Of a DNA stretch of 64,000 nucleotides, positions 1 through 64,000 are shown piece after piece. Position numbers and translations under genes: made by a program. The stretch covers positions 1 through 64,000 of the forward strand of contig JADZAP010000009.1 of the NCBI GenBank assembly GCA_020852705.1. The letters are read 5' to 3'. The notes beneath the pieces are model-generated. The model saw nothing but the letters and a program-made list of their open reading frames with translations, was not told the origin of the DNA and searched no databases. Numbering within the stretch: the first letter of the stretch is position 1; every line of letters begins with the position of its first letter. The stretch comes from Ignavibacteria bacterium. GTDB lineage: Bacteria; Bacteroidota; Ignavibacteria; Tepidaquicellales; OLB5.

Positions 1-395
<395 letters not shown>

Positions 396-544
396 TTAAT
401 TTTTATCGAACAGATAGAATTAGCATTGGTAAATTCGCTTTTTAAATTTGCTTAACGCGTGTTAAGCAATATTAACGCGGGGTTTATTTACAGGAAAAAC
501 TTACCTTTTAATTTTTACACTTACTTCTAAGTGTATATAAATTT

Positions 545-660
545 TCTGGTGATTATAGAGCGGGGGTCACACCTCTTCCCATCTCGAACAGAGAAGTTAA
601 GCTCCGCCTCGCCGATGGTACTACTACCGAAGGGTTGTGGGAGAGTAGGTCGTTGCCAGA
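545..660 (+). rRNA. rrf: 5S rRNA
   Basis: A 116-nt 5S gene with the terminal stem TCTGGT...GCCAGA, the loop-A to loop-C signature (CACACCTCTTCCCATCTCGAAC, split here as CACACCTCTTCCC and ATCTCGAAC), GAAGTTAAGC, and the 3' arm GATGGTACT...GAGAGTAGG. It follows the 23S gene after about 150 nt, in the usual rrn order. A partial, altered copy of its 3' half lies just downstream. Confidence 0.95.
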
Positions 661-670
661 TTTTATTTTA

Positions 671-707
671 ACGCCCCACATGAAGAAATTCTGTGGGGTG
701 TTTTTTT
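671..707 (+). terminator. Intrinsic terminator of the rRNA operon
   Basis: A 10-bp stem (ACGCCCCACA with TGTGGGGTGT, one wobble) with an 11-nt loop is followed by seven T residues, directly after the 5S 3' end. This is a canonical Rho-independent terminator. Confidence 0.9.
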
Positions 708-717
708 ATGTATCTAA

Positions 718-770
718 GCCGATGGTACTACTTTCGCCAGCCGGCGAATGCTGGGCGAGTAGGTCGCCTG
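718..770 (+). repeat. Decorated fragment of the 5S rRNA 3' half
   Basis: GCCGATGGTACTACT repeats the 5S gene exactly (from 611), and GAGTAGGTCG again matches the 5S 3' arm. Between them the natural 5S loop is replaced by a new hairpin, CGCCAGC...GCTGGGCG. After TAGGTCG the 5S end TTGCCAGA resumes only about 30 nt later, interrupted by a second palindrome. It is a 5S pseudogene fragment into which two palindromes have been built. Confidence 0.7.
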
Positions 771-801
771 ACTGTATAAGCAGCTAGCTGCTTCAGACAG
801 T
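771..801. repeat. REP-like palindrome in repeat copy 1
   Basis: Outer arms ACTGT / ACAGT enclose the perfect 16-bp palindrome AAGCAGCTAGCTGCTT (778-793). It sits exactly between the two halves of a 5S 3'-terminal sequence (AGGTCG and TTGCCAGA), so it looks inserted there. The same structure recurs at 1725-1755. Confidence 0.6.
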
Positions 802-818
802 TTGCCAGATTTTTTTTA

Positions 819-852
819 AAGCACTCAATATTTATATTGGGTGCTTTTTTTT
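819..852 (+). terminator. Terminator hairpin in repeat copy 1
   Basis: AAGCACTCAATAT pairs with ATATTGGGTGCTT (one G-T wobble), 2-nt loop, followed by a run of T residues to 852. It follows the 5S fragment just as the true terminator follows the 5S gene, but the stem sequence is different. Confidence 0.75.
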
Positions 853-931
853 ATAAATAATTCAAAACAAAAAGCTAGACTCTATGTCACAAAGACTCAA
901 AGGAACACAAAGAGGATATCGCTTTTTGCGG

Positions 932-951
932 GTGTCAGGTATGCCTGACAC
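932..951. repeat. Perfect hairpin GTGTCAGG-TATG-CCTGACAC
   Basis: An 8-bp perfect stem with a TATG loop, beginning at the very end of repeat copy 1. Copy 2 keeps only the left arm (GTGTCAGG) and continues into a different stem, so the repeat boundary falls inside this palindrome. Confidence 0.6.
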
Positions 952-961
952 AAATAGCAAG

Positions 962-997
962 TCCGCCGTAGCCGTTGGTTTGGCACAGAGCGGCGGA
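962..997. repeat. Hairpin TCCGCCG ... CGGCGGA
   Basis: A 7-bp GC-rich perfect stem around a 22-nt loop in an otherwise AT-rich gap just upstream of higB. It has no T run, so it is not a typical terminator. It may be another extragenic palindrome. Confidence 0.4.
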
Positions 998-1044
998 TTA
1001 TTTTATCACTTGAACGTTATACGTTAAAGCGTTAAATTTGAATT

Positions 1045-1335
1045 GTGATTATTAATTTTGCGGATAAAACCACAGAGGATATTTATAACGGGCTGGACTC
1101 AAAACCTGCCAGAAAAATACCAATGGTTATATGGAGTATTGCACAAAGAAAACTGGATATGATTGATGCTGCAACAGAAATAAAAGATCTTAAAATACCG
1201 CCTGCCAACAGGCTGGAAAAGTTAAAAGGTTTACTTGCCGGATACTATTCCATAAGAATTAATGACCAATACAGAATTATTTTTAAATGGATAAATTCCG
1301 CCGCAGAAAACGTAAAAATCACAGACTATCATTAA
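1045..1335 (+). CDS. higB: HigB-type toxin, RelE superfamily mRNA interferase
   Basis: A 96-residue protein of the HigB (killer protein, COG3549) family. The family folds like RelE and cleaves translated mRNA at the ribosome. The basic second half (about residues 55-82, RLEKLKGLLAGYYSIRIN then QYRIIFKW) is the family signature, with the YRIIFKW beta strand near the C terminus. Translation starts at GTG. The antitoxin gene follows 19 bp downstream, giving the toxin-first order typical of higBA. The pair lies between two 183-bp direct repeats just after an rRNA operon, which suggests a mobile or recently gained module. Family assignment is firm; activity is inferred. Confidence 0.9.
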   Translation: MIINFADKTTEDIYNGLDSKPARKIPMVIWSIAQRKLDMIDAATEIKDLKIPPANRLEKLKGLLAGYYSIRINDQYRIIFKWINSAAENVKITDYH

Positions 1336-1354
1336 ATTTAATTAAAAAGTAATT

Positions 1355-1681
1355 ATGATCCCAAAATTCAGAGAACCGGTTAAACCGGGAGAAATATTAT
1401 TAAAAGAGTTTTTAATACCAATGGGTATATCGCAGGTTGCGCTGGCTGAAAAAATGAACGTACCCGTACAAAGGATTAATACCCTTATAAACGGAAGGCG
1501 AGATATGACGGCAGAGACCGCAGTATTACTTTCATATGCATTGGGAACATCAACGCAGTTCTGGATGAATCTGCAAACTGCCTGTGATATTTATAAGGCG
1601 CAAAAATCACTCAATACATTAAAAGGTATAAAATCTGCTGTTAAAAGACCCCTCAAAAAATTTAACACAGTTAAATCCTGA
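1355..1681 (+). CDS. higA: HigA-type antitoxin, XRE-family DNA-binding protein
   Basis: A 108-residue HigA antitoxin. The start PVKPGEILLKEFLIPMGIS is characteristic of the family, and a helix-turn-helix covers about residues 25-50 (SQVALAEKMNVPVQRINTLI). The following LSYALGTSTQFWMNLQ is also typical. The protein would bind and neutralise HigB and repress the shared promoter. The gene lies 19 bp after higB and is presumably cotranscribed with it. The C-terminal tail is lysine-rich. The repeat copy 2 starts 29 bp after its stop codon. Confidence 0.92.
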   Translation: MIPKFREPVKPGEILLKEFLIPMGISQVALAEKMNVPVQRINTLINGRRDMTAETAVLLSYALGTSTQFWMNLQTACDIYKAQKSLNTLKGIKSAVKRPLKKFNTVKS

Positions 1682-1710
1682 TATTTTTAAATAGTATTTA
1701 TTTTAAACCC

Positions 1711-1893
1711 GAATAGGTCGCCTGACTGTGTAAGCAGCTTGCTGCTTCAGACAGTTTGCCAGATTTTTTTTAAAGCACTCAATATTTATATTGGGTGCTT
1801 TTTTTTATATATAATTCAAAACAAAAAGCTATACTCTATGTCACAAAGACTCAAAATAACACAAAGTGGATATCGCTTTTTGCAGGTGTCAGG
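1711..1893 (+). repeat. 183-bp direct repeat, copy 2
   Basis: Gapless counterpart of 757-939. It keeps the palindrome (1725-1755), the TTGCCAGA 5S end, the terminator hairpin and the CACAAAGACTCAAA block, but upstream of AGGTCG the 5S fragment is missing. This polarity suggests copy 1 is the parental, rrn-attached copy and copy 2 the derived one. Confidence 0.85.
1773..1806 (+). terminator. Terminator hairpin in repeat copy 2
   Basis: Same stem as 819-852 (AAGCACTCAATAT / ATATTGGGTGCTT) followed by T residues. It lies 92 bp after higA and may end the toxin-antitoxin transcript. Confidence 0.7.
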
Positions 1894-1921
1894 CTTAATT
1901 TACTCCTTTGGAGTAAGACAC
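1886..1921. repeat. Hairpin variant at the end of repeat copy 2
   Basis: GTGTC (1886-1890) and GACAC (1917-1921) enclose TTACTCC-TTT-GGAGTAA (1900-1916). Without a 9-nt insertion this would be a perfect 12-bp stem. It shares the GTGTC/GACAC base with the hairpin at 932-951 but has a different upper stem. Confidence 0.5.
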
Positions 1922-1959
1922 TAACGCAAAGGCAAAATCAAAAGCTTTCAACATAGAGC

Positions 1960-2184
1960 CACAGAGGACACAGAGACTTATGTATGTTCATATAAATATG
2001 TTACCCTGAATTTTTGTATGCAAAGATTTTTCAGCAAGCAGATATTTCAGGGTCTGCTGTCATACTCAATAATATTAAAAAAGAATATATCTCAGCATTG
2101 GCTTTTACCTTTAACCACCTTAAACTGCGGGACTTGAGAAAAGCGCAGAAAGCTTTTTACCGCAAAGGCGCAAAGAACGCAAAG
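1960..2184. repeat. Degenerate CACAGAGGACACAGAG / CGCAAAG-type repeats
   Basis: CACAGAGGACACAGAG (1960-1975) and CGCAAAGGCGCAAAG (2161-2175, then AACGCAAAG) are short purine-rich quasi-repeats, related in style to CACAAAGACTCAAA in the 183-bp repeats. Such strings are common in intergenic DNA of environmental bacteria. The stretch between the direct repeat and the operator holds no convincing gene. Confidence 0.45.
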
Positions 2185-2212
2185 CAGCAACAAGGAAACC
2201 GGCTATATTTGC

Positions 2213-2247
2213 TTGTAGACTATAGTCGGTGGTATTATAATCTACAA
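2213..2247 (+). promoter_or_regulatory. C-box-like operator of the restriction-modification controller
   Basis: A 35-bp operator with perfect outer arms TTGTAGA / TCTACAA. The left box is the perfect palindrome GACTATAGTC (2218-2227), then the spacer GGTG, then a degenerate right box ending TTATAATC. This is the layout of C-boxes bound by controller proteins of restriction-modification systems (GACTnnnAGTC half-operators, GTG spacer, total about 35 bp, as in AhdI). It ends 25 bp before the ATG of a controller-like gene, so autoregulation of the whole operon is the likely role. The match to known C-boxes is from memory of the consensus. Confidence 0.75.
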
Positions 2248-2272
2248 TTAAATAAATTTGAAAGGATACTTT

Positions 2273-2515
2273 ATGAAAAAACAGGGCATTGCCTCACGAG
2301 ATAAATTTTTAAAGGAAATAGGTATAAAAATTTCTCAGCGAAGAAATCTGCTTGGAATTTCGCAGGAAGAGCTAGCAGATAAAGCTGATTTGGACAGAAC
2401 TTATATAAGTGGTATAGAGCGCGGAAAGCGGAATGTATCTGTGTTTACATTAAAAAAAATTATTGATTCACTTGATTTAAAATTGATAGATTTTTTTAAT
2501 GGCAGTATTAAATAA
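2273..2515 (+). CDS. XRE-family controller (C) protein of a restriction-modification-like locus
   Basis: An 80-residue helix-turn-helix protein. Residues about 18-60 carry ISQRRNLLGISQEELADKAD followed by LDRTYISGIERGKRN, the signature shared by C proteins that time expression of methylase and effector. I chose ATG 2273 over the upstream TTG 2258 because AAAGGA (2260-2265) is a rare good Shine-Dalgarno sequence at proper spacing. The 3' end overlaps the methyltransferase start by 17 nt, so the two are translationally coupled. A C-box-like operator lies immediately upstream. Function is inferred from sequence type, operator and position. Confidence 0.85.
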   Translation: MKKQGIASRDKFLKEIGIKISQRRNLLGISQEELADKADLDRTYISGIERGKRNVSVFTLKKIIDSLDLKLIDFFNGSIK

Positions 2516-3740
2516 TAAATTTACTTTCATAGATTTGTTTGCTGGGGCAGGTGGACTTTCTGAGGGATTCATCCGTTCCGGTTTTAAGGCTGTTGGACAT
2601 GTTGAAATGGATATTGATGCATGTTATACTTTGAAAACAAGATTGGCTTATCAATATTTGAAAAAAATTAATAAACAAGAAAAATATTTTGAATATCTTA
2701 AAGGTAATATTACACGAGAACAATTATGGACTTTTGTTCCTGAAACTATGTTCAAAACAGTTATTAACAAAAAAATAACAGATAAAACATTAAATGATAT
2801 ATTTAATGATATTGATAAACTTCTCAATGGAAAAAAAGTTGACGTAATTGTAGGTGGTCCACCATGTCAGGCGTATTCTCTTATAGGAAGAAGTGCAGAT
2901 AAAAAGAAAATGAAATGGGATAGACGAAAATTTTTATATAGATACTATGCTGAATTTTTAAAAAAATATAAACCGAAATATTTTGTTTTTGAAAATGTAT
3001 TGGGATTACTTTCAGCAGGAAACCGCAAATATTTGAATGATATGATCGAGCTATTTGATCAATGTGGATATAAAACTGACTTAAAAGTGTTGAATTCAGA
3101 AGATTTCGGAGTTATACAAAAGAGAAGAAGGGTAATTATTATTGGGAAAAAAGAAGATCTAAACTTTAAATTTCCAAATATTCCGGTTATTGAAAATAAT
3201 TGGGAAGTTAAAAAAGATTTATTTTATGATTTGCCTGTTATTAAAGAAGGCGAAATTCTTAATGTTGCTAAATATAAAGCTCCCATAAATGAATATTTAA
3301 AATATTCTGAAATACGAAATGGGATAGATTTTGTAACACAAAATATAACACGAATACATAATAAAAGGGATTTAAAAATATATAAACTGGCTATTATTAA
3401 ATGGGAAAAAGAAAAGAAAAGATTAAAATATTCTGAATTATCCCATGAATTGAGGACACATAAAAACATTAGCGCATTTTTAGACAGATACAAAGTAGTA
3501 GATCCTTACGGACATTCTCATACTATGGTTGCACATATTTCGAAAGATGGGCATTATTATATTTATCCGGATGAAAATAATGTGAGGTCAATTTCAGTTC
3601 GGGAAGCAGCTAGAATACAGTCTTTTCCAGATGATTATTATTTTGAAGGAGGGCGAACATCTGCATTTAAGCAGATTGGTAATGCAGTTCCTCCATTAAT
3701 GGCATACAATATTGCAACTAAACTTAAATCTTCCTTATAA
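2499..3740 (+). CDS. DNA (cytosine-5) methyltransferase
   Basis: A 413-residue C5 cytosine methyltransferase with all main motifs in order: motif I FIDLFAGAGGLSEGF (10-24), motif IV GGPPCQ (119-124; catalytic C123), motif VI ENV (165-167), motif VIII QKRRR (207-211), then the target-recognition region, motif IX with REAARIQSFP and motif X with QIGNAVPP near the C terminus. It transfers a methyl group from S-adenosylmethionine to C5 of cytosine in a specific site, and here probably marks self DNA. The nurA-like gene follows after 3 bp. No classical restriction endonuclease is next to it. A Vsr gene at the other end of the island fits repair of the T:G mismatches caused by m5C deamination. Confidence 0.95.
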   Translation: MAVLNNKFTFIDLFAGAGGLSEGFIRSGFKAVGHVEMDIDACYTLKTRLAYQYLKKINKQEKYFEYLKGNITREQLWTFVPETMFKTVINKKITDKTLNDIFNDIDKLLNGKKVDVIVGGPPCQAYSLIGRSADKKKMKWDRRKFLYRYYAEFLKKYKPKYFVFENVLGLLSAGNRKYLNDMIELFDQCGYKTDLKVLNSEDFGVIQKRRRVIIIGKKEDLNFKFPNIPVIENNWEVKKDLFYDLPVIKEGEILNVAKYKAPINEYLKYSEIRNGIDFVTQNITRIHNKRDLKIYKLAIIKWEKEKKRLKYSELSHELRTHKNISAFLDRYKVVDPYGHSHTMVAHISKDGHYYIYPDENNVRSISVREAARIQSFPDDYYFEGGRTSAFKQIGNAVPPLMAYNIATKLKSSL

Positions 3741-3743
3741 ACT

Positions 3744-4820
3744 ATGACAATTACTTTTTCGGATATTTTAAATCAAAAAACGTGGGATAACTATGAAACC
3801 TATGTAAGTGAAGGAATTCATATATATTCAAGCAGTTTAGCGAAAGAGATTGTACAAGGAAAAAAGTTAAAAGAGAAAATTCGTACTTTTATTGAAAAGA
3901 ATTTCGAAATCAAGGAAGTACCCAACAACTTAAAAGAAGAAGAAAAATTACTTTCTTCTGGTAATGTAGTCGGCATTGATGGAACAGTTGCACAACATAA
4001 GACAATATCTGGAACCATGGCTCAGATTGGCGTTGTTGCTGTAAATTATTTAAATGAAAAAATTCAACATTCATATTTTATTTCAGAGGCGAAATACAAA
4101 GAGGAAATTAATGATGTAACAGAATATTTATTTTCCCACGAATCAGTCCATAAGGTATTATCAAATCCAGTCATAAGGGCCGTATTATACTATCGTGAAA
4201 GAGAATTGGGGTTGAATGATTTCTTTAAGGACAAATATAAGTTGTTTCATGGACCTCTCCTTCCGTTTGAACTAATGGCTAACCCAGGCAGAGCTGAACT
4301 AAATGTTTTAAAAATGACATTGCCTTTGCTAGAAGAAATAATAAAAAACAAAAAATGCTTTAGTATAATTTCCCGTTCTCAGAATGATGCTTATATAAGA
4401 TTGGGCTTATCTTTAAATAAGGGTGAATATTTTGCATTAAAAAAAGATGTAGGTAAAGAACTTATTGAGGACAGAAGCTTAATAAGCATGCCTGAGAAAT
4501 GGCGCGAAGAAGATTTTAACAACATAACCAACTTTTTGGTTAAGGATGCTTCAAATCTTAAAATTGGAATTATTAAAATTTCTCAAAGGCCATATGTATT
4601 TCATTCGCATAAGGATGACTTTGATTTAGCAGCCAGAATAATTGCACGAGATGCTCATTTTCAAAAAGAAAAAGGATTTCCTTTGCTTGTAGACTATGCT
4701 GATAATTTGTGTTCAAGTTATTTCAAAGCCAGTGATTTCAATAAAATTATTGAGTATCATTTGGCAAAAGAAGGTGAATATTTATCTGAGATGTCCGAAG
4801 AAACTTTAAGACAAAAATAA
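3744..4820 (+). CDS. nurA: NurA-domain nuclease
   Basis: A 358-residue protein of the NurA superfamily (RNase H-like 5'-3' nuclease). The first active-site strand is VVGIDGT (75-81; D79 the likely metal ligand), and the C-terminal motif PLLVDYADNLC (about 313-323) carries the last acidic residues. In many NurA proteins a second motif has Asp-Gly-(Ser/Pro)-Leu; the matching place here reads HGPLLP (169-174), so one acidic ligand may be replaced. NurA acts with HerA, whose gene starts 1 bp after its stop codon. In archaea the pair resects DNA ends; in defence islands the pair degrades or processes invading DNA. Role in defence is inferred from context. Confidence 0.87.
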   Translation: MTITFSDILNQKTWDNYETYVSEGIHIYSSSLAKEIVQGKKLKEKIRTFIEKNFEIKEVPNNLKEEEKLLSSGNVVGIDGTVAQHKTISGTMAQIGVVAVNYLNEKIQHSYFISEAKYKEEINDVTEYLFSHESVHKVLSNPVIRAVLYYRERELGLNDFFKDKYKLFHGPLLPFELMANPGRAELNVLKMTLPLLEEIIKNKKCFSIISRSQNDAYIRLGLSLNKGEYFALKKDVGKELIEDRSLISMPEKWREEDFNNITNFLVKDASNLKIGIIKISQRPYVFHSHKDDFDLAARIIARDAHFQKEKGFPLLVDYADNLCSSYFKASDFNKIIEYHLAKEGEYLSEMSEETLRQK

Positions 4821-4821
4821 T

Positions 4822-6459
4822 ATGGAAAAATTTAGTAAAGCTAATGCTATTGGCTTTGTAAATTTTGATACTACCGGTGGAAGTAACATCGAAGTTGAGA
4901 TTCGCGTACCTTTCGATAAACTGTTACAGCTAGCACGGGGAAAATACGTTATAATAGAAGCTCAGGGGGACGATTATTATCTTGCACGAATTACTAAGGG
5001 ACCATTTTACACCCCTGATGCAGTTAGCAGAGATTCAGCATTTGCCAAAGCATCAATTGTTCAGGCTGAAACCATATCCTTTATTCCAGATTATCATGGG
5101 ATATGTTTCGTCGAACTCATAGGGATTTTTGACATTAATTCTACTCAAGTTAGTGGAATACAAACCAGACCAAGGCCTAAATCAGCAGTATATCCTTTAC
5201 CTTCAGAAAAATTGGAAGACTTATTACGAATACAGGGCAATATGTATTTAGGACAAGTAAGTGGATATCACGATATAAGAGTAAGATTCAATTCAAATAA
5301 AAAAACCGTTTTACCAAGAAATTTAGGCATTTTTGGAACTGTAGGATCAGGAAAAACAAATTCATCCCAAGTGCTTATAGAAGAAGCTTCCGCCGCAGGA
5401 TGGGCCGTTATAGTTATTGATGTTGAAGGCGAATATATTTCGATGGATGAGCCCTCTGGGGAAATATCTAAGGATTCCCGAATAAGAAAAAAAGCATCGG
5501 ATTTTAAAATCGAAGCAAAAGGCCTCGATAAGTTTCAAGTATTCATACCCACCGGTTCGGATACTAAAAGTAAAAAAGCATATGAATTCAGCATTCCATT
5601 CGGGGGTCTGTCTCCATATGAACTTTCAGAAATCATGGGAATGAATGATACACAACTGGATAGATTTATAGAACTTTGGGATGAACAAAAGGAAAAAATC
5701 AATAAAGGTGCTGCAAGTAGCAGCAAAAGAAAGTATAAAAACCAGTGGGAGGCCATTGATAAGGGTGTTGATGATGAACTTGATTTGCCGGGATTAACTA
5801 TAAAGGACTTGATAGAAACACTTAATTCCAGACTTTTGCAAGAAAAAGGTTCCTCTAAAGCATCTTGGCTAGTTGTAAAAAGATTACTCAATAGGTTAAA
5901 AAGGTTTGGTATTTTTGATGTTACAGATGACTTACTCAATCCAGGAGATTTTTTAAAAGCAGGGAAAGTAAGTGTTCTTGATATGAGTAATACGTATAAT
6001 GTTCAGGTTAATAATATTGTAATTGCATACATTTTGCGAAAAGTTTTTGATATGAAAGTTAAAGAAGAAAATTTACCCCCTACAATGATATTTATTGAAG
6101 AAGCACACACATTTGTTAGTAAAGAAAATGCAAGCAAAATGGAAGCACTTATGGACCGATTAAGAGAAGTAACGCGAAGAGGAAGAAAACGCTGGCTTGG
6201 ATTATGTTTTATATCACAACAGCCATCTCACTTGCCGGATGAAATTTACGAATTATGTAATACTAAGATTATACATCAAACAATAGGTAATAGAAATATT
6301 AACTCATTGAAAATTTCTGCCGGTAATGTTAATGAAGCTATATGGGACGAAGTGCCTACTTTAGGACAAGGCCGAAGCATAATAATTTCGCCTCAGTTTC
6401 AACACCCGATAATGACTAATATGCGACCATGCAAAACTAATAGAGAATATACGGAGTAA
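4822..6459 (+). CDS. herA: HerA-type FtsK/HerA hexameric DNA translocase
   Basis: A 545-residue HerA ATPase. The N-terminal 130 residues look like the HAS barrel; Walker A is GTVGSGKT (172-179), Walker B is MIFIEEAH (422-429), followed by RRGRKRWLGLCFISQQPSHL with the arginine-rich region and sensor glutamine typical of HerA. It would form a hexamer that pumps duplex DNA into the partner NurA nuclease. It is packed between nurA (1 bp) and the GHKL gene (5 bp), within one operon with a DNA methyltransferase. The insertion around residues 275-330, rich in Lys and Ser, is less conserved. Confidence 0.94.
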   Translation: MEKFSKANAIGFVNFDTTGGSNIEVEIRVPFDKLLQLARGKYVIIEAQGDDYYLARITKGPFYTPDAVSRDSAFAKASIVQAETISFIPDYHGICFVELIGIFDINSTQVSGIQTRPRPKSAVYPLPSEKLEDLLRIQGNMYLGQVSGYHDIRVRFNSNKKTVLPRNLGIFGTVGSGKTNSSQVLIEEASAAGWAVIVIDVEGEYISMDEPSGEISKDSRIRKKASDFKIEAKGLDKFQVFIPTGSDTKSKKAYEFSIPFGGLSPYELSEIMGMNDTQLDRFIELWDEQKEKINKGAASSSKRKYKNQWEAIDKGVDDELDLPGLTIKDLIETLNSRLLQEKGSSKASWLVVKRLLNRLKRFGIFDVTDDLLNPGDFLKAGKVSVLDMSNTYNVQVNNIVIAYILRKVFDMKVKEENLPPTMIFIEEAHTFVSKENASKMEALMDRLREVTRRGRKRWLGLCFISQQPSHLPDEIYELCNTKIIHQTIGNRNINSLKISAGNVNEAIWDEVPTLGQGRSIIISPQFQHPIMTNMRPCKTNREYTE

Positions 6460-6464
6460 TTGAA

Positions 6465-8603
6465 ATGCAAAGTGGAATGAGGGCTTTTAAGCCTAAAGCA
6501 AGATTAATACAAATTCTCGGTGAGCATCTTATAAAGGATGCAACAGTTGGTATAGTTGAACTAGTAAAAAATAGTTATGATGCAGATGCCACATTGGTTG
6601 AGATAACAATGTCAAATTTAAACACAAGAGATGCACTTGTAACTATAAAAGACAATGGGACCGGCATGGATCTGGAAACGTTTCTTAATAAATGGATGAA
6701 CCCTGCAACAGGACACAAAGAAGAACAAAAGGGTAAAAACATAAGAACAAAAAAAGGAAGACTGCCCTTAGGTGAAAAGGGGGTTGGAAGATTTGCAGCA
6801 CAGCAAATAGGTGACAAATTAAGAATGATTACAAAAATAAAAGAATCGGTAAATGAATTATTAGTATCAATTAATTGGAAATTGTTTGAGGAAGCAGAGA
6901 AAAATTTGGAAGATGTTGAGGTTAGATATGAGGAACGGTTACCCGAGAGCTTTGATAATAACGAATCGGGAACAATACTTGAAATATTTGACATTAAAAA
7001 CAAAATTTCAGAAAGTGATATAAACAAAATCTCAAATAGTCTAAAAAGGATGAAGAGTCCTTTTAAGGGTGCGAAAGATTTTGATGTAATTTTTAAATTT
7101 ATTAATTGCCCTGATGAATATTACAAATATGAAAATTTAGAAGTTACAGATATTATTGATAAAGCACATTATAGTTTAGTTGGTTTAGTGGATTCAGGTG
7201 GGATGTTAGATTATGAATACCGTTTTAATGTACCAGGGGAAAAGCAAAATATTATTAAAGGAACTAGAGATTTAATAAAAGAATTTCGTTTGGACATAAG
7301 AAAACCAACTGTTTGTGGTAGTTTTTTTGTTAATTTTTACAATTATGATAAGTCACCTCATTGGTTACAAAAGGCTAACATTTCCAAACCCGATTTAGTT
7401 GAATTATGTGGTGTAAGTGTATACAGAGACGGTATCCGAATCTTACCTTACGGTGAAACAGGGGATGATTGGTTACAACTTGACAAAAGAAGAATTCAAG
7501 TACCAGCACAAAGAATAAGCAATGACACCATCATTGGTTTAGTAGAAATAAATCAAGTAGAAAATCGTTTACTTATCGATAAGACCAACAGAGAAGGGCT
7601 TAGAGAAAATATTGCATTTGAACAATTTAAACAGCTAGTTTTATCTTCTGTACGAGTTCTAGAAATAGAAAGATTAGTTGATAGGCCAGAAAAAGCAAAA
7701 AGAGAGAAAAAGAAAGATGAAGAGTTAAAAGATGAAGTTGAAAACATAAAAAAGCAGCTGTCAGACATTGCAAGTTTAATAAGCAAAAGTTCAGATGAGA
7801 AATTATCACAAAAAGCACATGTTGTTGAAGAAGTCGGAAAGAAAGTCGATGTTATAGAAAAAGAATATCAAGAAAGGCAGGAAGATTATAATAGAAGAAA
7901 CGAAACTCTTTTTAATCTTGCAGGAACAGGACTTGCAGCGGAAAGGTTCACTCATGAATTTGCCAGATTAATTGATGGGGCAACGAGAGCTTTCAACAGG
8001 TTACAAAACCAAATTGATATGCAGAATCCTAAAGTTCATAAAGAAATGGAAATTATAAAGCAAGCTTTAGAAGCACTTAAAAATGACATTCGTTTATTAG
8101 GTCCAATGTTTTATGTTAAGAGAGTTGCCAAAGAAAAAGAGTTAAGCATTAAGCAAATTATTGACAGCACAATCAATCTTCAGCACCATAGCCTACAAAA
8201 AGCAGACATTGATATTGAATTTAGTGGTAATAATTTTACAGTCATAATGAGTGAAGGTGCATGTATGCAAATTTTTAATAACATTATTGATAATTCAATT
8301 TACTGGCTTTCAAAGAAGACAGAAACTGACCAAAGGAAAATAAAATTTATTTTAGATGCATCTCATAAGACAGTTTATATATCTGATTCAGGCCCGGGGA
8401 TTCCGGAAAGAAACAAAGAAAAAATTTTCGAACCCTTCATTTCAACCAAAGGTGAAGATGGGAGAGGATTGGGATTATATATAGTAAAGGAAATTTTGGA
8501 AGAAAAAAAATGGGGCATCTATGTTGTTAACAAGGAAGATTATAAAGGCTTGCTGACCGGTGCTTCTTTTAAAGTAATATTCGAAACAATTAGCAGCCAA
8601 TAA
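6465..8603 (+). CDS. Dual-GHKL protein: Hsp90/MORC-like ATPase fused to a histidine kinase
   Basis: A 712-residue protein with two ATP-binding modules. The first, residues 1 to about 400, has the Hsp90/MutL/MORC-style motifs ELVKNSYDADA (32-42), DNGTGM (63-68) and GEKGVGRFA (103-111) plus a transducer-like region. A charged coiled coil spans about 403-480. The second is a histidine kinase: H-box with GLAAERFTHEF (H497 the likely phosphoacceptor), N-box around NNIIDNS (605-611), G1 DSGPGI (641-646) and G2 GRGLGLYIV. There is no membrane segment or PAS domain, so the sensing is cytoplasmic. A receiver-domain gene follows 31 bp downstream, so His-Asp phosphotransfer is likely. This resembles the MutL/MORC-type ATPases reported next to restriction systems, but the kinase half makes it special. 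Confidence 0.9.
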   Translation: MQSGMRAFKPKARLIQILGEHLIKDATVGIVELVKNSYDADATLVEITMSNLNTRDALVTIKDNGTGMDLETFLNKWMNPATGHKEEQKGKNIRTKKGRLPLGEKGVGRFAAQQIGDKLRMITKIKESVNELLVSINWKLFEEAEKNLEDVEVRYEERLPESFDNNESGTILEIFDIKNKISESDINKISNSLKRMKSPFKGAKDFDVIFKFINCPDEYYKYENLEVTDIIDKAHYSLVGLVDSGGMLDYEYRFNVPGEKQNIIKGTRDLIKEFRLDIRKPTVCGSFFVNFYNYDKSPHWLQKANISKPDLVELCGVSVYRDGIRILPYGETGDDWLQLDKRRIQVPAQRISNDTIIGLVEINQVENRLLIDKTNREGLRENIAFEQFKQLVLSSVRVLEIERLVDRPEKAKREKKKDEELKDEVENIKKQLSDIASLISKSSDEKLSQKAHVVEEVGKKVDVIEKEYQERQEDYNRRNETLFNLAGTGLAAERFTHEFARLIDGATRAFNRLQNQIDMQNPKVHKEMEIIKQALEALKNDIRLLGPMFYVKRVAKEKELSIKQIIDSTINLQHHSLQKADIDIEFSGNNFTVIMSEGACMQIFNNIIDNSIYWLSKKTETDQRKIKFILDASHKTVYISDSGPGIPERNKEKIFEPFISTKGEDGRGLGLYIVKEILEEKKWGIYVVNKEDYKGLLTGASFKVIFETISSQ

Positions 8604-8634
8604 AGCATTAATTACTTACCCCAAAGGAAAATAA

Positions 8635-9822
8635 ATGAGACGAATCTTATTTGTAGATGATGACGTAGAAATTCTTCGACAATTCGAAGAAGATTTCAAG
8701 AAAAATAACATCGAAGTTATAACATGTATAAATAGCGAGGAAGCTAATAATGCTGTTGAAAATGATATCCCCTTTGATGTTGTAATATTAGACTGGTTTT
8801 TTGAAGACCCTGATGATAGTATATTGAGCAGAACATTTTTAAATAAGCTTAACAACAAACACTTTAGACCAGTTTTTGTATTTACAAATAGACTTTCTGA
8901 TTATGAAAATACACCTGATGATGCAATACATTTCCCCAGAAATTTATTAAAGGGATTTTCGAAAGATATAGGTTATGAAACTTTGAAAGTGGAGATAGAA
9001 CAACTTCTCAAAAGAAATATTTCTCTTCAACTTGCATCCGCTTATAGAAATAAAATTTATAAAATTCTCGAGAAAGTTTTTTTTGAATTAAATGATTTGC
9101 CAAATGCAGATATTTCCATGGTTTTGAAAAAAGTAGTGGGTATTGGTGAGAACATTGATTGGAGTAGTGATTTAATTCTGAATTTAATACATCGTTCATT
9201 GTTATCAGATGATGAGTTCGTAATTTTTTTAAAGAGAATTATTGAGCAAGCTGGGAATATCAATGAGGGTATAAGTGAAACAGAAAGAAAAAAAATAGCC
9301 AACAAAGTATTATATTTTAAATCAAAATCAAACTATATAAGAAATGGGGACATTATAAAAATTAAAAATATAGAGGAGGATATAATCTTTTATGGAATTA
9401 TAGTTACACCTGATTGTGATTTAGAACAGAGTTATTCCCAATATATAGAAATTACTGAATTATGCTTGATTGATGATCCCAAACTTGGTTTAAATACAAG
9501 ACAAAAGGATAATATAAGGCAATTTAAACCAAGTCCATTTCATTTTTTCCCATCAATTGGAATTGGTGATGAATTAAAAGATTTTGTTGCGGTAATTAAA
9601 TCAAAAATAATTGTTCGTGAGTTGCCTCAACAATACCATCCCAAATATCCGAATGCATCAAAGAGACTACTTTACTCGGACAGATTTATTTTAAACGATA
9701 AGGGGGTCAAGCTTGAGATGATTTGTAGTAAATGTAATCCCTATAAAGCCGAATTTTTACAGAAACTGCATTCAAATAATAGCAGAGTGGGAATTCCAAA
9801 TATTAATGATCTAGTAATTTAA
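8635..9822 (+). CDS. Receiver-domain protein with novel C-terminal domain (partner of the dual-GHKL kinase)
   Basis: A 395-residue protein. The N-terminal receiver domain starts RRILFVDDD (acidic pocket D8-D10), has the phospho-acceptor D53 in VVILDWFF and a late lysine in LLKGF, though the usual spacing of the Thr/Ser and Lys is distorted. The remaining 270 residues match no output domain I know. It has a helical middle, then GIIVTPDCDLEQ (about 254-265), a motif with Asp/Cys/Asp that could bind metal or be catalytic, and a CSKC pair at 364-367. It has no recognisable DNA-binding helix-turn-helix, so it is probably an effector or adaptor rather than a transcription factor. Its 3' end overlaps the convergent vsr gene by 20 nt. 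Confidence 0.8.
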   Translation: MRRILFVDDDVEILRQFEEDFKKNNIEVITCINSEEANNAVENDIPFDVVILDWFFEDPDDSILSRTFLNKLNNKHFRPVFVFTNRLSDYENTPDDAIHFPRNLLKGFSKDIGYETLKVEIEQLLKRNISLQLASAYRNKIYKILEKVFFELNDLPNADISMVLKKVVGIGENIDWSSDLILNLIHRSLLSDDEFVIFLKRIIEQAGNINEGISETERKKIANKVLYFKSKSNYIRNGDIIKIKNIEEDIIFYGIIVTPDCDLEQSYSQYIEITELCLIDDPKLGLNTRQKDNIRQFKPSPFHFFPSIGIGDELKDFVAVIKSKIIVRELPQQYHPKYPNASKRLLYSDRFILNDKGVKLEMICSKCNPYKAEFLQKLHSNNSRVGIPNINDLVI

Positions 9823-10216
9823 GGTAATTTAATTTAGTTGCTTTCATATTTAGTTGAATTTTACATCCCCAAATATTAATAACTTTCCAGCCAAGTTTTT
9901 TTAAATCTCTTTTTGTTTTTTTATCTCTTGTTATATTTCCTTCAATTTTATCTTTCCACCATTTGGTTCTCGTTTTAGGTAATATAAAATACTTGCAGTT
10001 TTTATGTCCGTGCCAAAAACAACCGTTTACAAAAATAACAGTTTTATATTTCTTCAGCACAATATCGGGTTTTCCGGGCAGGGATTTATCGTGCAGGCGG
10101 AATCTGTAGCCCTGATTATGCAGCCAGCTCCTTACAATCATTTCAGGTTTTGTGTTTTTTGAGCGGATCCGGCTCATGTTATAGCTGCGCTGCTTTTTTG
10201 TGTGTACATCTGCCAT
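9803..10216 (-). CDS. vsr: Vsr very-short-patch mismatch endonuclease
   Basis: A 137-residue Vsr protein. It nicks 5' of the T in T:G mismatches that arise when 5-methylcytosine deaminates. If translation starts at the ATG giving MADVHTKKQRSYNMSRIRSK, the active-site residues fall at the E. coli numbers: E25, D51, F67-W68 (wedge), H69 and H71. That agreement is why I chose this start rather than the one 18 nt further upstream. It is on the opposite strand, convergent with the receiver gene and overlapping it by 20 nt, and serves the cytosine methyltransferase of the same island. Confidence 0.95.
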   Translation of the reverse strand: MADVHTKKQRSYNMSRIRSKNTKPEMIVRSWLHNQGYRFRLHDKSLPGKPDIVLKKYKTVIFVNGCFWHGHKNCKYFILPKTRTKWWKDKIEGNITRDKKTKRDLKKLGWKVINIWGCKIQLNMKATKLNYLKLLDH

Positions 10217-10431
10217 AAAGCAAAGATATAACAATAAATGTCAAATTTCAAAACAACTTTTAAATTATTTCAAATTCTACAGAATTACTTACTGACCACT
10301 AGGCAGCATTTTGACTTAATTATTTTGATTTTAATAAATAAAATAACTTTATATTTTGCCAAAGATTGTAAAAAACTATTATAAAATATTAAACCATCCA
10401 TAATATAATAAACAGGAAAACTGCAATAAAT

Positions 10432-11004
10432 ATGAAAACTACCAAGAGCAGCAAAAATAAATCCGAGCCGGAGCTTAATGATTTGCTTGCAGTGCTGAAG
10501 GAACGATTTGAAAAAAATTCAGACAGGCATAAGGGAATAACCTGGAATAGTGTTGCCGGAAGACTTAAAGCAAGCACAAAAAAACTTATAGCACTAGCGG
10601 AAATGGAGCGTACCGGAGGCGAGCCCGATGTTGTTGGCATTGATAAAAAATCAGGGGCGATATTATTTTATGACTGCTCAGCCGAAACACCTTCAGGCAG
10701 GCGAAGTCTGTGCTATGACCGTGAAGCACTTGATGGCAGAAAAGAACATAAACCCAAAAATTCCGCCTGTGATATGGCTTATGAGCTTGGCATTGAGCTA
10801 TTAACAGAAGATGAATACCTCGCATTGCAGCAAAGTGAGGAGTTTGACTTAAAAACCTCCAGTTGGGTATTAACCCCGCCGGATATACGTAAACTTGGCG
10901 GTGCAATTTTCTGTGACCGCAGGTTTGGACGTGTGTTTACTTATCATAATGGTGCCGAGAGTTATTATGCCTCCCGCGGCTTCCGAGGGAAACTATTGGT
11001 GTAG
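10432..11004 (+). CDS. DUF4256 family protein
   Basis: A 190-residue soluble protein of the DUF4256 family, recognised by GITWNSVAGRL, the run MERTGGEPDVVGIDK (about 58-72), and the stretch around CSAETPSGRRSLCYDREAL. The C-terminal part with WVLTPPDIRKLGGAIFCDRR is also conserved in the family. No biochemical role is known to me. It stands alone, between the vsr gene and a divergent-facing SMUG2-like glycosylase gene whose 3' end faces it. The family call is by recall of conserved strings, not by search. Confidence 0.8.
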   Translation: MKTTKSSKNKSEPELNDLLAVLKERFEKNSDRHKGITWNSVAGRLKASTKKLIALAEMERTGGEPDVVGIDKKSGAILFYDCSAETPSGRRSLCYDREALDGRKEHKPKNSACDMAYELGIELLTEDEYLALQQSEEFDLKTSSWVLTPPDIRKLGGAIFCDRRFGRVFTYHNGAESYYASRGFRGKLLV

Positions 11005-11047
11005 AGTATTAACTCATTACATCACAATTTCATGTTGCTTTAAATTT

Positions 11048-11731
11048 TTATTTAAGTAATGTGAGATATTTTGCTATGTATTCGTCTTTCTTCTTAAGGC
11101 GGTATTGCATAATAAAGCGCGGGTGGTCAAGAGGAATAATTTCTTTAAAGAACTTATGCTCATCATTTAACAGAGTGAGATGCTTAAAATTTTTGCCTGA
11201 GCCAAGGCACCAGCACTTATCTCTTTTAAAACCCAGCTTAAGATGTGATTTTATTGAGCTGATTATAAACCCTTTGGAGCTTTTAATAAGCTCGGGGCTA
11301 TCGTAATAATTGTAATTTTTTTGTTTACCGTATTTATCCATTGAAACAAATCCCAGCGGGCAGATGGAGTTTATGTAAAATCTGCTGTAGAATTTCTTAA
11401 CACCCCCGAATGCTGTGATCATATCATAAACAAATACACTAGAGAGCTCATGAGAGCTGAAGCCGTTAATACTGATTTTGCAGAACTCCGTAAGCCGCTT
11501 GGTATCGGTAAACGGCACACCTGTAACACCGGCACCATGGCGGCCTGGATTTATGCCAAGTATCATATAGCGTGGTTTTGTATCCCCGTAATATTTATTA
11601 TAAAAAAGCCGGGTTACACGTTTTATTTCATCGCCTGAAAACGGGTTCATAACACCAATGCCCTTTGGCAGAGGGGATGTATATTTAAGCGAATTATTAA
11701 ATGCCAGAATTTTTTGGGAGAGTGATGGCAT
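11048..11731 (-). CDS. SMUG2-type uracil-DNA glycosylase family protein (DUF4918)
   Basis: A 227-residue uracil-DNA glycosylase superfamily protein. Motif 1 is GINPGRHGAGVTGVPFTD (59-76), of SMUG type, with the Asn at 61; the C-terminal motif is DHPRF (202-206) in the place of the HPSP loop that inserts into DNA. It would excise uracil or related deaminated bases. It is convergent with the DUF4256 gene. Its nearness to Vsr and the cytosine methyltransferase is suggestive of shared deamination repair, but gene order alone does not show that. Confidence 0.82.
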   Translation of the reverse strand: MPSLSQKILAFNNSLKYTSPLPKGIGVMNPFSGDEIKRVTRLFYNKYYGDTKPRYMILGINPGRHGAGVTGVPFTDTKRLTEFCKISINGFSSHELSSVFVYDMITAFGGVKKFYSRFYINSICPLGFVSMDKYGKQKNYNYYDSPELIKSSKGFIISSIKSHLKLGFKRDKCWCLGSGKNFKHLTLLNDEHKFFKEIIPLDHPRFIMQYRLKKKDEYIAKYLTLLK

Positions 11732-11834
11732 AAAAATTTAATGAAATTAAAGAACAAAGATAATTTTAGTTAATTAAATTAAAAAGTCTTAAACATGCTA
11801 CAGCTAATATGTGATTTTAAAATATATTTGTGTG

Positions 11835-11884
11835 CAGCCCTTCGGCTTTGCTCTGAGGTGCCGTTCGACTCCGCTTAGGGCAAT
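11835..11884. repeat. Extragenic repeat with CGTTCGACTCCGCTTAGGG
   Basis: A GC-rich patch in an AT-rich gap, containing CAGCCCTTCGGCTTTG and then GCCGTTCGACTCCGCTTAGG. Variants of CTTCGACTCCGCTCAGGG are scattered in intergenic DNA of Bacteroidota and relatives, so this is probably a decayed member of that extragenic repeat family. Confidence 0.4.
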
Positions 11885-11985
11885 AATTAGTTACTATGTA
11901 AAACAACATACATAATTTTTCCGTGTATAATTTGCTTTGGTTGTGTATCTTTGTAATACAGGATCAAATAAATTTAATAAAATAT

Positions 11986-13653
11986 ATGAAAATAAACAGC
12001 TTTTTAAAGATTTTGCATTATTTACCTGCGGTTTTATTGTTAATGGGCACGCTTGGTGCACAAACAATTAATCAAAAACTGATAACCGGTATTCCGCATT
12101 ATAACGGAACAGTTGACGCTTACTCAATGAAGTATGATGCAGCATCAGGCGGGTGGATTTATAGTGCGTATGATACAGTATCAGCAAAATTCAGGGTAAT
12201 AACACCAAAAGGTACATCTGGTGAGTTTAATTATATCTCAAACTATAATGCACTCTTTGATAGCGAGGGTAACAGCTATGTAGTTGGAAGCAATAATATT
12301 ACAGATACATCATACAACTATTCAATATTAAAAAATAATGAAGTAATTGGAGTATATGATAATGTTGCTGATGGCTGGGTAATGAAAGATGACATACTTT
12401 ACTTTGCAGCTGGCGAGCAAAACAAGAGCTGTTTAATTGCATACGATACAAAAACAGGCAATATGAAAAAAGGTAAGTTATATGATGAAGTTAGACTTGC
12501 TAAAACTGAAGAGACATACACAGAAGGCGAGCCGATGGGATATGTAGGGTTCACCTCATCGGGATTGCCGTATTATATTGCTGTTTTAAACGATGAAGTA
12601 TTTTTGGTAATTGGCGATGAAGAACAGAAACATTACAGTGATATTACATGGTATGACCTGAAATTCAGTCAAAATGATGTGCCTGTATATATAGCTAAAT
12701 CACAAGGCAAGTTTTATTATATAAGGGGCAACACGTTTACAGTAAAAGGAAATGAAGAATATAAATCGTTTGACTGGGTTTACGGACCGATAAAATTTGA
12801 TAACCAAGGCACACCGCTGTATACAGGTCAGGATTCACTTGGAGAAAATAAATACCGCTCAACACTTATGCTGGGCAATGCGGCAATAACTACTGTAGAT
12901 GGTTATATTTATAATTATATGTTCACCCCTTCGGGAAAGATTGCATATATTGTCTCAAAGGAAACCGCAGACAAGGATGGTGAAAGCGGTTGGGAGTATT
13001 ACTTAGTTGTTGACGGTAAGAAAGACAAAGTTTACAGTTCCGTAAATAATCCTGTATTTAATAATGGCGGTGTAATGTACACCGCATCAGATAAAAACAA
13101 TAAATACTTTGTTGTAAGAAATGATAAGGTAATTTCTGAAAAGTTTGATTATATAAGTGATACTAAAATTCTTCCTTCAGGGGGAGTTTCTTATGTTGCA
13201 TCTAAGTACGGCAACTATGATAAACATATTCCCGATAAGTATTATGTATATATTAACGATGAAGAATTTGGTCCGTACAATATTATTAACACAGCTGACT
13301 GGAAAACAAGCGAACAGGTAATGATAAACGGTAATAACTATGCATTTATGGCAGGTGAGCTTACTGACCCGGTAAACTACACCTACAGATATACAATAGT
13401 TTCAAACAGCGGAAAGAGTAAAGAGTTTGATAATGTAGGTGACCTTAAATATGTAAACGGAAAGTTAGTTTATTTTGCAGGAAATATGAAAGGCAAAGGT
13501 ACTTATTTGTATGATTATGGGCTGTATGTTAACAACAAAAAACTTGGCGAAACTTATTCAGCTTATTCTGATGTAAATGTTAATAACGAAGGAACAATAA
13601 CATTTACAGCTTCTAATAACAATGAAATTTATTATGTAACTGCAAAGCCATAA
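11986..13653 (+). CDS. Secreted beta-rich repeat protein of unknown function
   Basis: A 555-residue protein with a Sec signal peptide (MKINSFLKILHYLPAVLLL then cleavage after LGAQ). I place the start at ATG 11986, because the longer frame upstream adds 21 residues ahead of an otherwise normal signal peptide. The mature part alternates short beta strands and turns with repeated patterns of the type Tyr-Val-x-Asn-Asp-x-x-x-Gly-Pro-Tyr, and looks like a propeller or WG-repeat-like fold. A TATCTTTG element at 11946-11953 fits the Bacteroidota minus-7 promoter consensus. No C-terminal sorting domain is visible. I do not recognise the family. Confidence 0.7.
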   Translation: MKINSFLKILHYLPAVLLLMGTLGAQTINQKLITGIPHYNGTVDAYSMKYDAASGGWIYSAYDTVSAKFRVITPKGTSGEFNYISNYNALFDSEGNSYVVGSNNITDTSYNYSILKNNEVIGVYDNVADGWVMKDDILYFAAGEQNKSCLIAYDTKTGNMKKGKLYDEVRLAKTEETYTEGEPMGYVGFTSSGLPYYIAVLNDEVFLVIGDEEQKHYSDITWYDLKFSQNDVPVYIAKSQGKFYYIRGNTFTVKGNEEYKSFDWVYGPIKFDNQGTPLYTGQDSLGENKYRSTLMLGNAAITTVDGYIYNYMFTPSGKIAYIVSKETADKDGESGWEYYLVVDGKKDKVYSSVNNPVFNNGGVMYTASDKNNKYFVVRNDKVISEKFDYISDTKILPSGGVSYVASKYGNYDKHIPDKYYVYINDEEFGPYNIINTADWKTSEQVMINGNNYAFMAGELTDPVNYTYRYTIVSNSGKSKEFDNVGDLKYVNGKLVYFAGNMKGKGTYLYDYGLYVNNKKLGETYSAYSDVNVNNEGTITFTASNNNEIYYVTAKP

Positions 13654-13685
13654 ATTTAAATATTAACATAATAGAATTTTATTTT

Positions 13686-13715
13686 AAATGCGGGTATGTA
13701 AATACCCGCATTTTT
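13686..13715. terminator. Bidirectional terminator between convergent genes
   Basis: AAATGCGGGTAT pairs with ATACCCGCATTT over a short GTAA-type loop and is flanked by T and A runs, so it can serve both the secreted-protein gene and the convergent crp-like gene. Confidence 0.85.
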
Positions 13716-13727
13716 ATTTAAAACTGC

Positions 13728-14417
13728 TTATTCTGAATATTGCTTAAGTTTTACAGCATCTGTTATTCTAATAACTTTGCCGTCAACTTCTATCATGCCT
13801 TCATCCTGCAGTTTTTTTAAAGTACGGGAAAGTGTTTCAGGAATTGTGCCAAGATAAGAAGAAAGGTCATTCTTGCTGATAGAGAGTGAAATTTTATTTT
13901 GCTCTTCAGATCGGCGCTCGTTAATAATATAACCTGCTACTCGTCTTGAAACATCTTTTAGCGTAAGCTCTTCAATATGATTATTAAGGTGCCTAAGGCG
14001 TTTTGCAAACCCGGCGCACATCTTAATACAGATTTTTGTATTACTTTCAAGCATTTCAAGAAACAGGCGGGCAGGAACTAAAACAACACGCGTATTATCT
14101 TCTATTGCCATTGCATTTGCGGGATAGCCAAAATTTCCCGAAAGCGTTCCGCTTAAATTTTCAAACAGCGGTACTTCGGCAAATGTATTGTTTGCTGTTA
14201 TAAGATGAAGAATATGTTCTTTTCCATCTTTGGATATTTTATATATCTTAACAAGACCGGCTGAATTGATATAAAAACCTTTATAAGGCTCGGTATCAAA
14301 AAAAATTATATCACCTTTATTAAAAGTTTTAACTTTTACAATTTTTGAAATCTTATCAAGCTCGTTATCATCAAGTCCGGAAAAAATGTAAACCTTTTTT
14401 AAGTTATCACTTGCCAT
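13728..14417 (-). CDS. Crp/Fnr-family transcriptional regulator
   Basis: A 229-residue regulator with an N-terminal cyclic-nucleotide-binding-type beta barrel (about 10-125), a long dimerisation helix (about 125-160) and a C-terminal winged helix-turn-helix, with SKNDLSSYLGTIPETLSRTL (about 181-200) as recognition region. The E-x-x-S-R pattern in the recognition helix predicts TTGAC/TTGAT-type half sites. It lacks the N-terminal cysteine cluster of O2-sensing Fnr, so it is more likely of the Dnr/NnrR or a ligand-free type. A perfect TTGAC-N4-GTCAA palindrome stands before the nos operon 28 kb away and is a reasonable target, by inference. Confidence 0.9.
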   Translation of the reverse strand: MASDNLKKVYIFSGLDDNELDKISKIVKVKTFNKGDIIFFDTEPYKGFYINSAGLVKIYKISKDGKEHILHLITANNTFAEVPLFENLSGTLSGNFGYPANAMAIEDNTRVVLVPARLFLEMLESNTKICIKMCAGFAKRLRHLNNHIEELTLKDVSRRVAGYIINERRSEEQNKISLSISKNDLSSYLGTIPETLSRTLKKLQDEGMIEVDGKVIRITDAVKLKQYSE

Positions 14418-14436
14418 TTATGGTATTTTAATTCCA

Positions 14437-14460
14437 ATTTACCGCAATATTACTGTAAAT
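14437..14460. promoter_or_regulatory. Imperfect inverted repeat upstream of the crp-like gene
   Basis: ATTTACCGCAAT and ATTACTGTAAAT form a 24-bp imperfect palindrome (10 of 12 positions), 20 bp upstream of the regulator start codon. It may be an autoregulatory operator, although the half sites differ from TTGAC. Confidence 0.35.
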
Positions 14461-14599
14461 TGAAAAAGAATCATTTATAAAATTACATAATAAATTCACA
14501 TTAAAAAATTCAGATTATTTGCCTGCATAAAATGCAAAAAATGGGATTTAGTTAAATATTGAATTATTAATAAATTATTTTGAAATTATAAGATAGTAT

Positions 14600-15547
14600 A
14601 TGGAAGAATTACAAAAAGATATCACTAAAACGCTTTTATATTATGATATATTTTCGCATCCGTTAAGCGGTGATGAGATATTTTCATTTCTGCCTCACAA
14701 CGCGGTAACTAAAAGTGAGGTAAAAGCCATACTTGCTAAAACGGTATCATCAGGCAAGGCACATTTTTCCGAAAAGGATGGTTATTATTTTATAAAACCA
14801 TCAATTGAAAATGTTTACAGAAGAAAAGAAAAAGAGTTCTGCTCAAAAAAAATGTGGAAGCGTGCAGAATATGTTACGCATATAATAAAAAGATTTCCCT
14901 ATGTACGGGCAGTTATGGTTACAGGCAGTCTTTCAAAAAATTCCAGCGATAAAAATAGTGACATTGATTTTATGCTCATTACAAAACCCGGGCGGCTATG
15001 GATTACCCGTACTTTGCTTATGCTGTTTAAAAAATTATTTTTATTTAACAGCTATAAATTTTTCTGTATTAATTATATTATTACAGAAGATAAACTTGAA
15101 ATTTCAGATAAAAATGTTTTTACTGCAACCGAAATAGCAACAATTAAAGCTGCGTATAATTCTGCATTAATGAATAAGTTTATAAAAAATAACAGCTGGG
15201 TAACAGAGTACTTCCCGAACTATAAACTGTGTGACCCGATGATGCATACAAGCGGCTGTAAAGTAAATGAAAAGGTAAGCATTTTACAGGCTATAGCTGA
15301 ATTTATAATACCGGTGAAATTAGCCACTCTGCTTGATAAAAAGCTGATGTATTTTACCCGCAATCACTGGAAGAAACGCTACCCGCACTTAAATGATGAA
15401 GAACGAAACCTTATGTTCCGCTCTACAGAAAATGTATCTAAAACACACCCTGGCAATATGCAGAAAAAAATACTTGAGCTTTATTCCGAAAGACTAAAAC
15501 AATACAATCTGATTTCCTGCGCAGTTTTAATTTTCATGTTTATTTGA
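14600..15547 (+). CDS. Nucleotidyltransferase-domain protein
   Basis: A 315-residue protein. After an N-terminal winged-helix-like region (residues 1-75) comes a Pol beta-type nucleotidyltransferase core, with VTGSLSKNSSDKNSDIDFML: the Gly-Ser pair at 109-110 and the metal-binding D121 and D123. The long helical C-terminal half has no recognisable domain. It lies 47 bp before a B12-radical SAM gene and heads the biosynthetic region. The substrate cannot be read from sequence. No antitoxin partner is next to it, so a toxin role is less likely than group transfer. Confidence 0.78.
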   Translation: MEELQKDITKTLLYYDIFSHPLSGDEIFSFLPHNAVTKSEVKAILAKTVSSGKAHFSEKDGYYFIKPSIENVYRRKEKEFCSKKMWKRAEYVTHIIKRFPYVRAVMVTGSLSKNSSDKNSDIDFMLITKPGRLWITRTLLMLFKKLFLFNSYKFFCINYIITEDKLEISDKNVFTATEIATIKAAYNSALMNKFIKNNSWVTEYFPNYKLCDPMMHTSGCKVNEKVSILQAIAEFIIPVKLATLLDKKLMYFTRNHWKKRYPHLNDEERNLMFRSTENVSKTHPGNMQKKILELYSERLKQYNLISCAVLIFMFI

Positions 15548-15594
15548 TCTTCTTGAAAATTAATTCATACTAAAATTAATAAATACAATAAATT

Positions 15595-17019
15595 TTGGCA
15601 CAAGTCCTTTTTGCAAATACATATTTTTTAAAGCACGATCCCAAGGAATACCGCAGCATGAATCTGTATGCGCCGCTTGGTACGCTTTATGCAGCAGCAT
15701 TTGTAAAACAAAAAGGTTACTCCGCCGCATTGTTTGATACAATGCTTGCTGAGTCAGAAGAAGACCTTAGGGCTTTGCTTAATGAGCATAAACCCGAATT
15801 TATGGTGATTTATGATGATACATTTAATTACCTTACAAAAATGTGTTTAACCAGAATGCGTGAAGCGGCATTCAGAATGAGCGAAATAGCTAAACAGTTT
15901 GGCTGTATTGTAATAGTTTCGGGTTCTGATAGCGTTGATCATCTGGAAAAATACTTCAGTCATAATGTAGATTATGCAATATGCGGAGAAGGTGAGCAGA
16001 CATTGGGAGAGCTTTTGGATTATTTGACGGGAAATCAATCTAATATTAACGGAATAAATGGGCTTGCATATACTGAAAATGGAAAAATAATTAAAACCGC
16101 TCCGCGAAAAGTATTAAGGGATTTGGATTCACTGCCATACCCTGCATGGGAACTTGTTGATCTTGCTGAGTACCGCAGACTTTGGCAAAAGCATCACGGA
16201 TATTTTTCTATGAATCTTGTTACAACCCGCGGGTGTCCCTTCCATTGTAACTGGTGTGCAAAACCCGTATATGGGCAGGTTTATAATTCACACTCACCGG
16301 AGTATGTTGCAGGTATGATAAAGCATGTGAAGGAAAGATATTCGGCAGAGCATATCTGGTTTTGTGATGATATATTCGGGCTTAAGCCCGGTTGGGTTAC
16401 AAAGTTCAGCGAAATTGTAAACAGCAGAGCAGAAAAGATTCCGTTTAAATGCCTTTCAAGGGCAGATTTGTTATTAAAGGAAGATAATATCCGGCATTTG
16501 GCTAAAGCTGGGTGTGATGAGATATGGATTGGCGCTGAGTCAGGTTCCCAGAAGATACTTGATGCAATGGATAAAGGGACAAAGATAGAAGAAATTTATG
16601 AATCTACAATGCTGCTTAAGAAGTACGGGATTAAAACCTGTTTCTTCCTTCAGTTTGGTTATACCGGTGAAACTATAAGAGAAATTAACGATACTTTAAA
16701 TATGGTTAATGAGCTAATGCCGGATGATATAGGTATTTCAGTAAGTTATCCTTTACCCGGTACAAAATTCTACGAAAGGGTAGCTTCACAGATGAAACAA
16801 AAATTTAACTGGGTGCTTAGTGATGATTTTGAAATGATGTTTGATGGCACATATTCAACAGAATTTTATCGGGTACTTCACAAGCGTGTGCATAAGGAGT
16901 ATCGAACAAGACAATTGATTCATGAACCTCTTAAACGGTTCAGGAGCCTGTGGAAACTGCCTGTATATGCAGCGGGGTGGATAACAAGTTCTAGAAAATT
17001 GAGATCAATGTTAAATTAA
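15595..17019 (+). CDS. B12-binding-domain radical SAM protein (paralogue 1)
   Basis: A 474-residue enzyme with an N-terminal cobalamin-binding-like domain (about 1-150) and a radical SAM domain whose 4Fe-4S triad is C214, C218 and C221 in TRGCPFHCNWC. The GAESGSQKILDAMDKG stretch is the typical SAM-binding/activator part. Such enzymes methylate unactivated carbons or carry out cyclisations in lipids, hopanoids and natural products. Translation appears to start at TTG. The protein is clearly related to the radical SAM enzyme at 19398: both begin with the pattern Y-x-L-K-x-D-P-x-E and then P-L-G-x-L-Y. The product is unknown. Confidence 0.92.
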   Translation: MAQVLFANTYFLKHDPKEYRSMNLYAPLGTLYAAAFVKQKGYSAALFDTMLAESEEDLRALLNEHKPEFMVIYDDTFNYLTKMCLTRMREAAFRMSEIAKQFGCIVIVSGSDSVDHLEKYFSHNVDYAICGEGEQTLGELLDYLTGNQSNINGINGLAYTENGKIIKTAPRKVLRDLDSLPYPAWELVDLAEYRRLWQKHHGYFSMNLVTTRGCPFHCNWCAKPVYGQVYNSHSPEYVAGMIKHVKERYSAEHIWFCDDIFGLKPGWVTKFSEIVNSRAEKIPFKCLSRADLLLKEDNIRHLAKAGCDEIWIGAESGSQKILDAMDKGTKIEEIYESTMLLKKYGIKTCFFLQFGYTGETIREINDTLNMVNELMPDDIGISVSYPLPGTKFYERVASQMKQKFNWVLSDDFEMMFDGTYSTEFYRVLHKRVHKEYRTRQLIHEPLKRFRSLWKLPVYAAGWITSSRKLRSMLN

Positions 17020-17052
17020 AGATTAAAATGTAATTTATAATATAGTAATTTT

Positions 17053-17511
17053 TTACTTCCACACAACCTTAAATCTTTCACATACAATGAGCATATCAGG
17101 GCTGAATTCTTTTCCGATAAGCGGCAGTGTACGAGTGAAGTATTTTTCGTGTACCTGCATCCAATAGTTCAGTGAAAGATCACCTTCCCCTTCATTATGG
17201 GCAAGAACAGAATCTGCTTCATTGAATTTTATGATTGATACTTCAAGAGTTTCAATAATACATTTTGGTTCGTTTTTACCATTAACAATTACTGTAAGCA
17301 GCCCGGGTTTTGGGATAGGATTTCCTTCATGCTCCCATTCCCACAAAGAAGAGCATGTTGCGGTTTTTAAACCGCTAAGCACAGGTACCAATAAATCATC
17401 TGCCATTTTTGGTGAGTCGCCAAATTTATCAATCATAAAAATGTTCGCTCGGGAATCATTTTCTTTGCCAATTGAGGTTAAATATTGCATGAAAAATTCT
17501 TCTGCTCTCAT
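17053..17511 (-). CDS. ASCH domain protein
   Basis: A 152-residue ASCH-domain protein (PUA-like fold, probably RNA or nucleotide-derivative binding). GLKTATCSSLWEWE followed by PKPG and the strand VIVNGKNEPKCIIET are the family features, as is EGEGDLSLNYW with its conserved E-G-D-x-S-x-x-x-W. Members of this family have been tied to coactivator, RNA-related and N4-acetylcytidine amidohydrolase roles. It lies 7 bp downstream of a ydeI-like gene in the same direction, and the two are probably cotranscribed. Confidence 0.88.
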   Translation of the reverse strand: MRAEEFFMQYLTSIGKENDSRANIFMIDKFGDSPKMADDLLVPVLSGLKTATCSSLWEWEHEGNPIPKPGLLTVIVNGKNEPKCIIETLEVSIIKFNEADSVLAHNEGEGDLSLNYWMQVHEKYFTRTLPLIGKEFSPDMLIVCERFKVVWK

Positions 17512-17518
17512 TTTTATT

Positions 17519-18148
17519 TTACTTTGCAGTATTAAGATTTAGTTTTCTAATTTTTTCTTTCATCGGAGTTATTGAACCTATTTTTCTGCCCACTTCCGAA
17601 TCTCTGATTAATACATTTAATCTTCGTTTTTTAGTTTCATCCTGTTTTGGAGAAATAACCCACCAAGTTGCTGTTTTTTTGTAACCCGGGGGCATATTGC
17701 TGAAATATTTCCATGCAGTTTTATTTGATTTTAGCTGTTTAAGGAAACCTGCAGGAAATTTAATTTCCTTCTGTTCATTTGAATATAATCCTGTTTTTTT
17801 AATATCTCGGTTTTTATATACATGCAGACCAAACGGATGCATTTTTTTGTTTTTAATAAGCTCCTCAGCTTTTTTGATATTTATTGTACTCCATACACTG
17901 CCTTTACGGCGGGGAGTGTACCGCTGAGAATACTTTTCTTCATCAATACCTCTTGCAATTCCGTCTATCCACCCAAAACACAGCACTTCTTCCAAAGCCT
18001 GCTTATATGTTATATTTTTTTTACCTGAGCTTTTTTTATAATAACCAACCCAAAGCTCCGTTTTTTTTGTATGATTTATTTCAAGCCATTTTCGGAATGA
18101 TTTCTGTGTTTTGAAAAATTTTATTTTTTTTGGTTGTGGTGCTGTCAT
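17519..18148 (-). CDS. YdeI/OmpD-associated family protein
   Basis: A 209-residue protein of the YdeI (DUF1801-like/OmpD-associated) family. The run EVLCFGWIDGIARGIDEEKY and RYTPRRKGSVWSTINIKKAE are diagnostic, and the C-terminal part (PPGYKKTATWWVISPKQDET) matches as well. The molecular role is not settled; some members are linked to resistance to antimicrobial peptides. It shares a short operon with the ASCH gene. Confidence 0.9.
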   Translation of the reverse strand: MTAPQPKKIKFFKTQKSFRKWLEINHTKKTELWVGYYKKSSGKKNITYKQALEEVLCFGWIDGIARGIDEEKYSQRYTPRRKGSVWSTINIKKAEELIKNKKMHPFGLHVYKNRDIKKTGLYSNEQKEIKFPAGFLKQLKSNKTAWKYFSNMPPGYKKTATWWVISPKQDETKKRRLNVLIRDSEVGRKIGSITPMKEKIRKLNLNTAK

Positions 18149-18292
18149 TGAATGTTTTAATTAATTCTGCAAATATACTATTAATTATTTATTTTTTTGT
18201 AAACTGTAATTTAGGAATTGAAACAATTTCAATACATTGAAGATATAATATAAAAAGTTTAATTTACTGTAAATTACTAAAAGGAGTTTTAT

Positions 18293-18769
18293 ATGAAATA
18301 CAAAGTTATCGCAGCTATTTTTATTTTAACAGTATTTTTATCTCAAGGCAAATCATACTCTCAATCTGCAACAACTATGCAGGATATACTTGAAACTGTA
18401 TCTGCAAAAGTTATTGAACTTGAGGATCAGCGTAATCAGGAAATTGTTAATATGACATTTGACCTGCTTGTTAACACAGGAAAGAAAACTCTATGGAGAT
18501 ATCTTGATCCTTCATTTGATTACGATGTAATGGTTCTTGGCGATAGACGAATTGAAAACCTGAAAATAACTGTTTATAAAAAAAATAATACAACAGGCGA
18601 GTGGGGTTTTGTTGATGAATATACTGATAAAAACCCAGTGCTTAGACTTGATCCACAGGATTTAGAACAGTATGAATTTACCGTAACCGCAGATAAGTTC
18701 AAAGCAGGGAACTCTACCGGTCATTTTGCTCTGCTGCTATATCACCAAAATCCGGAAAGAGGTAAATAA
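18293..18769 (+). CDS. Small secreted protein of unknown function
   Basis: A 158-residue protein with a Sec signal peptide (hydrophobic run at 5-17, cleavage near SYSQ). The mature part has a short helix with acidic residues and then strands with WRYLDPSFDYDVMVLGDRRI; it may form a small beta sandwich that binds ligand. An unusually good ribosome binding site, AAGGAG at 18281-18286, stands 6 nt before the ATG and supports the start. It is convergent with the small lipoprotein gene downstream, 5 bp away. I do not recognise the family. Confidence 0.7.
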   Translation: MKYKVIAAIFILTVFLSQGKSYSQSATTMQDILETVSAKVIELEDQRNQEIVNMTFDLLVNTGKKTLWRYLDPSFDYDVMVLGDRRIENLKITVYKKNNTTGEWGFVDEYTDKNPVLRLDPQDLEQYEFTVTADKFKAGNSTGHFALLLYHQNPERGK

Positions 18770-18774
18770 TAAAT

Positions 18775-19221
18775 TTATTGCTTAATAATCCTAACACTGT
18801 AAAATCTTACAAATTTAGGATTTGATGGGATGTAGTTATTAAGTAATACCGAAAAATTAAAAAAAGTACTTCCCGGTGCGCTGTTCATTGTAATTGAATA
18901 CGAGTCATAAAAAGGAGTAAAAATATCCCGGGTTAACGGAACAAATGGAGTTGCATTTGTAAAAAACTCAATTTTGCCGTATGCGTTTGGAGTATCTGCA
19001 TTAGATTGAATGTAAAAACTAACCTTTATACTGCCGTTTACACTAGTTGAAAATGCAACTGTGTCTCGGGCTGTTCCGGTAGAGTTAAGCCAAACACCAA
19101 TTGAATCAGCAGAAAATAATACAGAATCTCCGGGAGGGGGAACTGGATTATTAATATTATCATCACTGCATGAAAAAAGGAAGCCCGCGAAGACAATCAC
19201 GATAACCGTTAGAAATTTCAT
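18775..19221 (-). CDS. Small outer-membrane-type lipoprotein
   Basis: A 148-residue predicted lipoprotein: short signal peptide with the lipobox FLFSC (Cys at 18), followed by the acidic SDDN and a proline-rich linker. An Asp/Asn-rich start after Cys suits surface lipoproteins of this phylum. The rest is a single beta-rich domain, possibly a sandwich. No family is recognised. It is convergent with 18293-18769 with only 5 bp between stop codons, so the two transcripts probably overlap. Confidence 0.65.
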   Translation of the reverse strand: MKFLTVIVIVFAGFLFSCSDDNINNPVPPPGDSVLFSADSIGVWLNSTGTARDTVAFSTSVNGSIKVSFYIQSNADTPNAYGKIEFFTNATPFVPLTRDIFTPFYDSYSITMNSAPGSTFFNFSVLLNNYIPSNPKFVRFYSVRIIKQ

Positions 19222-19397
19222 AAGTATATTATATTCTGTTATATTACAAATATAAAAAAATTTATTTTAAAATAATTGCAATAAAAAAAATTACCGGATT
19301 ATAATTAGTTAAAATTATTTCAGAATTATTAATAAATTTTTAATGCATTTTGCCTTACCTTAAATGATTGCTATATTGCTTTAATTTATACATATTT

Positions 19398-20780
19398 TTG
19401 AAAATTTTCCTCACACATGCTTATTACTTGAAAAGTGATCCCAATGAATTGCGGATTATGAAGCCTTATGTCCCTTTAGGAATACTTTATATTTCAGCAT
19501 ATTTAAAACAGCATGGATTTAATGTTTCAGTATATGATACAACATTTAAAAGTTTTTCAGAACAAAAATCAGCTCTCCTGGCTGAAAAGCCTGTAATAAT
19601 TGCGATATACAGCAATTTAATGACCAAACTTAATGTATTGCCCTTAATTGAATGGATAAAAAGTTCAGCCGAATTAAAAAACAGCAGAATTGTTTTAGGC
19701 GGTCCTGAGCCGCCTCACCACTTTACAGAATTTTTAAATTTTGGCGCCGATATTATTGTTGAAGGCGAAGGCGAAGAAACAATGAGGAAGCTTTGCTGTG
19801 AACTTTTAAAGGAAAATCCCGAAATTGAAAAAGTTAACGGTATATTTTATAAAAAAAATAATGAAATATTTAAAAATCCACCGTGTCAAAAAATTAAAGA
19901 TATAGATACATTACCATTTCCGGATAGAAGTTCAATTGATCTATCTTTATATATGAATGCATGGAAGAATGCACACGGTTACAGTTCTTTAAACATTAGT
20001 ACAATGCGGGGATGCCCTTATACTTGCAAATGGTGCTCTCACAGCGTATATGGAGTAAGTTACAGAAGAAGATCCCCTGAAAAAACAGCAGACGAGATTG
20101 AATTTATTATCAGGAATTATAGCCCCGATACAATTTGGTTTGTGGATGATGTTTTTACTGTTTCGCATAAATGGCTGGGTAAACTTCTTGATGAGTTTAG
20201 AAAAAGAAATTTATCAATCAAGTTTGAGTGTATTTCGCGAAGCGACAGACTTAATGAAGAAGTGATTAAAATACTTAAAGAACTTGGGTGTATAAGGTTA
20301 TGGATAGGGGCAGAGTCAGGCTCTCAAACGGTTCTCGATCTGATGGAAAGGCGTGTAAATGCTGCAGATACCCGCGAAAAAATAATATTAACCCGAAAAT
20401 ACGGAATTGAAGCAGGAACATTTATAATGCTAGGTTACCCCGGGGAAAAAAAAGAAGATATTTTTGAAACTACCCGCCACTTAATTGATTCCAATCCTGA
20501 TATTTTTTTAACTACTGTTGCATATCCAATAAAAGGAACACCATTTTACAATGAAGTGGAAACAAATCTTATTACAGATAAAAAATGGAGCGAGAGAACA
20601 GACCGTGACCTTGATTTTAAAGGCAGATACTCAAAAAGATTTTATAAGCATGCAAACCGTTATTTAGTAAATGAAGTGAACCTGCATAAGATGAAAAATA
20701 GTAATGCGGGAGCAGCAGAAATAAGCAAAACATTCCTGAAAGCAAAGTTATCAAAATTAATGATGAGACTCATCTCATGA
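19398..20780 (+). CDS. B12-binding-domain radical SAM protein (paralogue 2)
   Basis: A 460-residue cobalamin-dependent radical SAM enzyme with the cluster motif RGCPYTCKWC and the follow-up GAESGSQTVLDLMERR. The start is set at TTG 19398 by alignment with the paralogue at 15595 (KIFLTHAYYLKSDPNELR against the equivalent N terminus); the frame extends 30 nt further to another TTG. It overlaps the following methyltransferase gene by 4 nt, and that one overlaps a glycosyltransferase by 4 nt, so the three form one translationally coupled operon. The substrate is unknown; a lipid or glycolipid is plausible. Confidence 0.9.
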   Translation: MKIFLTHAYYLKSDPNELRIMKPYVPLGILYISAYLKQHGFNVSVYDTTFKSFSEQKSALLAEKPVIIAIYSNLMTKLNVLPLIEWIKSSAELKNSRIVLGGPEPPHHFTEFLNFGADIIVEGEGEETMRKLCCELLKENPEIEKVNGIFYKKNNEIFKNPPCQKIKDIDTLPFPDRSSIDLSLYMNAWKNAHGYSSLNISTMRGCPYTCKWCSHSVYGVSYRRRSPEKTADEIEFIIRNYSPDTIWFVDDVFTVSHKWLGKLLDEFRKRNLSIKFECISRSDRLNEEVIKILKELGCIRLWIGAESGSQTVLDLMERRVNAADTREKIILTRKYGIEAGTFIMLGYPGEKKEDIFETTRHLIDSNPDIFLTTVAYPIKGTPFYNEVETNLITDKKWSERTDRDLDFKGRYSKRFYKHANRYLVNEVNLHKMKNSNAGAAEISKTFLKAKLSKLMMRLIS

Positions 20781-21568
20781 CCACCGCTGATACCAAATCG
20801 GCATTCAATTCAATTGCAACTGATTATGACAGGCGGGATAACCAAAACCATATACTTCAATGGATGCGCAGCGTTGTACACAAAGTTTATTTAAAACATT
20901 TGCCTAAGGGCGCGAAAATTCTTGAACTTAACGCTGGGACAGGAGTAGATGCAGTATTTTTAGCCGATAAAGGATTCAGTGTTTTTGCTACAGATATTTC
21001 AGATAAAATGATAGATTTAATAAAGACAAAAAGTAAAAGTGAAATTACAAAAATAGAAGCAAAGACATTATCTTTTGATGAAATTTCACAATTAAATGAA
21101 ATTAATTTTGATGCTGTCATTTCTAATTTCGGCGGACTTAACTGTATCAATGATTTTGGCAAACTTTCAGGTGATATTGCAGTAAAGCTTAAACATGAGG
21201 GATTATTTATTGCTGTAGTTATGAACAAAATATGCCCATGGGAAATATTTTATTTTTCCATTAGATTTAAATTTTCAGAAGCTCTCAGGAGGTTTAGAAA
21301 AAACGGAATAATGGCTATTCTGAACAGCGAGAAGGTATTAACATATTATTTTACACCTTACAAATTTGCTGCTGCTTTTAGCAGTAATTTTACTATAGTA
21401 AAATTATATACTTTAGGGCTATACACTCCGCCTCCATATCTGATTGGAATCTATAACAAATTTAAGATGCTTGTTAAATTGTGGATGAAAATTGACAAAC
21501 TTATATTTTCTTTGCCAGTATTAAATCGTTTTGGTGATCATTTTATAATTGTTATGAAGAAAAAATGA
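20777..21568 (+). CDS. Class I SAM-dependent methyltransferase
   Basis: A 263-residue methyltransferase. Motif I is ILELNAGTGVDAVFLA (about 49-64), motif II is FATDIS, and the post-motif region around FDAVISNFGGLNCI fits the Methyltransf_11/25 group. A C-terminal region around residues 170-230 with several aromatic residues may bind the substrate or membrane. It is joined by 4-nt overlaps to the radical SAM gene before it and to the glycosyltransferase after it, which points to modification of the same product. Confidence 0.9.
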   Translation: MTTADTKSAFNSIATDYDRRDNQNHILQWMRSVVHKVYLKHLPKGAKILELNAGTGVDAVFLADKGFSVFATDISDKMIDLIKTKSKSEITKIEAKTLSFDEISQLNEINFDAVISNFGGLNCINDFGKLSGDIAVKLKHEGLFIAVVMNKICPWEIFYFSIRFKFSEALRRFRKNGIMAILNSEKVLTYYFTPYKFAAAFSSNFTIVKLYTLGLYTPPPYLIGIYNKFKMLVKLWMKIDKLIFSLPVLNRFGDHFIIVMKKK

Positions 21569-22704
21569 TACCAGCCGCAAAAATTAATGTTGCATGGGTT
21601 ACCAGCGGATTTTACTTTGATGAAAATGATATGCAGGGAGCACCTGCCATATTTGATCTAGCAAATGAAATTTCTAAAGACCCGGAGATTGAACTTACTG
21701 TATTTGCACTCTACTATCCAAAATTTAAAAAAGAATATAATCTGAAAAATATAAAGGTATATACATTTTTTGACAGTCATAATGCAAAATTATCAAGTTT
21801 CAAAAAACTAAAGATATGGCGTTTGTTCAGGCGGAAATTTACCGAAATTCATAACATTAATAAATTTGATCTGATACATTCATTTTGGGCAGGTGAACCG
21901 GGCTATAATGCTGCAATTATGAGTAAAAAACTGAATATCCCGCTAATTGCAAATATTTGCGGCGGTGAGTTAGCTGCAATTCCTCAAATTAATTACGGCT
22001 CGCAGCTGAGAGCAACTCAAAAATATTTCATTAACAGAACTTTTGAACAGGCAGAAAAGATAGTGTGCGGGAGTGATTTTATTTTAAAAATAGCAGCTGA
22101 TATTTACTCTGTAAAAATTTTGGATAAATTTGTGAAAATTCCATTTGGTATTAAAACAGAAAAATTTAGTCCCCAAAAAAAATCAAATATCATTAATAAT
22201 GAACCTGTATTAATAAACATAGCACATATTATACCCGTAAAAGCCCATAATGATCTATTAGAAGCTACATTAAGAGTAAAAAAAATTTATCCAAAGGTAA
22301 AATTAAAAATATACGGCAGTGATAATAATAATTTTGCTGATAAATTATCACGAATTCCCGATTTGAATGAAAATGTTGAAATTTATGGATTTACAGAGCA
22401 TGACAAACTTCCGGATATTCTAAAGAACGGAGATATTTTTGTATTAAGTTCATTATATGAATCCCAAAATGTAGCAATTCTTGAAGCTGCATTTTCAGCC
22501 TTACCAGTGGTTTCAACAGATGTTGGTATAGCACGCGAAATAACCCCATATATTTCAGCACCCGGCGATATAAACGCTTTGACTGAGAATATTTTAAAAG
22601 CTATCAAAGAGTACAAAACAGAATATAAAGATTTAACTCAAAAGTTTTCACTTCAATCAACTACCGGAAAATATAAAGTGTCGTATCAAAATATTAAGCG
22701 GTAA
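21565..22704 (+). CDS. Glycosyltransferase family 4 protein
   Basis: A 379-residue GT-B glycosyltransferase. The C-terminal domain carries the GT4 signature, an E-x7-E pair in YESQNVAILEAAFSALPVVS, preceded by VEIYGFTEHDKLPDILKNGD. The N-terminal domain has HSFWAGEPGYNAAIMSKKL and a conserved GGE/GSD pair. It would transfer a sugar from a nucleotide donor to a lipid or small-molecule acceptor in the cytoplasm. It ends the three-gene coupled operon; its 3' end faces the GT9 gene with a 12-bp gap. Confidence 0.9.
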   Translation: MIPAAKINVAWVTSGFYFDENDMQGAPAIFDLANEISKDPEIELTVFALYYPKFKKEYNLKNIKVYTFFDSHNAKLSSFKKLKIWRLFRRKFTEIHNINKFDLIHSFWAGEPGYNAAIMSKKLNIPLIANICGGELAAIPQINYGSQLRATQKYFINRTFEQAEKIVCGSDFILKIAADIYSVKILDKFVKIPFGIKTEKFSPQKKSNIINNEPVLINIAHIIPVKAHNDLLEATLRVKKIYPKVKLKIYGSDNNNFADKLSRIPDLNENVEIYGFTEHDKLPDILKNGDIFVLSSLYESQNVAILEAAFSALPVVSTDVGIAREITPYISAPGDINALTENILKAIKEYKTEYKDLTQKFSLQSTTGKYKVSYQNIKR

Positions 22705-22716
22705 AATTAAATATTA

Positions 22717-23724
22717 TTAAAGAAGAGATAATAATTTTTCTAAAACAAACTCCGGTGTAAATCTATTAAGGCATCTTATATCACCATATTTACAATCAGG
22801 TTTCATGCAATTACCGCACTCCAAGTCAGATGAATTAAAGCAAAGAGTGTGATTGCCGGGCTGGCAGGTCCAGTCACTGCGGGTAGCCCCAAGTAATAGG
22901 ATACCCGGTTTGCCAAGCGCCCATGTAATATGGAACAAGCCCGAATCATCGCTTACAGCACCGCTGATGCAAGAAATAACTCCTGTAATTTCATATAATG
23001 AAGTTTTGCCAACAAGATTGATTAAATTTTTATTGAATCTGCGGGAATATTCATTTGCCTTTTCCTTTATATCATTTGTTCCTGCCAGAAGTATAATAAA
23101 ACCTTCATCAATCAATTTTTGTGCAAGTGCAAAATAATTTTCGTCACCCCATCTCCGTGTTTCATATAAACCTGCCGGATTAATAAGTATTATTTTTCTA
23201 ATTCCATCCCAGCCGTTTTTCTTTAAAATAGTTTCACCTTTATGCAATGTATCAAAAGATAGTTGAGGTTTGCATAAATTTAAAACCTCTTTAAAACCTG
23301 CCCGGTCAAATGTTTCTAAAACACGGATTGAATGAGGCTTCGGAGCATAATTATCAAATTCACTAAAGTCCTTAACACCTGTAATTTTCCTAACTAAGCG
23401 GCTGTATCTGTTGTTTTGAAGATCTATTATTTTATCATATTTCATTCTTCTTAAAACAGCACTAATTTTAAATATAGATTTATATCTGGATAATTTACCG
23501 GAATATCCTCTATAACTTGTGTGTTTATAATCAAAATTTCCCTCCGGGAAATATATATTATTAAAAATATTAAAAGCATCTGCCAGAGTTGAATAATTTT
23601 TTAATGTAAGCAGATCAATTTCAGCATCAGGGTAGTTTTTTTTGAATGATATACACGCAGGAAAAGATAATGCTGTATCTCCGGCAGCATGCAGCCTTAT
23701 AACCAGTATTTTCAAGACTTTCAT
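22717..23724 (-). CDS. Glycosyltransferase family 9 (heptosyltransferase-like)
   Basis: A 335-residue GT9 protein. The N-terminal RLHAAGDTALSFPA and the C-terminal VSDDSGLFHITWALGKPGI are the ADP-heptose:LPS heptosyltransferase signatures, and the Cys-containing stretch ECGNCMKPDCKYGD is common in this family near the C terminus. It probably adds a heptose or related sugar to the LPS core or to a glycolipid. The ABC exporter gene follows upstream on the same strand, 50 bp away. Confidence 0.9.
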   Translation of the reverse strand: MKVLKILVIRLHAAGDTALSFPACISFKKNYPDAEIDLLTLKNYSTLADAFNIFNNIYFPEGNFDYKHTSYRGYSGKLSRYKSIFKISAVLRRMKYDKIIDLQNNRYSRLVRKITGVKDFSEFDNYAPKPHSIRVLETFDRAGFKEVLNLCKPQLSFDTLHKGETILKKNGWDGIRKIILINPAGLYETRRWGDENYFALAQKLIDEGFIILLAGTNDIKEKANEYSRRFNKNLINLVGKTSLYEITGVISCISGAVSDDSGLFHITWALGKPGILLLGATRSDWTCQPGNHTLCFNSSDLECGNCMKPDCKYGDIRCLNRFTPEFVLEKLLSLL

Positions 23725-23774
23725 CTTACAATTTTTTCTGATGTAGAAAAATTAATTCTACCAATGTTATTTGG

Positions 23775-25418
23775 CTAAATTTGTATATGTTTATAAACTT
23801 TAGGGATAAATTCTGTGTGATGACTGAATATAATTGTTGTTTTATCATTACGTTGATTAAGTAGGTTATGCCAAAGTTCTGCTTCAAGATTTCCCTCGAG
23901 CATTGAGTTAGCTTCATCTAACACCAGAATAGCAGGTTCATTAACCAAAGCTCTTGCAATTGCTATTCTGGATCTCTGCCCAGCACTTAATGTTATACCC
24001 CGCTCAGCAATATTTGTATCAGCACCATTAGGCAGCTGGTTAATAAATTTTTCAGCCATACTGATTTTTAATATATCATAAAATTTTTTTTCAGAGATCT
24101 CATTATTTTTTATTAATATGTTTTCGCGGATTGTTCCTTCAAAAAGTATTGCTTCTTGTCCCACAAAACCAATATTGTTTCTTAGGGTAAAGGTGTCAAC
24201 ATTTTTAATATTTTTATCATCTATCAGAATTTCACCGTTATTGGCTTTATAAAAACCCAAAATTAAACTGGAAATTGTAGATTTCCCCGAGCCCGAAGGT
24301 CCCGTAATAAGCAGCCACTCCCCAGGGTTAACAGAAAATGATATATTGTTTAATACCAATTTTTTACTGTTGTACCCAAATGATACATTTTTAAATTCAA
24401 CTTTCCCCTTTAGTGTATCAATATTTGGTTTATAAAAATTATCAACTTCATTTAAATCTGTTAAATTGTTCAGGTCAATAGTTTCTGTAATTTTTATTGT
24501 TGAACCTGAAATGTGATAATAACGGGAGTATACTCTTCCTAATGAAAGAAATGCCATAGTTAAAGAATATGAATAAAAATAAAATGCAACCGCACTTCCC
24601 GGCGACCAGCTTGATGAACCATAAATACCAATGTAAAAAATAAACAGCAGTAATAAAGAAACTATCACAAAAACAGATTGTGTGCTCTTTGCCTGATAAG
24701 AAGATGACTTAACTTCATTTACCAGAGCGGCAATAAGTTTATTTTTATATTTTTCAATTCTTCTTTCTTCAAGCAATAATGCTTTTACCTCGCGAATGCC
24801 GGTTAATGATTCATCCATTACGGCATTGGCTAAGGCATGCTCCTTCTGACTTTCACCCGATGACACCTTAATTTTCCTGCTGAAATAATACATTAGAGGA
24901 ATTATACATAAAATTATTAAAGTAACTATACCGGTTGCAAACGGGTTGAGCATCAGCATTAATATCAGACATCCAGTTATAAAAAGAATATTCTGATATG
25001 CAGGAACAAGTATTCCCGAATATACATTCTGAAGCATAGAAATATCTTCAGTTGCACGGGATGTTAACTTTCCAACTGCTTCATCTTTAAAAAAGCTAAC
25101 AGGGAAGTTAAGTAAAGTTTTAAAATATGCGGTTCTTATGTTATTTCTGAGCTGAAAGCCTAGCTGCTGCATTAAAATATTAGTGTAATACCCCAATATT
25201 GTTGATAATATTATTATTCCGCCTATTAAAACTATTAACAAAGTAATATTTAAATCCGGGCTGCCATCGTTACTATGAAGCAAATGATCCACCATAATTT
25301 TAAACAGCCATGGATATATCAGATTTGTTACAGAAACAAAGGTTAAACAAATAAGTGCAATAATCAGCTTTTTTCTGCTGTATTTAACTGACCGAAATAA
25401 TAATTTTATTAGCTTCAA
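23775..25418 (-). CDS. ABC exporter, fused permease and ATPase (MsbA/multidrug type)
   Basis: A 547-residue half transporter: a six-helix transmembrane domain (about 15-300), then a nucleotide-binding domain with Walker A GPSGSGKST, Q-loop in FVGQEAILFEG, signature LSAGQRSRIAIARAL, Walker B ILVLDEANSML and the H-loop in FSHHTEF. It is somewhat short because the C-terminal tail is cut close to the H-loop. It works as a homodimer in the inner membrane. Being in the same direction as the GT9 gene and next to lipid/glycan-modifying genes, it may flip a lipid-linked product, but a drug exporter role cannot be excluded. In Walker B the usual Glu is present (DEA). Confidence 0.9.
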   Translation of the reverse strand: MKLIKLLFRSVKYSRKKLIIALICLTFVSVTNLIYPWLFKIMVDHLLHSNDGSPDLNITLLIVLIGGIIILSTILGYYTNILMQQLGFQLRNNIRTAYFKTLLNFPVSFFKDEAVGKLTSRATEDISMLQNVYSGILVPAYQNILFITGCLILMLMLNPFATGIVTLIILCIIPLMYYFSRKIKVSSGESQKEHALANAVMDESLTGIREVKALLLEERRIEKYKNKLIAALVNEVKSSSYQAKSTQSVFVIVSLLLLFIFYIGIYGSSSWSPGSAVAFYFYSYSLTMAFLSLGRVYSRYYHISGSTIKITETIDLNNLTDLNEVDNFYKPNIDTLKGKVEFKNVSFGYNSKKLVLNNISFSVNPGEWLLITGPSGSGKSTISSLILGFYKANNGEILIDDKNIKNVDTFTLRNNIGFVGQEAILFEGTIRENILIKNNEISEKKFYDILKISMAEKFINQLPNGADTNIAERGITLSAGQRSRIAIARALVNEPAILVLDEANSMLEGNLEAELWHNLLNQRNDKTTIIFSHHTEFIPKVYKHIQI

Positions 25419-25581
25419 TTTTTAATATTATTAGTTTAAAATACAATATAGGTTTGTAAAAAAATACATTTTAATTAAGTCATTAAATTATTATTCAGTT
25501 TTTACATTATAGAATAATATTGAGAATAAAATTATTAACTTTATATAAACCTTTAGGTGTTTTTTATTGCTTATATATTGT

Positions 25582-25589
25582 TAAATTTG
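25582..25589 (+). promoter_or_regulatory. TAnnTTTG minus-7 element before a radical SAM gene
   Basis: TAAATTTG matches the Bacteroidota-type minus-7 consensus exactly and ends 7 nt before the ATG at 25597. The transcript would begin at, or within a few bases of, the start codon, so the mRNA may be leaderless. A clear minus-33 TTTG is not seen. Confidence 0.45.
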
Positions 25590-25596
25590 CTGTTCA

Positions 25597-27093
25597 ATGA
25601 TAGCACTTGTTAATCCACGTTCAGCAAATTGGGGATTTCGTGTTCCTAATTCAATACTTACTCTGGGTGCCTTTCTTGAAGAAAGATATGAATATGAAAT
25701 AATTGATGAAAATCTTGGCACAAATGCCGGGTATAAAATTGCTAAGCTTGTTCAAAAAGGAATTAAGTATATTGGAATAACTGTGATGCCAGCACTTCAG
25801 TTACGCCGGGCTTATGCCATTTCTAAGGAAATTAAAGAGCGGTTTCCTACAGTTACTATAATTTGGGGCGGATATTTTCCCTCACTGCATCCGGCAACTG
25901 TACTGAATTCAGGAATAGTTGACTATGTTCTCAAAGGTCACGCTGAAAATTCATTTATTGAGCTTATTGATTTACTTGAATCAAAACCCGAAGCAAAAAA
26001 GTTGAATGAAATTGCCGGGTTATCATATATTATGGAAGGGAAAATTTTTCACAATAAAAAAGCTGAACCAATTATTCCCGATATAATTCCAAGGCTGCCT
26101 TATCATAAAGTTGATGTTGAAAAATATTTAAGCGTAGCAAATACTTATTTAGGTCCCCGTACTATTGGATATCATTCCAGTGTTGGATGTCCGTTTCTAT
26201 GCGGATTTTGTGCCGTTGCTGGAATTTATAAAGGTAAATGGATTGGAAGAAGTGCAGAGCTTACAGCAGGTGATATAATTTTCCTTAAAAATAAATATAA
26301 TATTGGAGCTGTAGAGTTTCACGATAATAATTTTTTTGTTGCAGAAAAACGTGTATATGATTTTGCCAAAGCAGTAAATGGACTTGGACTGGGATGGTGG
26401 GGTGAGGCACGACCTGATACAGTTATGAAATTTTCTGATGATACATGGCAAATGATGGCTGATGCAGGATGTAAAATGATATTCTATGGTGCTGAAACCA
26501 GTAATGATGATTTATTAAAGCTGATGCATAAAGGAGGTACGCAAAATGCCCAGACACTTATTGATCTTGCCGAAAAATCAAAACAATTTGGTATTGTGCC
26601 GGAGCTTTCATTTGTGCTTGGAAATCCAACCAATAACGTAACTGGTGATATTGCAATAGATCTTAAATTTATTAAACAGATAAAAAAGATAAACCCCGCG
26701 TCAGAAATTGTACTATACACATATTCACCGGTTAACTTTGAAGATTCTGAAATCTCAATTGCTGCAAAGATGAAAGGATTTGACTACCCCAAAACATTAG
26801 AAGAGTGGGTTTCACCCAAATGGCAGAATTTTGACCTTCGTAAAAATCCGCTTACCCCCTGGTTAAAACCGCATCATTTTAAAATGATAAGAAATTTTGA
26901 TAAGGTACTAAATGCATATTATCCTTCAAACAGCGACCTGAAAATTCGCGGATGGAAACGTTCATTGTTAAAATTAATGGGCGGCTGGCGGTATAGGGCC
27001 GGTTTTTATAATGCACCGTATGAAATTATGTTAACCCAAAGATTTCTAAAATACCGTCAACCGGAAGTTGAAGGTTTTGCCTTTGAAAATTAA
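25597..27093 (+). CDS. B12-binding-domain radical SAM protein (BchE-like)
   Basis: A 498-residue radical SAM enzyme with an N-terminal cobalamin-binding-like domain, MIALVNPRSANWGFRVPNS, and GGYFPSLHP, which are typical of the BchE/HpnJ-like group. The cluster motif VGCPFLCGFC has C198, C202 and C205. It is less similar to the other two radical SAM proteins in the region than they are to each other. Members of this group carry out oxygen-independent cyclisations and methylations of lipids, hopanoids and tetrapyrroles. The substrate is not visible here. Confidence 0.9.
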   Translation: MIALVNPRSANWGFRVPNSILTLGAFLEERYEYEIIDENLGTNAGYKIAKLVQKGIKYIGITVMPALQLRRAYAISKEIKERFPTVTIIWGGYFPSLHPATVLNSGIVDYVLKGHAENSFIELIDLLESKPEAKKLNEIAGLSYIMEGKIFHNKKAEPIIPDIIPRLPYHKVDVEKYLSVANTYLGPRTIGYHSSVGCPFLCGFCAVAGIYKGKWIGRSAELTAGDIIFLKNKYNIGAVEFHDNNFFVAEKRVYDFAKAVNGLGLGWWGEARPDTVMKFSDDTWQMMADAGCKMIFYGAETSNDDLLKLMHKGGTQNAQTLIDLAEKSKQFGIVPELSFVLGNPTNNVTGDIAIDLKFIKQIKKINPASEIVLYTYSPVNFEDSEISIAAKMKGFDYPKTLEEWVSPKWQNFDLRKNPLTPWLKPHHFKMIRNFDKVLNAYYPSNSDLKIRGWKRSLLKLMGGWRYRAGFYNAPYEIMLTQRFLKYRQPEVEGFAFEN

Positions 27094-27202
27094 AATATTT
27101 TATCAATTTTAATTTTTAAAATTTATTTAGCATAAAGCTATTAAAAAACTTTTAAGAAAGATAGATCATTTTTACCGCTACCATTTTATTGTTAAACCAA
27201 AG

Positions 27203-27817
27203 ATGGAGCGTATAGTATTTGAAAAAGTAAAGAAATTTTCTTTTACAATAAGACCTACTGTATTTAATCCAAATGATTATTATTCCAGTAAAATATTTGC
27301 TTCTTATATTAATTCAATGGAGGTGGAAGGGAAAAATATTCTTGATATGGGTTCCGGCTCTGGGATTGTAAGTATTTTTGCTGCATCTAAAGGTGCATTT
27401 TGCACAGCTGTTGATAATAATCCCGTTGCGGTAAAATGCATAAACGAAAATATCATTCAAAACCATTTTACAAAAAAAATTACTGCTATCGAGTCAGATT
27501 TGTTTGAATCAAAACAGCTGGAAAATAAAAAATTTGATGTAATATTTTTTAACCCGCCGTATTATAAAGGAATTCCCAAAAATAATTTTGAAACAGCATT
27601 CAAAGGCGGCAATAATCTTGAAGTTATTCAAAGATTTCTTGCTTCATCAAAAAATTATTTATTAAAAAACGGGATAATAATATTTATTGTTTCAAGTGAT
27701 ATGGATATAGATGAATTTTTCAACATGCTAAATACAGCTGGTTATAATTATAAAATTTTAACGACCAATAAAAAATATTTTGAAACGTTTTATATAATAG
27801 AGGCAGTTATAAATTAA
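27203..27817 (+). CDS. HemK-like N6/glutamine or small-molecule methyltransferase
   Basis: A 204-residue class I methyltransferase with motif I ILDMGSGSGIVSIFAA (about 47-62) and the catalytic-type motif IV NPPYYKG (about 117-123). N-P-P-Y is the signature of enzymes that methylate planar nitrogen, such as HemK/PrmC (release-factor glutamine) and RNA adenine or guanine methylases. The N-terminal PrmC helical domain is absent; only about 45 residues precede the core. The gene is 30 bp from the metallophosphoesterase gene and may be in its operon. Confidence 0.82.
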   Translation: MERIVFEKVKKFSFTIRPTVFNPNDYYSSKIFASYINSMEVEGKNILDMGSGSGIVSIFAASKGAFCTAVDNNPVAVKCINENIIQNHFTKKITAIESDLFESKQLENKKFDVIFFNPPYYKGIPKNNFETAFKGGNNLEVIQRFLASSKNYLLKNGIIIFIVSSDMDIDEFFNMLNTAGYNYKILTTNKKYFETFYIIEAVIN

Positions 27818-27847
27818 TGAAACTAATTTTTTATTAAATTACATTAT

Positions 27848-29104
27848 ATGGTGTTTAGAGTTGTTATTACAATAGTTATCTTTTCGCTTCAGGCACTTGT
27901 TTATTATACATTTATAAATTACTGGAAAACCACACGATATTATAAACCTTCTCATCGCTGGTGGGCGCTTGCACCGTTTATAATATTTAATGTTTCATTT
28001 CTTGCAGTAACACTTATATGGGGCAGAAACTTTGCTCCGCCCGATTGGTTCAGGATAGCAGGTCTTTATCCGTTTTATGTTTGGATGGCAGCAACATTTT
28101 TTATTTCTTTATGGCTGCTTGCCGGTAAGATAATTAAACTTCCGTTTCAGATACCGCTTTGGATTGCAAAAATTTTTAAACCCTCAAGAGAAAAAATCCA
28201 TAATCTAAAACAGAAAAAACCTGTGCAGATTGCAGACCTTTCCAGAAGAAAGTTTGTTCGCTATGCTACAATGGGAATTTCTGCTTATGCATTTACCGGT
28301 GCCGCATACGGTATGATAAGGCATGATTCCTTTGAAATTGATTACAAAGATATTATGATTGATAACCTGCCTGCTGAACTTAAGGGGACAACCATAACAC
28401 TAATCAGCGATATTCATGCAGGGCAGTATATGAATGAAGATGATATGAAAGAGTATGCCGATGCAATCAGCTCGCTAAACAGTGATATTATATGTATGCC
28501 GGGTGATTTTGTGAATTATGATTCACGTGATATCCACATGCTCACTCGGGCTTTCCGCGACCTTAAAGCTAAATATGGTATATATGGCACATTGGGCAAT
28601 CATGATTTTTTCCAAAACGCTGCTTATGTTGCAAAAGCATTGCTTAATGAATCACCAATCCTGCTGATGCGAAACGAACACCGCGTACTTAAAATAAATG
28701 GCAAAGAACTTTATTTGTTAGGTATTGATGATACAATTAGCTCAGGAGCAAAAATGGATGAGGTGCTTAAATATTACGGAGCTATGGATAAATTCCTGAT
28801 GGAAAATGATCCTAAATTTAATACATCACCTAAGATACTGCTTTGCCATAAACCGTATGGTTTTGATATATTGGCTAAAAAGGAAATTGATCTTGTTTTA
28901 AGCGGTCATACACACGGGGGACAGGTTGTGCCTGTAAAATTTGGTAATTTTAATTTATCGTTTGCTGCAACTGTAAGCAAATATATTGATGGCTTATATA
29001 AGATTGGTAAATCAAATATGTACGTAAGCAGGGGAATAGGTTCAGTCGGTTTGCCTATCAGAATCAACTGCCCGCCAGAAATTACAAAAATTACCTTGGT
29101 TTAG
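27848..29104 (+). CDS. Membrane-anchored calcineurin-like metallophosphoesterase
   Basis: A 418-residue protein. Three or four transmembrane helices fill the first 130 residues, then a twin-arginine-like segment (SRRKFVRYATMG) precedes the phosphoesterase domain. Its metal-binding motifs are in order: SDIHAG, MPGDF, GTLGNHDFF, LCHKPYG and SGHTHGG. This layout is that of the YkuE/YaeI family; relatives act in UDP-2,3-diacylglucosamine or other phospholipid hydrolysis. The active site probably faces the periplasm. Confidence 0.9.
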   Translation: MVFRVVITIVIFSLQALVYYTFINYWKTTRYYKPSHRWWALAPFIIFNVSFLAVTLIWGRNFAPPDWFRIAGLYPFYVWMAATFFISLWLLAGKIIKLPFQIPLWIAKIFKPSREKIHNLKQKKPVQIADLSRRKFVRYATMGISAYAFTGAAYGMIRHDSFEIDYKDIMIDNLPAELKGTTITLISDIHAGQYMNEDDMKEYADAISSLNSDIICMPGDFVNYDSRDIHMLTRAFRDLKAKYGIYGTLGNHDFFQNAAYVAKALLNESPILLMRNEHRVLKINGKELYLLGIDDTISSGAKMDEVLKYYGAMDKFLMENDPKFNTSPKILLCHKPYGFDILAKKEIDLVLSGHTHGGQVVPVKFGNFNLSFAATVSKYIDGLYKIGKSNMYVSRGIGSVGLPIRINCPPEITKITLV

Positions 29105-29177
29105 GTTATAATTTTATACCCTTTATTTACTATAAAAGGCACTAAATGTTTTTGTTTTAATTACAGGCATTTATTAA

Positions 29178-29185
29178 TATTTTTG
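29178..29185 (+). promoter_or_regulatory. TAnnTTTG minus-7 element before the PNGase F-like gene
   Basis: TATTTTTG fits the consensus and ends 4 nt before the ATG at 29189, again predicting a transcript with almost no leader. Confidence 0.4.
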
Positions 29186-29188
29186 CAG

Positions 29189-30841
29189 ATGAAAAGAATT
29201 CTATTTCTTCTATTAGTTTCAAGTGTTCTATACTCACAGCAAACTGCAAAGATAACGTATAACTTCTATTCCAACGGTACACCTACGGGTACACCGCCTC
29301 TTGTTTTAGAAGCATCGGGAATAATATCTAAATACATCAACGCTTCCGGGGAAATGTTTTATATTGACTATATTTCCGGCAAATCATATCAGTCAGCAGC
29401 ACTAAAAACCGGTGAAATAATCACCGATGAAGAATTAATTTCATCATACCCTGTACCTGAATTACACAGCGATACATTGACAATATTGGGTTATTTGTGT
29501 AAAAAAGCACACGTCGTAATACGATCCAATCACATTGATATATGGTACACAGATAAAACCGGTTTTAAAGGAACACCTGCAATAAATATCGGACCCGCAT
29601 TGGGCTTGATATTAAGAATTGTAAGAAACGGAAATTATGAGATCCGTGCTGAAAACATTGAAATTAAACCGCTGAATATTTTTCTGCCACGATCTTTCGG
29701 AAATATTGTTGAACTGCCTTACTATCGTTATTTACTAACTGCTCAAAATTATACAACCCTAACAATTTTTGAAAATCAAAAGATCAATTATGGAGATAAA
29801 CCGGTAAATATTTTTACCAATGAACCGGATATTACGTACCGCTTTTCAGAAGGCACAGTTATTCTGAAAAAAGTGAAACTGCCGCAAAATATGGGCGGGC
29901 ATTCAGTAACCGCTGAGCTAACTGAGCGCTCTGCAGGCGATGCCTATGACAGAACAGGCTCTTTATTTATAATACCTGATCTTACCAAAGATACTTCCAT
30001 AACTTTTATTGATGCATTTTTAAACGGCATAACTGCTTTGCCAAAGTATGATGCAAGAAACAAAAAAGATTACCGCGGGATTACTTTAACCGAAAAATAT
30101 ACTCCGCCAATTGAGCTAGTGAGATTTATTACACCATTTGGCATAGGCAGTTATAACAGCCAGGTACAGGTTTATGGTGTAAAATGGGAGGATTCCGTTA
30201 CATACAAACAGGATATTACAAACATGCTTCCAGTTTTGCAGGGTGAAGTTTGGTTTGGAGTATTTATTGGCTGTTATGATAAGGGCGGTCATGAAGTAAG
30301 CTTACGCCTCAAATATTTTCCTGATGATGTGCCTCAGGAATCTATCCCCCAGCCAAACGGATACATAATGCCGTTAATTTTTACAACAAATATAATGGAA
30401 GCAAGTTCACAGGAATATGCAACTTTATTTGAAACCGATACCCTTTCTCTTTGGGTTGATATTCCAAACGGTATTAAGGAGCTTACCTTAAGATATATTT
30501 CAACCGGTCATGGCGGCTGGGGTGGTGGTGATGAATTCAACAAGAAAGTGAATTATATTTTTGCCGATAATAAACTGATATACAACTATATTCCGTGGCG
30601 GGATGACTGCGGGATGTACAGAAAGTATAATCCGGCATCAGGGAATTTTCCAAACGGTATGTCGTCAAGTGATTTCAGCCGCTCGGGCTGGTGCCCGGGC
30701 TCAACAAGTTTACCTGTTGATATACCGCTTAACTTAAAACCGGGGAGGCACAAAATTTCTGTATATATACCGCTTGGAAAACCCGAAGGCACAAGCTTCA
30801 GCTCTTGGAATGTATCAGCAGTATTAACTGGCAAATACTGA
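29189..30841 (+). CDS. Secreted PNGase F-like peptide-N-glycosidase with GLPGLI-type N-terminal domain
   Basis: A 550-residue secreted protein. A signal peptide (MKRILFLLLVSSVLYSQQ) is followed by a roughly 150-residue domain resembling GLPGLI proteins (LGYLCKKAHV, IDIWYTDKT and PALGLILRI), then a PNGase F-type pair of jelly-roll domains. The latter is shown by LQGEVWFGVFIGCYDKGGHE, STGHGGWGGGDEF (about 440-452) and the Cys/Trp-rich WRDDCGMYR and SGWCPGS. PNGase F cleaves N-glycans from Asn and turns that Asn into Asp. I chose ATG 29189 over TTG 29183. A protein-glutaminase-like gene follows after 16 bp. Confidence 0.87.
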   Translation: MKRILFLLLVSSVLYSQQTAKITYNFYSNGTPTGTPPLVLEASGIISKYINASGEMFYIDYISGKSYQSAALKTGEIITDEELISSYPVPELHSDTLTILGYLCKKAHVVIRSNHIDIWYTDKTGFKGTPAINIGPALGLILRIVRNGNYEIRAENIEIKPLNIFLPRSFGNIVELPYYRYLLTAQNYTTLTIFENQKINYGDKPVNIFTNEPDITYRFSEGTVILKKVKLPQNMGGHSVTAELTERSAGDAYDRTGSLFIIPDLTKDTSITFIDAFLNGITALPKYDARNKKDYRGITLTEKYTPPIELVRFITPFGIGSYNSQVQVYGVKWEDSVTYKQDITNMLPVLQGEVWFGVFIGCYDKGGHEVSLRLKYFPDDVPQESIPQPNGYIMPLIFTTNIMEASSQEYATLFETDTLSLWVDIPNGIKELTLRYISTGHGGWGGGDEFNKKVNYIFADNKLIYNYIPWRDDCGMYRKYNPASGNFPNGMSSSDFSRSGWCPGSTSLPVDIPLNLKPGRHKISVYIPLGKPEGTSFSSWNVSAVLTGKY

Positions 30842-30857
30842 TTTTTAAATTCAGCAC

Positions 30858-31559
30858 ATGAAAATAATTTTAATAATATTAATACAGTTTAGCATTTTAT
30901 TGCCTAGTCTCTTTTCTCAAACAGGAAATATTCTGTACAGCTCTTATTCAGATACATTAGAAAATCAAAAAATTAATTATAATGCAGATTCAATATACAG
31001 CTACATTGAAGCAAATAAACATCTGATAGATTTTAGTGACTGCAATATTTGCAAATCAAGGGCACATATATTAAGCAGGATGATTGAAAAAAAATTTAAA
31101 GGAATTAATGTTTATAAAGTATGGCTAATTGCAGATTGTAAACGGCTTTCACAAAAAGAAAAGTACAAATACAAACAGAATGTATATTTAAACCTCGCTG
31201 GTAAATGCAGTAACTGGGTTTATCATGTAGCACCTGCTTTGCTGATAAACGGTGATACAATTGTGTTTGATCCTTCAACACAAATAAAACCCGTAAGTAT
31301 TAAAGAATGGGCATATAAAATTATACCTCAAAACGGAAGTGCATATTTAATTATCAAAGATAAAAGTTACTACTTTTATCCCGAAAGCAAGGATGATTAT
31401 TTTATTGATGAGACTGATAATTGGGAAACGGGTGATGTAAAGATGAAGGATGAAAAATACCTGCGCTCAATTGATGAAATTCTGTTTGTAAAGTATGGAT
31501 ATTTTGAACCATGGAAATTCAATTATTTTCTTTCAGAAATATTAAAGCTTGTAGATTAA
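30858..31559 (+). CDS. Secreted protein-glutaminase-like deamidase (Cys-His-Asp)
   Basis: A 233-residue secreted protein: signal peptide up to about SLFSQ, then a transglutaminase-like fold. The probable triad is C65 in NICKSRAH, H123 in WVYHVAPALL and D138 in IVFDPS, an order and spacing seen in Chryseobacterium protein glutaminase, which turns protein-bound Gln into Glu. Short spacing to the PNGase F-like gene suggests cotranscription. Alternative: a general transglutaminase-like peptidase. No pro-domain like that of the characterised enzyme is evident. Confidence 0.72.
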   Translation: MKIILIILIQFSILLPSLFSQTGNILYSSYSDTLENQKINYNADSIYSYIEANKHLIDFSDCNICKSRAHILSRMIEKKFKGINVYKVWLIADCKRLSQKEKYKYKQNVYLNLAGKCSNWVYHVAPALLINGDTIVFDPSTQIKPVSIKEWAYKIIPQNGSAYLIIKDKSYYFYPESKDDYFIDETDNWETGDVKMKDEKYLRSIDEILFVKYGYFEPWKFNYFLSEILKLVD

Positions 31560-31601
31560 ATTGGATGTGTGAATTATTATAAACATGATTTTCAGGAAAA
31601 T

Positions 31602-32336
31602 ATGATTATAACTTCAAATTTATTTACTGCACAAAAAAACATTATTCATGGTATATCAACACGTTTCCCTATTGAAGAACCATCATTCAACAATTTAAGC
31701 AAACATACCGGAGATAACATAGAAAACGTTATAAAAAACCGTTCCCGGTTTTTTGATTCGATTGGTATAAACCAGGCAAACCTTGTTCATGCCAATCAAG
31801 TTCATGGCGTAAATGTAACCTTAGTAAATAAACCGGGTCTTTACCCTGCAACAGATGCATTAATTACAGCAACAAAAAATCTTTTTCTTGTTATATCTGT
31901 TGCTGATTGTATGCCGGTTATGTTATTTGACCGCCAAAATAGAGCTATTGCAAATATACATTCAGGATGGAGAGGCACTCAGAAAAACATAACAGGTAAA
32001 ACAATTGAATTGATGCGGGAAATGTTTAATACAAATCCCGCTGAGCTTATAGTGTTTATGGGTCCTGCAATAAGCTGGCAGAATTTTGAAGTTGATAAAG
32101 ATGTAGCAGATTTGTTCCCTGGTAAATATGTAATTCCAAAAACTGAAGCTAAAGGAAAATATCTAATTGATACCGGAACAATGGTTTATGAAAGTCTTCT
32201 GGAAACAGGAACTAAAAAATCTAACATAGAGCGCTCTATGTTATGTACTTATGATAATATGAATTTACATTCTTACCGACGGGATAAAGATATTTCAGGA
32301 AGAATGTTTGCTGTAATAGGTATTAATGATAAATAA
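31602..32336 (+). CDS. pgeF: YfiH/PgeF laccase-domain protein (purine nucleoside phosphorylase type)
   Basis: A 244-residue protein of the multicopper polyphenol oxidase/laccase-domain family (YfiH, PgeF). The metal and active-site motifs are NQVHG, SVADCMPVM and NIHSGWRGT. Members edit peptidoglycan by removing mis-incorporated serine (PgeF) or act on purine nucleosides. Start: ATG 31602 fits the family N terminus better than the GTG 33 nt upstream, which is in the short gap after the previous gene. Confidence 0.9.
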   Translation: MIITSNLFTAQKNIIHGISTRFPIEEPSFNNLSKHTGDNIENVIKNRSRFFDSIGINQANLVHANQVHGVNVTLVNKPGLYPATDALITATKNLFLVISVADCMPVMLFDRQNRAIANIHSGWRGTQKNITGKTIELMREMFNTNPAELIVFMGPAISWQNFEVDKDVADLFPGKYVIPKTEAKGKYLIDTGTMVYESLLETGTKKSNIERSMLCTYDNMNLHSYRRDKDISGRMFAVIGINDK

Positions 32337-32351
32337 TTTAATATGCAGTGT

Positions 32352-33908
32352 TTAATTTGTTTGCAAAACAGATGAGATAACTACATCTTTACCAAAAACT
32401 TCCTCAAATAGTTTTTTCTTGCTGTTAGCCCCCCATATTTCAAGTTCAATATTTTCGTCATTGCCTGAAATATTAAATTCAATTTTATTTTCTTCAATTA
32501 ATATACTTATATCCTTTATTGATGATGTATGGCTTCGGTCAAGTCCGTCTGCAATACGGAGTATTGCTGCAAGTTTTTTAACAATTAATTGTTCATCACA
32601 AGTTAATTTTGCAAAATCAGGGTGTTTCATTTTTGGGTGGCTTTTTCGATGATAGCGGGCTGTATTTGCAATTATTTCCTTTTCATTTTCAGTAAAACCA
32701 AACATTTCAGCATTGCGGATAATATAATATGAATGTCTGTGATGCTGTGAGTGTGAAACAAAGCTCCCGGTTTCATGAAGTATAGCAGCAGCTTCAAGGT
32801 ACTCCCGTTCAGCTCTGTCGAGCTTATGAAGTTTTTTAGTGATATCAAATATTTGTAAGGAAAGTTTTGTAACTTGCTGGCTGTGAGATTTTTCAATTCT
32901 AAAGTTATCTGCAATATGCATTACACTGCTGTAACGGATATTTCCCAGATGATTCTTATCTTTGAGCATGTATTCCTTTTCAATTGTATCAAGCAGTATT
33001 CCTTCGCGCAGAGCATATTCCGAAACCATCAGCTCTTTTATCTTTAATTCTTTAAATATCTGCTCAAGTAATATTGCACCGGCAGGCAGTATATCTGCTC
33101 TTTGGGGATCAATGCCGGGAATTTTTAATCTCTGCTTAAGTGATTTTGCCCCAAGAATTTCAGAAACAGCATTCTGCAGCTCATCCTTAGTGAAAACAAA
33201 ATTATTTAGTTTTAAATCAGGTGCTCCGCCTTTGCTAATATTAATTATATTTGCCAGATTTATAATTGTACCCGATGAACCAACAGCTAAGTCATAATTA
33301 TATTTCCGGCATTCGCGGGTAACGGATGTCATGTAACCTTTAATATACTCTCTGCAGTGTTTAACAGTTTTTTGTTCAATATCTGAATTGCCGAAAAATC
33401 TTTCAGAAAGTCTAATAGCCCCAAGTTTTATACTATTATCATAATAAATATCTCTTCCTTTGCCAATTAAAAATTCCGTACTGCCGCCACCTATATCTAT
33501 CATCAGAATCTGATTATCAAAAACCGGCACCGATTGAAGTATTCCGAGATATATATATCTCGCTTCTTCTACACCGCTTGCAACTTCAATTTTAATACCT
33601 GCTTCATTCCATGCACGTAAAATGAATTCTTGCTGATTCACAGCTTCTCTAACAGCACTTGTTGCAATAGCTCTCACCGGCGCATCAGCAGATTCTGCAA
33701 GTGCTGCAAATTTTTTAAGAGCAGCAATACCCCTATTCATTGCATCTTTTCCCAGGTGTTTCATATCGGCAGAGCCAGAGCCAAGCCGAAGAGAATCTTT
33801 TTCGCGACCAAGAATATTAAATTTTCCTGTGTTGGTATCAACTTCAGCAATTATCAGGTGAAATGAATTTGTACCAATATCAATTGCTGCAAGTCTTGGT
33901 TTGGGCAT
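32352..33908 (-). CDS. ppx: Exopolyphosphatase / guanosine pentaphosphatase family protein
   Basis: A 518-residue Ppx/GppA protein, close in length to E. coli Ppx. The ASKHA phosphate-binding motifs AAIDIGTNSFHLIIAEV (about 7-23) and MIDIGGGSTEF are clear, and a C-terminal HD-like domain has ILHETGSFVSHSQHHRHSYY. It would trim inorganic polyphosphate or hydrolyse pppGpp, so it may contribute to phosphate or stringent-response control. It is convergent with pgeF and cotranscribed, if at all, with the hydrolase gene upstream on the same strand (35 bp). Confidence 0.95.
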   Translation of the reverse strand: MPKPRLAAIDIGTNSFHLIIAEVDTNTGKFNILGREKDSLRLGSGSADMKHLGKDAMNRGIAALKKFAALAESADAPVRAIATSAVREAVNQQEFILRAWNEAGIKIEVASGVEEARYIYLGILQSVPVFDNQILMIDIGGGSTEFLIGKGRDIYYDNSIKLGAIRLSERFFGNSDIEQKTVKHCREYIKGYMTSVTRECRKYNYDLAVGSSGTIINLANIINISKGGAPDLKLNNFVFTKDELQNAVSEILGAKSLKQRLKIPGIDPQRADILPAGAILLEQIFKELKIKELMVSEYALREGILLDTIEKEYMLKDKNHLGNIRYSSVMHIADNFRIEKSHSQQVTKLSLQIFDITKKLHKLDRAEREYLEAAAILHETGSFVSHSQHHRHSYYIIRNAEMFGFTENEKEIIANTARYHRKSHPKMKHPDFAKLTCDEQLIVKKLAAILRIADGLDRSHTSSIKDISILIEENKIEFNISGNDENIELEIWGANSKKKLFEEVFGKDVVISSVLQTN

Positions 33909-33943
33909 ATAATCTCTTTTAATAGCTTAAATATATCTGCAAT

Positions 33944-35365
33944 TTACTGGTTTACTACTTTTATCCATTCAGTAATATCATTTAAAAATCCGGGTATAAA
34001 ATCTTTTTGCAAGCTGCCGTATTCATTTGGGCTGCCCGTAATTGCCTGCTGGAAAAGGTGATTTGCATCCGGATAAATTTTTACTGTATAATTGCTGTTA
34101 CCTGCTTTTTTAAGTGCATCTTCCATTGGCTTTTGGTTTTGACCAACCGGAACCTGCAGGTCTTTTCCTCCAAAGAGCATCAATACTGGACATGTAACTT
34201 TTTCAAGGGCGTAACTTGGGTCATAGCTTAAAAAATATTTCATCCATGGAGTGCTGAATTGAGATATAGTTTCTTTTACTGTTCGTTTTATATATTCATC
34301 TTTGTTGTTTATAGCTTTTTTTTCTTCTGTTGACATTTTATCATAATTTTCACTCACATTTTTTTCAAGCTGTTCTTCAAGCTCTTTAATATTTCCGTCT
34401 TTAACCAAAGTTTCATATATTAAATTGAGCATAACTATGTAACCTGAAATATCATCATCAGAAGCATTATCAGCTTTCATAATAAGCTTAGATTGTTCTT
34501 TTAAAACATCAATTCCCTTTACACCTGTTCCTGCCATTAAGATCATAAAAGCAATATCATTGGTTTTAGTAAATGCTAACGGTGCAACAATTCCGCCTTC
34601 ACTATGCCCAAATAATCCAATTGCCATAGGCTGAATGAAATCTTTAGTTTTTAAGAATTGGACAGCAGCAACAACATCACCAGCAAAATCAGCAGTTGTT
34701 GATTCCTTTACCTTTTTACCCGTAGAGCCCCCAACGCCTCTGTCATCATATCGTAAAACAGCAATTCCGTTACGCGTTAAATAATCTGCAATTTTTTTAA
34801 AGATTTTAAATCCAAAGATTTCTTCATCTCTGTTTTGTGCTCCGCTGCCTGTTATCATTACAACAGCAGGAAATTTTTTACCTTCATCTTTTGGGTATGT
34901 TAACGTACCCGCAAATGTATTGCCATCATTGTAAAATGTCACTTCATCTGTATTATATGGAAGAGTTAAAGGATCGATATCTGTTTGTTCTGATATAATT
35001 TCTCCGCGTACCAGCTGAAACCTGCCTGTTAAACCGGCTTGCGTAAATGTTCCACCAATTGAATCAGTGTAATATAATCCATCAAAAACAGCAAGACCGG
35101 GACCTGCAGGCAGTTCAAAATGAATTTTAGGGTTTTTGAATGATACTTTTTCAAGCGGAATATCTTTAGCCCCCTGTTCGGGTATATCTATAAATGCTCT
35201 TAGCTCTTTACCTTCGGTAATAAATTTTACACCAACACCTAGTTTTTGCCCCATTATATCAATAGCGCCGTTCCAGCTTGTGTCAATTTCTGTTTGAGAA
35301 ACAACTAATTTCACGGTAAAAAGTGCGGAAAGTAAAAATAGTATTTTCAGTGGTTTCATATTCAT
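33944..35365 (-). CDS. Secreted alpha/beta hydrolase (acyl-peptidase or esterase-like)
   Basis: A 473-residue exported hydrolase. After a signal peptide (cleavage near LVVSQ) comes an N-terminal domain of about 120 residues of the type found before bacterial dipeptidyl/acyl-peptidase-like hydrolases, then an alpha/beta-hydrolase core with oxyanion region VMITGSGAQNRDE, nucleophile elbow FGHSEGG, acid in LMLFGGKDLQVP and catalytic His in DANHLF. It most likely works in the periplasm or outside the cell on esters or peptides. Substrate unknown. Confidence 0.9.
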   Translation of the reverse strand: MNMKPLKILFLLSALFTVKLVVSQTEIDTSWNGAIDIMGQKLGVGVKFITEGKELRAFIDIPEQGAKDIPLEKVSFKNPKIHFELPAGPGLAVFDGLYYTDSIGGTFTQAGLTGRFQLVRGEIISEQTDIDPLTLPYNTDEVTFYNDGNTFAGTLTYPKDEGKKFPAVVMITGSGAQNRDEEIFGFKIFKKIADYLTRNGIAVLRYDDRGVGGSTGKKVKESTTADFAGDVVAAVQFLKTKDFIQPMAIGLFGHSEGGIVAPLAFTKTNDIAFMILMAGTGVKGIDVLKEQSKLIMKADNASDDDISGYIVMLNLIYETLVKDGNIKELEEQLEKNVSENYDKMSTEEKKAINNKDEYIKRTVKETISQFSTPWMKYFLSYDPSYALEKVTCPVLMLFGGKDLQVPVGQNQKPMEDALKKAGNSNYTVKIYPDANHLFQQAITGSPNEYGSLQKDFIPGFLNDITEWIKVVNQ

Positions 35366-35518
35366 TGTATTTTTTACAAAAATACGAAACTATTTGTTAG
35401 ACTGCTATTTAATTAGTTTAACTTATCTAAATAAACTTGATATGATATTTTGAATATTTGTAATTTCTGCTTGAGAGTGAATATGAAGTAAAAATAAAAT
35501 TCTTTTTAAAAAAGGTTG

Positions 35519-36295
35519 TTAAAAATCTTTTCTGTTAAAAATGCGGAGAGAAAGCACCGTTGGCACAATTGCCCAGAACAACAGGAGAATGACTGAAAAT
35601 ACCATACCGTAATCTGAACCGAAAAATTTTTGCAAAGTTGCTCCTGTATAACCCATTAGTGCCGATACATCAAGTTGTAAAAGGATAAGCATTCTTGCAA
35701 GGTCAACAGGATTAAGTCCGGAAATTATAATAGTAGCTTTTTCAAGGGGATAGGAACTGAATAAATAATATAACAGCAGCACAAGTGCATCAAATATAAC
35801 TGATAAATAAAACCAAATAACAAGAGATAGTCCTATGCCGCGGGCTTTATCCTTATTTTTTACCGAAGATAAAAATGCAAGAGCAGTGAATATGAATGTT
35901 AGCATCACGCCGCTTACAATAAGTTGAAAAGCACCTGAGATACCGCCGTAAATAAGCAAAGGTAAGCCAGTACCAACAGAAAAACCGGCAGCAAGTGCGA
36001 GTGATAATCCTGCATATTCTGCCCAGAAAATATTTTTTCTCTTAACCGGCATTGCAAGAAGCATTTCCATGAACTCTCTGGAACTATAAAAATGAATAGT
36101 TCCAAAAATTATACTTACTAATGGAACAACCAGCAGAACTATATTCAGCAGACTTAAAACTGCTTTAGTTACATCTTTGCCAATAAAAATAATTCCAAAT
36201 GAAATAATCAATAAAAGCAGGGTGTAGATTATTATCATCTTGCTTCTGAGCACATCATATAAAACATATTTAAATATTTTTAAAGCAGTATTCAT
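35519..36295 (-). CDS. nosY: NosY, ABC transporter permease for NosZ maturation
   Basis: A 258-residue membrane protein with about six hydrophobic helices and the ABC-2/NosY pattern (YSSREFMEMLLAMPVKRKNIFWAEY in two pieces: YSSREFMEMLLAMPVKR then KNIFWAEY). It pairs with NosF, which it overlaps by 4 nt (start ATG within the NosF stop region), and with NosD to feed a sulfur species or copper for the CuZ site of nitrous oxide reductase. It is the last gene of the nos operon. Confidence 0.9.
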   Translation of the reverse strand: MNTALKIFKYVLYDVLRSKMIIIYTLLLLIISFGIIFIGKDVTKAVLSLLNIVLLVVPLVSIIFGTIHFYSSREFMEMLLAMPVKRKNIFWAEYAGLSLALAAGFSVGTGLPLLIYGGISGAFQLIVSGVMLTFIFTALAFLSSVKNKDKARGIGLSLVIWFYLSVIFDALVLLLYYLFSSYPLEKATIIISGLNPVDLARMLILLQLDVSALMGYTGATLQKFFGSDYGMVFSVILLLFWAIVPTVLSLRIFNRKDF

Positions 36296-37023
36296 TGCTC
36301 TGCGCCTCTTGTTTCACCAGAAGTCATTTTGTGAGCTATTGCTTTATTAAGGTTTTCTTTGCCTGTTAGCCGGTATAGTTTTTCTTTTATTTCATCAAAA
36401 TAAATTTTACCATCAAGCATATAAATTATGCGGTCAGCAATAACCTCAACCTCGCTTACAATATGGGAAGTGATTATAATAAGTTTGCCATTTTGTTTAT
36501 CTTCAAGTATTTTGGTTTTAACAATTTCGCTTGAAAGCGGGTCAAGCCCTGCTGTTGGTTCATCAAGAATTATAATTTCGGTATTAAACAAAAAAGCAGC
36601 TGCACAGCTTAAACGCTGTTTCATCCCTCCAGAAAGCTGTCCAATTTGTTTGTTATACATTTCTGCAATATTTAGTTTTTCTATAAGTTCTGTATCGTAA
36701 ACTATATTATTTCCCCTGATATCCTTTATCATTTCAATCACTTCTTTTACTTTTAAATTGTCAGGGAAACATGAATATTGAGGCATATATCCTATATGTT
36801 TTTTGTATGCGCTATTACCGTTAATTTTGCAGTCTTTTACATATATATTGCCTTCATTAGCTTTTGCAAGTCCCAAAATGCATTTTAATAGTGTTGTTTT
36901 ACCACTGCCATTTGGACCCATTACAGCAACAACGCTGCTGTTTCCAATTTCCAGTGAAATATCTTTCAGTACTTCAATTTTTCCGAATTTTTTCTTTAGA
37001 CCTTCAATCTTTATCATTGCCAT
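36292..37023 (-). CDS. nosF: NosF, ABC transporter ATPase for NosZ maturation
   Basis: A 243-residue ABC ATPase: Walker A GPNGSGKTT (about 35-43), signature LSGGMKQRLS, Walker B IIILDEPTAGLDP and the H-loop in ITSHIVSEVE. Together with NosY and the beta-helical NosD it forms the CuZ-assembly transporter. It lies 8 bp after NosD and overlaps NosY. Confidence 0.94.
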   Translation of the reverse strand: MAMIKIEGLKKKFGKIEVLKDISLEIGNSSVVAVMGPNGSGKTTLLKCILGLAKANEGNIYVKDCKINGNSAYKKHIGYMPQYSCFPDNLKVKEVIEMIKDIRGNNIVYDTELIEKLNIAEMYNKQIGQLSGGMKQRLSCAAAFLFNTEIIILDEPTAGLDPLSSEIVKTKILEDKQNGKLIIITSHIVSEVEVIADRIIYMLDGKIYFDEIKEKLYRLTGKENLNKAIAHKMTSGETRGAEQ

Positions 37024-37031
37024 AGAAATAC

Positions 37032-38282
37032 TTAATTATATTGTGTATACAATTCATTATTTATTGCTTTCATTTCCGGTTCGTTATCCATAAGAGATTC
37101 GGGCGTGAACACAGGTACAACTCTTTCAGCCATATCAAGAAGCTCTGCAACAAAACTGCGAAGCAAAAACACCGATTCTGGTGTTTCTTCAACAATCTTG
37201 CTGAAAAGACTAACCGGCCTAAATGGCACATCACCTTTTCCATCTTTATTTAGGTCATAACCGTTGTATTTATCCCAGTAATTTTGGGTAAACAGGTTGT
37301 TATTGAATGTTGAATTTGTAGTGACATCAAAAGTATTTGCAAAAAAATTATTTGCCTTTATAGTATCATCAGTGCAATTGCCAAGAATTTTAAGAGCATA
37401 ACCGTTGCCTGTAAGATTATTGTTTGCAATAAGCAGGCGAGTGCCTCCTTCACAATAAATTCCGACTGTGTTATACGAAAATGTGTTTCTTTCAATGTAA
37501 CTGTCAGTAATTTCCTTCAGCAGCAAACCGTAAGAATTAGGTCCTTTGTTATTTTCAAACCTGTTGTTTATCATCCTTACATTTTTTGTGTACATAACCG
37601 CTACCCCGGCACCGTTGTTAGAAAATACATTATTTTCATATACATTATTGTTGCTAAACATAAAGTGCAGCCCGTATCTAATATTCTTAAAACTTGAATT
37701 ACTTTCTGCTTGGCAGTTAACCGAAAACTCTATATATATTCCATCGCGGTGTCCGCTTATGGTATTATTTTTTACATTAATATTTGTACACTTCCATAAA
37801 TGTATCCCGTTACCTGAAGAGCTTTCAGTTACAGCATTGCTTGATGCTTCATTTTGCAATACATTACAATAACTGCTGTTTGAAAGAAAAATACCGAAGT
37901 AATTATTGTTTAGTTTATTTGAAATAATATTACAGCAGGCAGAGTTTTCAATTCTTAAAGCAGCGTAATCTTTCAATCCCCGATTACCGGAGTTATGTAT
38001 GCTGAATCCCTTAACAGTAACGCTATCAGATTGGATAATAATAATATCTCCGTTAAATAAACCATCTATTACCGGATAATTTTCACCAATAAGCTCTATA
38101 TTTTTATCAATTAAAATACCTGATTCATTGTAAGTGCCTTCTTTTATAATAATTCTATCTCCATTATCAGCCAAAGAAACAGCATTTTTGATGCTTTCGC
38201 CGGGATTAACAGTAATTTCTTTAGATAGATTTACTGAATTTATTAACGCAATTAGTGCTATTATAAAAATTACCTTATTCAC
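37032..38282 (-). CDS. nosD: NosD, periplasmic beta-helix protein for CuZ assembly
   Basis: A 416-residue periplasmic protein with signal peptide and a parallel beta helix of CASH/NosD type: many repeats with N-N, for example ENNVFSNNGAGVAVMYTKNV, and VNPGESIKNAVSLADNGDRI at the start of the mature part. NosD delivers sulfur and/or copper to apo-NosZ with NosFY. The C-terminal 60 residues with FLLRSFVAELLDMAERVVPV form a conserved NosD tail. Confidence 0.94.
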   Translation of the reverse strand: MNKVIFIIALIALINSVNLSKEITVNPGESIKNAVSLADNGDRIIIKEGTYNESGILIDKNIELIGENYPVIDGLFNGDIIIIQSDSVTVKGFSIHNSGNRGLKDYAALRIENSACCNIISNKLNNNYFGIFLSNSSYCNVLQNEASSNAVTESSSGNGIHLWKCTNINVKNNTISGHRDGIYIEFSVNCQAESNSSFKNIRYGLHFMFSNNNVYENNVFSNNGAGVAVMYTKNVRMINNRFENNKGPNSYGLLLKEITDSYIERNTFSYNTVGIYCEGGTRLLIANNNLTGNGYALKILGNCTDDTIKANNFFANTFDVTTNSTFNNNLFTQNYWDKYNGYDLNKDGKGDVPFRPVSLFSKIVEETPESVFLLRSFVAELLDMAERVVPVFTPESLMDNEPEMKAINNELYTQYN

Positions 38283-38315
38283 TTTATAATTAAAGTTAAT
38301 TTAAATCAAACTAAA

Positions 38316-38783
38316 CTATTTACTCACCTTAAATTTTGTCAGCAGGTCATCCCAGTTTTTAAGTTCTCCTCCGTATTGTGTTTGGCTTACAGCGGCATCA
38401 TTTTTATTGCTGTAAGCGCTCAGGTTAGCCCCCATGGGACTTGGAAATTTTTCACTGATAAGGTAAGATGCCTCTAATGCATTTGTAAGCTGTTTTGGGT
38501 TTGCTGAATCTATTACATAAAATCCAGCAGCATCGGAGTAGGCAATATCTCCAAGACTTAATGCATTAAACATGCATTCAGCAGCATCATATTTATATAT
38601 TTTCCCCTTTTTTGTGACTATTTCAGCACCAAAACGCTGCTCTGAAATATTCATCTTGCAATGCGAACATTGATCTGTACCAAAGTTTATTGGATCAGGG
38701 GTGGTACTGCATGCCATAAACATCGGCAGCCCCAATAACAGTAGTATTTGTATCTTTATTATATTACGCGTGAACAAATTCAT
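38316..38783 (-). CDS. nosL: NosL, copper-binding lipoprotein
   Basis: A 155-residue lipoprotein: lipobox MFMAC (Cys at 25) and the copper motif CSHCKM followed by FGAEI, typical of NosL/NosL-like metallochaperones. It delivers Cu(I) for NosZ. It overlaps the preceding membrane-protein gene by 20 nt, so it is translationally coupled to it. Confidence 0.93.
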   Translation of the reverse strand: MNLFTRNIIKIQILLLLGLPMFMACSTTPDPINFGTDQCSHCKMNISEQRFGAEIVTKKGKIYKYDAAECMFNALSLGDIAYSDAAGFYVIDSANPKQLTNALEASYLISEKFPSPMGANLSAYSNKNDAAVSQTQYGGELKNWDDLLTKFKVSK

Positions 38784-39429
38784 TTTTTATTTTAGCTGAA
38801 GAGATTTTTTCAGTCTGTGGTTTTACCTCTTTAATCACAGCATTTTTCTTAATACTTTGTGTTACTTTTTTTCTGCTTTTTAATTCATAAACCAGTAAAG
38901 AAACGGATAGTAAACCTGCACCGATTACAAACCAGCCCCCTATGTCGGGATATGAATGTGCCGTAAAGTTAAGAAGCTGTTTACTACCTATTAATGGCGG
39001 CTGGTAACTCATACCCGGGACTATAATTGCAGCATCTTCATTTAAGTTATGTCCGTAGTCGTACTCCCATATATAAAAATCTATACCTCCTGCAATTCCA
39101 ACAATTACAAAAACTATAACAAATGTCCAAAGCAGTTTTTTATTTCCTGCAATTCCGGTTATTACACCAAATATAATTAACCCCGCAAGTATATAAGGCA
39201 TCATTGTAAGTTCTTTAATTGAATCAGGTTCAATCTTTTTCATACCTATGTAGTGATTCAAACCATTTATAGTATTCAAATCTCCTGATATTTTATTTAA
39301 CCAAATCTTCATCCCAAGTCCTTCGGGATACTGCGGCGCTTCAAGATCTATCATCCAAAGCGGTGTAAAAAATGCAGTAACCATTGCCAGCGCCGAAACT
39401 ATAATTAATATTCTTGTTGTCTTTTTCAT
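38764..39429 (-). CDS. Membrane protein of the nos cluster (NosB-like)
   Basis: A 221-residue protein with about four transmembrane helices (near 7-27, 75-95, 100-122 and 165-185), a periplasmic segment with conserved-looking Trp, His and Asp residues and a lysine-rich cytoplasmic tail. In clade II nos clusters a polytopic protein (NosB) usually follows nosZ, and this gene has that place. There is no NosR. Identity with NosB is inferred from topology and position only. Confidence 0.6.
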   Translation of the reverse strand: MKKTTRILIIVSALAMVTAFFTPLWMIDLEAPQYPEGLGMKIWLNKISGDLNTINGLNHYIGMKKIEPDSIKELTMMPYILAGLIIFGVITGIAGNKKLLWTFVIVFVIVGIAGGIDFYIWEYDYGHNLNEDAAIIVPGMSYQPPLIGSKQLLNFTAHSYPDIGGWFVIGAGLLSVSLLVYELKSRKKVTQSIKKNAVIKEVKPQTEKISSAKIKNEFVHA

Positions 39430-39478
39430 TTTTTTAAAGGAGTCCCCGCATTAAGCAGGGACTCTGTGATATTTAAAT

Positions 39479-41509
39479 CTATTTATTTTTGTTATCGAGA
39501 TAAAATTTTATTTCACCGCTGCTTCCTGCGGGCTGTACCCGTAAATAACCCTGCATTTCCTGATGCAGTGCACTGCAGAAATCAGTACAGTAAAATGGAT
39601 ACACTGTTGCAACTTTTGGCTCCCATGTAATTGTTTGGGTTTCGCCCGGCATAATAAGCATTTCGGAAGTGTTGTTTCCTTTTACTGCAAAGCCATGCGG
39701 TATATCCCAATCCTGCTCTAAGTTAGTAACATGAAAGAAAACCTTATCGCCTACTTTAATTCCTTCTATTACATCAGGTGTAAAGTGAGACCTTATCATT
39801 CCTAAATATACGTGAACTTCATTTCCTTTTCTTTCAACCCTTGCATCGTTTATAGTTTTAACTGCCTGAGGATGTTTATTTTCATCAATTTTGAAAATTT
39901 TCACTGAGTTCTTTTCAATCAGATCAGCCGGACAGCTTTGAGCATAATGCGGCTCACCAATTGTCGGAAAATCAAGAAGAAGTTTCATCTTCTCACCTGA
40001 AATATCATAAAGCTGGCATGATTGTGTCAGTTCCGGACCAGTTGGAAGGAATCTATCTTTTGTAATTTTATTAAGAACAAGCAGATATTTTCCCCAAGGT
40101 TTTTTGCTGTCTCCGCCTGGTATACTTATATGACCTACTGAATAAAATGAAGGGGCTCTGTCAATAATTTCGAGAGTTTTTACATTCCATTTTACAACCT
40201 CACTGCTTACAAACATTGATGTATATGCAAATCCTTTATCATCAAATTCAGTATGCAATGGACCCAGTCCCGGCTTCTGAACTTCACCATGTAAAGCAGC
40301 TTCATATTTTATTACAGGAATTCCTCCAGCTTCGCCATCAAACTCTTTGTTTTCAATTGCTTTTAACATCTTGCTGAATGAAAAAACAGGAATAACAGTT
40401 GAAAGTTTTCCGGCACCAATCATATATTCGCCGCTTGGATCAATATCAATTCCATGAGGTGATTTTGGACAGGGAATATAATATATCATTCCCGGGCATT
40501 CCTTCGGGTCAAGCATTTTTACCGTTTTAAGAACTTCACTTGATGCTGTATGTGTTGCTTCATCATAAGAATTGTGGTAGTACTCTGCTTCTTTATCTTT
40601 ACCTTTGCCTTGTGCAATATATTCTTCAGCTTTTTTCCAGTTTACAGCCATAATAAAATCTTTATCTTTTTGGCTTGCATTAACTTCCAGAAGCGTGTGT
40701 GCTTCTTCTGTGTTGTAAGTAGATAAAAAGAACCAGTCGTGTGATGGACCTTTGCCCGCATGACTAAGATCATAATCATAAGGAGGCGATATGATTTGAA
40801 AAGCAATGTTCATTTTTCCGCTGTTTTTATCAACCTTAATAAAGCTTACCGTTCCGTTGAACTTTTCTTTGTATGAATCTATCGGTACATCAAGTTCATT
40901 TATAGGAATACTGAAGCGGGTTCCGCAAACAACGTATTCAGAGTTTTCTGTGGTAAAAGGAGATGAATGATTACCTGCGCTATTGGGTATTTCCAGTATT
41001 TCAGCTGTACGGAAAGTCTTCAGATCAATTCGTGCAATTCTTGGTGTATTGTTACCGTTGATAAAAACCCATTTCCCGTCAGGTACCCCATCAGTCATTG
41101 AAAGCTCAGGATGGTGTGCATCATCCCAGGGCATAAAACCGTGGGTTGTCATAAGCATTGGTTTGGTTTCTTCGGTGTAGCCCCATCCTTTTTCAGGATC
41201 AACTGAAAATACAGGAATAACCCTGAAAAGTCTGCCGGATGGCAGACCATAAACTGCTAGCTGGCCGCTGAATCCTCCAGAAACAAATGAATAAAATTCA
41301 TCGTGTTTGCCGGGGGCAACATATACTTTGTTTGCTGCATCTTCGCTCATATTAAGAGTTGTACTGCCATCTTTCTTTCCGCATCCTGAAAATATTATTG
41401 CTGATATAATAATTGCAAAAATTAAAATTGCCGTTAAAGGAGGAACCATATGTGTGGATGAAATTAGAGACTTCACCTGATTTGTAAATGTCTTTAGATT
41501 TGGTTTCAT
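39479..41509 (-). CDS. nosZ: Nitrous-oxide reductase NosZ, clade II type
   Basis: A 676-residue NosZ. It has a seven-bladed-propeller domain with the CuZ histidines (for example the DDAHHPE motif and the THGFMPWDD region) and a C-terminal cupredoxin with the CuA site CTDFCSALHQEMQ (C641, C645, H649 and M652). The N terminus has no twin-arginine motif; it is a Sec-type signal with a lipobox, FSGC (C43). Sec export is the mark of clade II, and the lipobox predicts a membrane-anchored form. It catalyses N2O + 2 e- + 2 H+ to N2 + H2O in the periplasm, taking electrons from cytochrome c. It is preceded by a cytochrome c gene and followed by a NosB-like gene. Confidence 0.97.
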   Translation of the reverse strand: MKPNLKTFTNQVKSLISSTHMVPPLTAILIFAIIISAIIFSGCGKKDGSTTLNMSEDAANKVYVAPGKHDEFYSFVSGGFSGQLAVYGLPSGRLFRVIPVFSVDPEKGWGYTEETKPMLMTTHGFMPWDDAHHPELSMTDGVPDGKWVFINGNNTPRIARIDLKTFRTAEILEIPNSAGNHSSPFTTENSEYVVCGTRFSIPINELDVPIDSYKEKFNGTVSFIKVDKNSGKMNIAFQIISPPYDYDLSHAGKGPSHDWFFLSTYNTEEAHTLLEVNASQKDKDFIMAVNWKKAEEYIAQGKGKDKEAEYYHNSYDEATHTASSEVLKTVKMLDPKECPGMIYYIPCPKSPHGIDIDPSGEYMIGAGKLSTVIPVFSFSKMLKAIENKEFDGEAGGIPVIKYEAALHGEVQKPGLGPLHTEFDDKGFAYTSMFVSSEVVKWNVKTLEIIDRAPSFYSVGHISIPGGDSKKPWGKYLLVLNKITKDRFLPTGPELTQSCQLYDISGEKMKLLLDFPTIGEPHYAQSCPADLIEKNSVKIFKIDENKHPQAVKTINDARVERKGNEVHVYLGMIRSHFTPDVIEGIKVGDKVFFHVTNLEQDWDIPHGFAVKGNNTSEMLIMPGETQTITWEPKVATVYPFYCTDFCSALHQEMQGYLRVQPAGSSGEIKFYLDNKNK

Positions 41510-41574
41510 TTTTATTATTTCTTTTATATTTTTGAAATTGAGTGGTGGTTTATTATATAAAGCTAATTATTCAT

Positions 41575-41597
41575 GTTAAAATATATTATGTTTTAAC
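41575..41597. repeat. Inverted repeat between the cytochrome c gene and nosZ
   Basis: GTTAAAA (41575-41581) and TTTTAAC (41591-41597) form a 7-bp perfect inverted repeat with a 9-nt spacer, in the 91-bp gap before nosZ. It could be a weak RNA hairpin for message processing or an operator; there is no T run. Confidence 0.35.
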
Positions 41598-41600
41598 AAA

Positions 41601-42038
41601 TTATTCCTTTGGCGTAACTTTTCCTTCATCAACTGCACGCATATATTCAAGGATTGCTCTTGCATCATCCTGGCTTACATCCTGGAAAGTCATTTGAACA
41701 AGATACTGGGCAAGGAGCTCTTTTGTAATTTTATCTTTCTGTGCCATTTCAACCGGATTAAGTATCTGATTCATTATCCATTCAGGTCTTCTTCTTTTTG
41801 TTACATCTTTAAGGGGTGGACCCACTAATTTTGAATTGAATTTATGGCATGTAATACATTTTGTGTTAAAAATAGTTTCACCCTTTGCATAAAGTGCTGC
41901 ATCTACCGGAGCTAATTTCATTTCTTCCTTAACAGGACCTATGCCTATATCTTCTTTTTGACCGCAGCCAAATAAAAAAACTGTGATAATAAGTGTGAAT
42001 ATTGATGATGTTAATAATTTTATTCTCTTTGATCTCAT
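41601..42038 (-). CDS. Lipoprotein cytochrome c of the nos operon
   Basis: A 145-residue monoheme class I cytochrome c. The signal peptide ends in the lipobox FLFGC (C25), and the heme site is CITCH (61-65) with a likely distal Met in the MTF region near residue 110. Its place directly upstream of nosZ suggests it is the electron donor to the CuA site, comparable to NosC proteins in clade II clusters. It is 31 bp from the RIC gene. Confidence 0.9.
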   Translation of the reverse strand: MRSKRIKLLTSSIFTLIITVFLFGCGQKEDIGIGPVKEEMKLAPVDAALYAKGETIFNTKCITCHKFNSKLVGPPLKDVTKRRRPEWIMNQILNPVEMAQKDKITKELLAQYLVQMTFQDVSQDDARAILEYMRAVDEGKVTPKE

Positions 42039-42069
42039 TAATTGTAAAACCTTTCTTTTTATTTATTAT

Positions 42070-42804
42070 TTATAGTGTGGTGTAGTATCTTGTCATTTGT
42101 TTTTCAAGCTCAATTGCTTTTGGAAATAATATATTGTTTTCAAGGTGAATATGTATATGCAGGTCTGCTTCAAACTCTTTAAGTTCACCATATAATACTC
42201 TGTATGTACCGCAGGCATCATTTGGAGGGTTATATCCGTCTGAAAGAGTGTTTATAGTATCTAACATTATTCCTGCTCCATCATGCTCGTGCTCCATAAC
42301 TTTAAGCGGGTTACTAACAGAACCAAATGGTGCAGCGGGTATTTCTATATTATTTTTTTTGGCAAAGCTCAATTTTTTTATATAAGGAAACAGCATTCTT
42401 TCTTCTTTTGCCATGTGTTCTAGCAACTCATCTTTAAGATCATTAAAAACTATGCTGATATTTGCAAGTTCAGGATGACGCTCACCGTGTGCATTTACAA
42501 CTTTTTGCAGGTGATGCTCTATAGTTGAAATTGAATTATTAACATAAGAGTGATGATTGTTAATAATATAATCAACCAAAAAATCTGCTTCCCATTTTTC
42601 AAAATGAGTTTGTGTTGGGTTAGAAGCATTTGCATTTACAAGTTCATCAATAAGTTTTTCTGCATCAACTCCTTTTTCAATGCAGGCATTTTCAATGGTT
42701 TTTTTACCGCCGCAGCAGAAATCAAGCCCATAGCTTTCAAAAACACGGGCAGTGTGAAAATTTTGTGATACTACATCACCAATTTTTGTTTCTTTCTGAA
42801 TCAT
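42070..42804 (-). CDS. ric: RIC-type iron-sulfur cluster repair di-iron protein (ScdA/YtfE)
   Basis: A 244-residue RIC protein. The N-terminal ScdA_N domain has DFCCGG (C30 and C31) and the rest is a hemerythrin-like di-iron bundle with several His and Glu ligands (HHSYVNNS, HERHPEL, EHMAKEE, MEHEHDG and HIHLENNILFP). It repairs iron-sulfur clusters damaged by nitric oxide. It is the first gene of the nos operon, and its promoter holds a Crp/Fnr-type site, fitting an NO- or low-oxygen-induced response. Confidence 0.95.
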   Translation of the reverse strand: MIQKETKIGDVVSQNFHTARVFESYGLDFCCGGKKTIENACIEKGVDAEKLIDELVNANASNPTQTHFEKWEADFLVDYIINNHHSYVNNSISTIEHHLQKVVNAHGERHPELANISIVFNDLKDELLEHMAKEERMLFPYIKKLSFAKKNNIEIPAAPFGSVSNPLKVMEHEHDGAGIMLDTINTLSDGYNPPNDACGTYRVLYGELKEFEADLHIHIHLENNILFPKAIELEKQMTRYYTTL

Positions 42805-42840
42805 TTGCTTTTTTAATTTTTTAGTTTTATTTTTCTAATA

Positions 42841-42848
42841 CAAAATTA
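42841..42848 (-). promoter_or_regulatory. TAnnTTTG minus-7 element of the nos operon
   Basis: On the minus strand this reads TAATTTTG, a full match to the Bacteroidota-type minus-7 consensus. The start of transcription would lie near 42835, about 30 nt before the RIC start codon. Confidence 0.55.
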
Positions 42849-42870
42849 ACGTTATTTAATTGTATTGCCT

Positions 42871-42884
42871 TTGACTTAAGTCAA
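42871..42884. promoter_or_regulatory. Crp/Fnr-type operator TTGAC-TTAA-GTCAA
   Basis: A perfect 14-bp palindrome. Its centre is about 42 bp from the start of transcription expected from the minus-7 element at 42841-42848, which is the class II activator position. It is the expected site of a Dnr/NnrR/Fnr-type regulator, possibly the crp-like gene at 13728-14417. Confidence 0.75.
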
Positions 42885-43074
42885 TATGCTTAAAATTTAT
42901 GGATTATATAGCTGGAATTTATGGAGTTAAAACAGGAATTGAGGATTTAAATCAGATATGTTTTCACTAACTCAAAAAATCAACAGCTTGAGATTTGTTT
43001 TTAGTGCTGCAGATGTTAGGTTGAAAATAAAAAAGGATCAAGAAAAATAAATTTAAAATATGTTAAGCAGTATG

Positions 43075-43263
43075 TTAAACAGTTTTATTTATATTATTCG
43101 GCTTAAAGCCAATAGATAACAAAAAGACTTCGTCAACATTTTTCAGGGCATTAAGGGCTGTTAAAACAGCTCCATCAGATTTAAATACAGTTTTACCGGC
43201 AGTATTATCGGTATAATTAATGCCAACAAACGAAATGAATATTTTGGGTTTAGGTTTTTTCAC
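43075..43263 (-). pseudogene. Possible N-terminal fragment of a CARF-like/RtcR-like protein
   Basis: A 62-codon frame starting at GTG. The sequence has a Rossmann-like first strand (PKIFISFVG), then a loop, then SDGAVLTALNALKNVDEVFLL, which reminds me of the N terminus of CARF-domain and RtcR-type proteins of defence and RNA-repair loci. It stops after NNINKTV, far short of any complete domain, in a stretch full of remnants. Treat it as a broken gene; the family link is a by-eye resemblance. Confidence 0.35.
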
Positions 43264-43335
43264 TGTTTGATATCCCTAAATTATCCTTTTATAATTTGTT
43301 TTTTTAAGCTATTGTACATATTGCATTTTTACATA

Positions 43336-43418
43336 GTGATAGGCCTGTGTGCCTGTCACACTTGTTTATGCGTATAACGATACCACGGTTATTTCTTATG
43401 GACGACACACAGGTCGTC
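43336..43418. repeat. Pair of REP-like hairpins with complementary loops
   Basis: Hairpin 1 (43336-43359) has GTGATAGGC and GCCTGTCAC around the loop CTGTGT. Hairpin 2 (43401-43418) has GACGAC and GTCGTC around the loop ACACAG. The two loops are exact reverse complements, so the hairpins are inverted copies of one loop with different, internally paired stems. It lies next to a dead RAYT transposase, the enzyme family that moves REP elements. Confidence 0.65.
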
Positions 43419-43441
43419 AGCTACGGGAGTATTGATAATAA

Positions 43442-43678
43442 TTTACCGTGTATATGATTAGGCATGATAATAAACTGATCAAGGATTATATTTTTAAATT
43501 TATTTTCAATTTCAAACCACCATTTTTAAATCATTAAACCAGCTTCGGTTAGAAATGAGTTTTCATCTTTAATTTCAGAAAGAACATGATGATTATCATA
43601 AACACAAATTGTCAGGAAATATGAATAACCCAATGAGTAACCAAAACCTTTCAGTCTGTTTGGTTTTCTGAATTTCAT
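43442..43678 (-). pseudogene. REP-associated tyrosine transposase (RAYT, Y1/TnpA-like) remnant
   Basis: Reading the minus strand from the ATG at 43678 gives MKFRKPNRLKGFGYSLGYSY, then FLTICVYD, an in-frame TAA (43526-43528) after about 50 codons, and in the same frame ILDQFIIMPNHIHGK. The last is the HxH (His-hydrophobic-His) catalytic motif of Y1/RAYT transposases with its usual preceding strand. The frame dies a few codons later, and the rest of the gene, including the catalytic Tyr, is missing. REP-like hairpins lie just beyond. This is a truncated, nonsense-mutated RAYT. Confidence 0.85.
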
Positions 43679-43687
43679 TATTTGCGG

Positions 43688-44515
43688 TTAATACTCAATC
43701 TTTTCAAGGAACAGCCCTGATGGCGGAGCGGTGAATTGTGCGATGGATTCAACTTCACTCTCCGTCCGCCTCTCAATAGAAGTGAGCGGGTGAAGTAAAT
43801 TTACAATTTGATGCGTTTCCATTTTCCCTCTGCCAACTTCAACTAATGTACCAATAATTCTTCGTACCATCTTCCATAAAAAGTGCGAGGCTTTTATACG
43901 GAAATAAATTTTATCTTTATCTTCGGTAATGGTTAATGATTCAACTAAACACTTGGTTGATTTTTCAATATTTGAACGGCTACCCCTTTTTTTTGGTGAG
44001 GAGATTTTTGGCGATTTATCGAGTTCCGAAAATGCTTTGAAGTCATGCATACCAATAAATAATGCTGCAGCTTCTTTCATTTTTTTTACACTTAATTTAT
44101 CTTTAACCCACCACACAAAGCGTTTTTCAAACGCCGTGCGGCGTTTTGAAATAATATATAAATACTGCCTTGATTTTGCACTATGCCGTGCATGGAAATC
44201 AGCACGGGCTTTTTCTATTTCAAGTATATTTATATCCCCGGGAAGCTCGTCATTAATTTTCGTTTTCAGTATTTCAGGAGCAAGCATTGTTTCACAATCT
44301 ATATGAGCAACCTGCTCAATTGCATGCACACCTGCATCAGTTCTTCCTGAGCCCTGAAGATCAATAAATTTATTTGTGCCTTTATTTTTTTTAAATACAG
44401 TTTGAATTGCTGTTATAAGAGTGCCCTGTACAGTCTTAACTTTTGATTCACCCGGTTGTTTCTGCCAGCCGGAATAGTTTGCACCGCCATATTCAATATA
44501 AATTTTAAATTTCAT
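43688..44515 (-). CDS. truA: tRNA pseudouridine synthase A
   Basis: A 275-residue TruA. Starting at the second ATG of the frame puts the catalytic Asp of GSGRTDAGVHA at residue 60, as in E. coli, which is why I discard the 11 extra codons upstream. It makes pseudouridine at positions 38-40 of the tRNA anticodon stem. A Lys/Ser-rich insertion (about 175-195, SPKKRGSRSNIEKS) sits between conserved core segments, and the C-terminal HFLWKMVRRIIGTLVEVGRG is intact. Confidence 0.96.
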   Translation of the reverse strand: MKFKIYIEYGGANYSGWQKQPGESKVKTVQGTLITAIQTVFKKNKGTNKFIDLQGSGRTDAGVHAIEQVAHIDCETMLAPEILKTKINDELPGDINILEIEKARADFHARHSAKSRQYLYIISKRRTAFEKRFVWWVKDKLSVKKMKEAAALFIGMHDFKAFSELDKSPKISSPKKRGSRSNIEKSTKCLVESLTITEDKDKIYFRIKASHFLWKMVRRIIGTLVEVGRGKMETHQIVNLLHPLTSIERRTESEVESIAQFTAPPSGLFLEKIEY

Positions 44516-44617
44516 ACTGCAAAGATAGTAATATAGAAATATAAACAAAAAGCACAGATTAAATTATCTGTGCTTTGTGGTTTATAAATTATTATTAAGA
44601 AAATAATTTGAAATATC

Positions 44618-46039
44618 TTATTCGCCGTATTTACGTAAACTTGGTGCTATGCGCTGCCCTGCTGTGTTACCCGGTGCAGCAGTTTTTTTGGTTGGTTTTG
44701 GTTTCTTTGGCGTATCATCATTATCGCATGAACCGCCTGCAAGTGAATTAGAAGAACAATCCCACCAATCTTTAACATAATCCAGATGTCTTCTTATCCA
44801 GTCACGTTTATCTTTAATTTCTGTTGGATCTTTTACGGCATCCATTCCGTCTTTAATGTGCTTATCAGCATTAAATTCATCCATATTACTGGGTAAACTT
44901 CCTTTACCCGGGTTGTTTGAGTCCTTGCGATACTTAGCAATTTTTTTAAAAAAATCATTAGCGGCTGATAAGCGTGCTTTATAATTTGCCGCAGAAGGAT
45001 CCTGCGGATATGATTTGAACTCAGTTATATTTTTTAGTTCTTTGCCGTCACCGCGTATCATCCAGCCTTGGTTTTCTACAAGTTCCTCTTCACCTGCGTT
45101 TACTCCTGTGAATTTAATTGATTTGAATCGGTATATAGGATAATATTTTCCGTCATCGCCTTTCATAACATCACTTCCCGGTTCATCAATGTAGCTGATC
45201 TCAATTTTATCGCCATTTTTTTCAAATAGTGTAACCCGTCCTTTATCGTCACGTGTAACATTTACCGATTGTGGGCGGTAAAGTTCTAATATTGATTTAG
45301 AGTATCCTTGGGGCATCATTCTCATATAAAATCCATCACCAATATAAGCCCAGTTACCCGGGTCAACTTGTTTCTTCAACAAATTTGAAGGAGGGTCGCC
45401 AGGGAGCACTGCCATACTTTCAATATCTTCAAAACTGCTCGAAGGGTCTGTTAACTTTCCTCGCAGGTCTTTGTAAAATTTAGCGGTTGATCTAACTTCG
45501 TCCGGTAAAATGTCTAATGGCATATCACTGATGCCAATGCTTAAGTCTGCAATTTCAGCTGGAGTTAATAGCGGTTTAACGCGAAGCTGAAGATCGGGCT
45601 GAAGCTCAGTAAATTTTGCTCCGGCAATAATTGCCCAAAGAAGAAGTTGAATATCTGATTGTGCAATTTCGGGATGTTCTACCGAACGGTTAAGAATATT
45701 TGTAACAAGATTATCAAGCTTGCCCTTTATTGGAGCTATTAAATGACCCGAACCCTTTGTGGGACCATGTGTGCCCGCTTTTAAACAATAACTTTGAACC
45801 GTCATACGGTAATAACCCGGACCTAATGGTGCGTTATAGTCAGCAGGTTCAGTGGGTTCATAATATGTGTCAATATCATTTACCCAAAATGCCACAGGGT
45901 AGGCATCGTCAATTGAGGTAGTAATATTTTTTTCTTCAAGTATATCAGGCACAACAGCTTTTTTGAGGAGATCATCAATTTGCGCCAGTGTAATAAAGGG
46001 TGTAAAAACTAATAAAAGAATCAGAAGTTTCTTTTTCAT
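44618..46039 (-). CDS. Secreted protein with a thioester-domain-like Cys/Gln pattern
   Basis: A 473-residue exported protein (signal peptide MKKKLLILLLVFTPFITLAQ; start set at the ATG that gives it). Residues about 75-140 have YYRMTVQSYCLKAGTHGP (Cys 85), and then SDIQLLLWAIIAG (Gln 131). A YC(x)n P ... (T)Q-x-A-[IV]-W pattern is the hallmark of bacterial thioester domains, in which the Cys and Gln side chains form an internal bond that can bind host or surface amines. Here TQxA is IQLL, so the match is partial. The remaining part has mixed strands and a Lys/Pro-rich tail. Function unknown; a surface role is an inference. Confidence 0.6.
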   Translation of the reverse strand: MKKKLLILLLVFTPFITLAQIDDLLKKAVVPDILEEKNITTSIDDAYPVAFWVNDIDTYYEPTEPADYNAPLGPGYYRMTVQSYCLKAGTHGPTKGSGHLIAPIKGKLDNLVTNILNRSVEHPEIAQSDIQLLLWAIIAGAKFTELQPDLQLRVKPLLTPAEIADLSIGISDMPLDILPDEVRSTAKFYKDLRGKLTDPSSSFEDIESMAVLPGDPPSNLLKKQVDPGNWAYIGDGFYMRMMPQGYSKSILELYRPQSVNVTRDDKGRVTLFEKNGDKIEISYIDEPGSDVMKGDDGKYYPIYRFKSIKFTGVNAGEEELVENQGWMIRGDGKELKNITEFKSYPQDPSAANYKARLSAANDFFKKIAKYRKDSNNPGKGSLPSNMDEFNADKHIKDGMDAVKDPTEIKDKRDWIRRHLDYVKDWWDCSSNSLAGGSCDNDDTPKKPKPTKKTAAPGNTAGQRIAPSLRKYGE

Positions 46040-46194
46040 AACCGTAATATTAATTAATTGTAATATTACAAATATAAGTAAATTTAAAGAGAAATCTTCA
46101 GAATAAAGCACTAAAGCACTGTTTATAAAACATTATTTTATTATAATTCTAATGTAAAAAGGCATTTAAACATTTAGGAAAATCTGAGCAAAGA

Positions 46195-46617
46195 TTATTT
46201 TTTCTTTGAAATGAGTGCATCAATACTGTATTTACCTGCACCCAAAAATAGGAGAGCAATAAATACTGAAAACATTTCAGTCGGATAGATTGCACGAAAC
46301 CAAGGATCCAGATTTGAAGTGTGATTCATAAAAGCTACAAACATTACACTTGCCATAAAAAAAGCTGCGGGACGGGTAAAGAGCCCAAGTACCAGCAATA
46401 TACCGCCGCCAAATTCAGAAATTGCAGCCATAAAACCCCAGAATGACGGGGCAAATGTTATACCAATTTTTGCAACCGCTGTGCCAATTTTCGCCCAGAA
46501 TTCCGGTCCCCCGGATATTTTGCCCCAGCCGTGAACTAAAATGAATGAAAGTCCAATTCCCAGCCGAAGAAATAAAATTCCAATATCACGATGCTTATCA
46601 AGAAAGTTTTTAATCAT
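46195..46617 (-). CDS. DoxX family membrane protein
   Basis: A 140-residue, four-helix membrane protein of the DoxX/SURF4-like family, with RLGIGLSFILVHGWGKISGG at the start and GLFTRPAAFFMASVMFVAF in the third helix. Relatives are thiosulfate:quinone oxidoreductase subunits or redox-stress related membrane proteins. No DoxA/DoxD partner is near, so no specific role can be assigned. Confidence 0.88.
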   Translation of the reverse strand: MIKNFLDKHRDIGILFLRLGIGLSFILVHGWGKISGGPEFWAKIGTAVAKIGITFAPSFWGFMAAISEFGGGILLVLGLFTRPAAFFMASVMFVAFMNHTSNLDPWFRAIYPTEMFSVFIALLFLGAGKYSIDALISKKK

Positions 46618-46770
46618 AAAATTTTACAGTTAGTTAATGGTTAGATATGTGTTGAAACACTAATTAAGGGAGATTTAGTTTCAGGAATTAAATATAATTT
46701 TAATTTTTTAATCTGGTATTTTATAGAATCAAATATTATTGGGCAGTTATGTTTTTAACTGTATTTAATA

Positions 46771-47538
46771 CTATTTTACAAACTCATACCTAAGTGAATC
46801 ATTTTCTAAAGAAATAATTAAAGCAGTTGTACTATCAGCATTAATATTTATTCCTTTTGAATATTTTCCAACTGTAACAGATGCTCTGTGATAACCCGGT
46901 GATAGTTTTACATGTTTAATAATTTCCTTTTCATCATCACGCTCTGCAATTAATTTGCTTTTTGGGAAAACAATATTTTGATTTATCTGTATGTAACACT
47001 CTTTGCCAAAAAGTGATGAATCAAGCTTAATCTCATAAGTCTTAAGCTGCTCATTCATCCGGTCTTTTGCAAGTGTTACCATTGCTCTCAGGCAGGCATT
47101 CCATTCAGCTGACCATGAATCCTTAACAAATGTAATTCCGGAATTACTTACTCTTGCATTATTACCTTTACCCCAGTTTAACGAAATGCTTTCACCGCCT
47201 CTGTCATAAACCATTTCTTCGTATGTCTTAATTTTATCAAACCGGTTTTCAACAAATACTCTGTATAACTTATCAAGTTCACTTTCACTTAATTTAAAAT
47301 TTACACGAGAAACAGTACCGCCGAAATTTATAGAATAAAAACAGGAATCTTTGCTAATAAAAATATTTTCTGAGTAGTACATCATACCGCCGCTTAATGA
47401 ATAAGAAAAACGTATATTTTGAGGGCGATTTTCGGGCAGGGGAGAGTTATCCCCCGTGCTTTTTGCACATATAAATCCGCTGAATATGAATAAGGTATAT
47501 AATATAAAAATTGATTGATATTTCATTTTCAATTTCAT
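46771..47538 (-). CDS. Secreted protein of unknown function
   Basis: A 255-residue protein with a signal peptide (hydrophobic 9-24, end near FICAK). The mature region has strand-rich sequence with FSYSLSGGMMYYSENIFISK and ends in a domain with SPGYHRASVTVGKYSKGINI, typical of a small beta-sandwich. The family is not recognised. It stands alone between DoxX and the divergent cupin gene. Confidence 0.65.
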   Translation of the reverse strand: MKLKMKYQSIFILYTLFIFSGFICAKSTGDNSPLPENRPQNIRFSYSLSGGMMYYSENIFISKDSCFYSINFGGTVSRVNFKLSESELDKLYRVFVENRFDKIKTYEEMVYDRGGESISLNWGKGNNARVSNSGITFVKDSWSAEWNACLRAMVTLAKDRMNEQLKTYEIKLDSSLFGKECYIQINQNIVFPKSKLIAERDDEKEIIKHVKLSPGYHRASVTVGKYSKGININADSTTALIISLENDSLRYEFVK

Positions 47539-47679
47539 GATAATTTTCAGTTAGTTATTTTACTGAAGTTTTAGAAGTATTGTTCCTTTAACGCAAAGTT
47601 AAGAAAGTATTTTATAACTTACCCTCATAATTTTTTAAACTACACTTATTTAATCAGGGGAAATTATATTAAAATAATA

Positions 47680-48183
47680 ATGAAAAATGCAGAATATTAT
47701 ATAAAAGCACTTGGACTCAAAAAACATCCTGAAGGCGGATGGTTCACGGAAGTTTACAGATCTGATGAAACTATCAGTAAAGAAAACCTTCCGGAAAGAT
47801 TTCCGGGAGAAAGGAATTTTTCAACATCAATCTATTTTCTTCTGACCTCAGAATCTTTTTCTGCTCTACACCGAATAAAAAGCGATGAACTTTGGCATTT
47901 CCATGCAGGCAGTGCCTGCACAATTTATATGATTGGTGAAGCGGGTAATTATTCTGAAATTATACTGGGAAATGATTTAGATAATGGCGAAGTGTTTCAA
48001 TGTGTAATTCCTAAATGTGTATGGTTTGGGGCAAAGGTAAATTCAACTGAATCATTTACACTTTGCGGCTGCACAGTTTCACCGGGGTTTGATTTTGAAG
48101 ATTTTGAATTGGGAAAAAGGGAAGAGCTTGTAAAGTTATTTCCGCAGCATAAAACAGTAATTGAGAAATTAACAAGAAAATAA
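47680..48183 (+). CDS. Cupin domain protein (DUF985/cupin_5)
   Basis: A 167-residue single-domain cupin of the DUF985 family: LGLKKHPEGGWFTEVYRS, SIYFLLTSESFSALHRIKSD, ELWHFHAG and CTVSPGFDFEDFE are the conserved blocks. It probably binds a nucleotide-sugar or small ligand in a beta barrel. No known reaction can be assigned. Confidence 0.9.
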   Translation: MKNAEYYIKALGLKKHPEGGWFTEVYRSDETISKENLPERFPGERNFSTSIYFLLTSESFSALHRIKSDELWHFHAGSACTIYMIGEAGNYSEIILGNDLDNGEVFQCVIPKCVWFGAKVNSTESFTLCGCTVSPGFDFEDFELGKREELVKLFPQHKTVIEKLTRK

Positions 48184-48331
48184 TTCATATAAATTCCAAT
48201 TTTCAAATAAATCACAAAAGAAAAGAAAACTCATTATATAATAAAATTAATGTCAAATAAATTGTGTACATAATATTGGAAAAAATTAATTAAATTGTTT
48301 ATTATATTTGTATAAATAAATATATACTAAA

Positions 48332-48601
48332 ATGATAGAAACCTGGTTATTAGTTGTTACATTATTTCTGCCAAGAATTGCACTGGCAATTGCATATTTC
48401 AGTCATCAGTTACCTCAAAATAATATTCCGTTTATTGGTGATATACTGTTGTATGTATTTCTGCCCAGATTGCTGATGATAATTTATATTTATGATAATA
48501 TGGGATGGGAAAATCCCTGGTTCTGGATTCATATTGTTGTGGCAATAATTGTTTATGTTAAAGGTTCACATGTAACTTACAAGCGAAAGTTCAGAAAATG
48601 A
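48332..48601 (+). CDS. Small membrane protein
   Basis: An 89-residue protein with two or three hydrophobic helices (about 5-25, 36-55 and 65-80) separated by proline-containing turns, and a basic C-terminal end. It resembles other small integral membrane proteins of this phylum, but no family is recognised. A terminator lies about 90 bp downstream. Confidence 0.6.
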   Translation: MIETWLLVVTLFLPRIALAIAYFSHQLPQNNIPFIGDILLYVFLPRLLMIIYIYDNMGWENPWFWIHIVVAIIVYVKGSHVTYKRKFRK

Positions 48602-48686
48602 AAATAGAAAATAATATACAATAGTTGTATTATGATCAATAATTAAAATGATTAAACAGTAAATTATTATTTATAAAAAAATAGTA

Positions 48687-48718
48687 ACTCCTCTTTATCC
48701 AAAGAGGAGTTTTTTTGT
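48687..48718 (+). terminator. Intrinsic terminator after the small membrane protein gene
   Basis: AACTCCTCTTT and AAAGAGGAGTT pair over a short ATCC loop and are followed by seven T residues. Confidence 0.85.
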
Positions 48719-48734
48719 ATGTCATTTTTGAAAG

Positions 48735-48938
48735 ATAAATTAATATAATTGCCTTGTTACATTTAATTACAAAATAATTCAGTATTTAAACTTATAAATC
48801 GGAACTAAATCTATATATATAAAAGTTAAAGTTTTAAATAGCTAATATACGATTACCTCCGTAAACGCTATTAATCCTGTCATAAACATTCAGTTATGGC
48901 ATAATACAGAAAAAGGGCTTTTTCAAGCCCTTTTTTAA
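48735..48938 (+). ncRNA. Candidate small RNA between two terminators
   Basis: About 200 nt without a coding frame lies between the terminator at 48687-48718 and a second intrinsic terminator (AAAAAGGGCTT / AAGCCCTTTTTT, 48904-48935). Because the first terminator already ends the upstream gene, the second implies its own transcript. A possible hairpin, CATAA...TTATG (around 48880-48900), lies shortly before it. Start and function are not known. Confidence 0.35.
48904..48936 (+). terminator. Second intrinsic terminator upstream of actA
   Basis: Stem AAAAGGGCTT / AAGCCCTTTT with a TTTC-type loop and trailing T residues. There is no gene in the preceding 190 nt. From here to 49169 I see only AT-rich DNA that must contain the act operon promoter. 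Confidence 0.8.
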
Positions 48939-49169
48939 TTTCTAATTTTCACTATCTTTAAACATATTTTGTTTAGAAGATTTTTAGTGTAAAAATTTTT
49001 CTCTTATTTTAAATAACGAATTTAAACTCATATCACTTCTTTCTTAAGTATTGTTTATCATGAAATGAAAATTGATAAAGAAGTACAGATTATTTTAAAT
49101 AGTGCAAAAAAATATATAGAAAATTAAAATTTTATTTTATATTTTATATACTGTATTATTACTAACTGA

Positions 49170-49763
49170 ATGAAAAAATTTCTACTTGATTACGGCATCA
49201 AAGTACGTTTGCCGATTATCCTTTTTGTTGCTGCAGCTTCATTTGCTTTAACTTACTATATAACCTATGCTGAACGCACGGGTATTGGTTACCAGCCCGA
49301 GCAGCCGATTGCTTATTCACATAAATTGCATGCCGGTGATATGGGCATTGATTGCCAGTATTGTCACGTAGGTGTCGAAAAATCAAGGGTTGCCAGTGTC
49401 CCTTCGGTGAATGTATGCATGGGATGCCATTCTGTTGCAAGGAAAGACCAGCCTGAGATTCAGAAATTAACCAAATATTACAACGAAAATAAGCCTATTC
49501 CATGGAAAAGGATTCACAGGGTACCTGATTTTGTGTATTTTAACCATAGTGTTCATGTAAACAAGGGCATAGTTTGCCAGGATTGCCATGGTCAGGTACA
49601 GGCAATGGATACTGTTATTAATAATAAGTATAAAACTACAGGTCAGGTTAATTCATTTACAATGGGTGCCTGCCTTGACTGCCATCGTAATTCACATGAA
49701 AAATTCCCGAACCTTCCAAACCTGAACAAAGGTCCGGAAAACTGCTCGGCTTGTCACAGGTAG
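49170..49763 (+). CDS. actA: ActA, pentaheme cytochrome c of alternative complex III
   Basis: A 197-residue membrane-anchored cytochrome c. One N-terminal transmembrane helix (about 12-32) is followed by five CxxCH heme sites, at C62, C83, C136, C168 and C192, and by extra histidines for bis-His ligation. Five hemes are normal for ActA. It passes electrons within alternative complex III, the quinol:cytochrome c oxidoreductase that replaces bc1 in this group. It opens the act operon. Confidence 0.95.
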   Translation: MKKFLLDYGIKVRLPIILFVAAASFALTYYITYAERTGIGYQPEQPIAYSHKLHAGDMGIDCQYCHVGVEKSRVASVPSVNVCMGCHSVARKDQPEIQKLTKYYNENKPIPWKRIHRVPDFVYFNHSVHVNKGIVCQDCHGQVQAMDTVINNKYKTTGQVNSFTMGACLDCHRNSHEKFPNLPNLNKGPENCSACHR

Positions 49764-49870
49764 TTATTAAGCAGAAAACAGTAATGTTTATAGTTTTAGT
49801 ACCTTTAAAAAAAGCTTTATTTATTTCAAACAAAAAAGTTCTTATATTATAGTATAGAAATTATATTAAA

Positions 49871-50101
49871 ATGAATTCCAATAGTTCCAATAACTCCAAA
49901 AAGATACTACGCAGGAATTTTTTTCTGTATCTTTCAGCAGGTATTGCTGCAGCAGCGGCAATTACTAAGCTTCCGTTCAGATTATTTCAGAATAAAGTAA
50001 AAGCAGAAACAAGCATTAAGATAAAAGCAAATCCTTTTGCTGTAAAAAGAGAAGCTAACGATGATACGATAAAGCTGAGCGGAGGAAGAACAAATGGATA
50101 A
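49871..50101 (+). CDS. Small twin-arginine protein between actA and actB
   Basis: A 76-residue protein with KILRRNFFLYLSAGIAAAAA, a twin-arginine-like motif plus hydrophobic helix (about 14-33), then a short hydrophilic tail. It has no cofactor motif. It overlaps actB by 8 nt, so translation is coupled. It may be a small subunit or assembly factor of ACIII, or the remnant of a Rieske-type protein. Its presence at this place in the operon is the main clue. Confidence 0.65.
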   Translation: MNSNSSNNSKKILRRNFFLYLSAGIAAAAAITKLPFRLFQNKVKAETSIKIKANPFAVKREANDDTIKLSGGRTNG

Positions 50102-50147
50102 AAAGGATCGTATGGATAAAAAGGATCGTATGGATAAAAAGGATTTG
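50094..50147 (+). repeat. Triple 18-nt tandem repeat at the actB start
   Basis: ATGGATAAAAAGGATCGT is present two full times and a third time with a changed end, so the reading frame begins MDKKDR-MDKKDR-MDKKD with three in-frame start codons (50094, 50112 and 50130). Confidence 0.9.
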
Positions 50148-53100
50148 AAAAGCATAAATAAATCTGAAACTAATGATCTAAATTCAGGAGAGGCGGGATA
50201 TTGGAGAAGTTTTAAGGAATTATATAACGACCCTGCTTTTAAAAAAACATTAAAGAATGAATTTTCACCTGAAGCCCTGCAAAAGCCCGATACCAAAAAC
50301 ATGTCGGCAGTTACAAGAAGAAGATTTCTTGCTCTGATGGGAGCATCTGCAGCATTTGCTGCTGCAGGCTGCAGTAATTATCAAGATAAGGGTGTAATTT
50401 ATCCTTATAATCAAAAACCGGAAGAAGTAATTCTTGGTTTGCCAAACTATTATGCATCTACTTGCTCGGGATGTACAAGTGCATGCGGTATATTAGTAAA
50501 AACACGGGAAGGCAGACCCATAAAAATTAACGGTAACCCAGATCAGCCGGTTAATAAAGGAAAGATATGCTCAAAAGGTCAGGCAAGTATTATGAATCTT
50601 TATTCGCCGGAAAGACTAAAAGAGCCGATGATGAATAAGGCACAGTTAAACTGGGGTGATGTGACTAAAAATGTTAATGCTGTATTAACATCTGCAGCAA
50701 GTTCTGGTAAAGAAATTGCAATTGTAACTCATTCTATACTTTCACCAACTCTTAAAAAACTCTTAGATGAGTTTAAACTTACTTTTGCAACGGCAAAAGT
50801 ATATTCGTATGAAGTATTCAACAATTCAACCCGCGTAAATGCATGGCAAAAAACTTATGGTAAAAGATCTATGCCTGTTATTCAGCTTGATAAAGCAAAG
50901 ATAATACTTGCACTTGAAAGCGATTTTCTTGGCAATGACCATAACATGATTGAATATACCAGAATGTTTGTACAGAACCGCGATGTTATGACAAATAATG
51001 AATTTAACCGGCTGTATGCAGTTGAAGGCGCCGTAACCAATACCGGCATGAATGCCGACTACAGGCTCCGCTTAAGAACAGATGCTATTGAAGAATTGGT
51101 TATGTGTTTGCTGAATGAACTTGCAGGCAAGAAAAAACTTTCTTCCTTTGCAATGGATTCTAGAGTTACATCGGTATTTTCTTCTAATGACCTGAAACAG
51201 TTTGCAGTTAAATACAAACTTGATGAGAACGTTCTTAATAACCTTGTTGATGATTTGGCAAAAAATCAGGGTTCATCAATAGTTATGGGCGGAGATAAAC
51301 TTTCCGAATCAACACATATAGCTATAAACCTCCTGAACGAAGTAATTGGTGCAGCTAAATTATATTCTATAGAAACTGAAAATACTGAACTTGTTCCGCT
51401 TTCAACTCCGCAGGATATGGATAATCTTGTTTCAGATATGTCCACAGGCAAAGTTGGAGCAGTAATTCATTTTGATACAAATCCGGTTTATAATCTTTCA
51501 CCGGAATATAAATATGAAGAATCTGTTAAAAAGGTCCCCGTTATTATTACACTTGCAGAACAGGTATCAGAAACAACAGAAATATCAAACTACGTACTGC
51601 CAATTCACAGTCAGCTTGAGTGCTGGAATGATTTTAAAACCCGGACGGGATTTTACAGTATGCAGCAGCCAATAATTGCCCCGCTGTATAACACAAGACA
51701 AAAGGAAGCAATTCTTTTAAGCTGGAAAGATAACAAGGAAGCAACAGAAACTACGTACAAAGATTATTTAATAGCAAACTGGGAAAAAGTAATTTATCCG
51801 GCAATGGGCTCGGCTGTATCATTTAAAAAATTCTGGAATTCAGCGCTGCATGACGGAGTAGTTTATGTAAATGAAAAACCCGAGGCAGCAGGAAGTTCAT
51901 ATTCAATTGAAGCATTTGTGTCTGCTCCCAAAATTAAGGCATCAAATGATTTTACAGTTCTTCTTCAGAACAATAATAATGTTGGTGATGGCAGATTTGC
52001 ATTCAATGGATGGCTGCAGGAATTACCGAATCCTATCACAAAAATAGTATGGGATAATTACGCATCACTGTCTGTTCAATCTGCAAGCGAACTTGGGGTA
52101 CAGTCAAATGATACAATAGATATAACAATCGGTTCAAGAAAGCAAACTTTCCCGGTATTCATTCAGCCCGGAATGGCAGATAAAACAATTGAAATTTCAC
52201 TTGGTTACGGCAGAACAGTTGCCGGCGTTATTGGAACTGGAATTGGTGTTAATGCAAATGTACTTATTGCAAAAAATCCTTCACTTTCAGATAGATTTTA
52301 TAATAACGCACACGTATCACAAGCAGGCGGAAAGTACGAACTTGTTTCCACTCAGGAGCATCATCCTATAGATAGCGACCCGCTATTGAAGGATATTCAG
52401 TTCAGACGCGGAATTATAAGACAGGGTACTGTTGATGAGTATAAAAAGAATCCTAAATTCCTTAGAGATGATGAAGGCGATATTGATCTGCAGCCGATAA
52501 ATACACCTCCGCCTTATCGCAATCCCGGATTTAGCGGATTCAAATGGGGTATGGCAATTGACCTGAACAAATGCACTGGTTGTGAAGCATGCATAATATC
52601 ATGCAATGTTGAAAATAATATTCCTATTGTTGGTAAAGACCAGGTATATGCTAACCGCGAAATGATGTGGTTAAGGATTGACAGATATTACTATGGCACA
52701 CCCGATGCACCTTCTGCAAACTTCCAGCCAATGCTGTGCCAGCATTGTGATTATGCACCGTGTGAAAATGTTTGTCCCGTTGCAGCAACAACGCACAGCG
52801 ATGACGGAATTAACGGTATGGCATATAACAGATGTGTTGGAACAAGATACTGTGCTAACAACTGCCCGTATAAAGTTAGAAGATTTAATTATTTTGACTA
52901 TAGAGATAGAGTCGCAGATGGTGTACAATATGCCGAGCCAATGGATTTAATGGCAAATCCTGAAGTAACTGTTCGCTCCAGAGGAGTAATGGAAAAATGT
53001 ACATTCTGCGTACAAAGAATAATGAAAGAACGACAGGACGCAATTGCTGAACATCGCGATGTAATTGGCGCAAATGTTAAAACAGCATGTCAGGAAGCTT

Positions 53101-53330
53101 GCCCCGCCTATGCAATTGAGTTTGGCAACGTAAACGATAAGGAATCAAATATTGCAAAATACCGTGAGCATTTGCTTGGCTATGGCGCTCTTGAAGAATT
53201 GAAAGTTTTGCCTAATGTAACATATATGGCTAAACTCAGAAATATATATGAACCATTACCTTACGGAAATAAAGAGCATGAGAAAAATAATAACAACACA
53301 GAAGAAAACAAGAAAAACGAAGAACATTAA
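50094..53330 (+). CDS. actB: ActB, iron-sulfur/molybdopterin-oxidoreductase-like subunit of alternative complex III
   Basis: A 1078-residue protein made of two fused parts. After the repeated N terminus there is a twin-arginine signal VTRRRFLALMGASAAFAAAG (73-92) with a following Cys, and then a molybdopterin-oxidoreductase-like domain with four Cys (C124, C127, C131 and C159) for an iron-sulfur cluster. The C-terminal third, from about residue 820, has the four-cluster ferredoxin-like domain: CTGCEACIISC (from C827), CQHCDYAPCENVCP, CVGTRYCANNCP and CTFCVQRI. It relays electrons from quinol to ActA/ActE hemes. The usual actB1/B2 is fused here as normal for the family. Confidence 0.95.
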   Translation: MDKKDRMDKKDRMDKKDLKSINKSETNDLNSGEAGYWRSFKELYNDPAFKKTLKNEFSPEALQKPDTKNMSAVTRRRFLALMGASAAFAAAGCSNYQDKGVIYPYNQKPEEVILGLPNYYASTCSGCTSACGILVKTREGRPIKINGNPDQPVNKGKICSKGQASIMNLYSPERLKEPMMNKAQLNWGDVTKNVNAVLTSAASSGKEIAIVTHSILSPTLKKLLDEFKLTFATAKVYSYEVFNNSTRVNAWQKTYGKRSMPVIQLDKAKIILALESDFLGNDHNMIEYTRMFVQNRDVMTNNEFNRLYAVEGAVTNTGMNADYRLRLRTDAIEELVMCLLNELAGKKKLSSFAMDSRVTSVFSSNDLKQFAVKYKLDENVLNNLVDDLAKNQGSSIVMGGDKLSESTHIAINLLNEVIGAAKLYSIETENTELVPLSTPQDMDNLVSDMSTGKVGAVIHFDTNPVYNLSPEYKYEESVKKVPVIITLAEQVSETTEISNYVLPIHSQLECWNDFKTRTGFYSMQQPIIAPLYNTRQKEAILLSWKDNKEATETTYKDYLIANWEKVIYPAMGSAVSFKKFWNSALHDGVVYVNEKPEAAGSSYSIEAFVSAPKIKASNDFTVLLQNNNNVGDGRFAFNGWLQELPNPITKIVWDNYASLSVQSASELGVQSNDTIDITIGSRKQTFPVFIQPGMADKTIEISLGYGRTVAGVIGTGIGVNANVLIAKNPSLSDRFYNNAHVSQAGGKYELVSTQEHHPIDSDPLLKDIQFRRGIIRQGTVDEYKKNPKFLRDDEGDIDLQPINTPPPYRNPGFSGFKWGMAIDLNKCTGCEACIISCNVENNIPIVGKDQVYANREMMWLRIDRYYYGTPDAPSANFQPMLCQHCDYAPCENVCPVAATTHSDDGINGMAYNRCVGTRYCANNCPYKVRRFNYFDYRDRVADGVQYAEPMDLMANPEVTVRSRGVMEKCTFCVQRIMKERQDAIAEHRDVIGANVKTACQEACPAYAIEFGNVNDKESNIAKYREHLLGYGALEELKVLPNVTYMAKLRNIYEPLPYGNKEHEKNNNNTEENKKNEEH

Positions 53331-53406
53331 ATGCTTCAATAATTAAATGCTTCAATATAAGATTAAAAAAATTAAGATTTTTATAATTATAGAATAAGTT
53401 AATATA

Positions 53407-54810
53407 ATGAGTCTTGACGCTACATATTCGCGTGAACTTCCTCTGGTTGAAGGAAGAGATTCTCTGGCTGAAATAGATGATGTAATTGCAAAACCTAATG
53501 AAACCAAGCCATCTTATAAATGGTACATAGCAATTAGCATAAGTTCAACAGCTTTGCTGATTGGTGCTGTATGTTTATGGCTTACCTTTTGGTACGGTAT
53601 AGGGCTTTGGGGAAATAATATGCCGATTGCATGGGCTATGGGTATTGTTAACTTTGTGTTTTGGATTGGCATAGGCCATGCCGGTACGTTAATTTCTGCA
53701 ATTTTATTTTTATTAAGACAGAAATGGAGAACAGGTATCGCCAGATTTGCAGAAGGTATGACAATTTTTGCTGTTATAACTGCAGGAATTTTTCCTGCAG
53801 TGCATACCGGACGCCCCTGGCTTGATGCTTATTTAGTCCCGTATCCAAACCAAAATGGTATATGGGTAAATTTCACATCACCTCTGTTATGGGATGTTTT
53901 TGCGGTATCAACTTATTTTACGGTATCATTTCTTTATTGGTATATTGGCTTGATACCTGATTTTGCTACTTTGCGTGACAGAACAACCAGCGGAATAAAG
54001 AAAGCTGCATATACTATTTTATGCTTTGGCTGGAGAGGCTCTAACCGCCATTGGCAGCATTATGAAAGAGTTTATCTTATCCTTGCAGGGCTTTCAACTC
54101 CGCTTGTACTTTCAGTACACACAATTGTTAGTTTTGATTTCGCAGTTTCAGTTATTCCCGGATGGCATACTACTATTTTTCCCCCTTACTTTGTAGCAGG
54201 TGCTATATTCAGCGGTTTTGGTATGGTATCAACCGTACTTATAATTGTGCGAAAGGTGTTTGATATGGAACATATTATTACCTTAAATACCCTTGAAAAA
54301 ATGAATAAAATTCTGCTTGCAACAGGTTCTATGGTAGGGTATGCTTACATTATGGAATTTTTTATAGCATGGTATAGCGGAAACACATTTGAACAATTTA
54401 CATTTATTAACAGGGTATTTGGACCTTATGCATGGACTTATGCAGTAATGTTTAGCTGCAACGTTATATTTCCTCAGTTATTCTGGTTTAAAAAAATACG
54501 GAGAAGTATTCCGGCTACCTTTGTTCTTGTACTTCTGGTTAATGTTGGAATGTGGTTTGAAAGATTTGTAATTATTGTAACATCTCTTACAAGAGATTTT
54601 CTGCCTACAAGCTGGGGTGAGTTTTACCCAACTATATACGATATAGGTATCTTGATTGGAAGTTTTGGTTTGTTTTTTACACTTGTACTTCTTTTTGTAA
54701 AAACATTTCCTGTAGTCGCTATAAGCGAAATAAAAGCAGTTACCGAAGGAGCGCAGCCCAAGCATCATAAAAAACACAACAAACCTGCCGAACTTGTTCC
54801 GCAGGAATAA
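53407..54810 (+). CDS. actC: ActC, NrfD-like quinol-binding membrane subunit of alternative complex III
   Basis: A 467-residue membrane protein with about ten transmembrane helices of the NrfD/PsrC type, including GIGHAGTLISAILFLLRQKW and the quinone-site-like region around RFAEGMTIFAVITAG, VHTGRPW. It is the quinol oxidation and possible proton-translocation subunit. It lies 76 bp after actB. Confidence 0.95.
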   Translation: MSLDATYSRELPLVEGRDSLAEIDDVIAKPNETKPSYKWYIAISISSTALLIGAVCLWLTFWYGIGLWGNNMPIAWAMGIVNFVFWIGIGHAGTLISAILFLLRQKWRTGIARFAEGMTIFAVITAGIFPAVHTGRPWLDAYLVPYPNQNGIWVNFTSPLLWDVFAVSTYFTVSFLYWYIGLIPDFATLRDRTTSGIKKAAYTILCFGWRGSNRHWQHYERVYLILAGLSTPLVLSVHTIVSFDFAVSVIPGWHTTIFPPYFVAGAIFSGFGMVSTVLIIVRKVFDMEHIITLNTLEKMNKILLATGSMVGYAYIMEFFIAWYSGNTFEQFTFINRVFGPYAWTYAVMFSCNVIFPQLFWFKKIRRSIPATFVLVLLVNVGMWFERFVIIVTSLTRDFLPTSWGEFYPTIYDIGILIGSFGLFFTLVLLFVKTFPVVAISEIKAVTEGAQPKHHKKHNKPAELVPQE

Positions 54811-54921
54811 CTATTTAATAGGAAAAAATTATAAAAAGTAATATAGTAATAAATTAAAAAGCTAAACTTAATAAATATTTAAAGTAATACTAAGAATAAT
54901 AAAAGAATTACCATAAAAAGT

Positions 54922-56121
54922 ATGTTTGGTAAAATATTAAAAAAGCTGGATGAAAAATTATTAAAAAGTGAGCCAAGAACAGGAAAACTTTTTGCTGTTG
55001 CTGCTCTTTTTGATAAACCTGATGATATAATTCACGCGGCTGAAAAAGTTACAGAACGCGGCTATAAAAACTATGATGTATTAACGCCATATCCGTTGCA
55101 TGGTATGGATGGCGCTATGAAACTTAAGCCAAGTAAAATTGGATGGGTTGCATTCATAGCCGGTATAAGCGGTACAACACTGGCGTTTCTTATGATGTGG
55201 TGGATGTCTGGCATTGATTACAAAATTATTTTTGGTGGTAAACCATACTTTAACCTGCCTCCGTCTATTCCTATAATGTTTGAGCTTACTGTACTAATTT
55301 CTGCTATTGTACTTGTTAATTCGCTGATTCTTATTTACATGAAACTGCCTGCTAATGCTAACCCGTTAATGGATACAGAATTTATTAAAAGGGTTACAAG
55401 CGATAAGTTCGGAATATACATTCAGGCAGATGATCCTAAGTTTAATGTTGATGAAGTTAGAGGATTATTTCAGTCTCTTGGTTCTTCATCTGTAAGTAAT
55501 ATTAATGAAGCAGAATATGAAAAAGGAGATTCAAAGAATCCCCTGCTTAGTCTAAAATTTATGGGTGTAGTGGCAGGCACCTGTGTTGTTACAGTACTTG
55601 TATCATATTTTGTGCTTCAGGTATTGTTGTTTATGCCACCGTTCAGCTGGATGCACGAACAGCCTAAGCTGTTGCCTCAAGGCAAAAGCAATTTCTTTAA
55701 AGATAACTGGTCAATGAGGCGACCGGTTGAAGGAACAGTTGCAAGAGGATTTATTCCCTATGAATTTAAAGGAATGCCCGATAGTATGGTGGTGCCTACT
55801 CCAAACCCGCTTCCTGTTACTAAAAAAGTCCTTGAGGTCGGCAAAAAAAGATTTGATACATATTGTTCACCGTGTCATGGTTATTTTGGCAAAGGTGACT
55901 CAAGGTTACGCGGACAGTTTCCGGCTCCGCCCTCATTGCATACAGAAAAAGTAAGGAACTGGAAAGATGCAAATATTTATCATGTAATTACCAATGGTCA
56001 AAATGTTATGCCAAGTTATGAAAGCTCTATTTCAAGAGATGACCGATGGGCTATTATTCATTATATTAGGGTTTTACAAAGATCTCAAAATGCACCGGAT
56101 AGTGATTTAGAAAGCAAGTAA
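54922..56121 (+). CDS. actDE: ActD-ActE fusion: DUF3341 membrane subunit joined to a monoheme cytochrome c
   Basis: A 399-residue protein. Residues 1 to about 195 are ActD (DUF3341) with FAVAALFDKPDDIIHAAEKV, GMDGAMKLKPSKIGW and two helices (about 73-93 and 118-140). A third helix (about 212-235) and a linker lead into an ActE-type cytochrome c domain with CSPCH (315-319) and the axial Met in NVMPSYES (about M364). In most bacteria actD and actE are separate genes. There is no stop codon or start-like signal between the parts in the sequence, so it is a genuine single frame. Compare Rhodothermus-like operons, where the two are separate. Confidence 0.9.
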   Translation: MFGKILKKLDEKLLKSEPRTGKLFAVAALFDKPDDIIHAAEKVTERGYKNYDVLTPYPLHGMDGAMKLKPSKIGWVAFIAGISGTTLAFLMMWWMSGIDYKIIFGGKPYFNLPPSIPIMFELTVLISAIVLVNSLILIYMKLPANANPLMDTEFIKRVTSDKFGIYIQADDPKFNVDEVRGLFQSLGSSSVSNINEAEYEKGDSKNPLLSLKFMGVVAGTCVVTVLVSYFVLQVLLFMPPFSWMHEQPKLLPQGKSNFFKDNWSMRRPVEGTVARGFIPYEFKGMPDSMVVPTPNPLPVTKKVLEVGKKRFDTYCSPCHGYFGKGDSRLRGQFPAPPSLHTEKVRNWKDANIYHVITNGQNVMPSYESSISRDDRWAIIHYIRVLQRSQNAPDSDLESK

Positions 56122-56154
56122 AAAATATTTTATACTGAAAGTTTAGATTAACTA

Positions 56155-57324
56155 ATGGATTATATTAAAAAACAGTTACCAAATTCATTAATGAAAACAG
56201 GCGGAATTATGCTTGTTTTTGGTGTTATTATTTTGATTCTGTCGTTTGTGTTCACGCCTGAACGCGCATTTTTTGATTACCTGTGGATTTATCTCTTCAT
56301 GTTATCAATTGGCGTTGGCTCTTTGGCACTTGTAGCACTTGAGTATCTTGTAGGTGCTACATGGAGCACTCCATTCCGCAGAATAACTGAGATATTTGCC
56401 TCAGCTACACCACTGTTGATAATTCTTGCAATCCCGCTCTTTTTTGGACTGCATGATCTATTTCATTGGACACATACAGATGCTGTACAGAATGATCCAG
56501 TATTATTATCAAAATCTTCTTATCTTAATGTAGAGTTTTTTACCGCGAGAACAATTTTCTGTTTGCTGCTTTGGACAATGTTCTATTTTTTAATTGCAAG
56601 GAATTCTGAAAAACAGGATGTTGACGGCAATCCTGTATATACAAAAAAGAATATAACGCTTTCAACAATATTTACACCGCTGTTTGTAATTTCAATCACA
56701 ATTGCTGCAATAGATTTTGCAATGAGCTTAGAGCCGCATTGGTACAGCACAATTTTTGGAGTCTATTATTTTTCAGGTACAGTAATTGCAGCCTTAGCAG
56801 CAACTACATACGCTAGTGTAAAGTTAAAAGAAGGCGGATACCTGGATTCAGCATTAGGAAATGACAGCTTTTACTCTCTTGGAACATTAATATTTGCATT
56901 CAATATTTTCTGGGCTTATATTGCATTTTCACAATTTCTGCTTATTTGGTATGCAGATATGCCCGAAGAAACCTTCTGGATGATAAACCGTTGGGATGGG
57001 AGCTGGAAGTTTGTTTCAATTGCACTTCTGTTTTTCCATTTTATTATCCCTTTTTTATTACAAATTGATAGAAGCTCAAAAACTAATTTTAAGTCTTTAA
57101 AAATTATATCAATATGGATGCTGGCAGCTCATGCACTTGATCTTTATTGGTTAATTTTCCCAACTCTATTTAAAGGAAATGCAGGATTTGGGTGGCAGGA
57201 ACTAAGTTTCCCCTTAATTGTGGTTGGTTTAATAATGGTAATATTTAAGGTAAGCGCAGAAAAGAAGAATCTGATGGCAGTAAAAGATCCCAAAATGCAG
57301 GCAGGGCTTGATTTTCATTTATAA
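56155..57324 (+). CDS. actF: ActF, NrfD-like membrane subunit of alternative complex III
   Basis: A 389-residue membrane protein with about ten helices, paralogous to ActC but shorter. LWIYLFMLSIGVGSLALVAL and FGLHDLFHWTHTDAVQND are characteristic of ActF, as is SLEPHWYSTIFGVYYFSG. It stabilises the complex and may contribute to proton movement. It lies 33 bp after the actDE fusion gene. Confidence 0.94.
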   Translation: MDYIKKQLPNSLMKTGGIMLVFGVIILILSFVFTPERAFFDYLWIYLFMLSIGVGSLALVALEYLVGATWSTPFRRITEIFASATPLLIILAIPLFFGLHDLFHWTHTDAVQNDPVLLSKSSYLNVEFFTARTIFCLLLWTMFYFLIARNSEKQDVDGNPVYTKKNITLSTIFTPLFVISITIAAIDFAMSLEPHWYSTIFGVYYFSGTVIAALAATTYASVKLKEGGYLDSALGNDSFYSLGTLIFAFNIFWAYIAFSQFLLIWYADMPEETFWMINRWDGSWKFVSIALLFFHFIIPFLLQIDRSSKTNFKSLKIISIWMLAAHALDLYWLIFPTLFKGNAGFGWQELSFPLIVVGLIMVIFKVSAEKKNLMAVKDPKMQAGLDFHL

Positions 57325-57368
57325 TTAATAAAGAATAAGAAACTGAAAGTTTTATATAGAAAAATATA

Positions 57369-58274
57369 ATGAAAGATTATTATAAATATTTCGGGGTAAT
57401 ATACATTTTAATTATAATAGAAGTTATTATTATGGGACAAATGTATATCAGAGATTTGCCTACTGTAACAAAAGAACACATAGGCGGATTTCCTGTTGTT
57501 GGCAGCGATACCACCGGAGCAGCCACTGATATTCCATTGGTAAAGGGTACGCTTTCGCCTCCGGTTGATGTTATGAAATATTTGAACCCAACACCAGAAA
57601 TGATTGAAAAAGGAAAGAAATTATATACTACAACCTGTGCAAGCTGTCATGGAGATCAGGGTAAGGGTGATGGTGTTGCTGGAGGAAGCTTAAATCCTAA
57701 GCCCAGAAATTTCCATGAAATGACTGGCTGGCAAAACGGACCTCAAATAACAATGATGTATAAAACACTTCAGGAAGGTGTTCCAAATACTGCTATGGCA
57801 TCATATTCTAATCTTTCACCTGAGGAGAGACTTGATCTTATAATGTATATAAAAACATTTAACACAGGGTTTCCTCCGGTTACGCAGGTTCTACTTGATT
57901 CAATTGACCAGAAATACAGTTTAACAAAAGGAATAAAGATGCCAAATCAAATTCCGGTTAAACTGGCTATGGAAAAATTACTGCAGCAAAACATGCCAAT
58001 AGATCAGAAAATTGATAGTTTGGTTAAGGTTGTGAAAGAAAATAAGACAGACTCATCCGCAGTTCTTTTTAAAGGAATAACAGTAAACCTTAATAAAGCA
58101 TTAACCGTGCTCGCACAAGATTCAAGCTGGAATAATAATGGAGCTGCACTTGTTAAAATATTTGATAATAATCCAGTACAGAACGGATTTAAAGCAGGGG
58201 CTTCTTATATGCTAACATCACAGCAGCTTACACAGCTTCATGCGTATTTACGCAAAATGTTCGCAGGAGTTTAA
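57369..58274 (+). CDS. Membrane-anchored cytochrome c, act-cox link
   Basis: A 301-residue protein: an N-terminal helix (about 8-26), a cytochrome c domain with CASCHGDQGKGDG (C90-H94) and a distal Met near NTAMASYSN (about M137), followed by a 130-residue C-terminal extension of helical, Lys/Gln-rich sequence. It sits between actF and the oxidase genes, where a cytochrome that carries electrons from complex III to the oxidase is expected. It may be a fixed wire in a supercomplex. Confidence 0.9.
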   Translation: MKDYYKYFGVIYILIIIEVIIMGQMYIRDLPTVTKEHIGGFPVVGSDTTGAATDIPLVKGTLSPPVDVMKYLNPTPEMIEKGKKLYTTTCASCHGDQGKGDGVAGGSLNPKPRNFHEMTGWQNGPQITMMYKTLQEGVPNTAMASYSNLSPEERLDLIMYIKTFNTGFPPVTQVLLDSIDQKYSLTKGIKMPNQIPVKLAMEKLLQQNMPIDQKIDSLVKVVKENKTDSSAVLFKGITVNLNKALTVLAQDSSWNNNGAALVKIFDNNPVQNGFKAGASYMLTSQQLTQLHAYLRKMFAGV

Positions 58275-58333
58275 GGTTTCAATTTATATGTATTTAAAAC
58301 AGTTCCTTAATAGAAAGGGACACAGGATTCAAA

Positions 58334-59164
58334 TTGTTTAAAAATTTAAAATTTTTTTCAGCCCTTTTCGTTATTTTTCTGCTTGGCTTTTGCAGCAAGA
58401 TATACAGTAATGATACTACTCAGCCAAACGTAGGAATTGATGAAAAGCTTGGTGATAAAATACCGCTTGATCTTTCATTTATTGATGAAGATGGCAGACC
58501 CGTTTTATTAAAAAATCTGGTTAATAAGCCAACAATATTAACACTTGTTTATTACAGGTGTCCGGGTATTTGCAGTCCGCTTATGAATGGATTGGCAGAA
58601 ACTATTGAAAAAATGGATATGGAGCCCGGAAAAGATTTTAATATTGTTACAATAAGTTTTAATCCGCATGAAGATTACATCATGGCTAAAGGTAAAAAGG
58701 AAAATTACCTTGATAACATGAAAAAAAAGATCCCAAGGGAAAGTTGGAAATTTTTAACCGGTGATAGCCTTAGTATTGCAAAAATAACAAATGCGGTGGG
58801 CTTTAATTTTGAGAAACAAGGAGATGATTATATGCACGCAGCTGTGCTGACTATTTTAACTCCTGATGGCAAGGTTGCACGTTATTTATTTGGCACAGAG
58901 TTTTTACCTATGGATCTAAAACTTGCAATTATTGAGGCTTCCGAAGGTAAATCAACACCGGGAATAAACAAGCTGTTAAAAATTTGTTACAGCTATGACC
59001 CAAGCGGAAGAAAGTATGTTCTTAATGTTACAAGAATAGCAGGCGGAGCAATGCTTATTTTAATTGCGGGGTTTGTATTAATTCTGACAATGAAAAGAAA
59101 AAAAAATAATCATAATTTACCCGTCAATTATCAAAACGGGAAAGGAAGTATAAACAATGGCTAA
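58334..59164 (+). CDS. sco: SCO1/SenC copper chaperone for the CuA site
   Basis: A 276-residue thioredoxin-fold protein. The copper-binding CPGIC (C76 and C80) and the distal His in DDYMHAAVL are intact; an N-terminal signal sequence and a C-terminal transmembrane helix (about 235-257) anchor it. It delivers copper to CuA of oxidase subunit II. Translation starts at TTG. It overlaps the subunit I gene by 8 nt. Confidence 0.94.
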
Positions 59165-60848
59165 TGGATCATTGGCACATGAGGTAAGCTACCTGAAATA
59201 TGAAGGCAAGCATAAAGGAATAGCAGGCTGGCTGCTAACACTTGATCATAAGCGGATTGGGCTTATGTATCTTATGGCAATCCTTCTGTTTTTCTTTGTA
59301 GCAATGACACTTGGTATTCTGATGAGGCTGGAGATGCTTACTCCCGGCGAAACAATAATGCGACCTAGTACTTATAACTCCGTTTTTACGCTTCATGGTG
59401 TTATAATGGTATTCTTATTCATTATTCCCGCTATACCTGCAGTGTTTGGAAACTTTATGCTGCCCATACAAATAGGCGCAAAGGATGTAGCATTTCCAAG
59501 ACTTAATTTATTTTCATGGTACTTATATATTGCCGGTGCAATTCTTGCAATAGTATCATTATTTACAGGAGGCGGTGCTGCCGATACCGGATGGACTTTC
59601 TACGTGCCATACAGCATCAGAAGTGCACAGAACGTTACAATGACTACATTAGCAGCATTTGTACTTGGATTTTCTTCTATTGTTACTGGACTAAACTTTG
59701 TAGTAACAATTCATCGGTTAAGAGCCCCCGGTATGACATGGTTTCGCATGCCGCTTTTTCCATGGGCGTTATATGCTACAAGCTGGATTCAGGTTTTGGC
59801 AACTCCTATAATAGGTATTACACTTGCACTAATTATTCTTGAAAGACTTTTTGGTATTGGCGTATTTGACGCTTCGCTAGGAGGTGACCCTATTTTATAT
59901 CAGCACCTGTTCTGGATTTATTCACACCCGGCTGTTTATATTATGATTATTCCTGCAATGGGTGTAGTTTCAGAAATTCTCCCAACATTTTCTAGAAAAG
60001 ATATTTTTGGATATAAACAGATAGCAATTTCTTCTCTTGGTATTGCTTTAATTGGTTATCTTGTTTGGGGACACCATATGTTTGTAAGTGGAATGAGCGA
60101 CGCTTCTAGAGTAGTATTTTCTTTGCTCACATTTTTAGTAGCAATACCTACCGGCGTTAAGATCTTCAACTGGGTTGCAACATTATATAAAGCATCAATA
60201 AAGTTCAGCGCTCCGCTTTATTATGTACTTGCATTTATATTTATATTTTCAATTGGAGGGTTAACAGGTCTGGTACTTGGCGCACTATCGACAGATATTC
60301 ATGTAACAGATACATATTTTGTTGTTGGACATTTCCATTATGTAATGTTTGGTGGAATGGGTATAATGTTTTTTGCAACTATGCATTACTGGTTCCCAAA
60401 AGTATTTGGCAAAATGTACAGTGAAAAAATAGCAATTATTGCATGTACTGTTATTATCATTGGTTTTAATATGCTTTACTTCCCCTTCTTTATATTGGGA
60501 TATATGGGTATGCCAAGAAGATATTATGACTATCTGCCGCAGTTTCAGGGCTGGCATGTACTTTCTACAGTTGGTTCTTGGGTGCTAGTAAGCGGGATTG
60601 TATTTATGTTTGGAAACTTGCTTTATGCCTTATTAAAGGGACCAAAAGCACCAATGAATCCATGGGGTGGTACAACACTTGAGTGGAAAGTCCCATCACC
60701 TCCTCCGCTTGAAAATTTTGAAGAAATACCTGTTGTTACAGGAGGACCGTATGTACATGATAAGCCAACATATATAATGCATCCCGGTAAAGAGGGTTTA
60801 AATGGTAACGGAGTTGTTAAAACTGCTAATCAGGAGAATGCAATATGA
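59157..60848 (+). CDS. ctaD: Cytochrome c oxidase subunit I, A2-type
   Basis: A 563-residue heme-copper oxidase subunit I with 12 transmembrane helices. Heme a ligand region TLHGVIMVF (H80), CuB ligand and cross-linked Tyr in YSHPAVYI (H257 and Y261), the HH pair in GHHMFVSGM and the high-spin and low-spin heme histidines in [11 protein letters not shown] are all present. The YSHPxVY form, without the glutamate of the mitochondrial type, defines A2-type oxidases like the Rhodothermus caa3 enzyme. It reduces O2 to water and pumps protons. It overlaps subunit III by 4 nt. Confidence 0.97.
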
Positions 60849-61492
60849 CCGAACACAGCGAAGTAATGCAGGAAGAAACTCAAATACATAGCGGGGCACA
60901 TGTTCACCGTGATGATGAAGGCTCCAAGATGGCAATGTGGCTTTTCTTATTTACCGAATTACTTTTGTTTGGGGGATTATTTCTTTTATATGGTTCTTAC
61001 AGGTTTGAATATGCAGATGGTTTTAAAGCTGCTGCAGCCGATATGAATTCTGTTATTGGTGCAGTTAATACATTAATACTTTTAACCAGTTCACTTTCTG
61101 TAGCATTATCAATTGCTGCTCTGCAGCGTAAACAAAAAGCATTGGCGCTTGGAATGCTGTGGTTCACAATTATTTGCGGTCTTGTATTTCTTGTGAATAA
61201 ATATTTTGAATGGAGCCACGAAATCGGCATGGGTATTTATCCCGGCGGACCAGCACTTGAAAATATGTCTAATGGTGAAATTATTTATTTTGGACTTTAT
61301 TATGTTATGACCGGACTTCATGGGCTGCATGTAATTGTTGGAATGATATTTATTGGTTTTGTAATGTTTTTTATTTCCAGAGATAAGATAACAGCTACAA
61401 ATTATCAAAAACTTGAAAATGCAGGATTATACTGGCATCTGGTTGATATTATCTGGATATTTCTTTTTCCGCTGTTTTACTTGCTGCATTAA
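60845..61492 (+). CDS. ctaE: Cytochrome c oxidase subunit III
   Basis: A 215-residue, five-helix subunit III with [20 protein letters not shown] and [19 protein letters not shown], as in caa3-type enzymes. It overlaps ctaD by 4 nt. It probably supports the oxygen entry path and proton-pump stability. Confidence 0.96.
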
Positions 61493-61568
61493 ACAATATT
61501 TCTGTTTAATCAGCAATGGAGTGAGAACGGGTGTGAAAATAATAAATTTTTAAGTATATAATTAAAAT

Positions 61569-61916
61569 ATGAGCGAACAATCACAAACCGCAGAATTAAC
61601 TGCAAATCAGACATATAATGCAGAGCATACAAATACAAATAACGGAGAACATTCTGTAAGTTACGGTACCTATTTTATGGTATGGCTTGGGCTGGTAGCA
61701 CTTACATCTGTAACAGTTACAGTTGCCGGAATTCATCTTGGCAGTTTAACTTTAATTACTGCATTGCTTATTGCCGCTGTAAAAACAACTCTTGTAGGAT
61801 ACCATTTTATGCACTTAAAGTTTGATAATATTATTATCAAAATCTTTGTAATGGTATGCCTTGGGATATTTTTATGTCTATGGATTTTAACTTTCGCAGA
61901 TCTTTCTTTCAGGTAA
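61569..61916 (+). CDS. ctaF: Cytochrome c oxidase subunit IV
   Basis: A 115-residue, three-helix protein of the bacterial subunit IV family: an N-terminal hydrophilic 35 residues, then YFMVWLGLVALTSVTVTV and the conserved KTTLVGYHFMHLKFDN. It lies 76 bp after subunit III and 26 bp before subunit II. Confidence 0.93.
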   Translation: MSEQSQTAELTANQTYNAEHTNTNNGEHSVSYGTYFMVWLGLVALTSVTVTVAGIHLGSLTLITALLIAAVKTTLVGYHFMHLKFDNIIIKIFVMVCLGIFLCLWILTFADLSFR

Positions 61917-61942
61917 AAAAATGATTTTTCAGACAATATAAA

Positions 61943-62731
61943 ATGAATCAAATTACAGAATTAGTAGATAACTCATTCATATTCACTGTAACAATTTCAG
62001 TAATACTGCTTGTAGGTATTACTGCTGCTATGATTTACTTTGTCTTCAGGTACAGTGAAAAAAATAACCCAAAACCTGACCAATCAATAACCGGCAGCAC
62101 AACTCTTGAAATACTTTGGACTGTGGTACCGGTACTGCTTGTACTTGCAATGTTCTTTTACGGTTACGAAGGATTTAGGGAAATGAGAAACATACCGCCA
62201 AACGCTATGCTTGTTAAAGTAACCGGCAAAATGTGGTTTTGGCATTTTGAATATGAAAACAAAAAGACAAGTGATACTGTTCTGGTTCTTCCTGCAGGAA
62301 AAGATGTCAGGTTTGAACTTCAGTCAGTTGATGTTATACATAGTTTTTACGTACCGGCTTTTAGAGTTAAAGAAGACTGCGTTCCCGGAAGAACCAACCA
62401 CTTGTGGTTTCATACAAGCACCGAAGGTGTGTATGATATTGAGTGCGCTGAATATTGCGGAATGAATCATTCATATATGCTTGGAAAAGTTAAAATTCTT
62501 CCGGAAAAAGAATTTCTTGAGTGGGTAAATAAAGTTGATACAGTAAAAAAGTCTGATTCTGTTTCGGCACCGCCTACCGGGAATGTAAAAACTGATTCAA
62601 CTAATAATTCACAGGTAAAAACAGATTCAAGTAAAACCACACAAGTAAAAACTGATTCAACTAAATCACCTGTAAAAAAGCCTGATTCGCTTAAGGTTAA
62701 CCGCAAAGATTCTATAAAAAAAAATAAATAG
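61943..62731 (+). CDS. ctaC: Cytochrome c oxidase subunit II
   Basis: A 262-residue subunit II: two transmembrane helices (about 11-32 and 54-73), then a cupredoxin domain with the CuA ligands in ECAEYCGMNHSYM (C168, C172, H176 and M179) and the WFWHFEYEN strand. It has no heme c domain, so it is aa3- rather than caa3-like. The last 70 residues are a low-complexity tail with imperfect repeats of VKTDST. It is placed last among the oxidase genes, in contrast to the usual II-I-III-IV order. Confidence 0.95.
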   Translation: MNQITELVDNSFIFTVTISVILLVGITAAMIYFVFRYSEKNNPKPDQSITGSTTLEILWTVVPVLLVLAMFFYGYEGFREMRNIPPNAMLVKVTGKMWFWHFEYENKKTSDTVLVLPAGKDVRFELQSVDVIHSFYVPAFRVKEDCVPGRTNHLWFHTSTEGVYDIECAEYCGMNHSYMLGKVKILPEKEFLEWVNKVDTVKKSDSVSAPPTGNVKTDSTNNSQVKTDSSKTTQVKTDSTKSPVKKPDSLKVNRKDSIKKNK

Positions 62732-62793
62732 GCGTCTAAAAAGGACATCTTAATAATTTTAGATTAGCAATAAATAAAAGTAATTATCCAATT

Positions 62794-63741
62794 TTGAAAA
62801 AAAGTACGGTAAATATAAATTCAGTTGAAGCAAATTTAAGCAGGCAGCACTACATTGTTGCCGGCTCTTTTGCTAAATTACTGAATTTAATTAGTGAACT
62901 TGTAAAATTCAAAATTACAGCTTTGGTATCATTTACAACGGGACTTGGATATATTCTTGCAACAAATAAGCTTGGATTTACTTTATTTTGGGTAATCGGA
63001 GGGATTTTTTTACTTGCTGCGGCATCATCTGTATTAAATCACTGGCAGGAAAGAGATACTGATGCCCTGATGGATAGAACTAAATACCGTCCTATACCTT
63101 CCGGAAGAATTGAACCTAAATTTGCACTTTATATTTCAATGTTCCTGCTTTTTAGCGGGTCAGTTTTACTTATTACAACAACAAACTTAACAGCATTACT
63201 TGTTGGTTTATTTACTTTTTTGTGGTATAACGGTGTTTATACTCCGTTAAAACGCAAAACAGCATTTGCAATTATACCCGGTGCTTTGGTGGGTGCATTA
63301 CCTCCTGTTGCAGGATGGGCTGCTGCTGGAGGAAATATTCTTGATAGCAGGATAATAATTATTGCGGCTTATTTCTTTATCTGGCAGATACCGCATTTTT
63401 GGCTCCTTTTGATTCTTTACGGTAATGATTATGAGAAAGGTGGTTTTCCAACACTTAACAAAATATTCAGTGAGTTACAGCTCAAAAGAATCACGTTTAA
63501 TTGGCTAATTGTGAATGTGCTTACTGCAATGCTGATACCGATGTTTATTTATATAAATTATACTGTAAGTTATGCTCTCCTTTTTATAATTTCTGCTTGG
63601 ATGATATGGGTTTCTGTAAAATTTGTACGTTCAAATGCAGAAAGAAAGAATATAATAAAAACATTTATAGCAATTAATTTTTATACCCTGCTGTTAATAA
63701 GCATATTATCTATTGATAAATTGTTAAAAGTATTTTTTTAA
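62794..63741 (+). CDS. ctaB: Heme O synthase (protoheme IX farnesyltransferase)
   Basis: A 315-residue UbiA-family prenyltransferase. NHWQERDTDALMDRTKYRP carries the conserved aspartates and RTxxRP motif that bind the prenyl diphosphate and magnesium, and the second motif is FLWYNGVYTPLKRKT, with YEKGGFP further on. About eight helices. It makes heme O, the precursor of the heme A needed by the oxidase before it. Translation starts at TTG 62794. Confidence 0.95.
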   Translation: MKKSTVNINSVEANLSRQHYIVAGSFAKLLNLISELVKFKITALVSFTTGLGYILATNKLGFTLFWVIGGIFLLAAASSVLNHWQERDTDALMDRTKYRPIPSGRIEPKFALYISMFLLFSGSVLLITTTNLTALLVGLFTFLWYNGVYTPLKRKTAFAIIPGALVGALPPVAGWAAAGGNILDSRIIIIAAYFFIWQIPHFWLLLILYGNDYEKGGFPTLNKIFSELQLKRITFNWLIVNVLTAMLIPMFIYINYTVSYALLFIISAWMIWVSVKFVRSNAERKNIIKTFIAINFYTLLLISILSIDKLLKVFF

Positions 63742-63809
63742 ATATTTTTAATAACCCGTTAGTTCTGCAATAAAAGTATTATGTAATTTTTGCATGATTC
63801 TTTGCACTA

Positions 63810-63950
63810 TTAATTTTTCTTATTATAGTCTTCCAATAGCTCGTCTATACGCTCTTCTATAGGTTTATATATTTTTTCATAACGCTTTTTTTCTCTTGCG
63901 GAAGCAAACCAGCTTAAGAGAAGAAGAAATATTATTACACCAATATGCAT
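63810..63950 (-). CDS. Tiny membrane protein near the right edge
   Basis: A 46-residue frame on the minus strand: MHIGVIIFLLLLSWFASARE forms one helix, followed by a charged helix with YEKIYKPIEERIDELLEDY. The design (one helix plus acidic/basic amphipathic helix) and the clean stop before ctaB argue for a real small protein, and a TTG 15 nt upstream is an alternative start. I cannot assign it. Position beside ctaB makes an oxidase-related role possible, but the opposite strand argues against the same operon. Confidence 0.45.
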   Translation of the reverse strand: MHIGVIIFLLLLSWFASAREKKRYEKIYKPIEERIDELLEDYNKKN

Positions 63951-64000
63951 TAATATCCTGTTCAAAATAGTCAAATCTTGAAGTACCTCAAGATAAACTA

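What the first reader, a model, noticed from the sequence alone, without database searches (positions are those of the whole stretch)
29189..31559. Secreted PNGase F-like and protein-glutaminase-like enzymes side by side
One converts glycosylated Asn to Asp, the other converts Gln to Glu with ammonia release; both are exported and 16 bp apart. Joint deglycosylation and deamidation would make foreign proteins more soluble and easier to digest, or supply nitrogen. I know of no described pairing.
Basis: partly seen in the sequence, partly recalled or inferred. Interest (0 to 1): 0.62.

Follow-up and report, generated by a model that had tools for sequence, protein, structure and literature searches.

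The report
Paired secreted protein-deamidating enzyme genes
Two genes for predicted exported enzymes, one that cuts sugars off asparagine and one that looks like a glutamine-deamidating enzyme, sit side by side in most sequenced members of one bacterial genus; both enzyme types are known, and whether they work as a team is untested.

Summary
Window 29189-30841 encodes a type II PNGase (N-terminal bowl domain plus both catalytic domains; best solved relative PNGF-II; the catalytic and alpha-1,3-fucose-pocket residues are present). Window 30858-31559 encodes a Pfam Gln_deamidase_2 protein with the Cys65-His123-Asp138 set, 16 bp downstream. Both have signal-peptide-like N-termini and lack the T9SS tail, so the periplasm is at least as likely as the medium.

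The pairing is not unique. The 13 genomes held for the genus (one is Chlorobi bacterium OLB5, from an anammox reactor) include 10 with both genes: 8 side by side, 1 broken by contig ends, 1 unlinked. The 16-bp spacing is not conserved (about 0 to 440 bp), and the deamidase keeps pgeF as neighbour more faithfully than PNGase. In a Chryseobacterium-type genus both genes often co-occur but lie hundreds of kilobases apart.

The deamidase is a deep, divergent branch without the roughly 114-aa propeptide of Chryseobacterium enzymes, so its activity is inferred. No member of the genus has GH92, GH29 or STT3 by Pfam search, so the substrate is probably foreign and the aim is probably peptide rather than glycan. 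Joint action is plausible but unproven: a new variant of known kinds.

The parts
29189..30841 (+). Type II PNGase (peptide-N-glycanase F-II-like): signal-peptide-like N-terminus, N-terminal bowl-like domain, two-part catalytic domain; no T9SS tail
   Evidence: PF22252/PF09112/PF09113 above cut-off; PNGF-II 4r4x 3e-124, 3.6e-155 by profile
29945..29953 (+). Codons Y253-D254-R255: aromatic-Asp-basic active-site motif of PNGases
   Evidence: Invariant in 10 genus sequences; motif described in PMC12381499; residues checked
30269..30271 (+). [quoted passage not shown]
   Evidence: Alignment, role from PMC9522356, invariant in genus; the register to PNGF-II numbering was counted by hand
30398..30400 (+). 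Codon E404: position of E419 of PNGF-II that replaces the role of E118 of PNGase F
   Evidence: Alignment, role from PMC9522356, invariant in genus
30842..30857 (+). 16-bp spacer; no terminator-like site on the + strand, so co-transcription is possible here
   Evidence: Sequence, scan
30858..31559 (+). Protein-glutaminase-like (Gln_deamidase_2) enzyme, 233 aa, signal-peptide-like N-terminus, no long propeptide, extra conserved C-terminal stretch
   Evidence: PF18626 3.1e-14; 8z3i 9e-7; alignments
31050..31052 (+). Codon of predicted nucleophile C65
   Evidence: Invariant in genus and aligned with CYARAH of characterised-type enzymes
31224..31226 (+). Codon of predicted catalytic H123
31269..31271 (+). 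Codon of predicted catalytic D138
31569..32336 (+). pgeF/yfiH-type gene (PF02578), the most faithful neighbour of the deamidase in the genus; probably a positional neighbour
   Evidence: PF02578 5.5e-61; neighbour in 12 of 13 deamidase copies

Best explanation
A genus-conserved gene pair for two predicted exported amidases that act on foreign protein. The first is a type II PNGase: it hydrolyses the bond between N-glycan and Asn, leaving Asp, and by its residues should accept core alpha-1,3-fucosylated (plant- or invertebrate-type) glycans. [quoted passage not shown] The likely use is to unmask and loosen glycoproteins or imported glycopeptides for proteolysis, not to feed on the glycan and not to edit the cell's own N-glycans. 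Shown: presence, family, active-site residues, conservation of linkage in the genus, absence of GH92, GH29 and STT3 by Pfam search. Inferred: export route, the deamidase's activity, substrates, and that the two enzymes share a substrate.
For: Family and active-site matches. Linkage in 8 of 10 genomes that have both genes, on both sides of the genus's main deamidase split; in G006 the PNGase-deamidase-pgeF block stays together while the upstream neighbours differ. Low dN/dS on three sequence pairs: 0.17 and 0.13 for the deamidase, 0.11 for PNGase. No GH92, GH29 or STT3 in 13 genus genomes. A genus member, OLB5 (LLZO01000366), is listed under accession LLZO as a Chlorobi bin of an anammox reactor (PMC4821891), and Chlorobi-affiliated bacteria of anammox granules are reported as probable degraders of extracellular peptides (PMC5460018; the main organism there is a different Chlorobi lineage). 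Type II residue assignments from PMC9522356 and PMC12381499.
Against: Spacing is loose in most genomes (about 0-440 bp, with apparent repeat-like sequence in one clade), so a single operon is not conserved. The deamidase occurs without PNGase (G005, G009) and PNGase without the deamidase (G011). In the Chryseobacterium-type genus the two are unlinked, and deamidase presence is negatively associated with a strong PNGase match (Fisher p = 0.0007, not corrected for relatedness). The deamidase fails NCBIfam's protein-glutaminase equivalog (16.7 against 250 bits).
Confidence: 0.5

Rival explanations
1. The adjacency is inherited gene order only: both enzymes are real, but they work independently and no shared substrate exists.
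For: pgeF adjacency, for which no functional tie is expected, is even better conserved (12 of 13 copies); the methyltransferase-metallophosphatase pair upstream is also kept; intergenic distance is variable and inserts occur; each gene is found without the other.
Against: The block survives in G006 where upstream order is lost, and across 40-45% amino-acid identity of the deamidase.
Confidence: 0.33
2. The second protein is not a protein-glutaminase but another papain-like Cys-His-Asp enzyme (for example a transglutaminase-like or specific deamidase) acting in the cell envelope.
For: Only 53 bits to PF18626; deep separate branch within the family; extra conserved C-terminal stretch and no propeptide; NCBIfam equivalog not met.
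Against: Nucleophile, His and Asp motifs align in order with protein-glutaminases; PDB best hit is a protein-glutaminase domain protein.
Confidence: 0.15

Closest known systems
PNGF-II (PNGase F type II) of Elizabethkingia meningoseptica, PDB 4r4x
   Same: Domain order (bowl domain plus catalytic domains), active-site motif, glycine and glutamate of the alpha-1,3-fucose pocket
   Different: Sequence divergent; found next to a deamidase gene
PNGase of Bacteroides (Phocaeicola) massiliensis, PDB 7zgn
   Same: Type II, bowl domain, type I signal sequence with likely periplasmic location
   Different: Studied there as part of plant N-glycan breakdown with GH92 mannosidase; no GH92 or GH29 found in this genus
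Protein-glutaminase of Chryseobacterium proteolyticum (EC 3.5.1.44), PDB 2zk9
   Same: Cys-His-Asp motifs in the same order; predicted export
   Different: No 114-aa propeptide (PMC6132073), extra C-terminal stretch, very low overall similarity

Membership tests
Type II PNGase (PNGF-II group) | Both N-glycanase domains above Pfam cut-off | tested here: met
   PF09112 and PF09113
Type II PNGase (PNGF-II group) | N-terminal bowl-like domain | tested here: met
   PF22252 1.7e-25
Type II PNGase (PNGF-II group) | Gly at the E118 position and compensating Glu | tested here: met
   G361 and E404, invariant in genus
Type II PNGase (PNGF-II group) | Release of core alpha-1,3-fucosylated N-glycans | not testable with these tools
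   needs enzyme assay
Gln_deamidase_2 (PF18626) | Score over the curated cut-off | tested here: met
   53.5 bits against 25
Protein-glutaminase (EC 3.5.1.44), Chryseobacterium type | Cys-His-Asp triad in order | tested here: met
   C65, H123, D138
Protein-glutaminase (EC 3.5.1.44), Chryseobacterium type | Pre-pro-mature layout with about 114-aa propeptide | tested here: not met
   Signal-like segment runs almost directly into the catalytic part in all genus copies
Protein-glutaminase (EC 3.5.1.44), Chryseobacterium type | NCBIfam equivalog NF040782 over cut-off | tested here: not met
   16.7 against 250 bits
Protein-glutaminase (EC 3.5.1.44), Chryseobacterium type | Papain-like fold | tested here: inconclusive
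   AlphaFold model from 2 sequences has mean pLDDT 37.7, not usable
Protein-glutaminase (EC 3.5.1.44), Chryseobacterium type | Deamidates protein-bound Gln | not testable with these tools
   needs enzyme assay

The most novel reading that the evidence does not exclude
A dedicated two-enzyme amide-hydrolysing unit for protein scavenging: a type II PNGase coupled with a constitutively active, propeptide-less protein-glutaminase of a new subfamily that works in the periplasm on imported glycopeptides.
Probability: 0.2. Interest if true: 0.55.

Novelty: new variant of a known kind. Interest (0 to 1): 0.36.

Why it matters
Protein-glutaminases and PNGases both have practical uses; a deamidase that appears to need no propeptide removal could be easier to produce, and a type II PNGase from an uncultured wastewater lineage would be useful for plant-type glycans. 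Ecologically it would suggest that these bacteria, at least one of which comes from an anammox reactor, are equipped to open up foreign glycoproteins. If the enzymes prove uncoupled, the pairing is an ordinary neighbourhood.

Tried and rejected
Structure prediction of the deamidase from window plus OLB5 sequence gave mean pLDDT 37.7; no fold search was run on it. Viral contig search found no relatives. Cell-own N-glycan processing was considered and set aside because STT3 was not found in 13 genomes (the controls that rang were all archaeal, so a divergent bacterial PglB could be missed). Glycan catabolism as the main aim was set aside because GH92 and GH29 were absent; other N-glycan-active families were not searched. 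One promoter/terminator scan was uninformative: hits below shuffled expectation. Literature searches for a described pairing of the two enzymes found none in the open-access library, which does not cover most subscription journals.

Full report
What is there. The window carries two + strand genes 16 bp apart: 29189-30841 and 30858-31559. The first matches the three Pfam models that make up a type II PNGase and PNGF-II of Elizabethkingia meningoseptica at 3e-124. The second matches Gln_deamidase_2 and, weakly, solved protein-glutaminases. Neither has a T9SS C-terminal sorting domain by Pfam. Both N-termini look like signal peptides by eye; no predictor was run.

Active sites. [quoted passage not shown] I counted that register by hand from the printed alignment; it is consistent for PNGF-II and for the B. 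massiliensis enzyme. All these residues are invariant among ten genus sequences. In the deamidase C65, H123 and D138 are invariant in thirteen genus copies and align with the motifs of Chryseobacterium-type enzymes.

How the deamidase differs. C. proteolyticum protein-glutaminase is made with a 21-aa signal peptide, a 114-aa pro-sequence and a 185-aa mature part (PMC6132073). In the window protein the nucleophile is residue 65, so there is no room for such a propeptide, and the same is true of all genus copies. The genus copies form a separate deep branch from the other PF18626 proteins examined and the window protein fails the NCBIfam equivalog. The activity is therefore inferred from motifs.

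Distribution in the genus. Thirteen genomes of the genus were searched. The deamidase is in 12 (13 copies) and a full type II PNGase in 11, counting the interrupted one of G003. Of the ten genomes with both, eight have them side by side on one strand (G000, G001, G002, G003, G006, G008, G010, G012), in G004 both lie at contig ends in compatible positions, and in G007 they are unlinked. In G003 the PNGase reading frame is interrupted, which may be an assembly error. The spacing ranges from about zero to about 440 bp. The deamidase is followed by a pgeF-type gene in 12 of 13 copies, including both G005 copies and G009, which lack the PNGase. So the deamidase-pgeF adjacency is the more faithful one. 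Gene trees of the deamidase and pgeF share the split between G005/G006/G009 and most others; the cluster occurs on both sides, so it is probably ancestral to the genus, with losses. The PNGase tree places G006, G007 and G011 outside the rest. For the G003 row of that tree I joined two pieces of the interrupted frame.

Outside the genus. In 46 other relatives no deamidase was found by protein search. In an even sample of 395 genomes of the phylum, 12 have PF18626 and 31 have PF09112. Three genomes outside the genus have both with a strong PNGase match, none linked; Fisher p = 0.006, without correction for relatedness. In the genus of G259, 69 of 118 genomes have PF18626 and 117 have PF09112. 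Where both listed matches lie on one contig they are some hundreds of kilobases apart by the listed coordinates, which I checked by eye and not by script. There the deamidase is negatively associated with a strong PNGase match (p = 0.0007); the counts for both Fisher tests were read off the tables by hand.

Substrate reasoning. No GH92, GH29 or STT3 match was found in the thirteen genus genomes. This argues against full N-glycan breakdown of the gut Bacteroides type and against an own N-glycosylation system of the STT3 type, though the STT3 controls that rang were all archaeal. The remaining reading is access to foreign glycoprotein or glycopeptide. OLB5 was found under LLZO01000366; accession LLZO is a Chlorobi bin in PMC4821891, and Chlorobi-affiliated bacteria in anammox granules are described as probable degraders of extracellular peptides in PMC5460018, mainly for a different lineage. 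PMC9522356 notes that type I signal sequences of Bacteroides PNGases suggest periplasmic action on imported glycopeptides; the same may hold here.

Selection. dN/dS was computed for three sequence pairs only: deamidase G010-G002 0.112/0.646 = 0.17, deamidase G010-G004 0.087/0.694 = 0.13, and PNGase G010-G008 0.136/1.203 = 0.11. The pairs were compared position by position without a codon alignment, so the values are rough. All three are low, as expected under purifying selection. No pair involving the window genome or G012 was computed.

Start codons. In G002, G004, G010 and G012 no ATG, GTG or TTG lies ahead of the signal-like segment within the stretch examined, except that G012 has an ATG inside it; a CTG would give a plausible signal peptide. 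The low dN/dS measured for G010 against G002 and G004 suggests that these three genes are still functional despite this; for G012 it was not measured.

Verdict. Two known enzyme kinds, one of them a divergent variant, form a gene pair kept in most of one genus. Functional coupling is possible and testable but not shown.

Noticed in passing
L080, L081, L090, L092 (G002, G004, G010, G012), deamidase start: No standard start codon ahead of the signal-like segment (G012 has an ATG only inside it); CTG-AAA-ACT-AAA would give a plausible signal peptide. Possible non-canonical start; dN/dS is low for G010 against G002 and G004, not measured for G012.
   Followed up: partly
L080, L090, L092 spacers between PNGase and deamidase: Spacer holds repeat-like sequence shared between genomes (ATACATCAGCGATGGGCAAAGCCCATCGAAGAT-type), seen by eye; the G004 contigs end near here.
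   Followed up: no
L002:1225-2547 (G000:C45): Second PNGase-like protein with a T9SS sorting tail (PF09113 and PF18962), a candidate for a truly secreted PNGase; similar weak matches in several genus members.
   Followed up: partly
G468 contig C2, about 204-217 kb: Nine PF18626 copies in one genome, seven of them clustered on one contig: an expanded deamidase family.
   Followed up: no
window 35519-41509 -: Nitrous oxide reductase-type cluster (nos_propeller, NosD, likely ABC transporter genes) shortly downstream; in G007 the deamidase lies next to the matching genes.
   Followed up: no
window 15595-27093 +: Three radical SAM proteins, two with a B12-binding domain, near methyltransferase and glycosyltransferase genes.
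   Followed up: no
L093 (G003:C366), PNGase: PNGase frame interrupted in Chlorobi bacterium OLB5; decay or assembly error not resolved.
   Followed up: no

What the first reader, a model, noticed from the sequence alone, without database searches (positions are those of the whole stretch)
42804..42884. Class II-placed Crp/Fnr site over a TAnnTTTG promoter for the nos operon
TTGACTTAAGTCAA is perfect and centred about 42 bp from the expected transcription start given by the TAATTTTG element. This predicts the whole RIC-nosZ-nosY operon is one regulon unit answering NO or low oxygen.
Basis: partly seen in the sequence, partly recalled or inferred. Interest (0 to 1): 0.6.

Follow-up and report, generated by a model that had tools for sequence, protein, structure and literature searches.

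The report
Conserved activator switch for nos operon
A short DNA palindrome sits exactly where a Crp/Fnr-type activator should sit to turn on the genes that remove the greenhouse gas nitrous oxide, and in related bacteria the gene for the likely activator lies right next to it.

Summary
TTGACTTAAGTCAA (42871-42884) is a perfect palindrome lying 22 bp upstream of a TAATTTTG element (42848-42841, minus strand) ahead of RIC-nosC-nosZ...nosY. Placing the start site as in the Flavobacterium psychrophilum map (TAnnTTTG at -12 to -5) puts +1 at 42836 and the palindrome centre at -41.5, the class II position. The exact module occurs 39 times in 44 genomes of the order (reversed control: 3), and flanks have diverged around it. 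The window is an exception, about 28 kb apart. Of 11 genomes lacking the orthologue, 10 lack the module; the other has a truncated contig. Other targets include nrfHA nitrite reductase. The regulator resembles DNR and lacks an FNR-type cysteine cluster, so NO is the likelier signal, but this is untested. A second site class (ATGA...TCAT) uses the same spacing and probably serves an FNR-like paralogue. This is a new variant of a known kind; no binding, start-site or expression data exist.

The parts
42871..42884 (-). Crp/Fnr-type palindrome TTGACTTAAGTCAA, centre predicted at -41.5
42841..42848 (-). TAATTTTG, Bacteroidota-type -7 promoter element, 22 bp downstream of the palindrome
   Evidence: position of TAnnTTTG relative to +1 from PMC9723704
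42836..42836 (-). predicted transcription start (A)
   Evidence: inferred from spacing
42805..42836 (-). predicted 32-nt leader of the nos transcript
   Evidence: inferred
42070..42804 (-). RIC (ScdA/YtfE-type iron-sulfur cluster repair di-iron protein)
   Evidence: TIGR03652 4.9e-72, above cut-off
41601..42038 (-). monohaem c-type cytochrome between RIC and nosZ (nosC-like position)
   Evidence: PF00034
39479..41509 (-). nosZ, Sec-dependent (clade II) nitrous oxide reductase
   Evidence: TIGR04246 1.8e-288
39430..39478 (-). hairpin directly after nosZ (-20 kcal/mol, weak U tract): possible attenuator or mRNA stabiliser
38764..39429 (-). membrane protein of the nos operon, no Pfam or NCBIfam match
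38316..38783 (-). nosL
   Evidence: PF05573
37032..38282 (-). nosD
   Evidence: TIGR04247, PF05048
36292..37023 (-). nosF-like ABC ATPase
   Evidence: PF00005 and position
35519..36295 (-). nosY-like ABC-2 permease
   Evidence: PF12679 and position
13728..14417 (-). RegA: DNR-like Crp/Fnr regulator, likely binder of the palindrome

Best explanation
The palindrome is the binding site of the DNR-like Crp/Fnr protein encoded at 13728-14417 (called RegA here). Bound at -41.5, RegA contacts RNA polymerase carrying the Bacteroidota primary sigma factor and activates the TAnnTTTG promoter as a class II activator, driving RIC, the c-type cytochrome, nosZ and the nos maturation genes from a start at about 42836. 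Shown here: anatomy, conservation, fixed spacing, linkage and co-occurrence with RegA, and module sites also before nrfHA. Inferred: binding by RegA, activation rather than repression, the start site, and NO (rather than oxygen) as the signal.
For: In 14 genomes of the genus and family, mean identity to the commonest base is 0.99 in the palindrome and 0.94 in TAnnTTTG but 0.57 in the 40 bp upstream. Among 80 NosZ loci (mostly Bacteroidota by record title; one is titled Binatia), 30 have a TGAYN4RTCA palindrome followed by TAnnTTTG upstream of nosZ on the operon strand; 28 of the 30 have a gap of exactly 22 although 15-30 was allowed. Own genome plus two relatives: 66 of 92 matches at gaps 23/24 counted from TGA, out of 13-35. 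Order: module in 25 of 44 genomes, 39 copies against 3 reversed controls. RegA orthologue at E<1e-40 in 24 of those 25; the exception, G217, is 75% complete and its contig starts 205 bp before the site. Table 24/9/1/10, Fisher p 3e-4, not corrected for kinship. In 19 of 24 the site lies within 1 kb downstream of RegA on the same strand (the script lists 18; for G046 it overwrote the nos site with a second one, and the coordinates give 357 bp). Recognition helix S197-R198 in 34 of 34 and E194 in 33 of 34 aligned rows, the window being entered twice. RegA plus site also precede nrfH-nrfA in G005 and G147, which lack nosZ. RegA plus TTGACTTAAGTCAA also occurs in G130, a family outside the order. 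Best solved relative is DNR 3dkw, 4.6e-25.
Against: No experiment. Three Crp/Fnr proteins are encoded in the genome, and the FNR-like one could also bind. In the window RegA is not linked to the site. In G070, G097, G239 and G110 the module and RegA lie on different contigs. Of 9 RegA genomes without the exact module, two (G155, G189) showed no site beside RegA. Outside the order, 2 of 250 genomes have the exact module (G152, G281; neither listed with RegA at 1e-30), while 48 have a RegA homologue at that level. No haem-ligand residue was shown to be conserved.
Confidence: 0.83

Rival explanations
1. The site is bound by the FNR-like paralogue (own genome C34, about 48.2 kb) that carries N-terminal cysteines, so the nos operon answers oxygen through an iron-sulfur cluster rather than NO through RegA.
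For: That protein matches the Fnr model better than RegA does (1.1e-29 against 1.8e-17) and has C-X2-C-X8-C near its start (read). Its inferred sites (ATGAYN4RTCAT) share spacing and the TGAY core with the nos site.
Against: RegA, not the FNR-like gene, is the linked gene and tracks the TTGAC module. First base of the half-site at gaps 23/24 in G000, G016 and G063: 58 A, 7 T, 1 C (counted by eye), so the T class is a separate minority; the 6 T sites of G000 and G016 precede nos (2), the membrane protein gene (2), the nrf operon (1) and the cupin gene (1).
Confidence: 0.12
2. RegA binds but represses, or acts both ways.
For: Position alone cannot separate activation from occlusion; no expression data.
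Against: A centre at -41.5 with a fixed 22-bp gap, over a promoter with no evident -33 TTTG box, fits class II activation (recalled from FNR/CRP work). A repressor would not need one fixed spacing across promoters.
Confidence: 0.05
3. Chance palindrome next to a chance TAnnTTTG; nos transcribed from elsewhere.
For: The palindrome alone is only about twofold over control in the genome; TAnnTTTG occurs 119 times in the window, both strands.
Against: Conservation, spacing statistics and linkage.
Confidence: 0.01

Closest known systems
DNR / FNR / NnrR control of nos, nir and nor operons in Proteobacteria (Rodionov et al. 2005, PMC1274295, passages read)
   Same: Crp/Fnr-family regulator, TTGAY-type palindrome, nitrogen-oxide target genes including nos.
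   Different: Here the promoter element is TAnnTTTG, targets are clade II nos and nrfHA in Ignavibacteria, the site core is TTGACTTAAGTCAA, and the regulator gene heads the operon in relatives.
HcpR sites TTGACnnnnGTCAA in cyanobacteria (PMC1274295, passage)
   Same: Same half-site consensus.
   Different: Targets there are hcp and norB; no relation of RegA to HcpR was tested.
BT4338 of Bacteroides thetaiotaomicron at fusA2 (PMC6989115, passages read)
   Same: A Bacteroidota regulator (a CRP-family protein: recalled) binding upstream of a -7 element.
   Different: Different site (wwwTATGTTnTAnAACATAwww) and a role in carbon limitation.
Flavobacterium psychrophilum sigma-A promoters (PMC9723704, passages read)
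   Same: TAnnTTTG element, there mapped at -12 to -5.
   Different: Crp and Fnr are not mentioned in its main text.

Membership tests
Class II Crp/Fnr-activated promoter | Site centred at about -41.5 from the start site | tested here: inconclusive
   Centre -41.5 if TAnnTTTG lies at -12 to -5; start site not mapped
Class II Crp/Fnr-activated promoter | Fixed site-to-promoter spacing across promoters | tested here: met
   66 of 92 at two adjacent spacings; 28 of 30 at gap 22
Class II Crp/Fnr-activated promoter | Activation by contact with RNA polymerase | not testable with these tools
   needs in vitro transcription
DNR-type regulators | Crp/Fnr domains with E..SR recognition helix | tested here: met
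   PF00027 and PF13545; E194/S197/R198
DNR-type regulators | Closest relation to DNR among characterised members | tested here: inconclusive
   Best PDB match DNR 3dkw 4.6e-25, others 7e-16 or weaker; NCBIfam best is FtrB at 83.9 bits, cut-off 211; no tree made
DNR-type regulators | Haem-based NO sensing | not testable with these tools
   no ligand residues established; needs spectroscopy
FNR proper | N-terminal cysteine cluster for [4Fe-4S] | tested here: not met
   RegA has only C130 and C134
Bacteroidota primary sigma promoter | TAnnTTTG element at the expected place | tested here: met
   TAATTTTG in the window; kept at the same spacing in the relatives aligned
Clade II nos operon | Sec-dependent NosZ with nosL, nosD, nosF, nosY | tested here: met
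   TIGR04246, PF05573, TIGR04247, PF00005, PF12679

The most novel reading that the evidence does not exclude
These Ignavibacteria run two parallel class II Crp/Fnr regulons on the same TAnnTTTG promoter frame, told apart mainly by the outer base of the half-site: TTGAY...RTCAA for the DNR-like RegA (nos, nrfHA, a cupin, a membrane protein) and ATGAY...RTCAT for the FNR-like paralogue (many genes). RegA would sense NO or a related species without the FNR cysteines. The same -41.5 frame recurs at nos promoters across Bacteroidota, so clade II N2O reduction there would be under direct Crp/Fnr control.
Probability: 0.55. Interest if true: 0.6.

Novelty: new variant of a known kind. Interest (0 to 1): 0.5.

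Why it matters
Clade II nosZ bacteria, Ignavibacteria among them, are N2O consumers in reactors and soils (recalled), yet what turns their nos genes on is poorly known. [quoted passage not shown] This gives a named regulator, an exact site, a predicted start base and a small regulon that can be tested. It also gives a genome-readable rule (palindrome, 22 bp, TAnnTTTG) for Crp/Fnr class II promoters in Bacteroidota.

Tried and rejected
Rejected: palindrome alone as proof (29 places against 14 controls). Near-copies elsewhere in the window: apart from the nos site, none with up to 2 mismatches in the palindrome has an exact TAnnTTTG at 21-23 bp; the closest, 38309 on the minus strand, TTGATTTAAATTAA with TAATTTTT, would place the promoter inside nosD. 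Exact TTGAYN4RTCAA sites inside long reading frames of the own genome (several) were set aside as likely chance, and about half of the 29 own-genome places were never inspected (those without a locus, apart from C44:80418). Gap-20 matches in G063 share one repeated coding-like sequence and were not taken for promoters, though they stay in the total of 92. The third Crp-like protein (C34, about 47.4 kb) lacks the E..SR helix (read) and was not pursued. Haem ligands could not be settled. No structure was predicted. Genes under the ATGA-type sites were not identified.

Full report
What is there. The minus strand upstream of RIC reads TTGACTTAAGTCAA (42884-42871), 22 bp, TAATTTTG (42848-42841), then TATTAGAAA and the ATG at 42804. 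The genes that follow are RIC, a c-type cytochrome, Sec-type nosZ, an unnamed membrane protein, nosL, nosD, a nosF-like ATPase and a nosY-like permease. In F. psychrophilum the TAnnTTTG element was mapped at -12 to -5 (PMC9723704, passages read). Applied here, +1 is 42836 and the palindrome centre is -41.5. That is the class II position known for FNR and CRP (recalled).

More than chance. The palindrome by itself is not: 29 places in the own genome against 14 for the reversed pattern, and no enrichment of near-matches in the window. The module is. TTGACN4GTCAA-N22-TAnnTTTG is found 39 times in 25 of 44 genomes of the order, with 3 reversed-control matches. When the gap between TAnnTTTG and the TGAY core was left free from 13 to 35, 92 matches in three genomes (own, G016, G063) gave 52 at gap 23 and 14 at gap 24, the rest scattered; a gap of 23 from TGA equals 22 from the 14-mer. 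Of 80 NosZ loci fetched from genome contigs, 30 carry a palindrome plus TAnnTTTG upstream of nosZ on the operon strand, 28 of them at gap 22, one at 21 and one at 23; 50 do not, some of them because the contig ends near nosZ. On the opposite strand of the same stretches 10 of 80 loci also match, all at gap 22, so that strand is not a clean control.

Conservation. In 14 genomes of the genus and family the palindrome and the TAnnTTTG frame are kept while the 40 bp upstream are not (0.99 and 0.94 against 0.57 mean identity to the commonest base). That script picked promoters by a pattern holding both elements, so the informative parts are that such a promoter was found in all 14, the fixed gap (also seen, where only the palindrome was required), and the contrast with the flanks. 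Four bases after the palindrome (AGGG) are also kept (0.95), unexplained.

The regulator. The own genome has three Crp/Fnr proteins. In 33 of 44 genomes of the order an orthologue is found at E<1e-40. It is present in 24 of the 25 genomes with the module and in 9 of the 19 without (Fisher p 3e-4; 0.0035 within the sister family f2 alone; neither corrected for kinship). The exception, G217, is 75% complete and its contig begins 205 bp before the site. In 19 of the 24 the site lies 21-804 bp downstream of RegA on the same strand. The other five are G110, G070, G097 and G239, with RegA on another contig, and the window itself. In relatives such as G026 and G046, RegA is flanked by the same divergent genes (an MEELQK... 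protein and a radical-SAM-like protein; the latter name is recalled from its look, not searched) that flank it in the window at 14600-17019, and nos follows on the other side. In the window the nos operon has been separated from RegA by about 28 kb.

Genomes without the exact module. Of the 9 that have RegA, six have a variant site beside it: G209 TTGATTTAAATCAA, G147 TTGATATTAATCAA, G193 and G220 with TAnnTTTA at 22 bp, G083 and G116 with TAnnTTTA at 23 bp. G155 and G189 showed none, and G090 was not looked at. Three genomes have nosZ but no RegA: G181, G213 and G055. None has the module or a RIC gene directly before nos in the stretches fetched. G055 has CTGACGCAAATCAT instead, 22 bp before TAATTTGT (read by eye). 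G055's contig has the same length as that of Ignavibacteriales bacterium UTCHB1 (L084).

Regulon. TTGAY-type sites with the module spacing precede nrfH-nrfA (G046 and, by sequence likeness, G016, behind a porin-like gene; in G171 the contig ends within the porin-like gene; directly in G005 and G147), a 109-aa cupin (G016, G046, G171, G163), and a 362-372-aa membrane protein without Pfam match (G000, G016, G046, G163). NrfH and NrfA were tested with profiles in G046 and G005 only. In the own genome the nos site and the membrane-protein site (C28) are the only two of 14 gap-23/24 sites that begin with T; 12 begin with A (by eye).

Beyond the order. In 250 other genomes of the class the exact module occurs in 2. 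RegA homologues at 1e-30 occur in 48 of them (81 of 294 less 33). Two cases with RegA near nosZ were read: G130 has TTGACTTAAGTCAA just after RegA and 22 bp before TAGTTTTT; G042 has ATGACAGAAGTCAA between RegA and RIC without TAnnTTTG.

Signal. RegA lacks the cysteine set of FNR (only C130 and C134), so an iron-sulfur oxygen switch is unlikely. NO is inferred from DNR likeness and from the targets (nos, nrf, and RIC, whose protein repairs NO-damaged clusters; recalled). H68, H71, H143 and H147 are kept in 24-26 of 34 rows, so none is established as a ligand.

One unit? The five gaps between operon genes that were read hold no TAnnTTTG, which supports one transcript. A 10-bp hairpin follows nosZ in the window (-20 kcal/mol), and most of the 14 relatives inspected also fold a hairpin there, with unrelated sequences (L057 not clearly, read by eye, no shuffled control). 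It may set the ratio of nosZ to the maturation genes.

Literature. Nine searches listed no paper whose title or shown abstract describes Crp/Fnr control of nos in Ignavibacteria. [quoted passage not shown] its main Ignavibacteria genome groups with OLB and UT genomes. If UTCHB1 is the RegA-less G055, as the contig length suggests, that statement and the present finding may both be right. PMC12040651 (passages) gave nothing on this site. Other listed papers were not opened.

Noticed in passing
39430-39478, and after nosZ in most of L049-L056, L059, L063, L074, L095, L110: Hairpins of unrelated sequence recur directly after nosZ, before the downstream nos genes: possible attenuator or stabiliser.
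   Followed up: partly
G000, G016, G063: Large second class of class II sites, ATGAYN4RTCA at 22-23 bp from TAnnTTTG, 58 of 66; one lies before the third Crp-like gene on C34 near a gene that looks like a universal stress protein.
   Followed up: partly
42885-43690: Where relatives carry RegA, the window has short broken frames: 43526-43678 with a downstream ...MPNHIHG... stretch resembling a decayed REP-type transposase (recalled motif) and a 62-aa frame at 43075-43263.
   Followed up: partly
42867-42870: AGGG (AGGC in the window) right after the palindrome is conserved in the genus; not explained by either half-site or promoter element.
   Followed up: no
38764-39429: Membrane protein between nosZ and nosL, no Pfam or NCBIfam match.
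   Followed up: no
L196:2191-3279 and relatives: Unnamed 362-372-aa membrane protein recurrently under TTGAY-type sites, next to a crcB-like gene (recalled likeness) and a DUF190 gene.
   Followed up: partly
G055 (L261): A nosZ genome without RegA has a CTGACGCAAATCAT site at the same 22-bp spacing, as if nos had passed to the other regulator.
   Followed up: no
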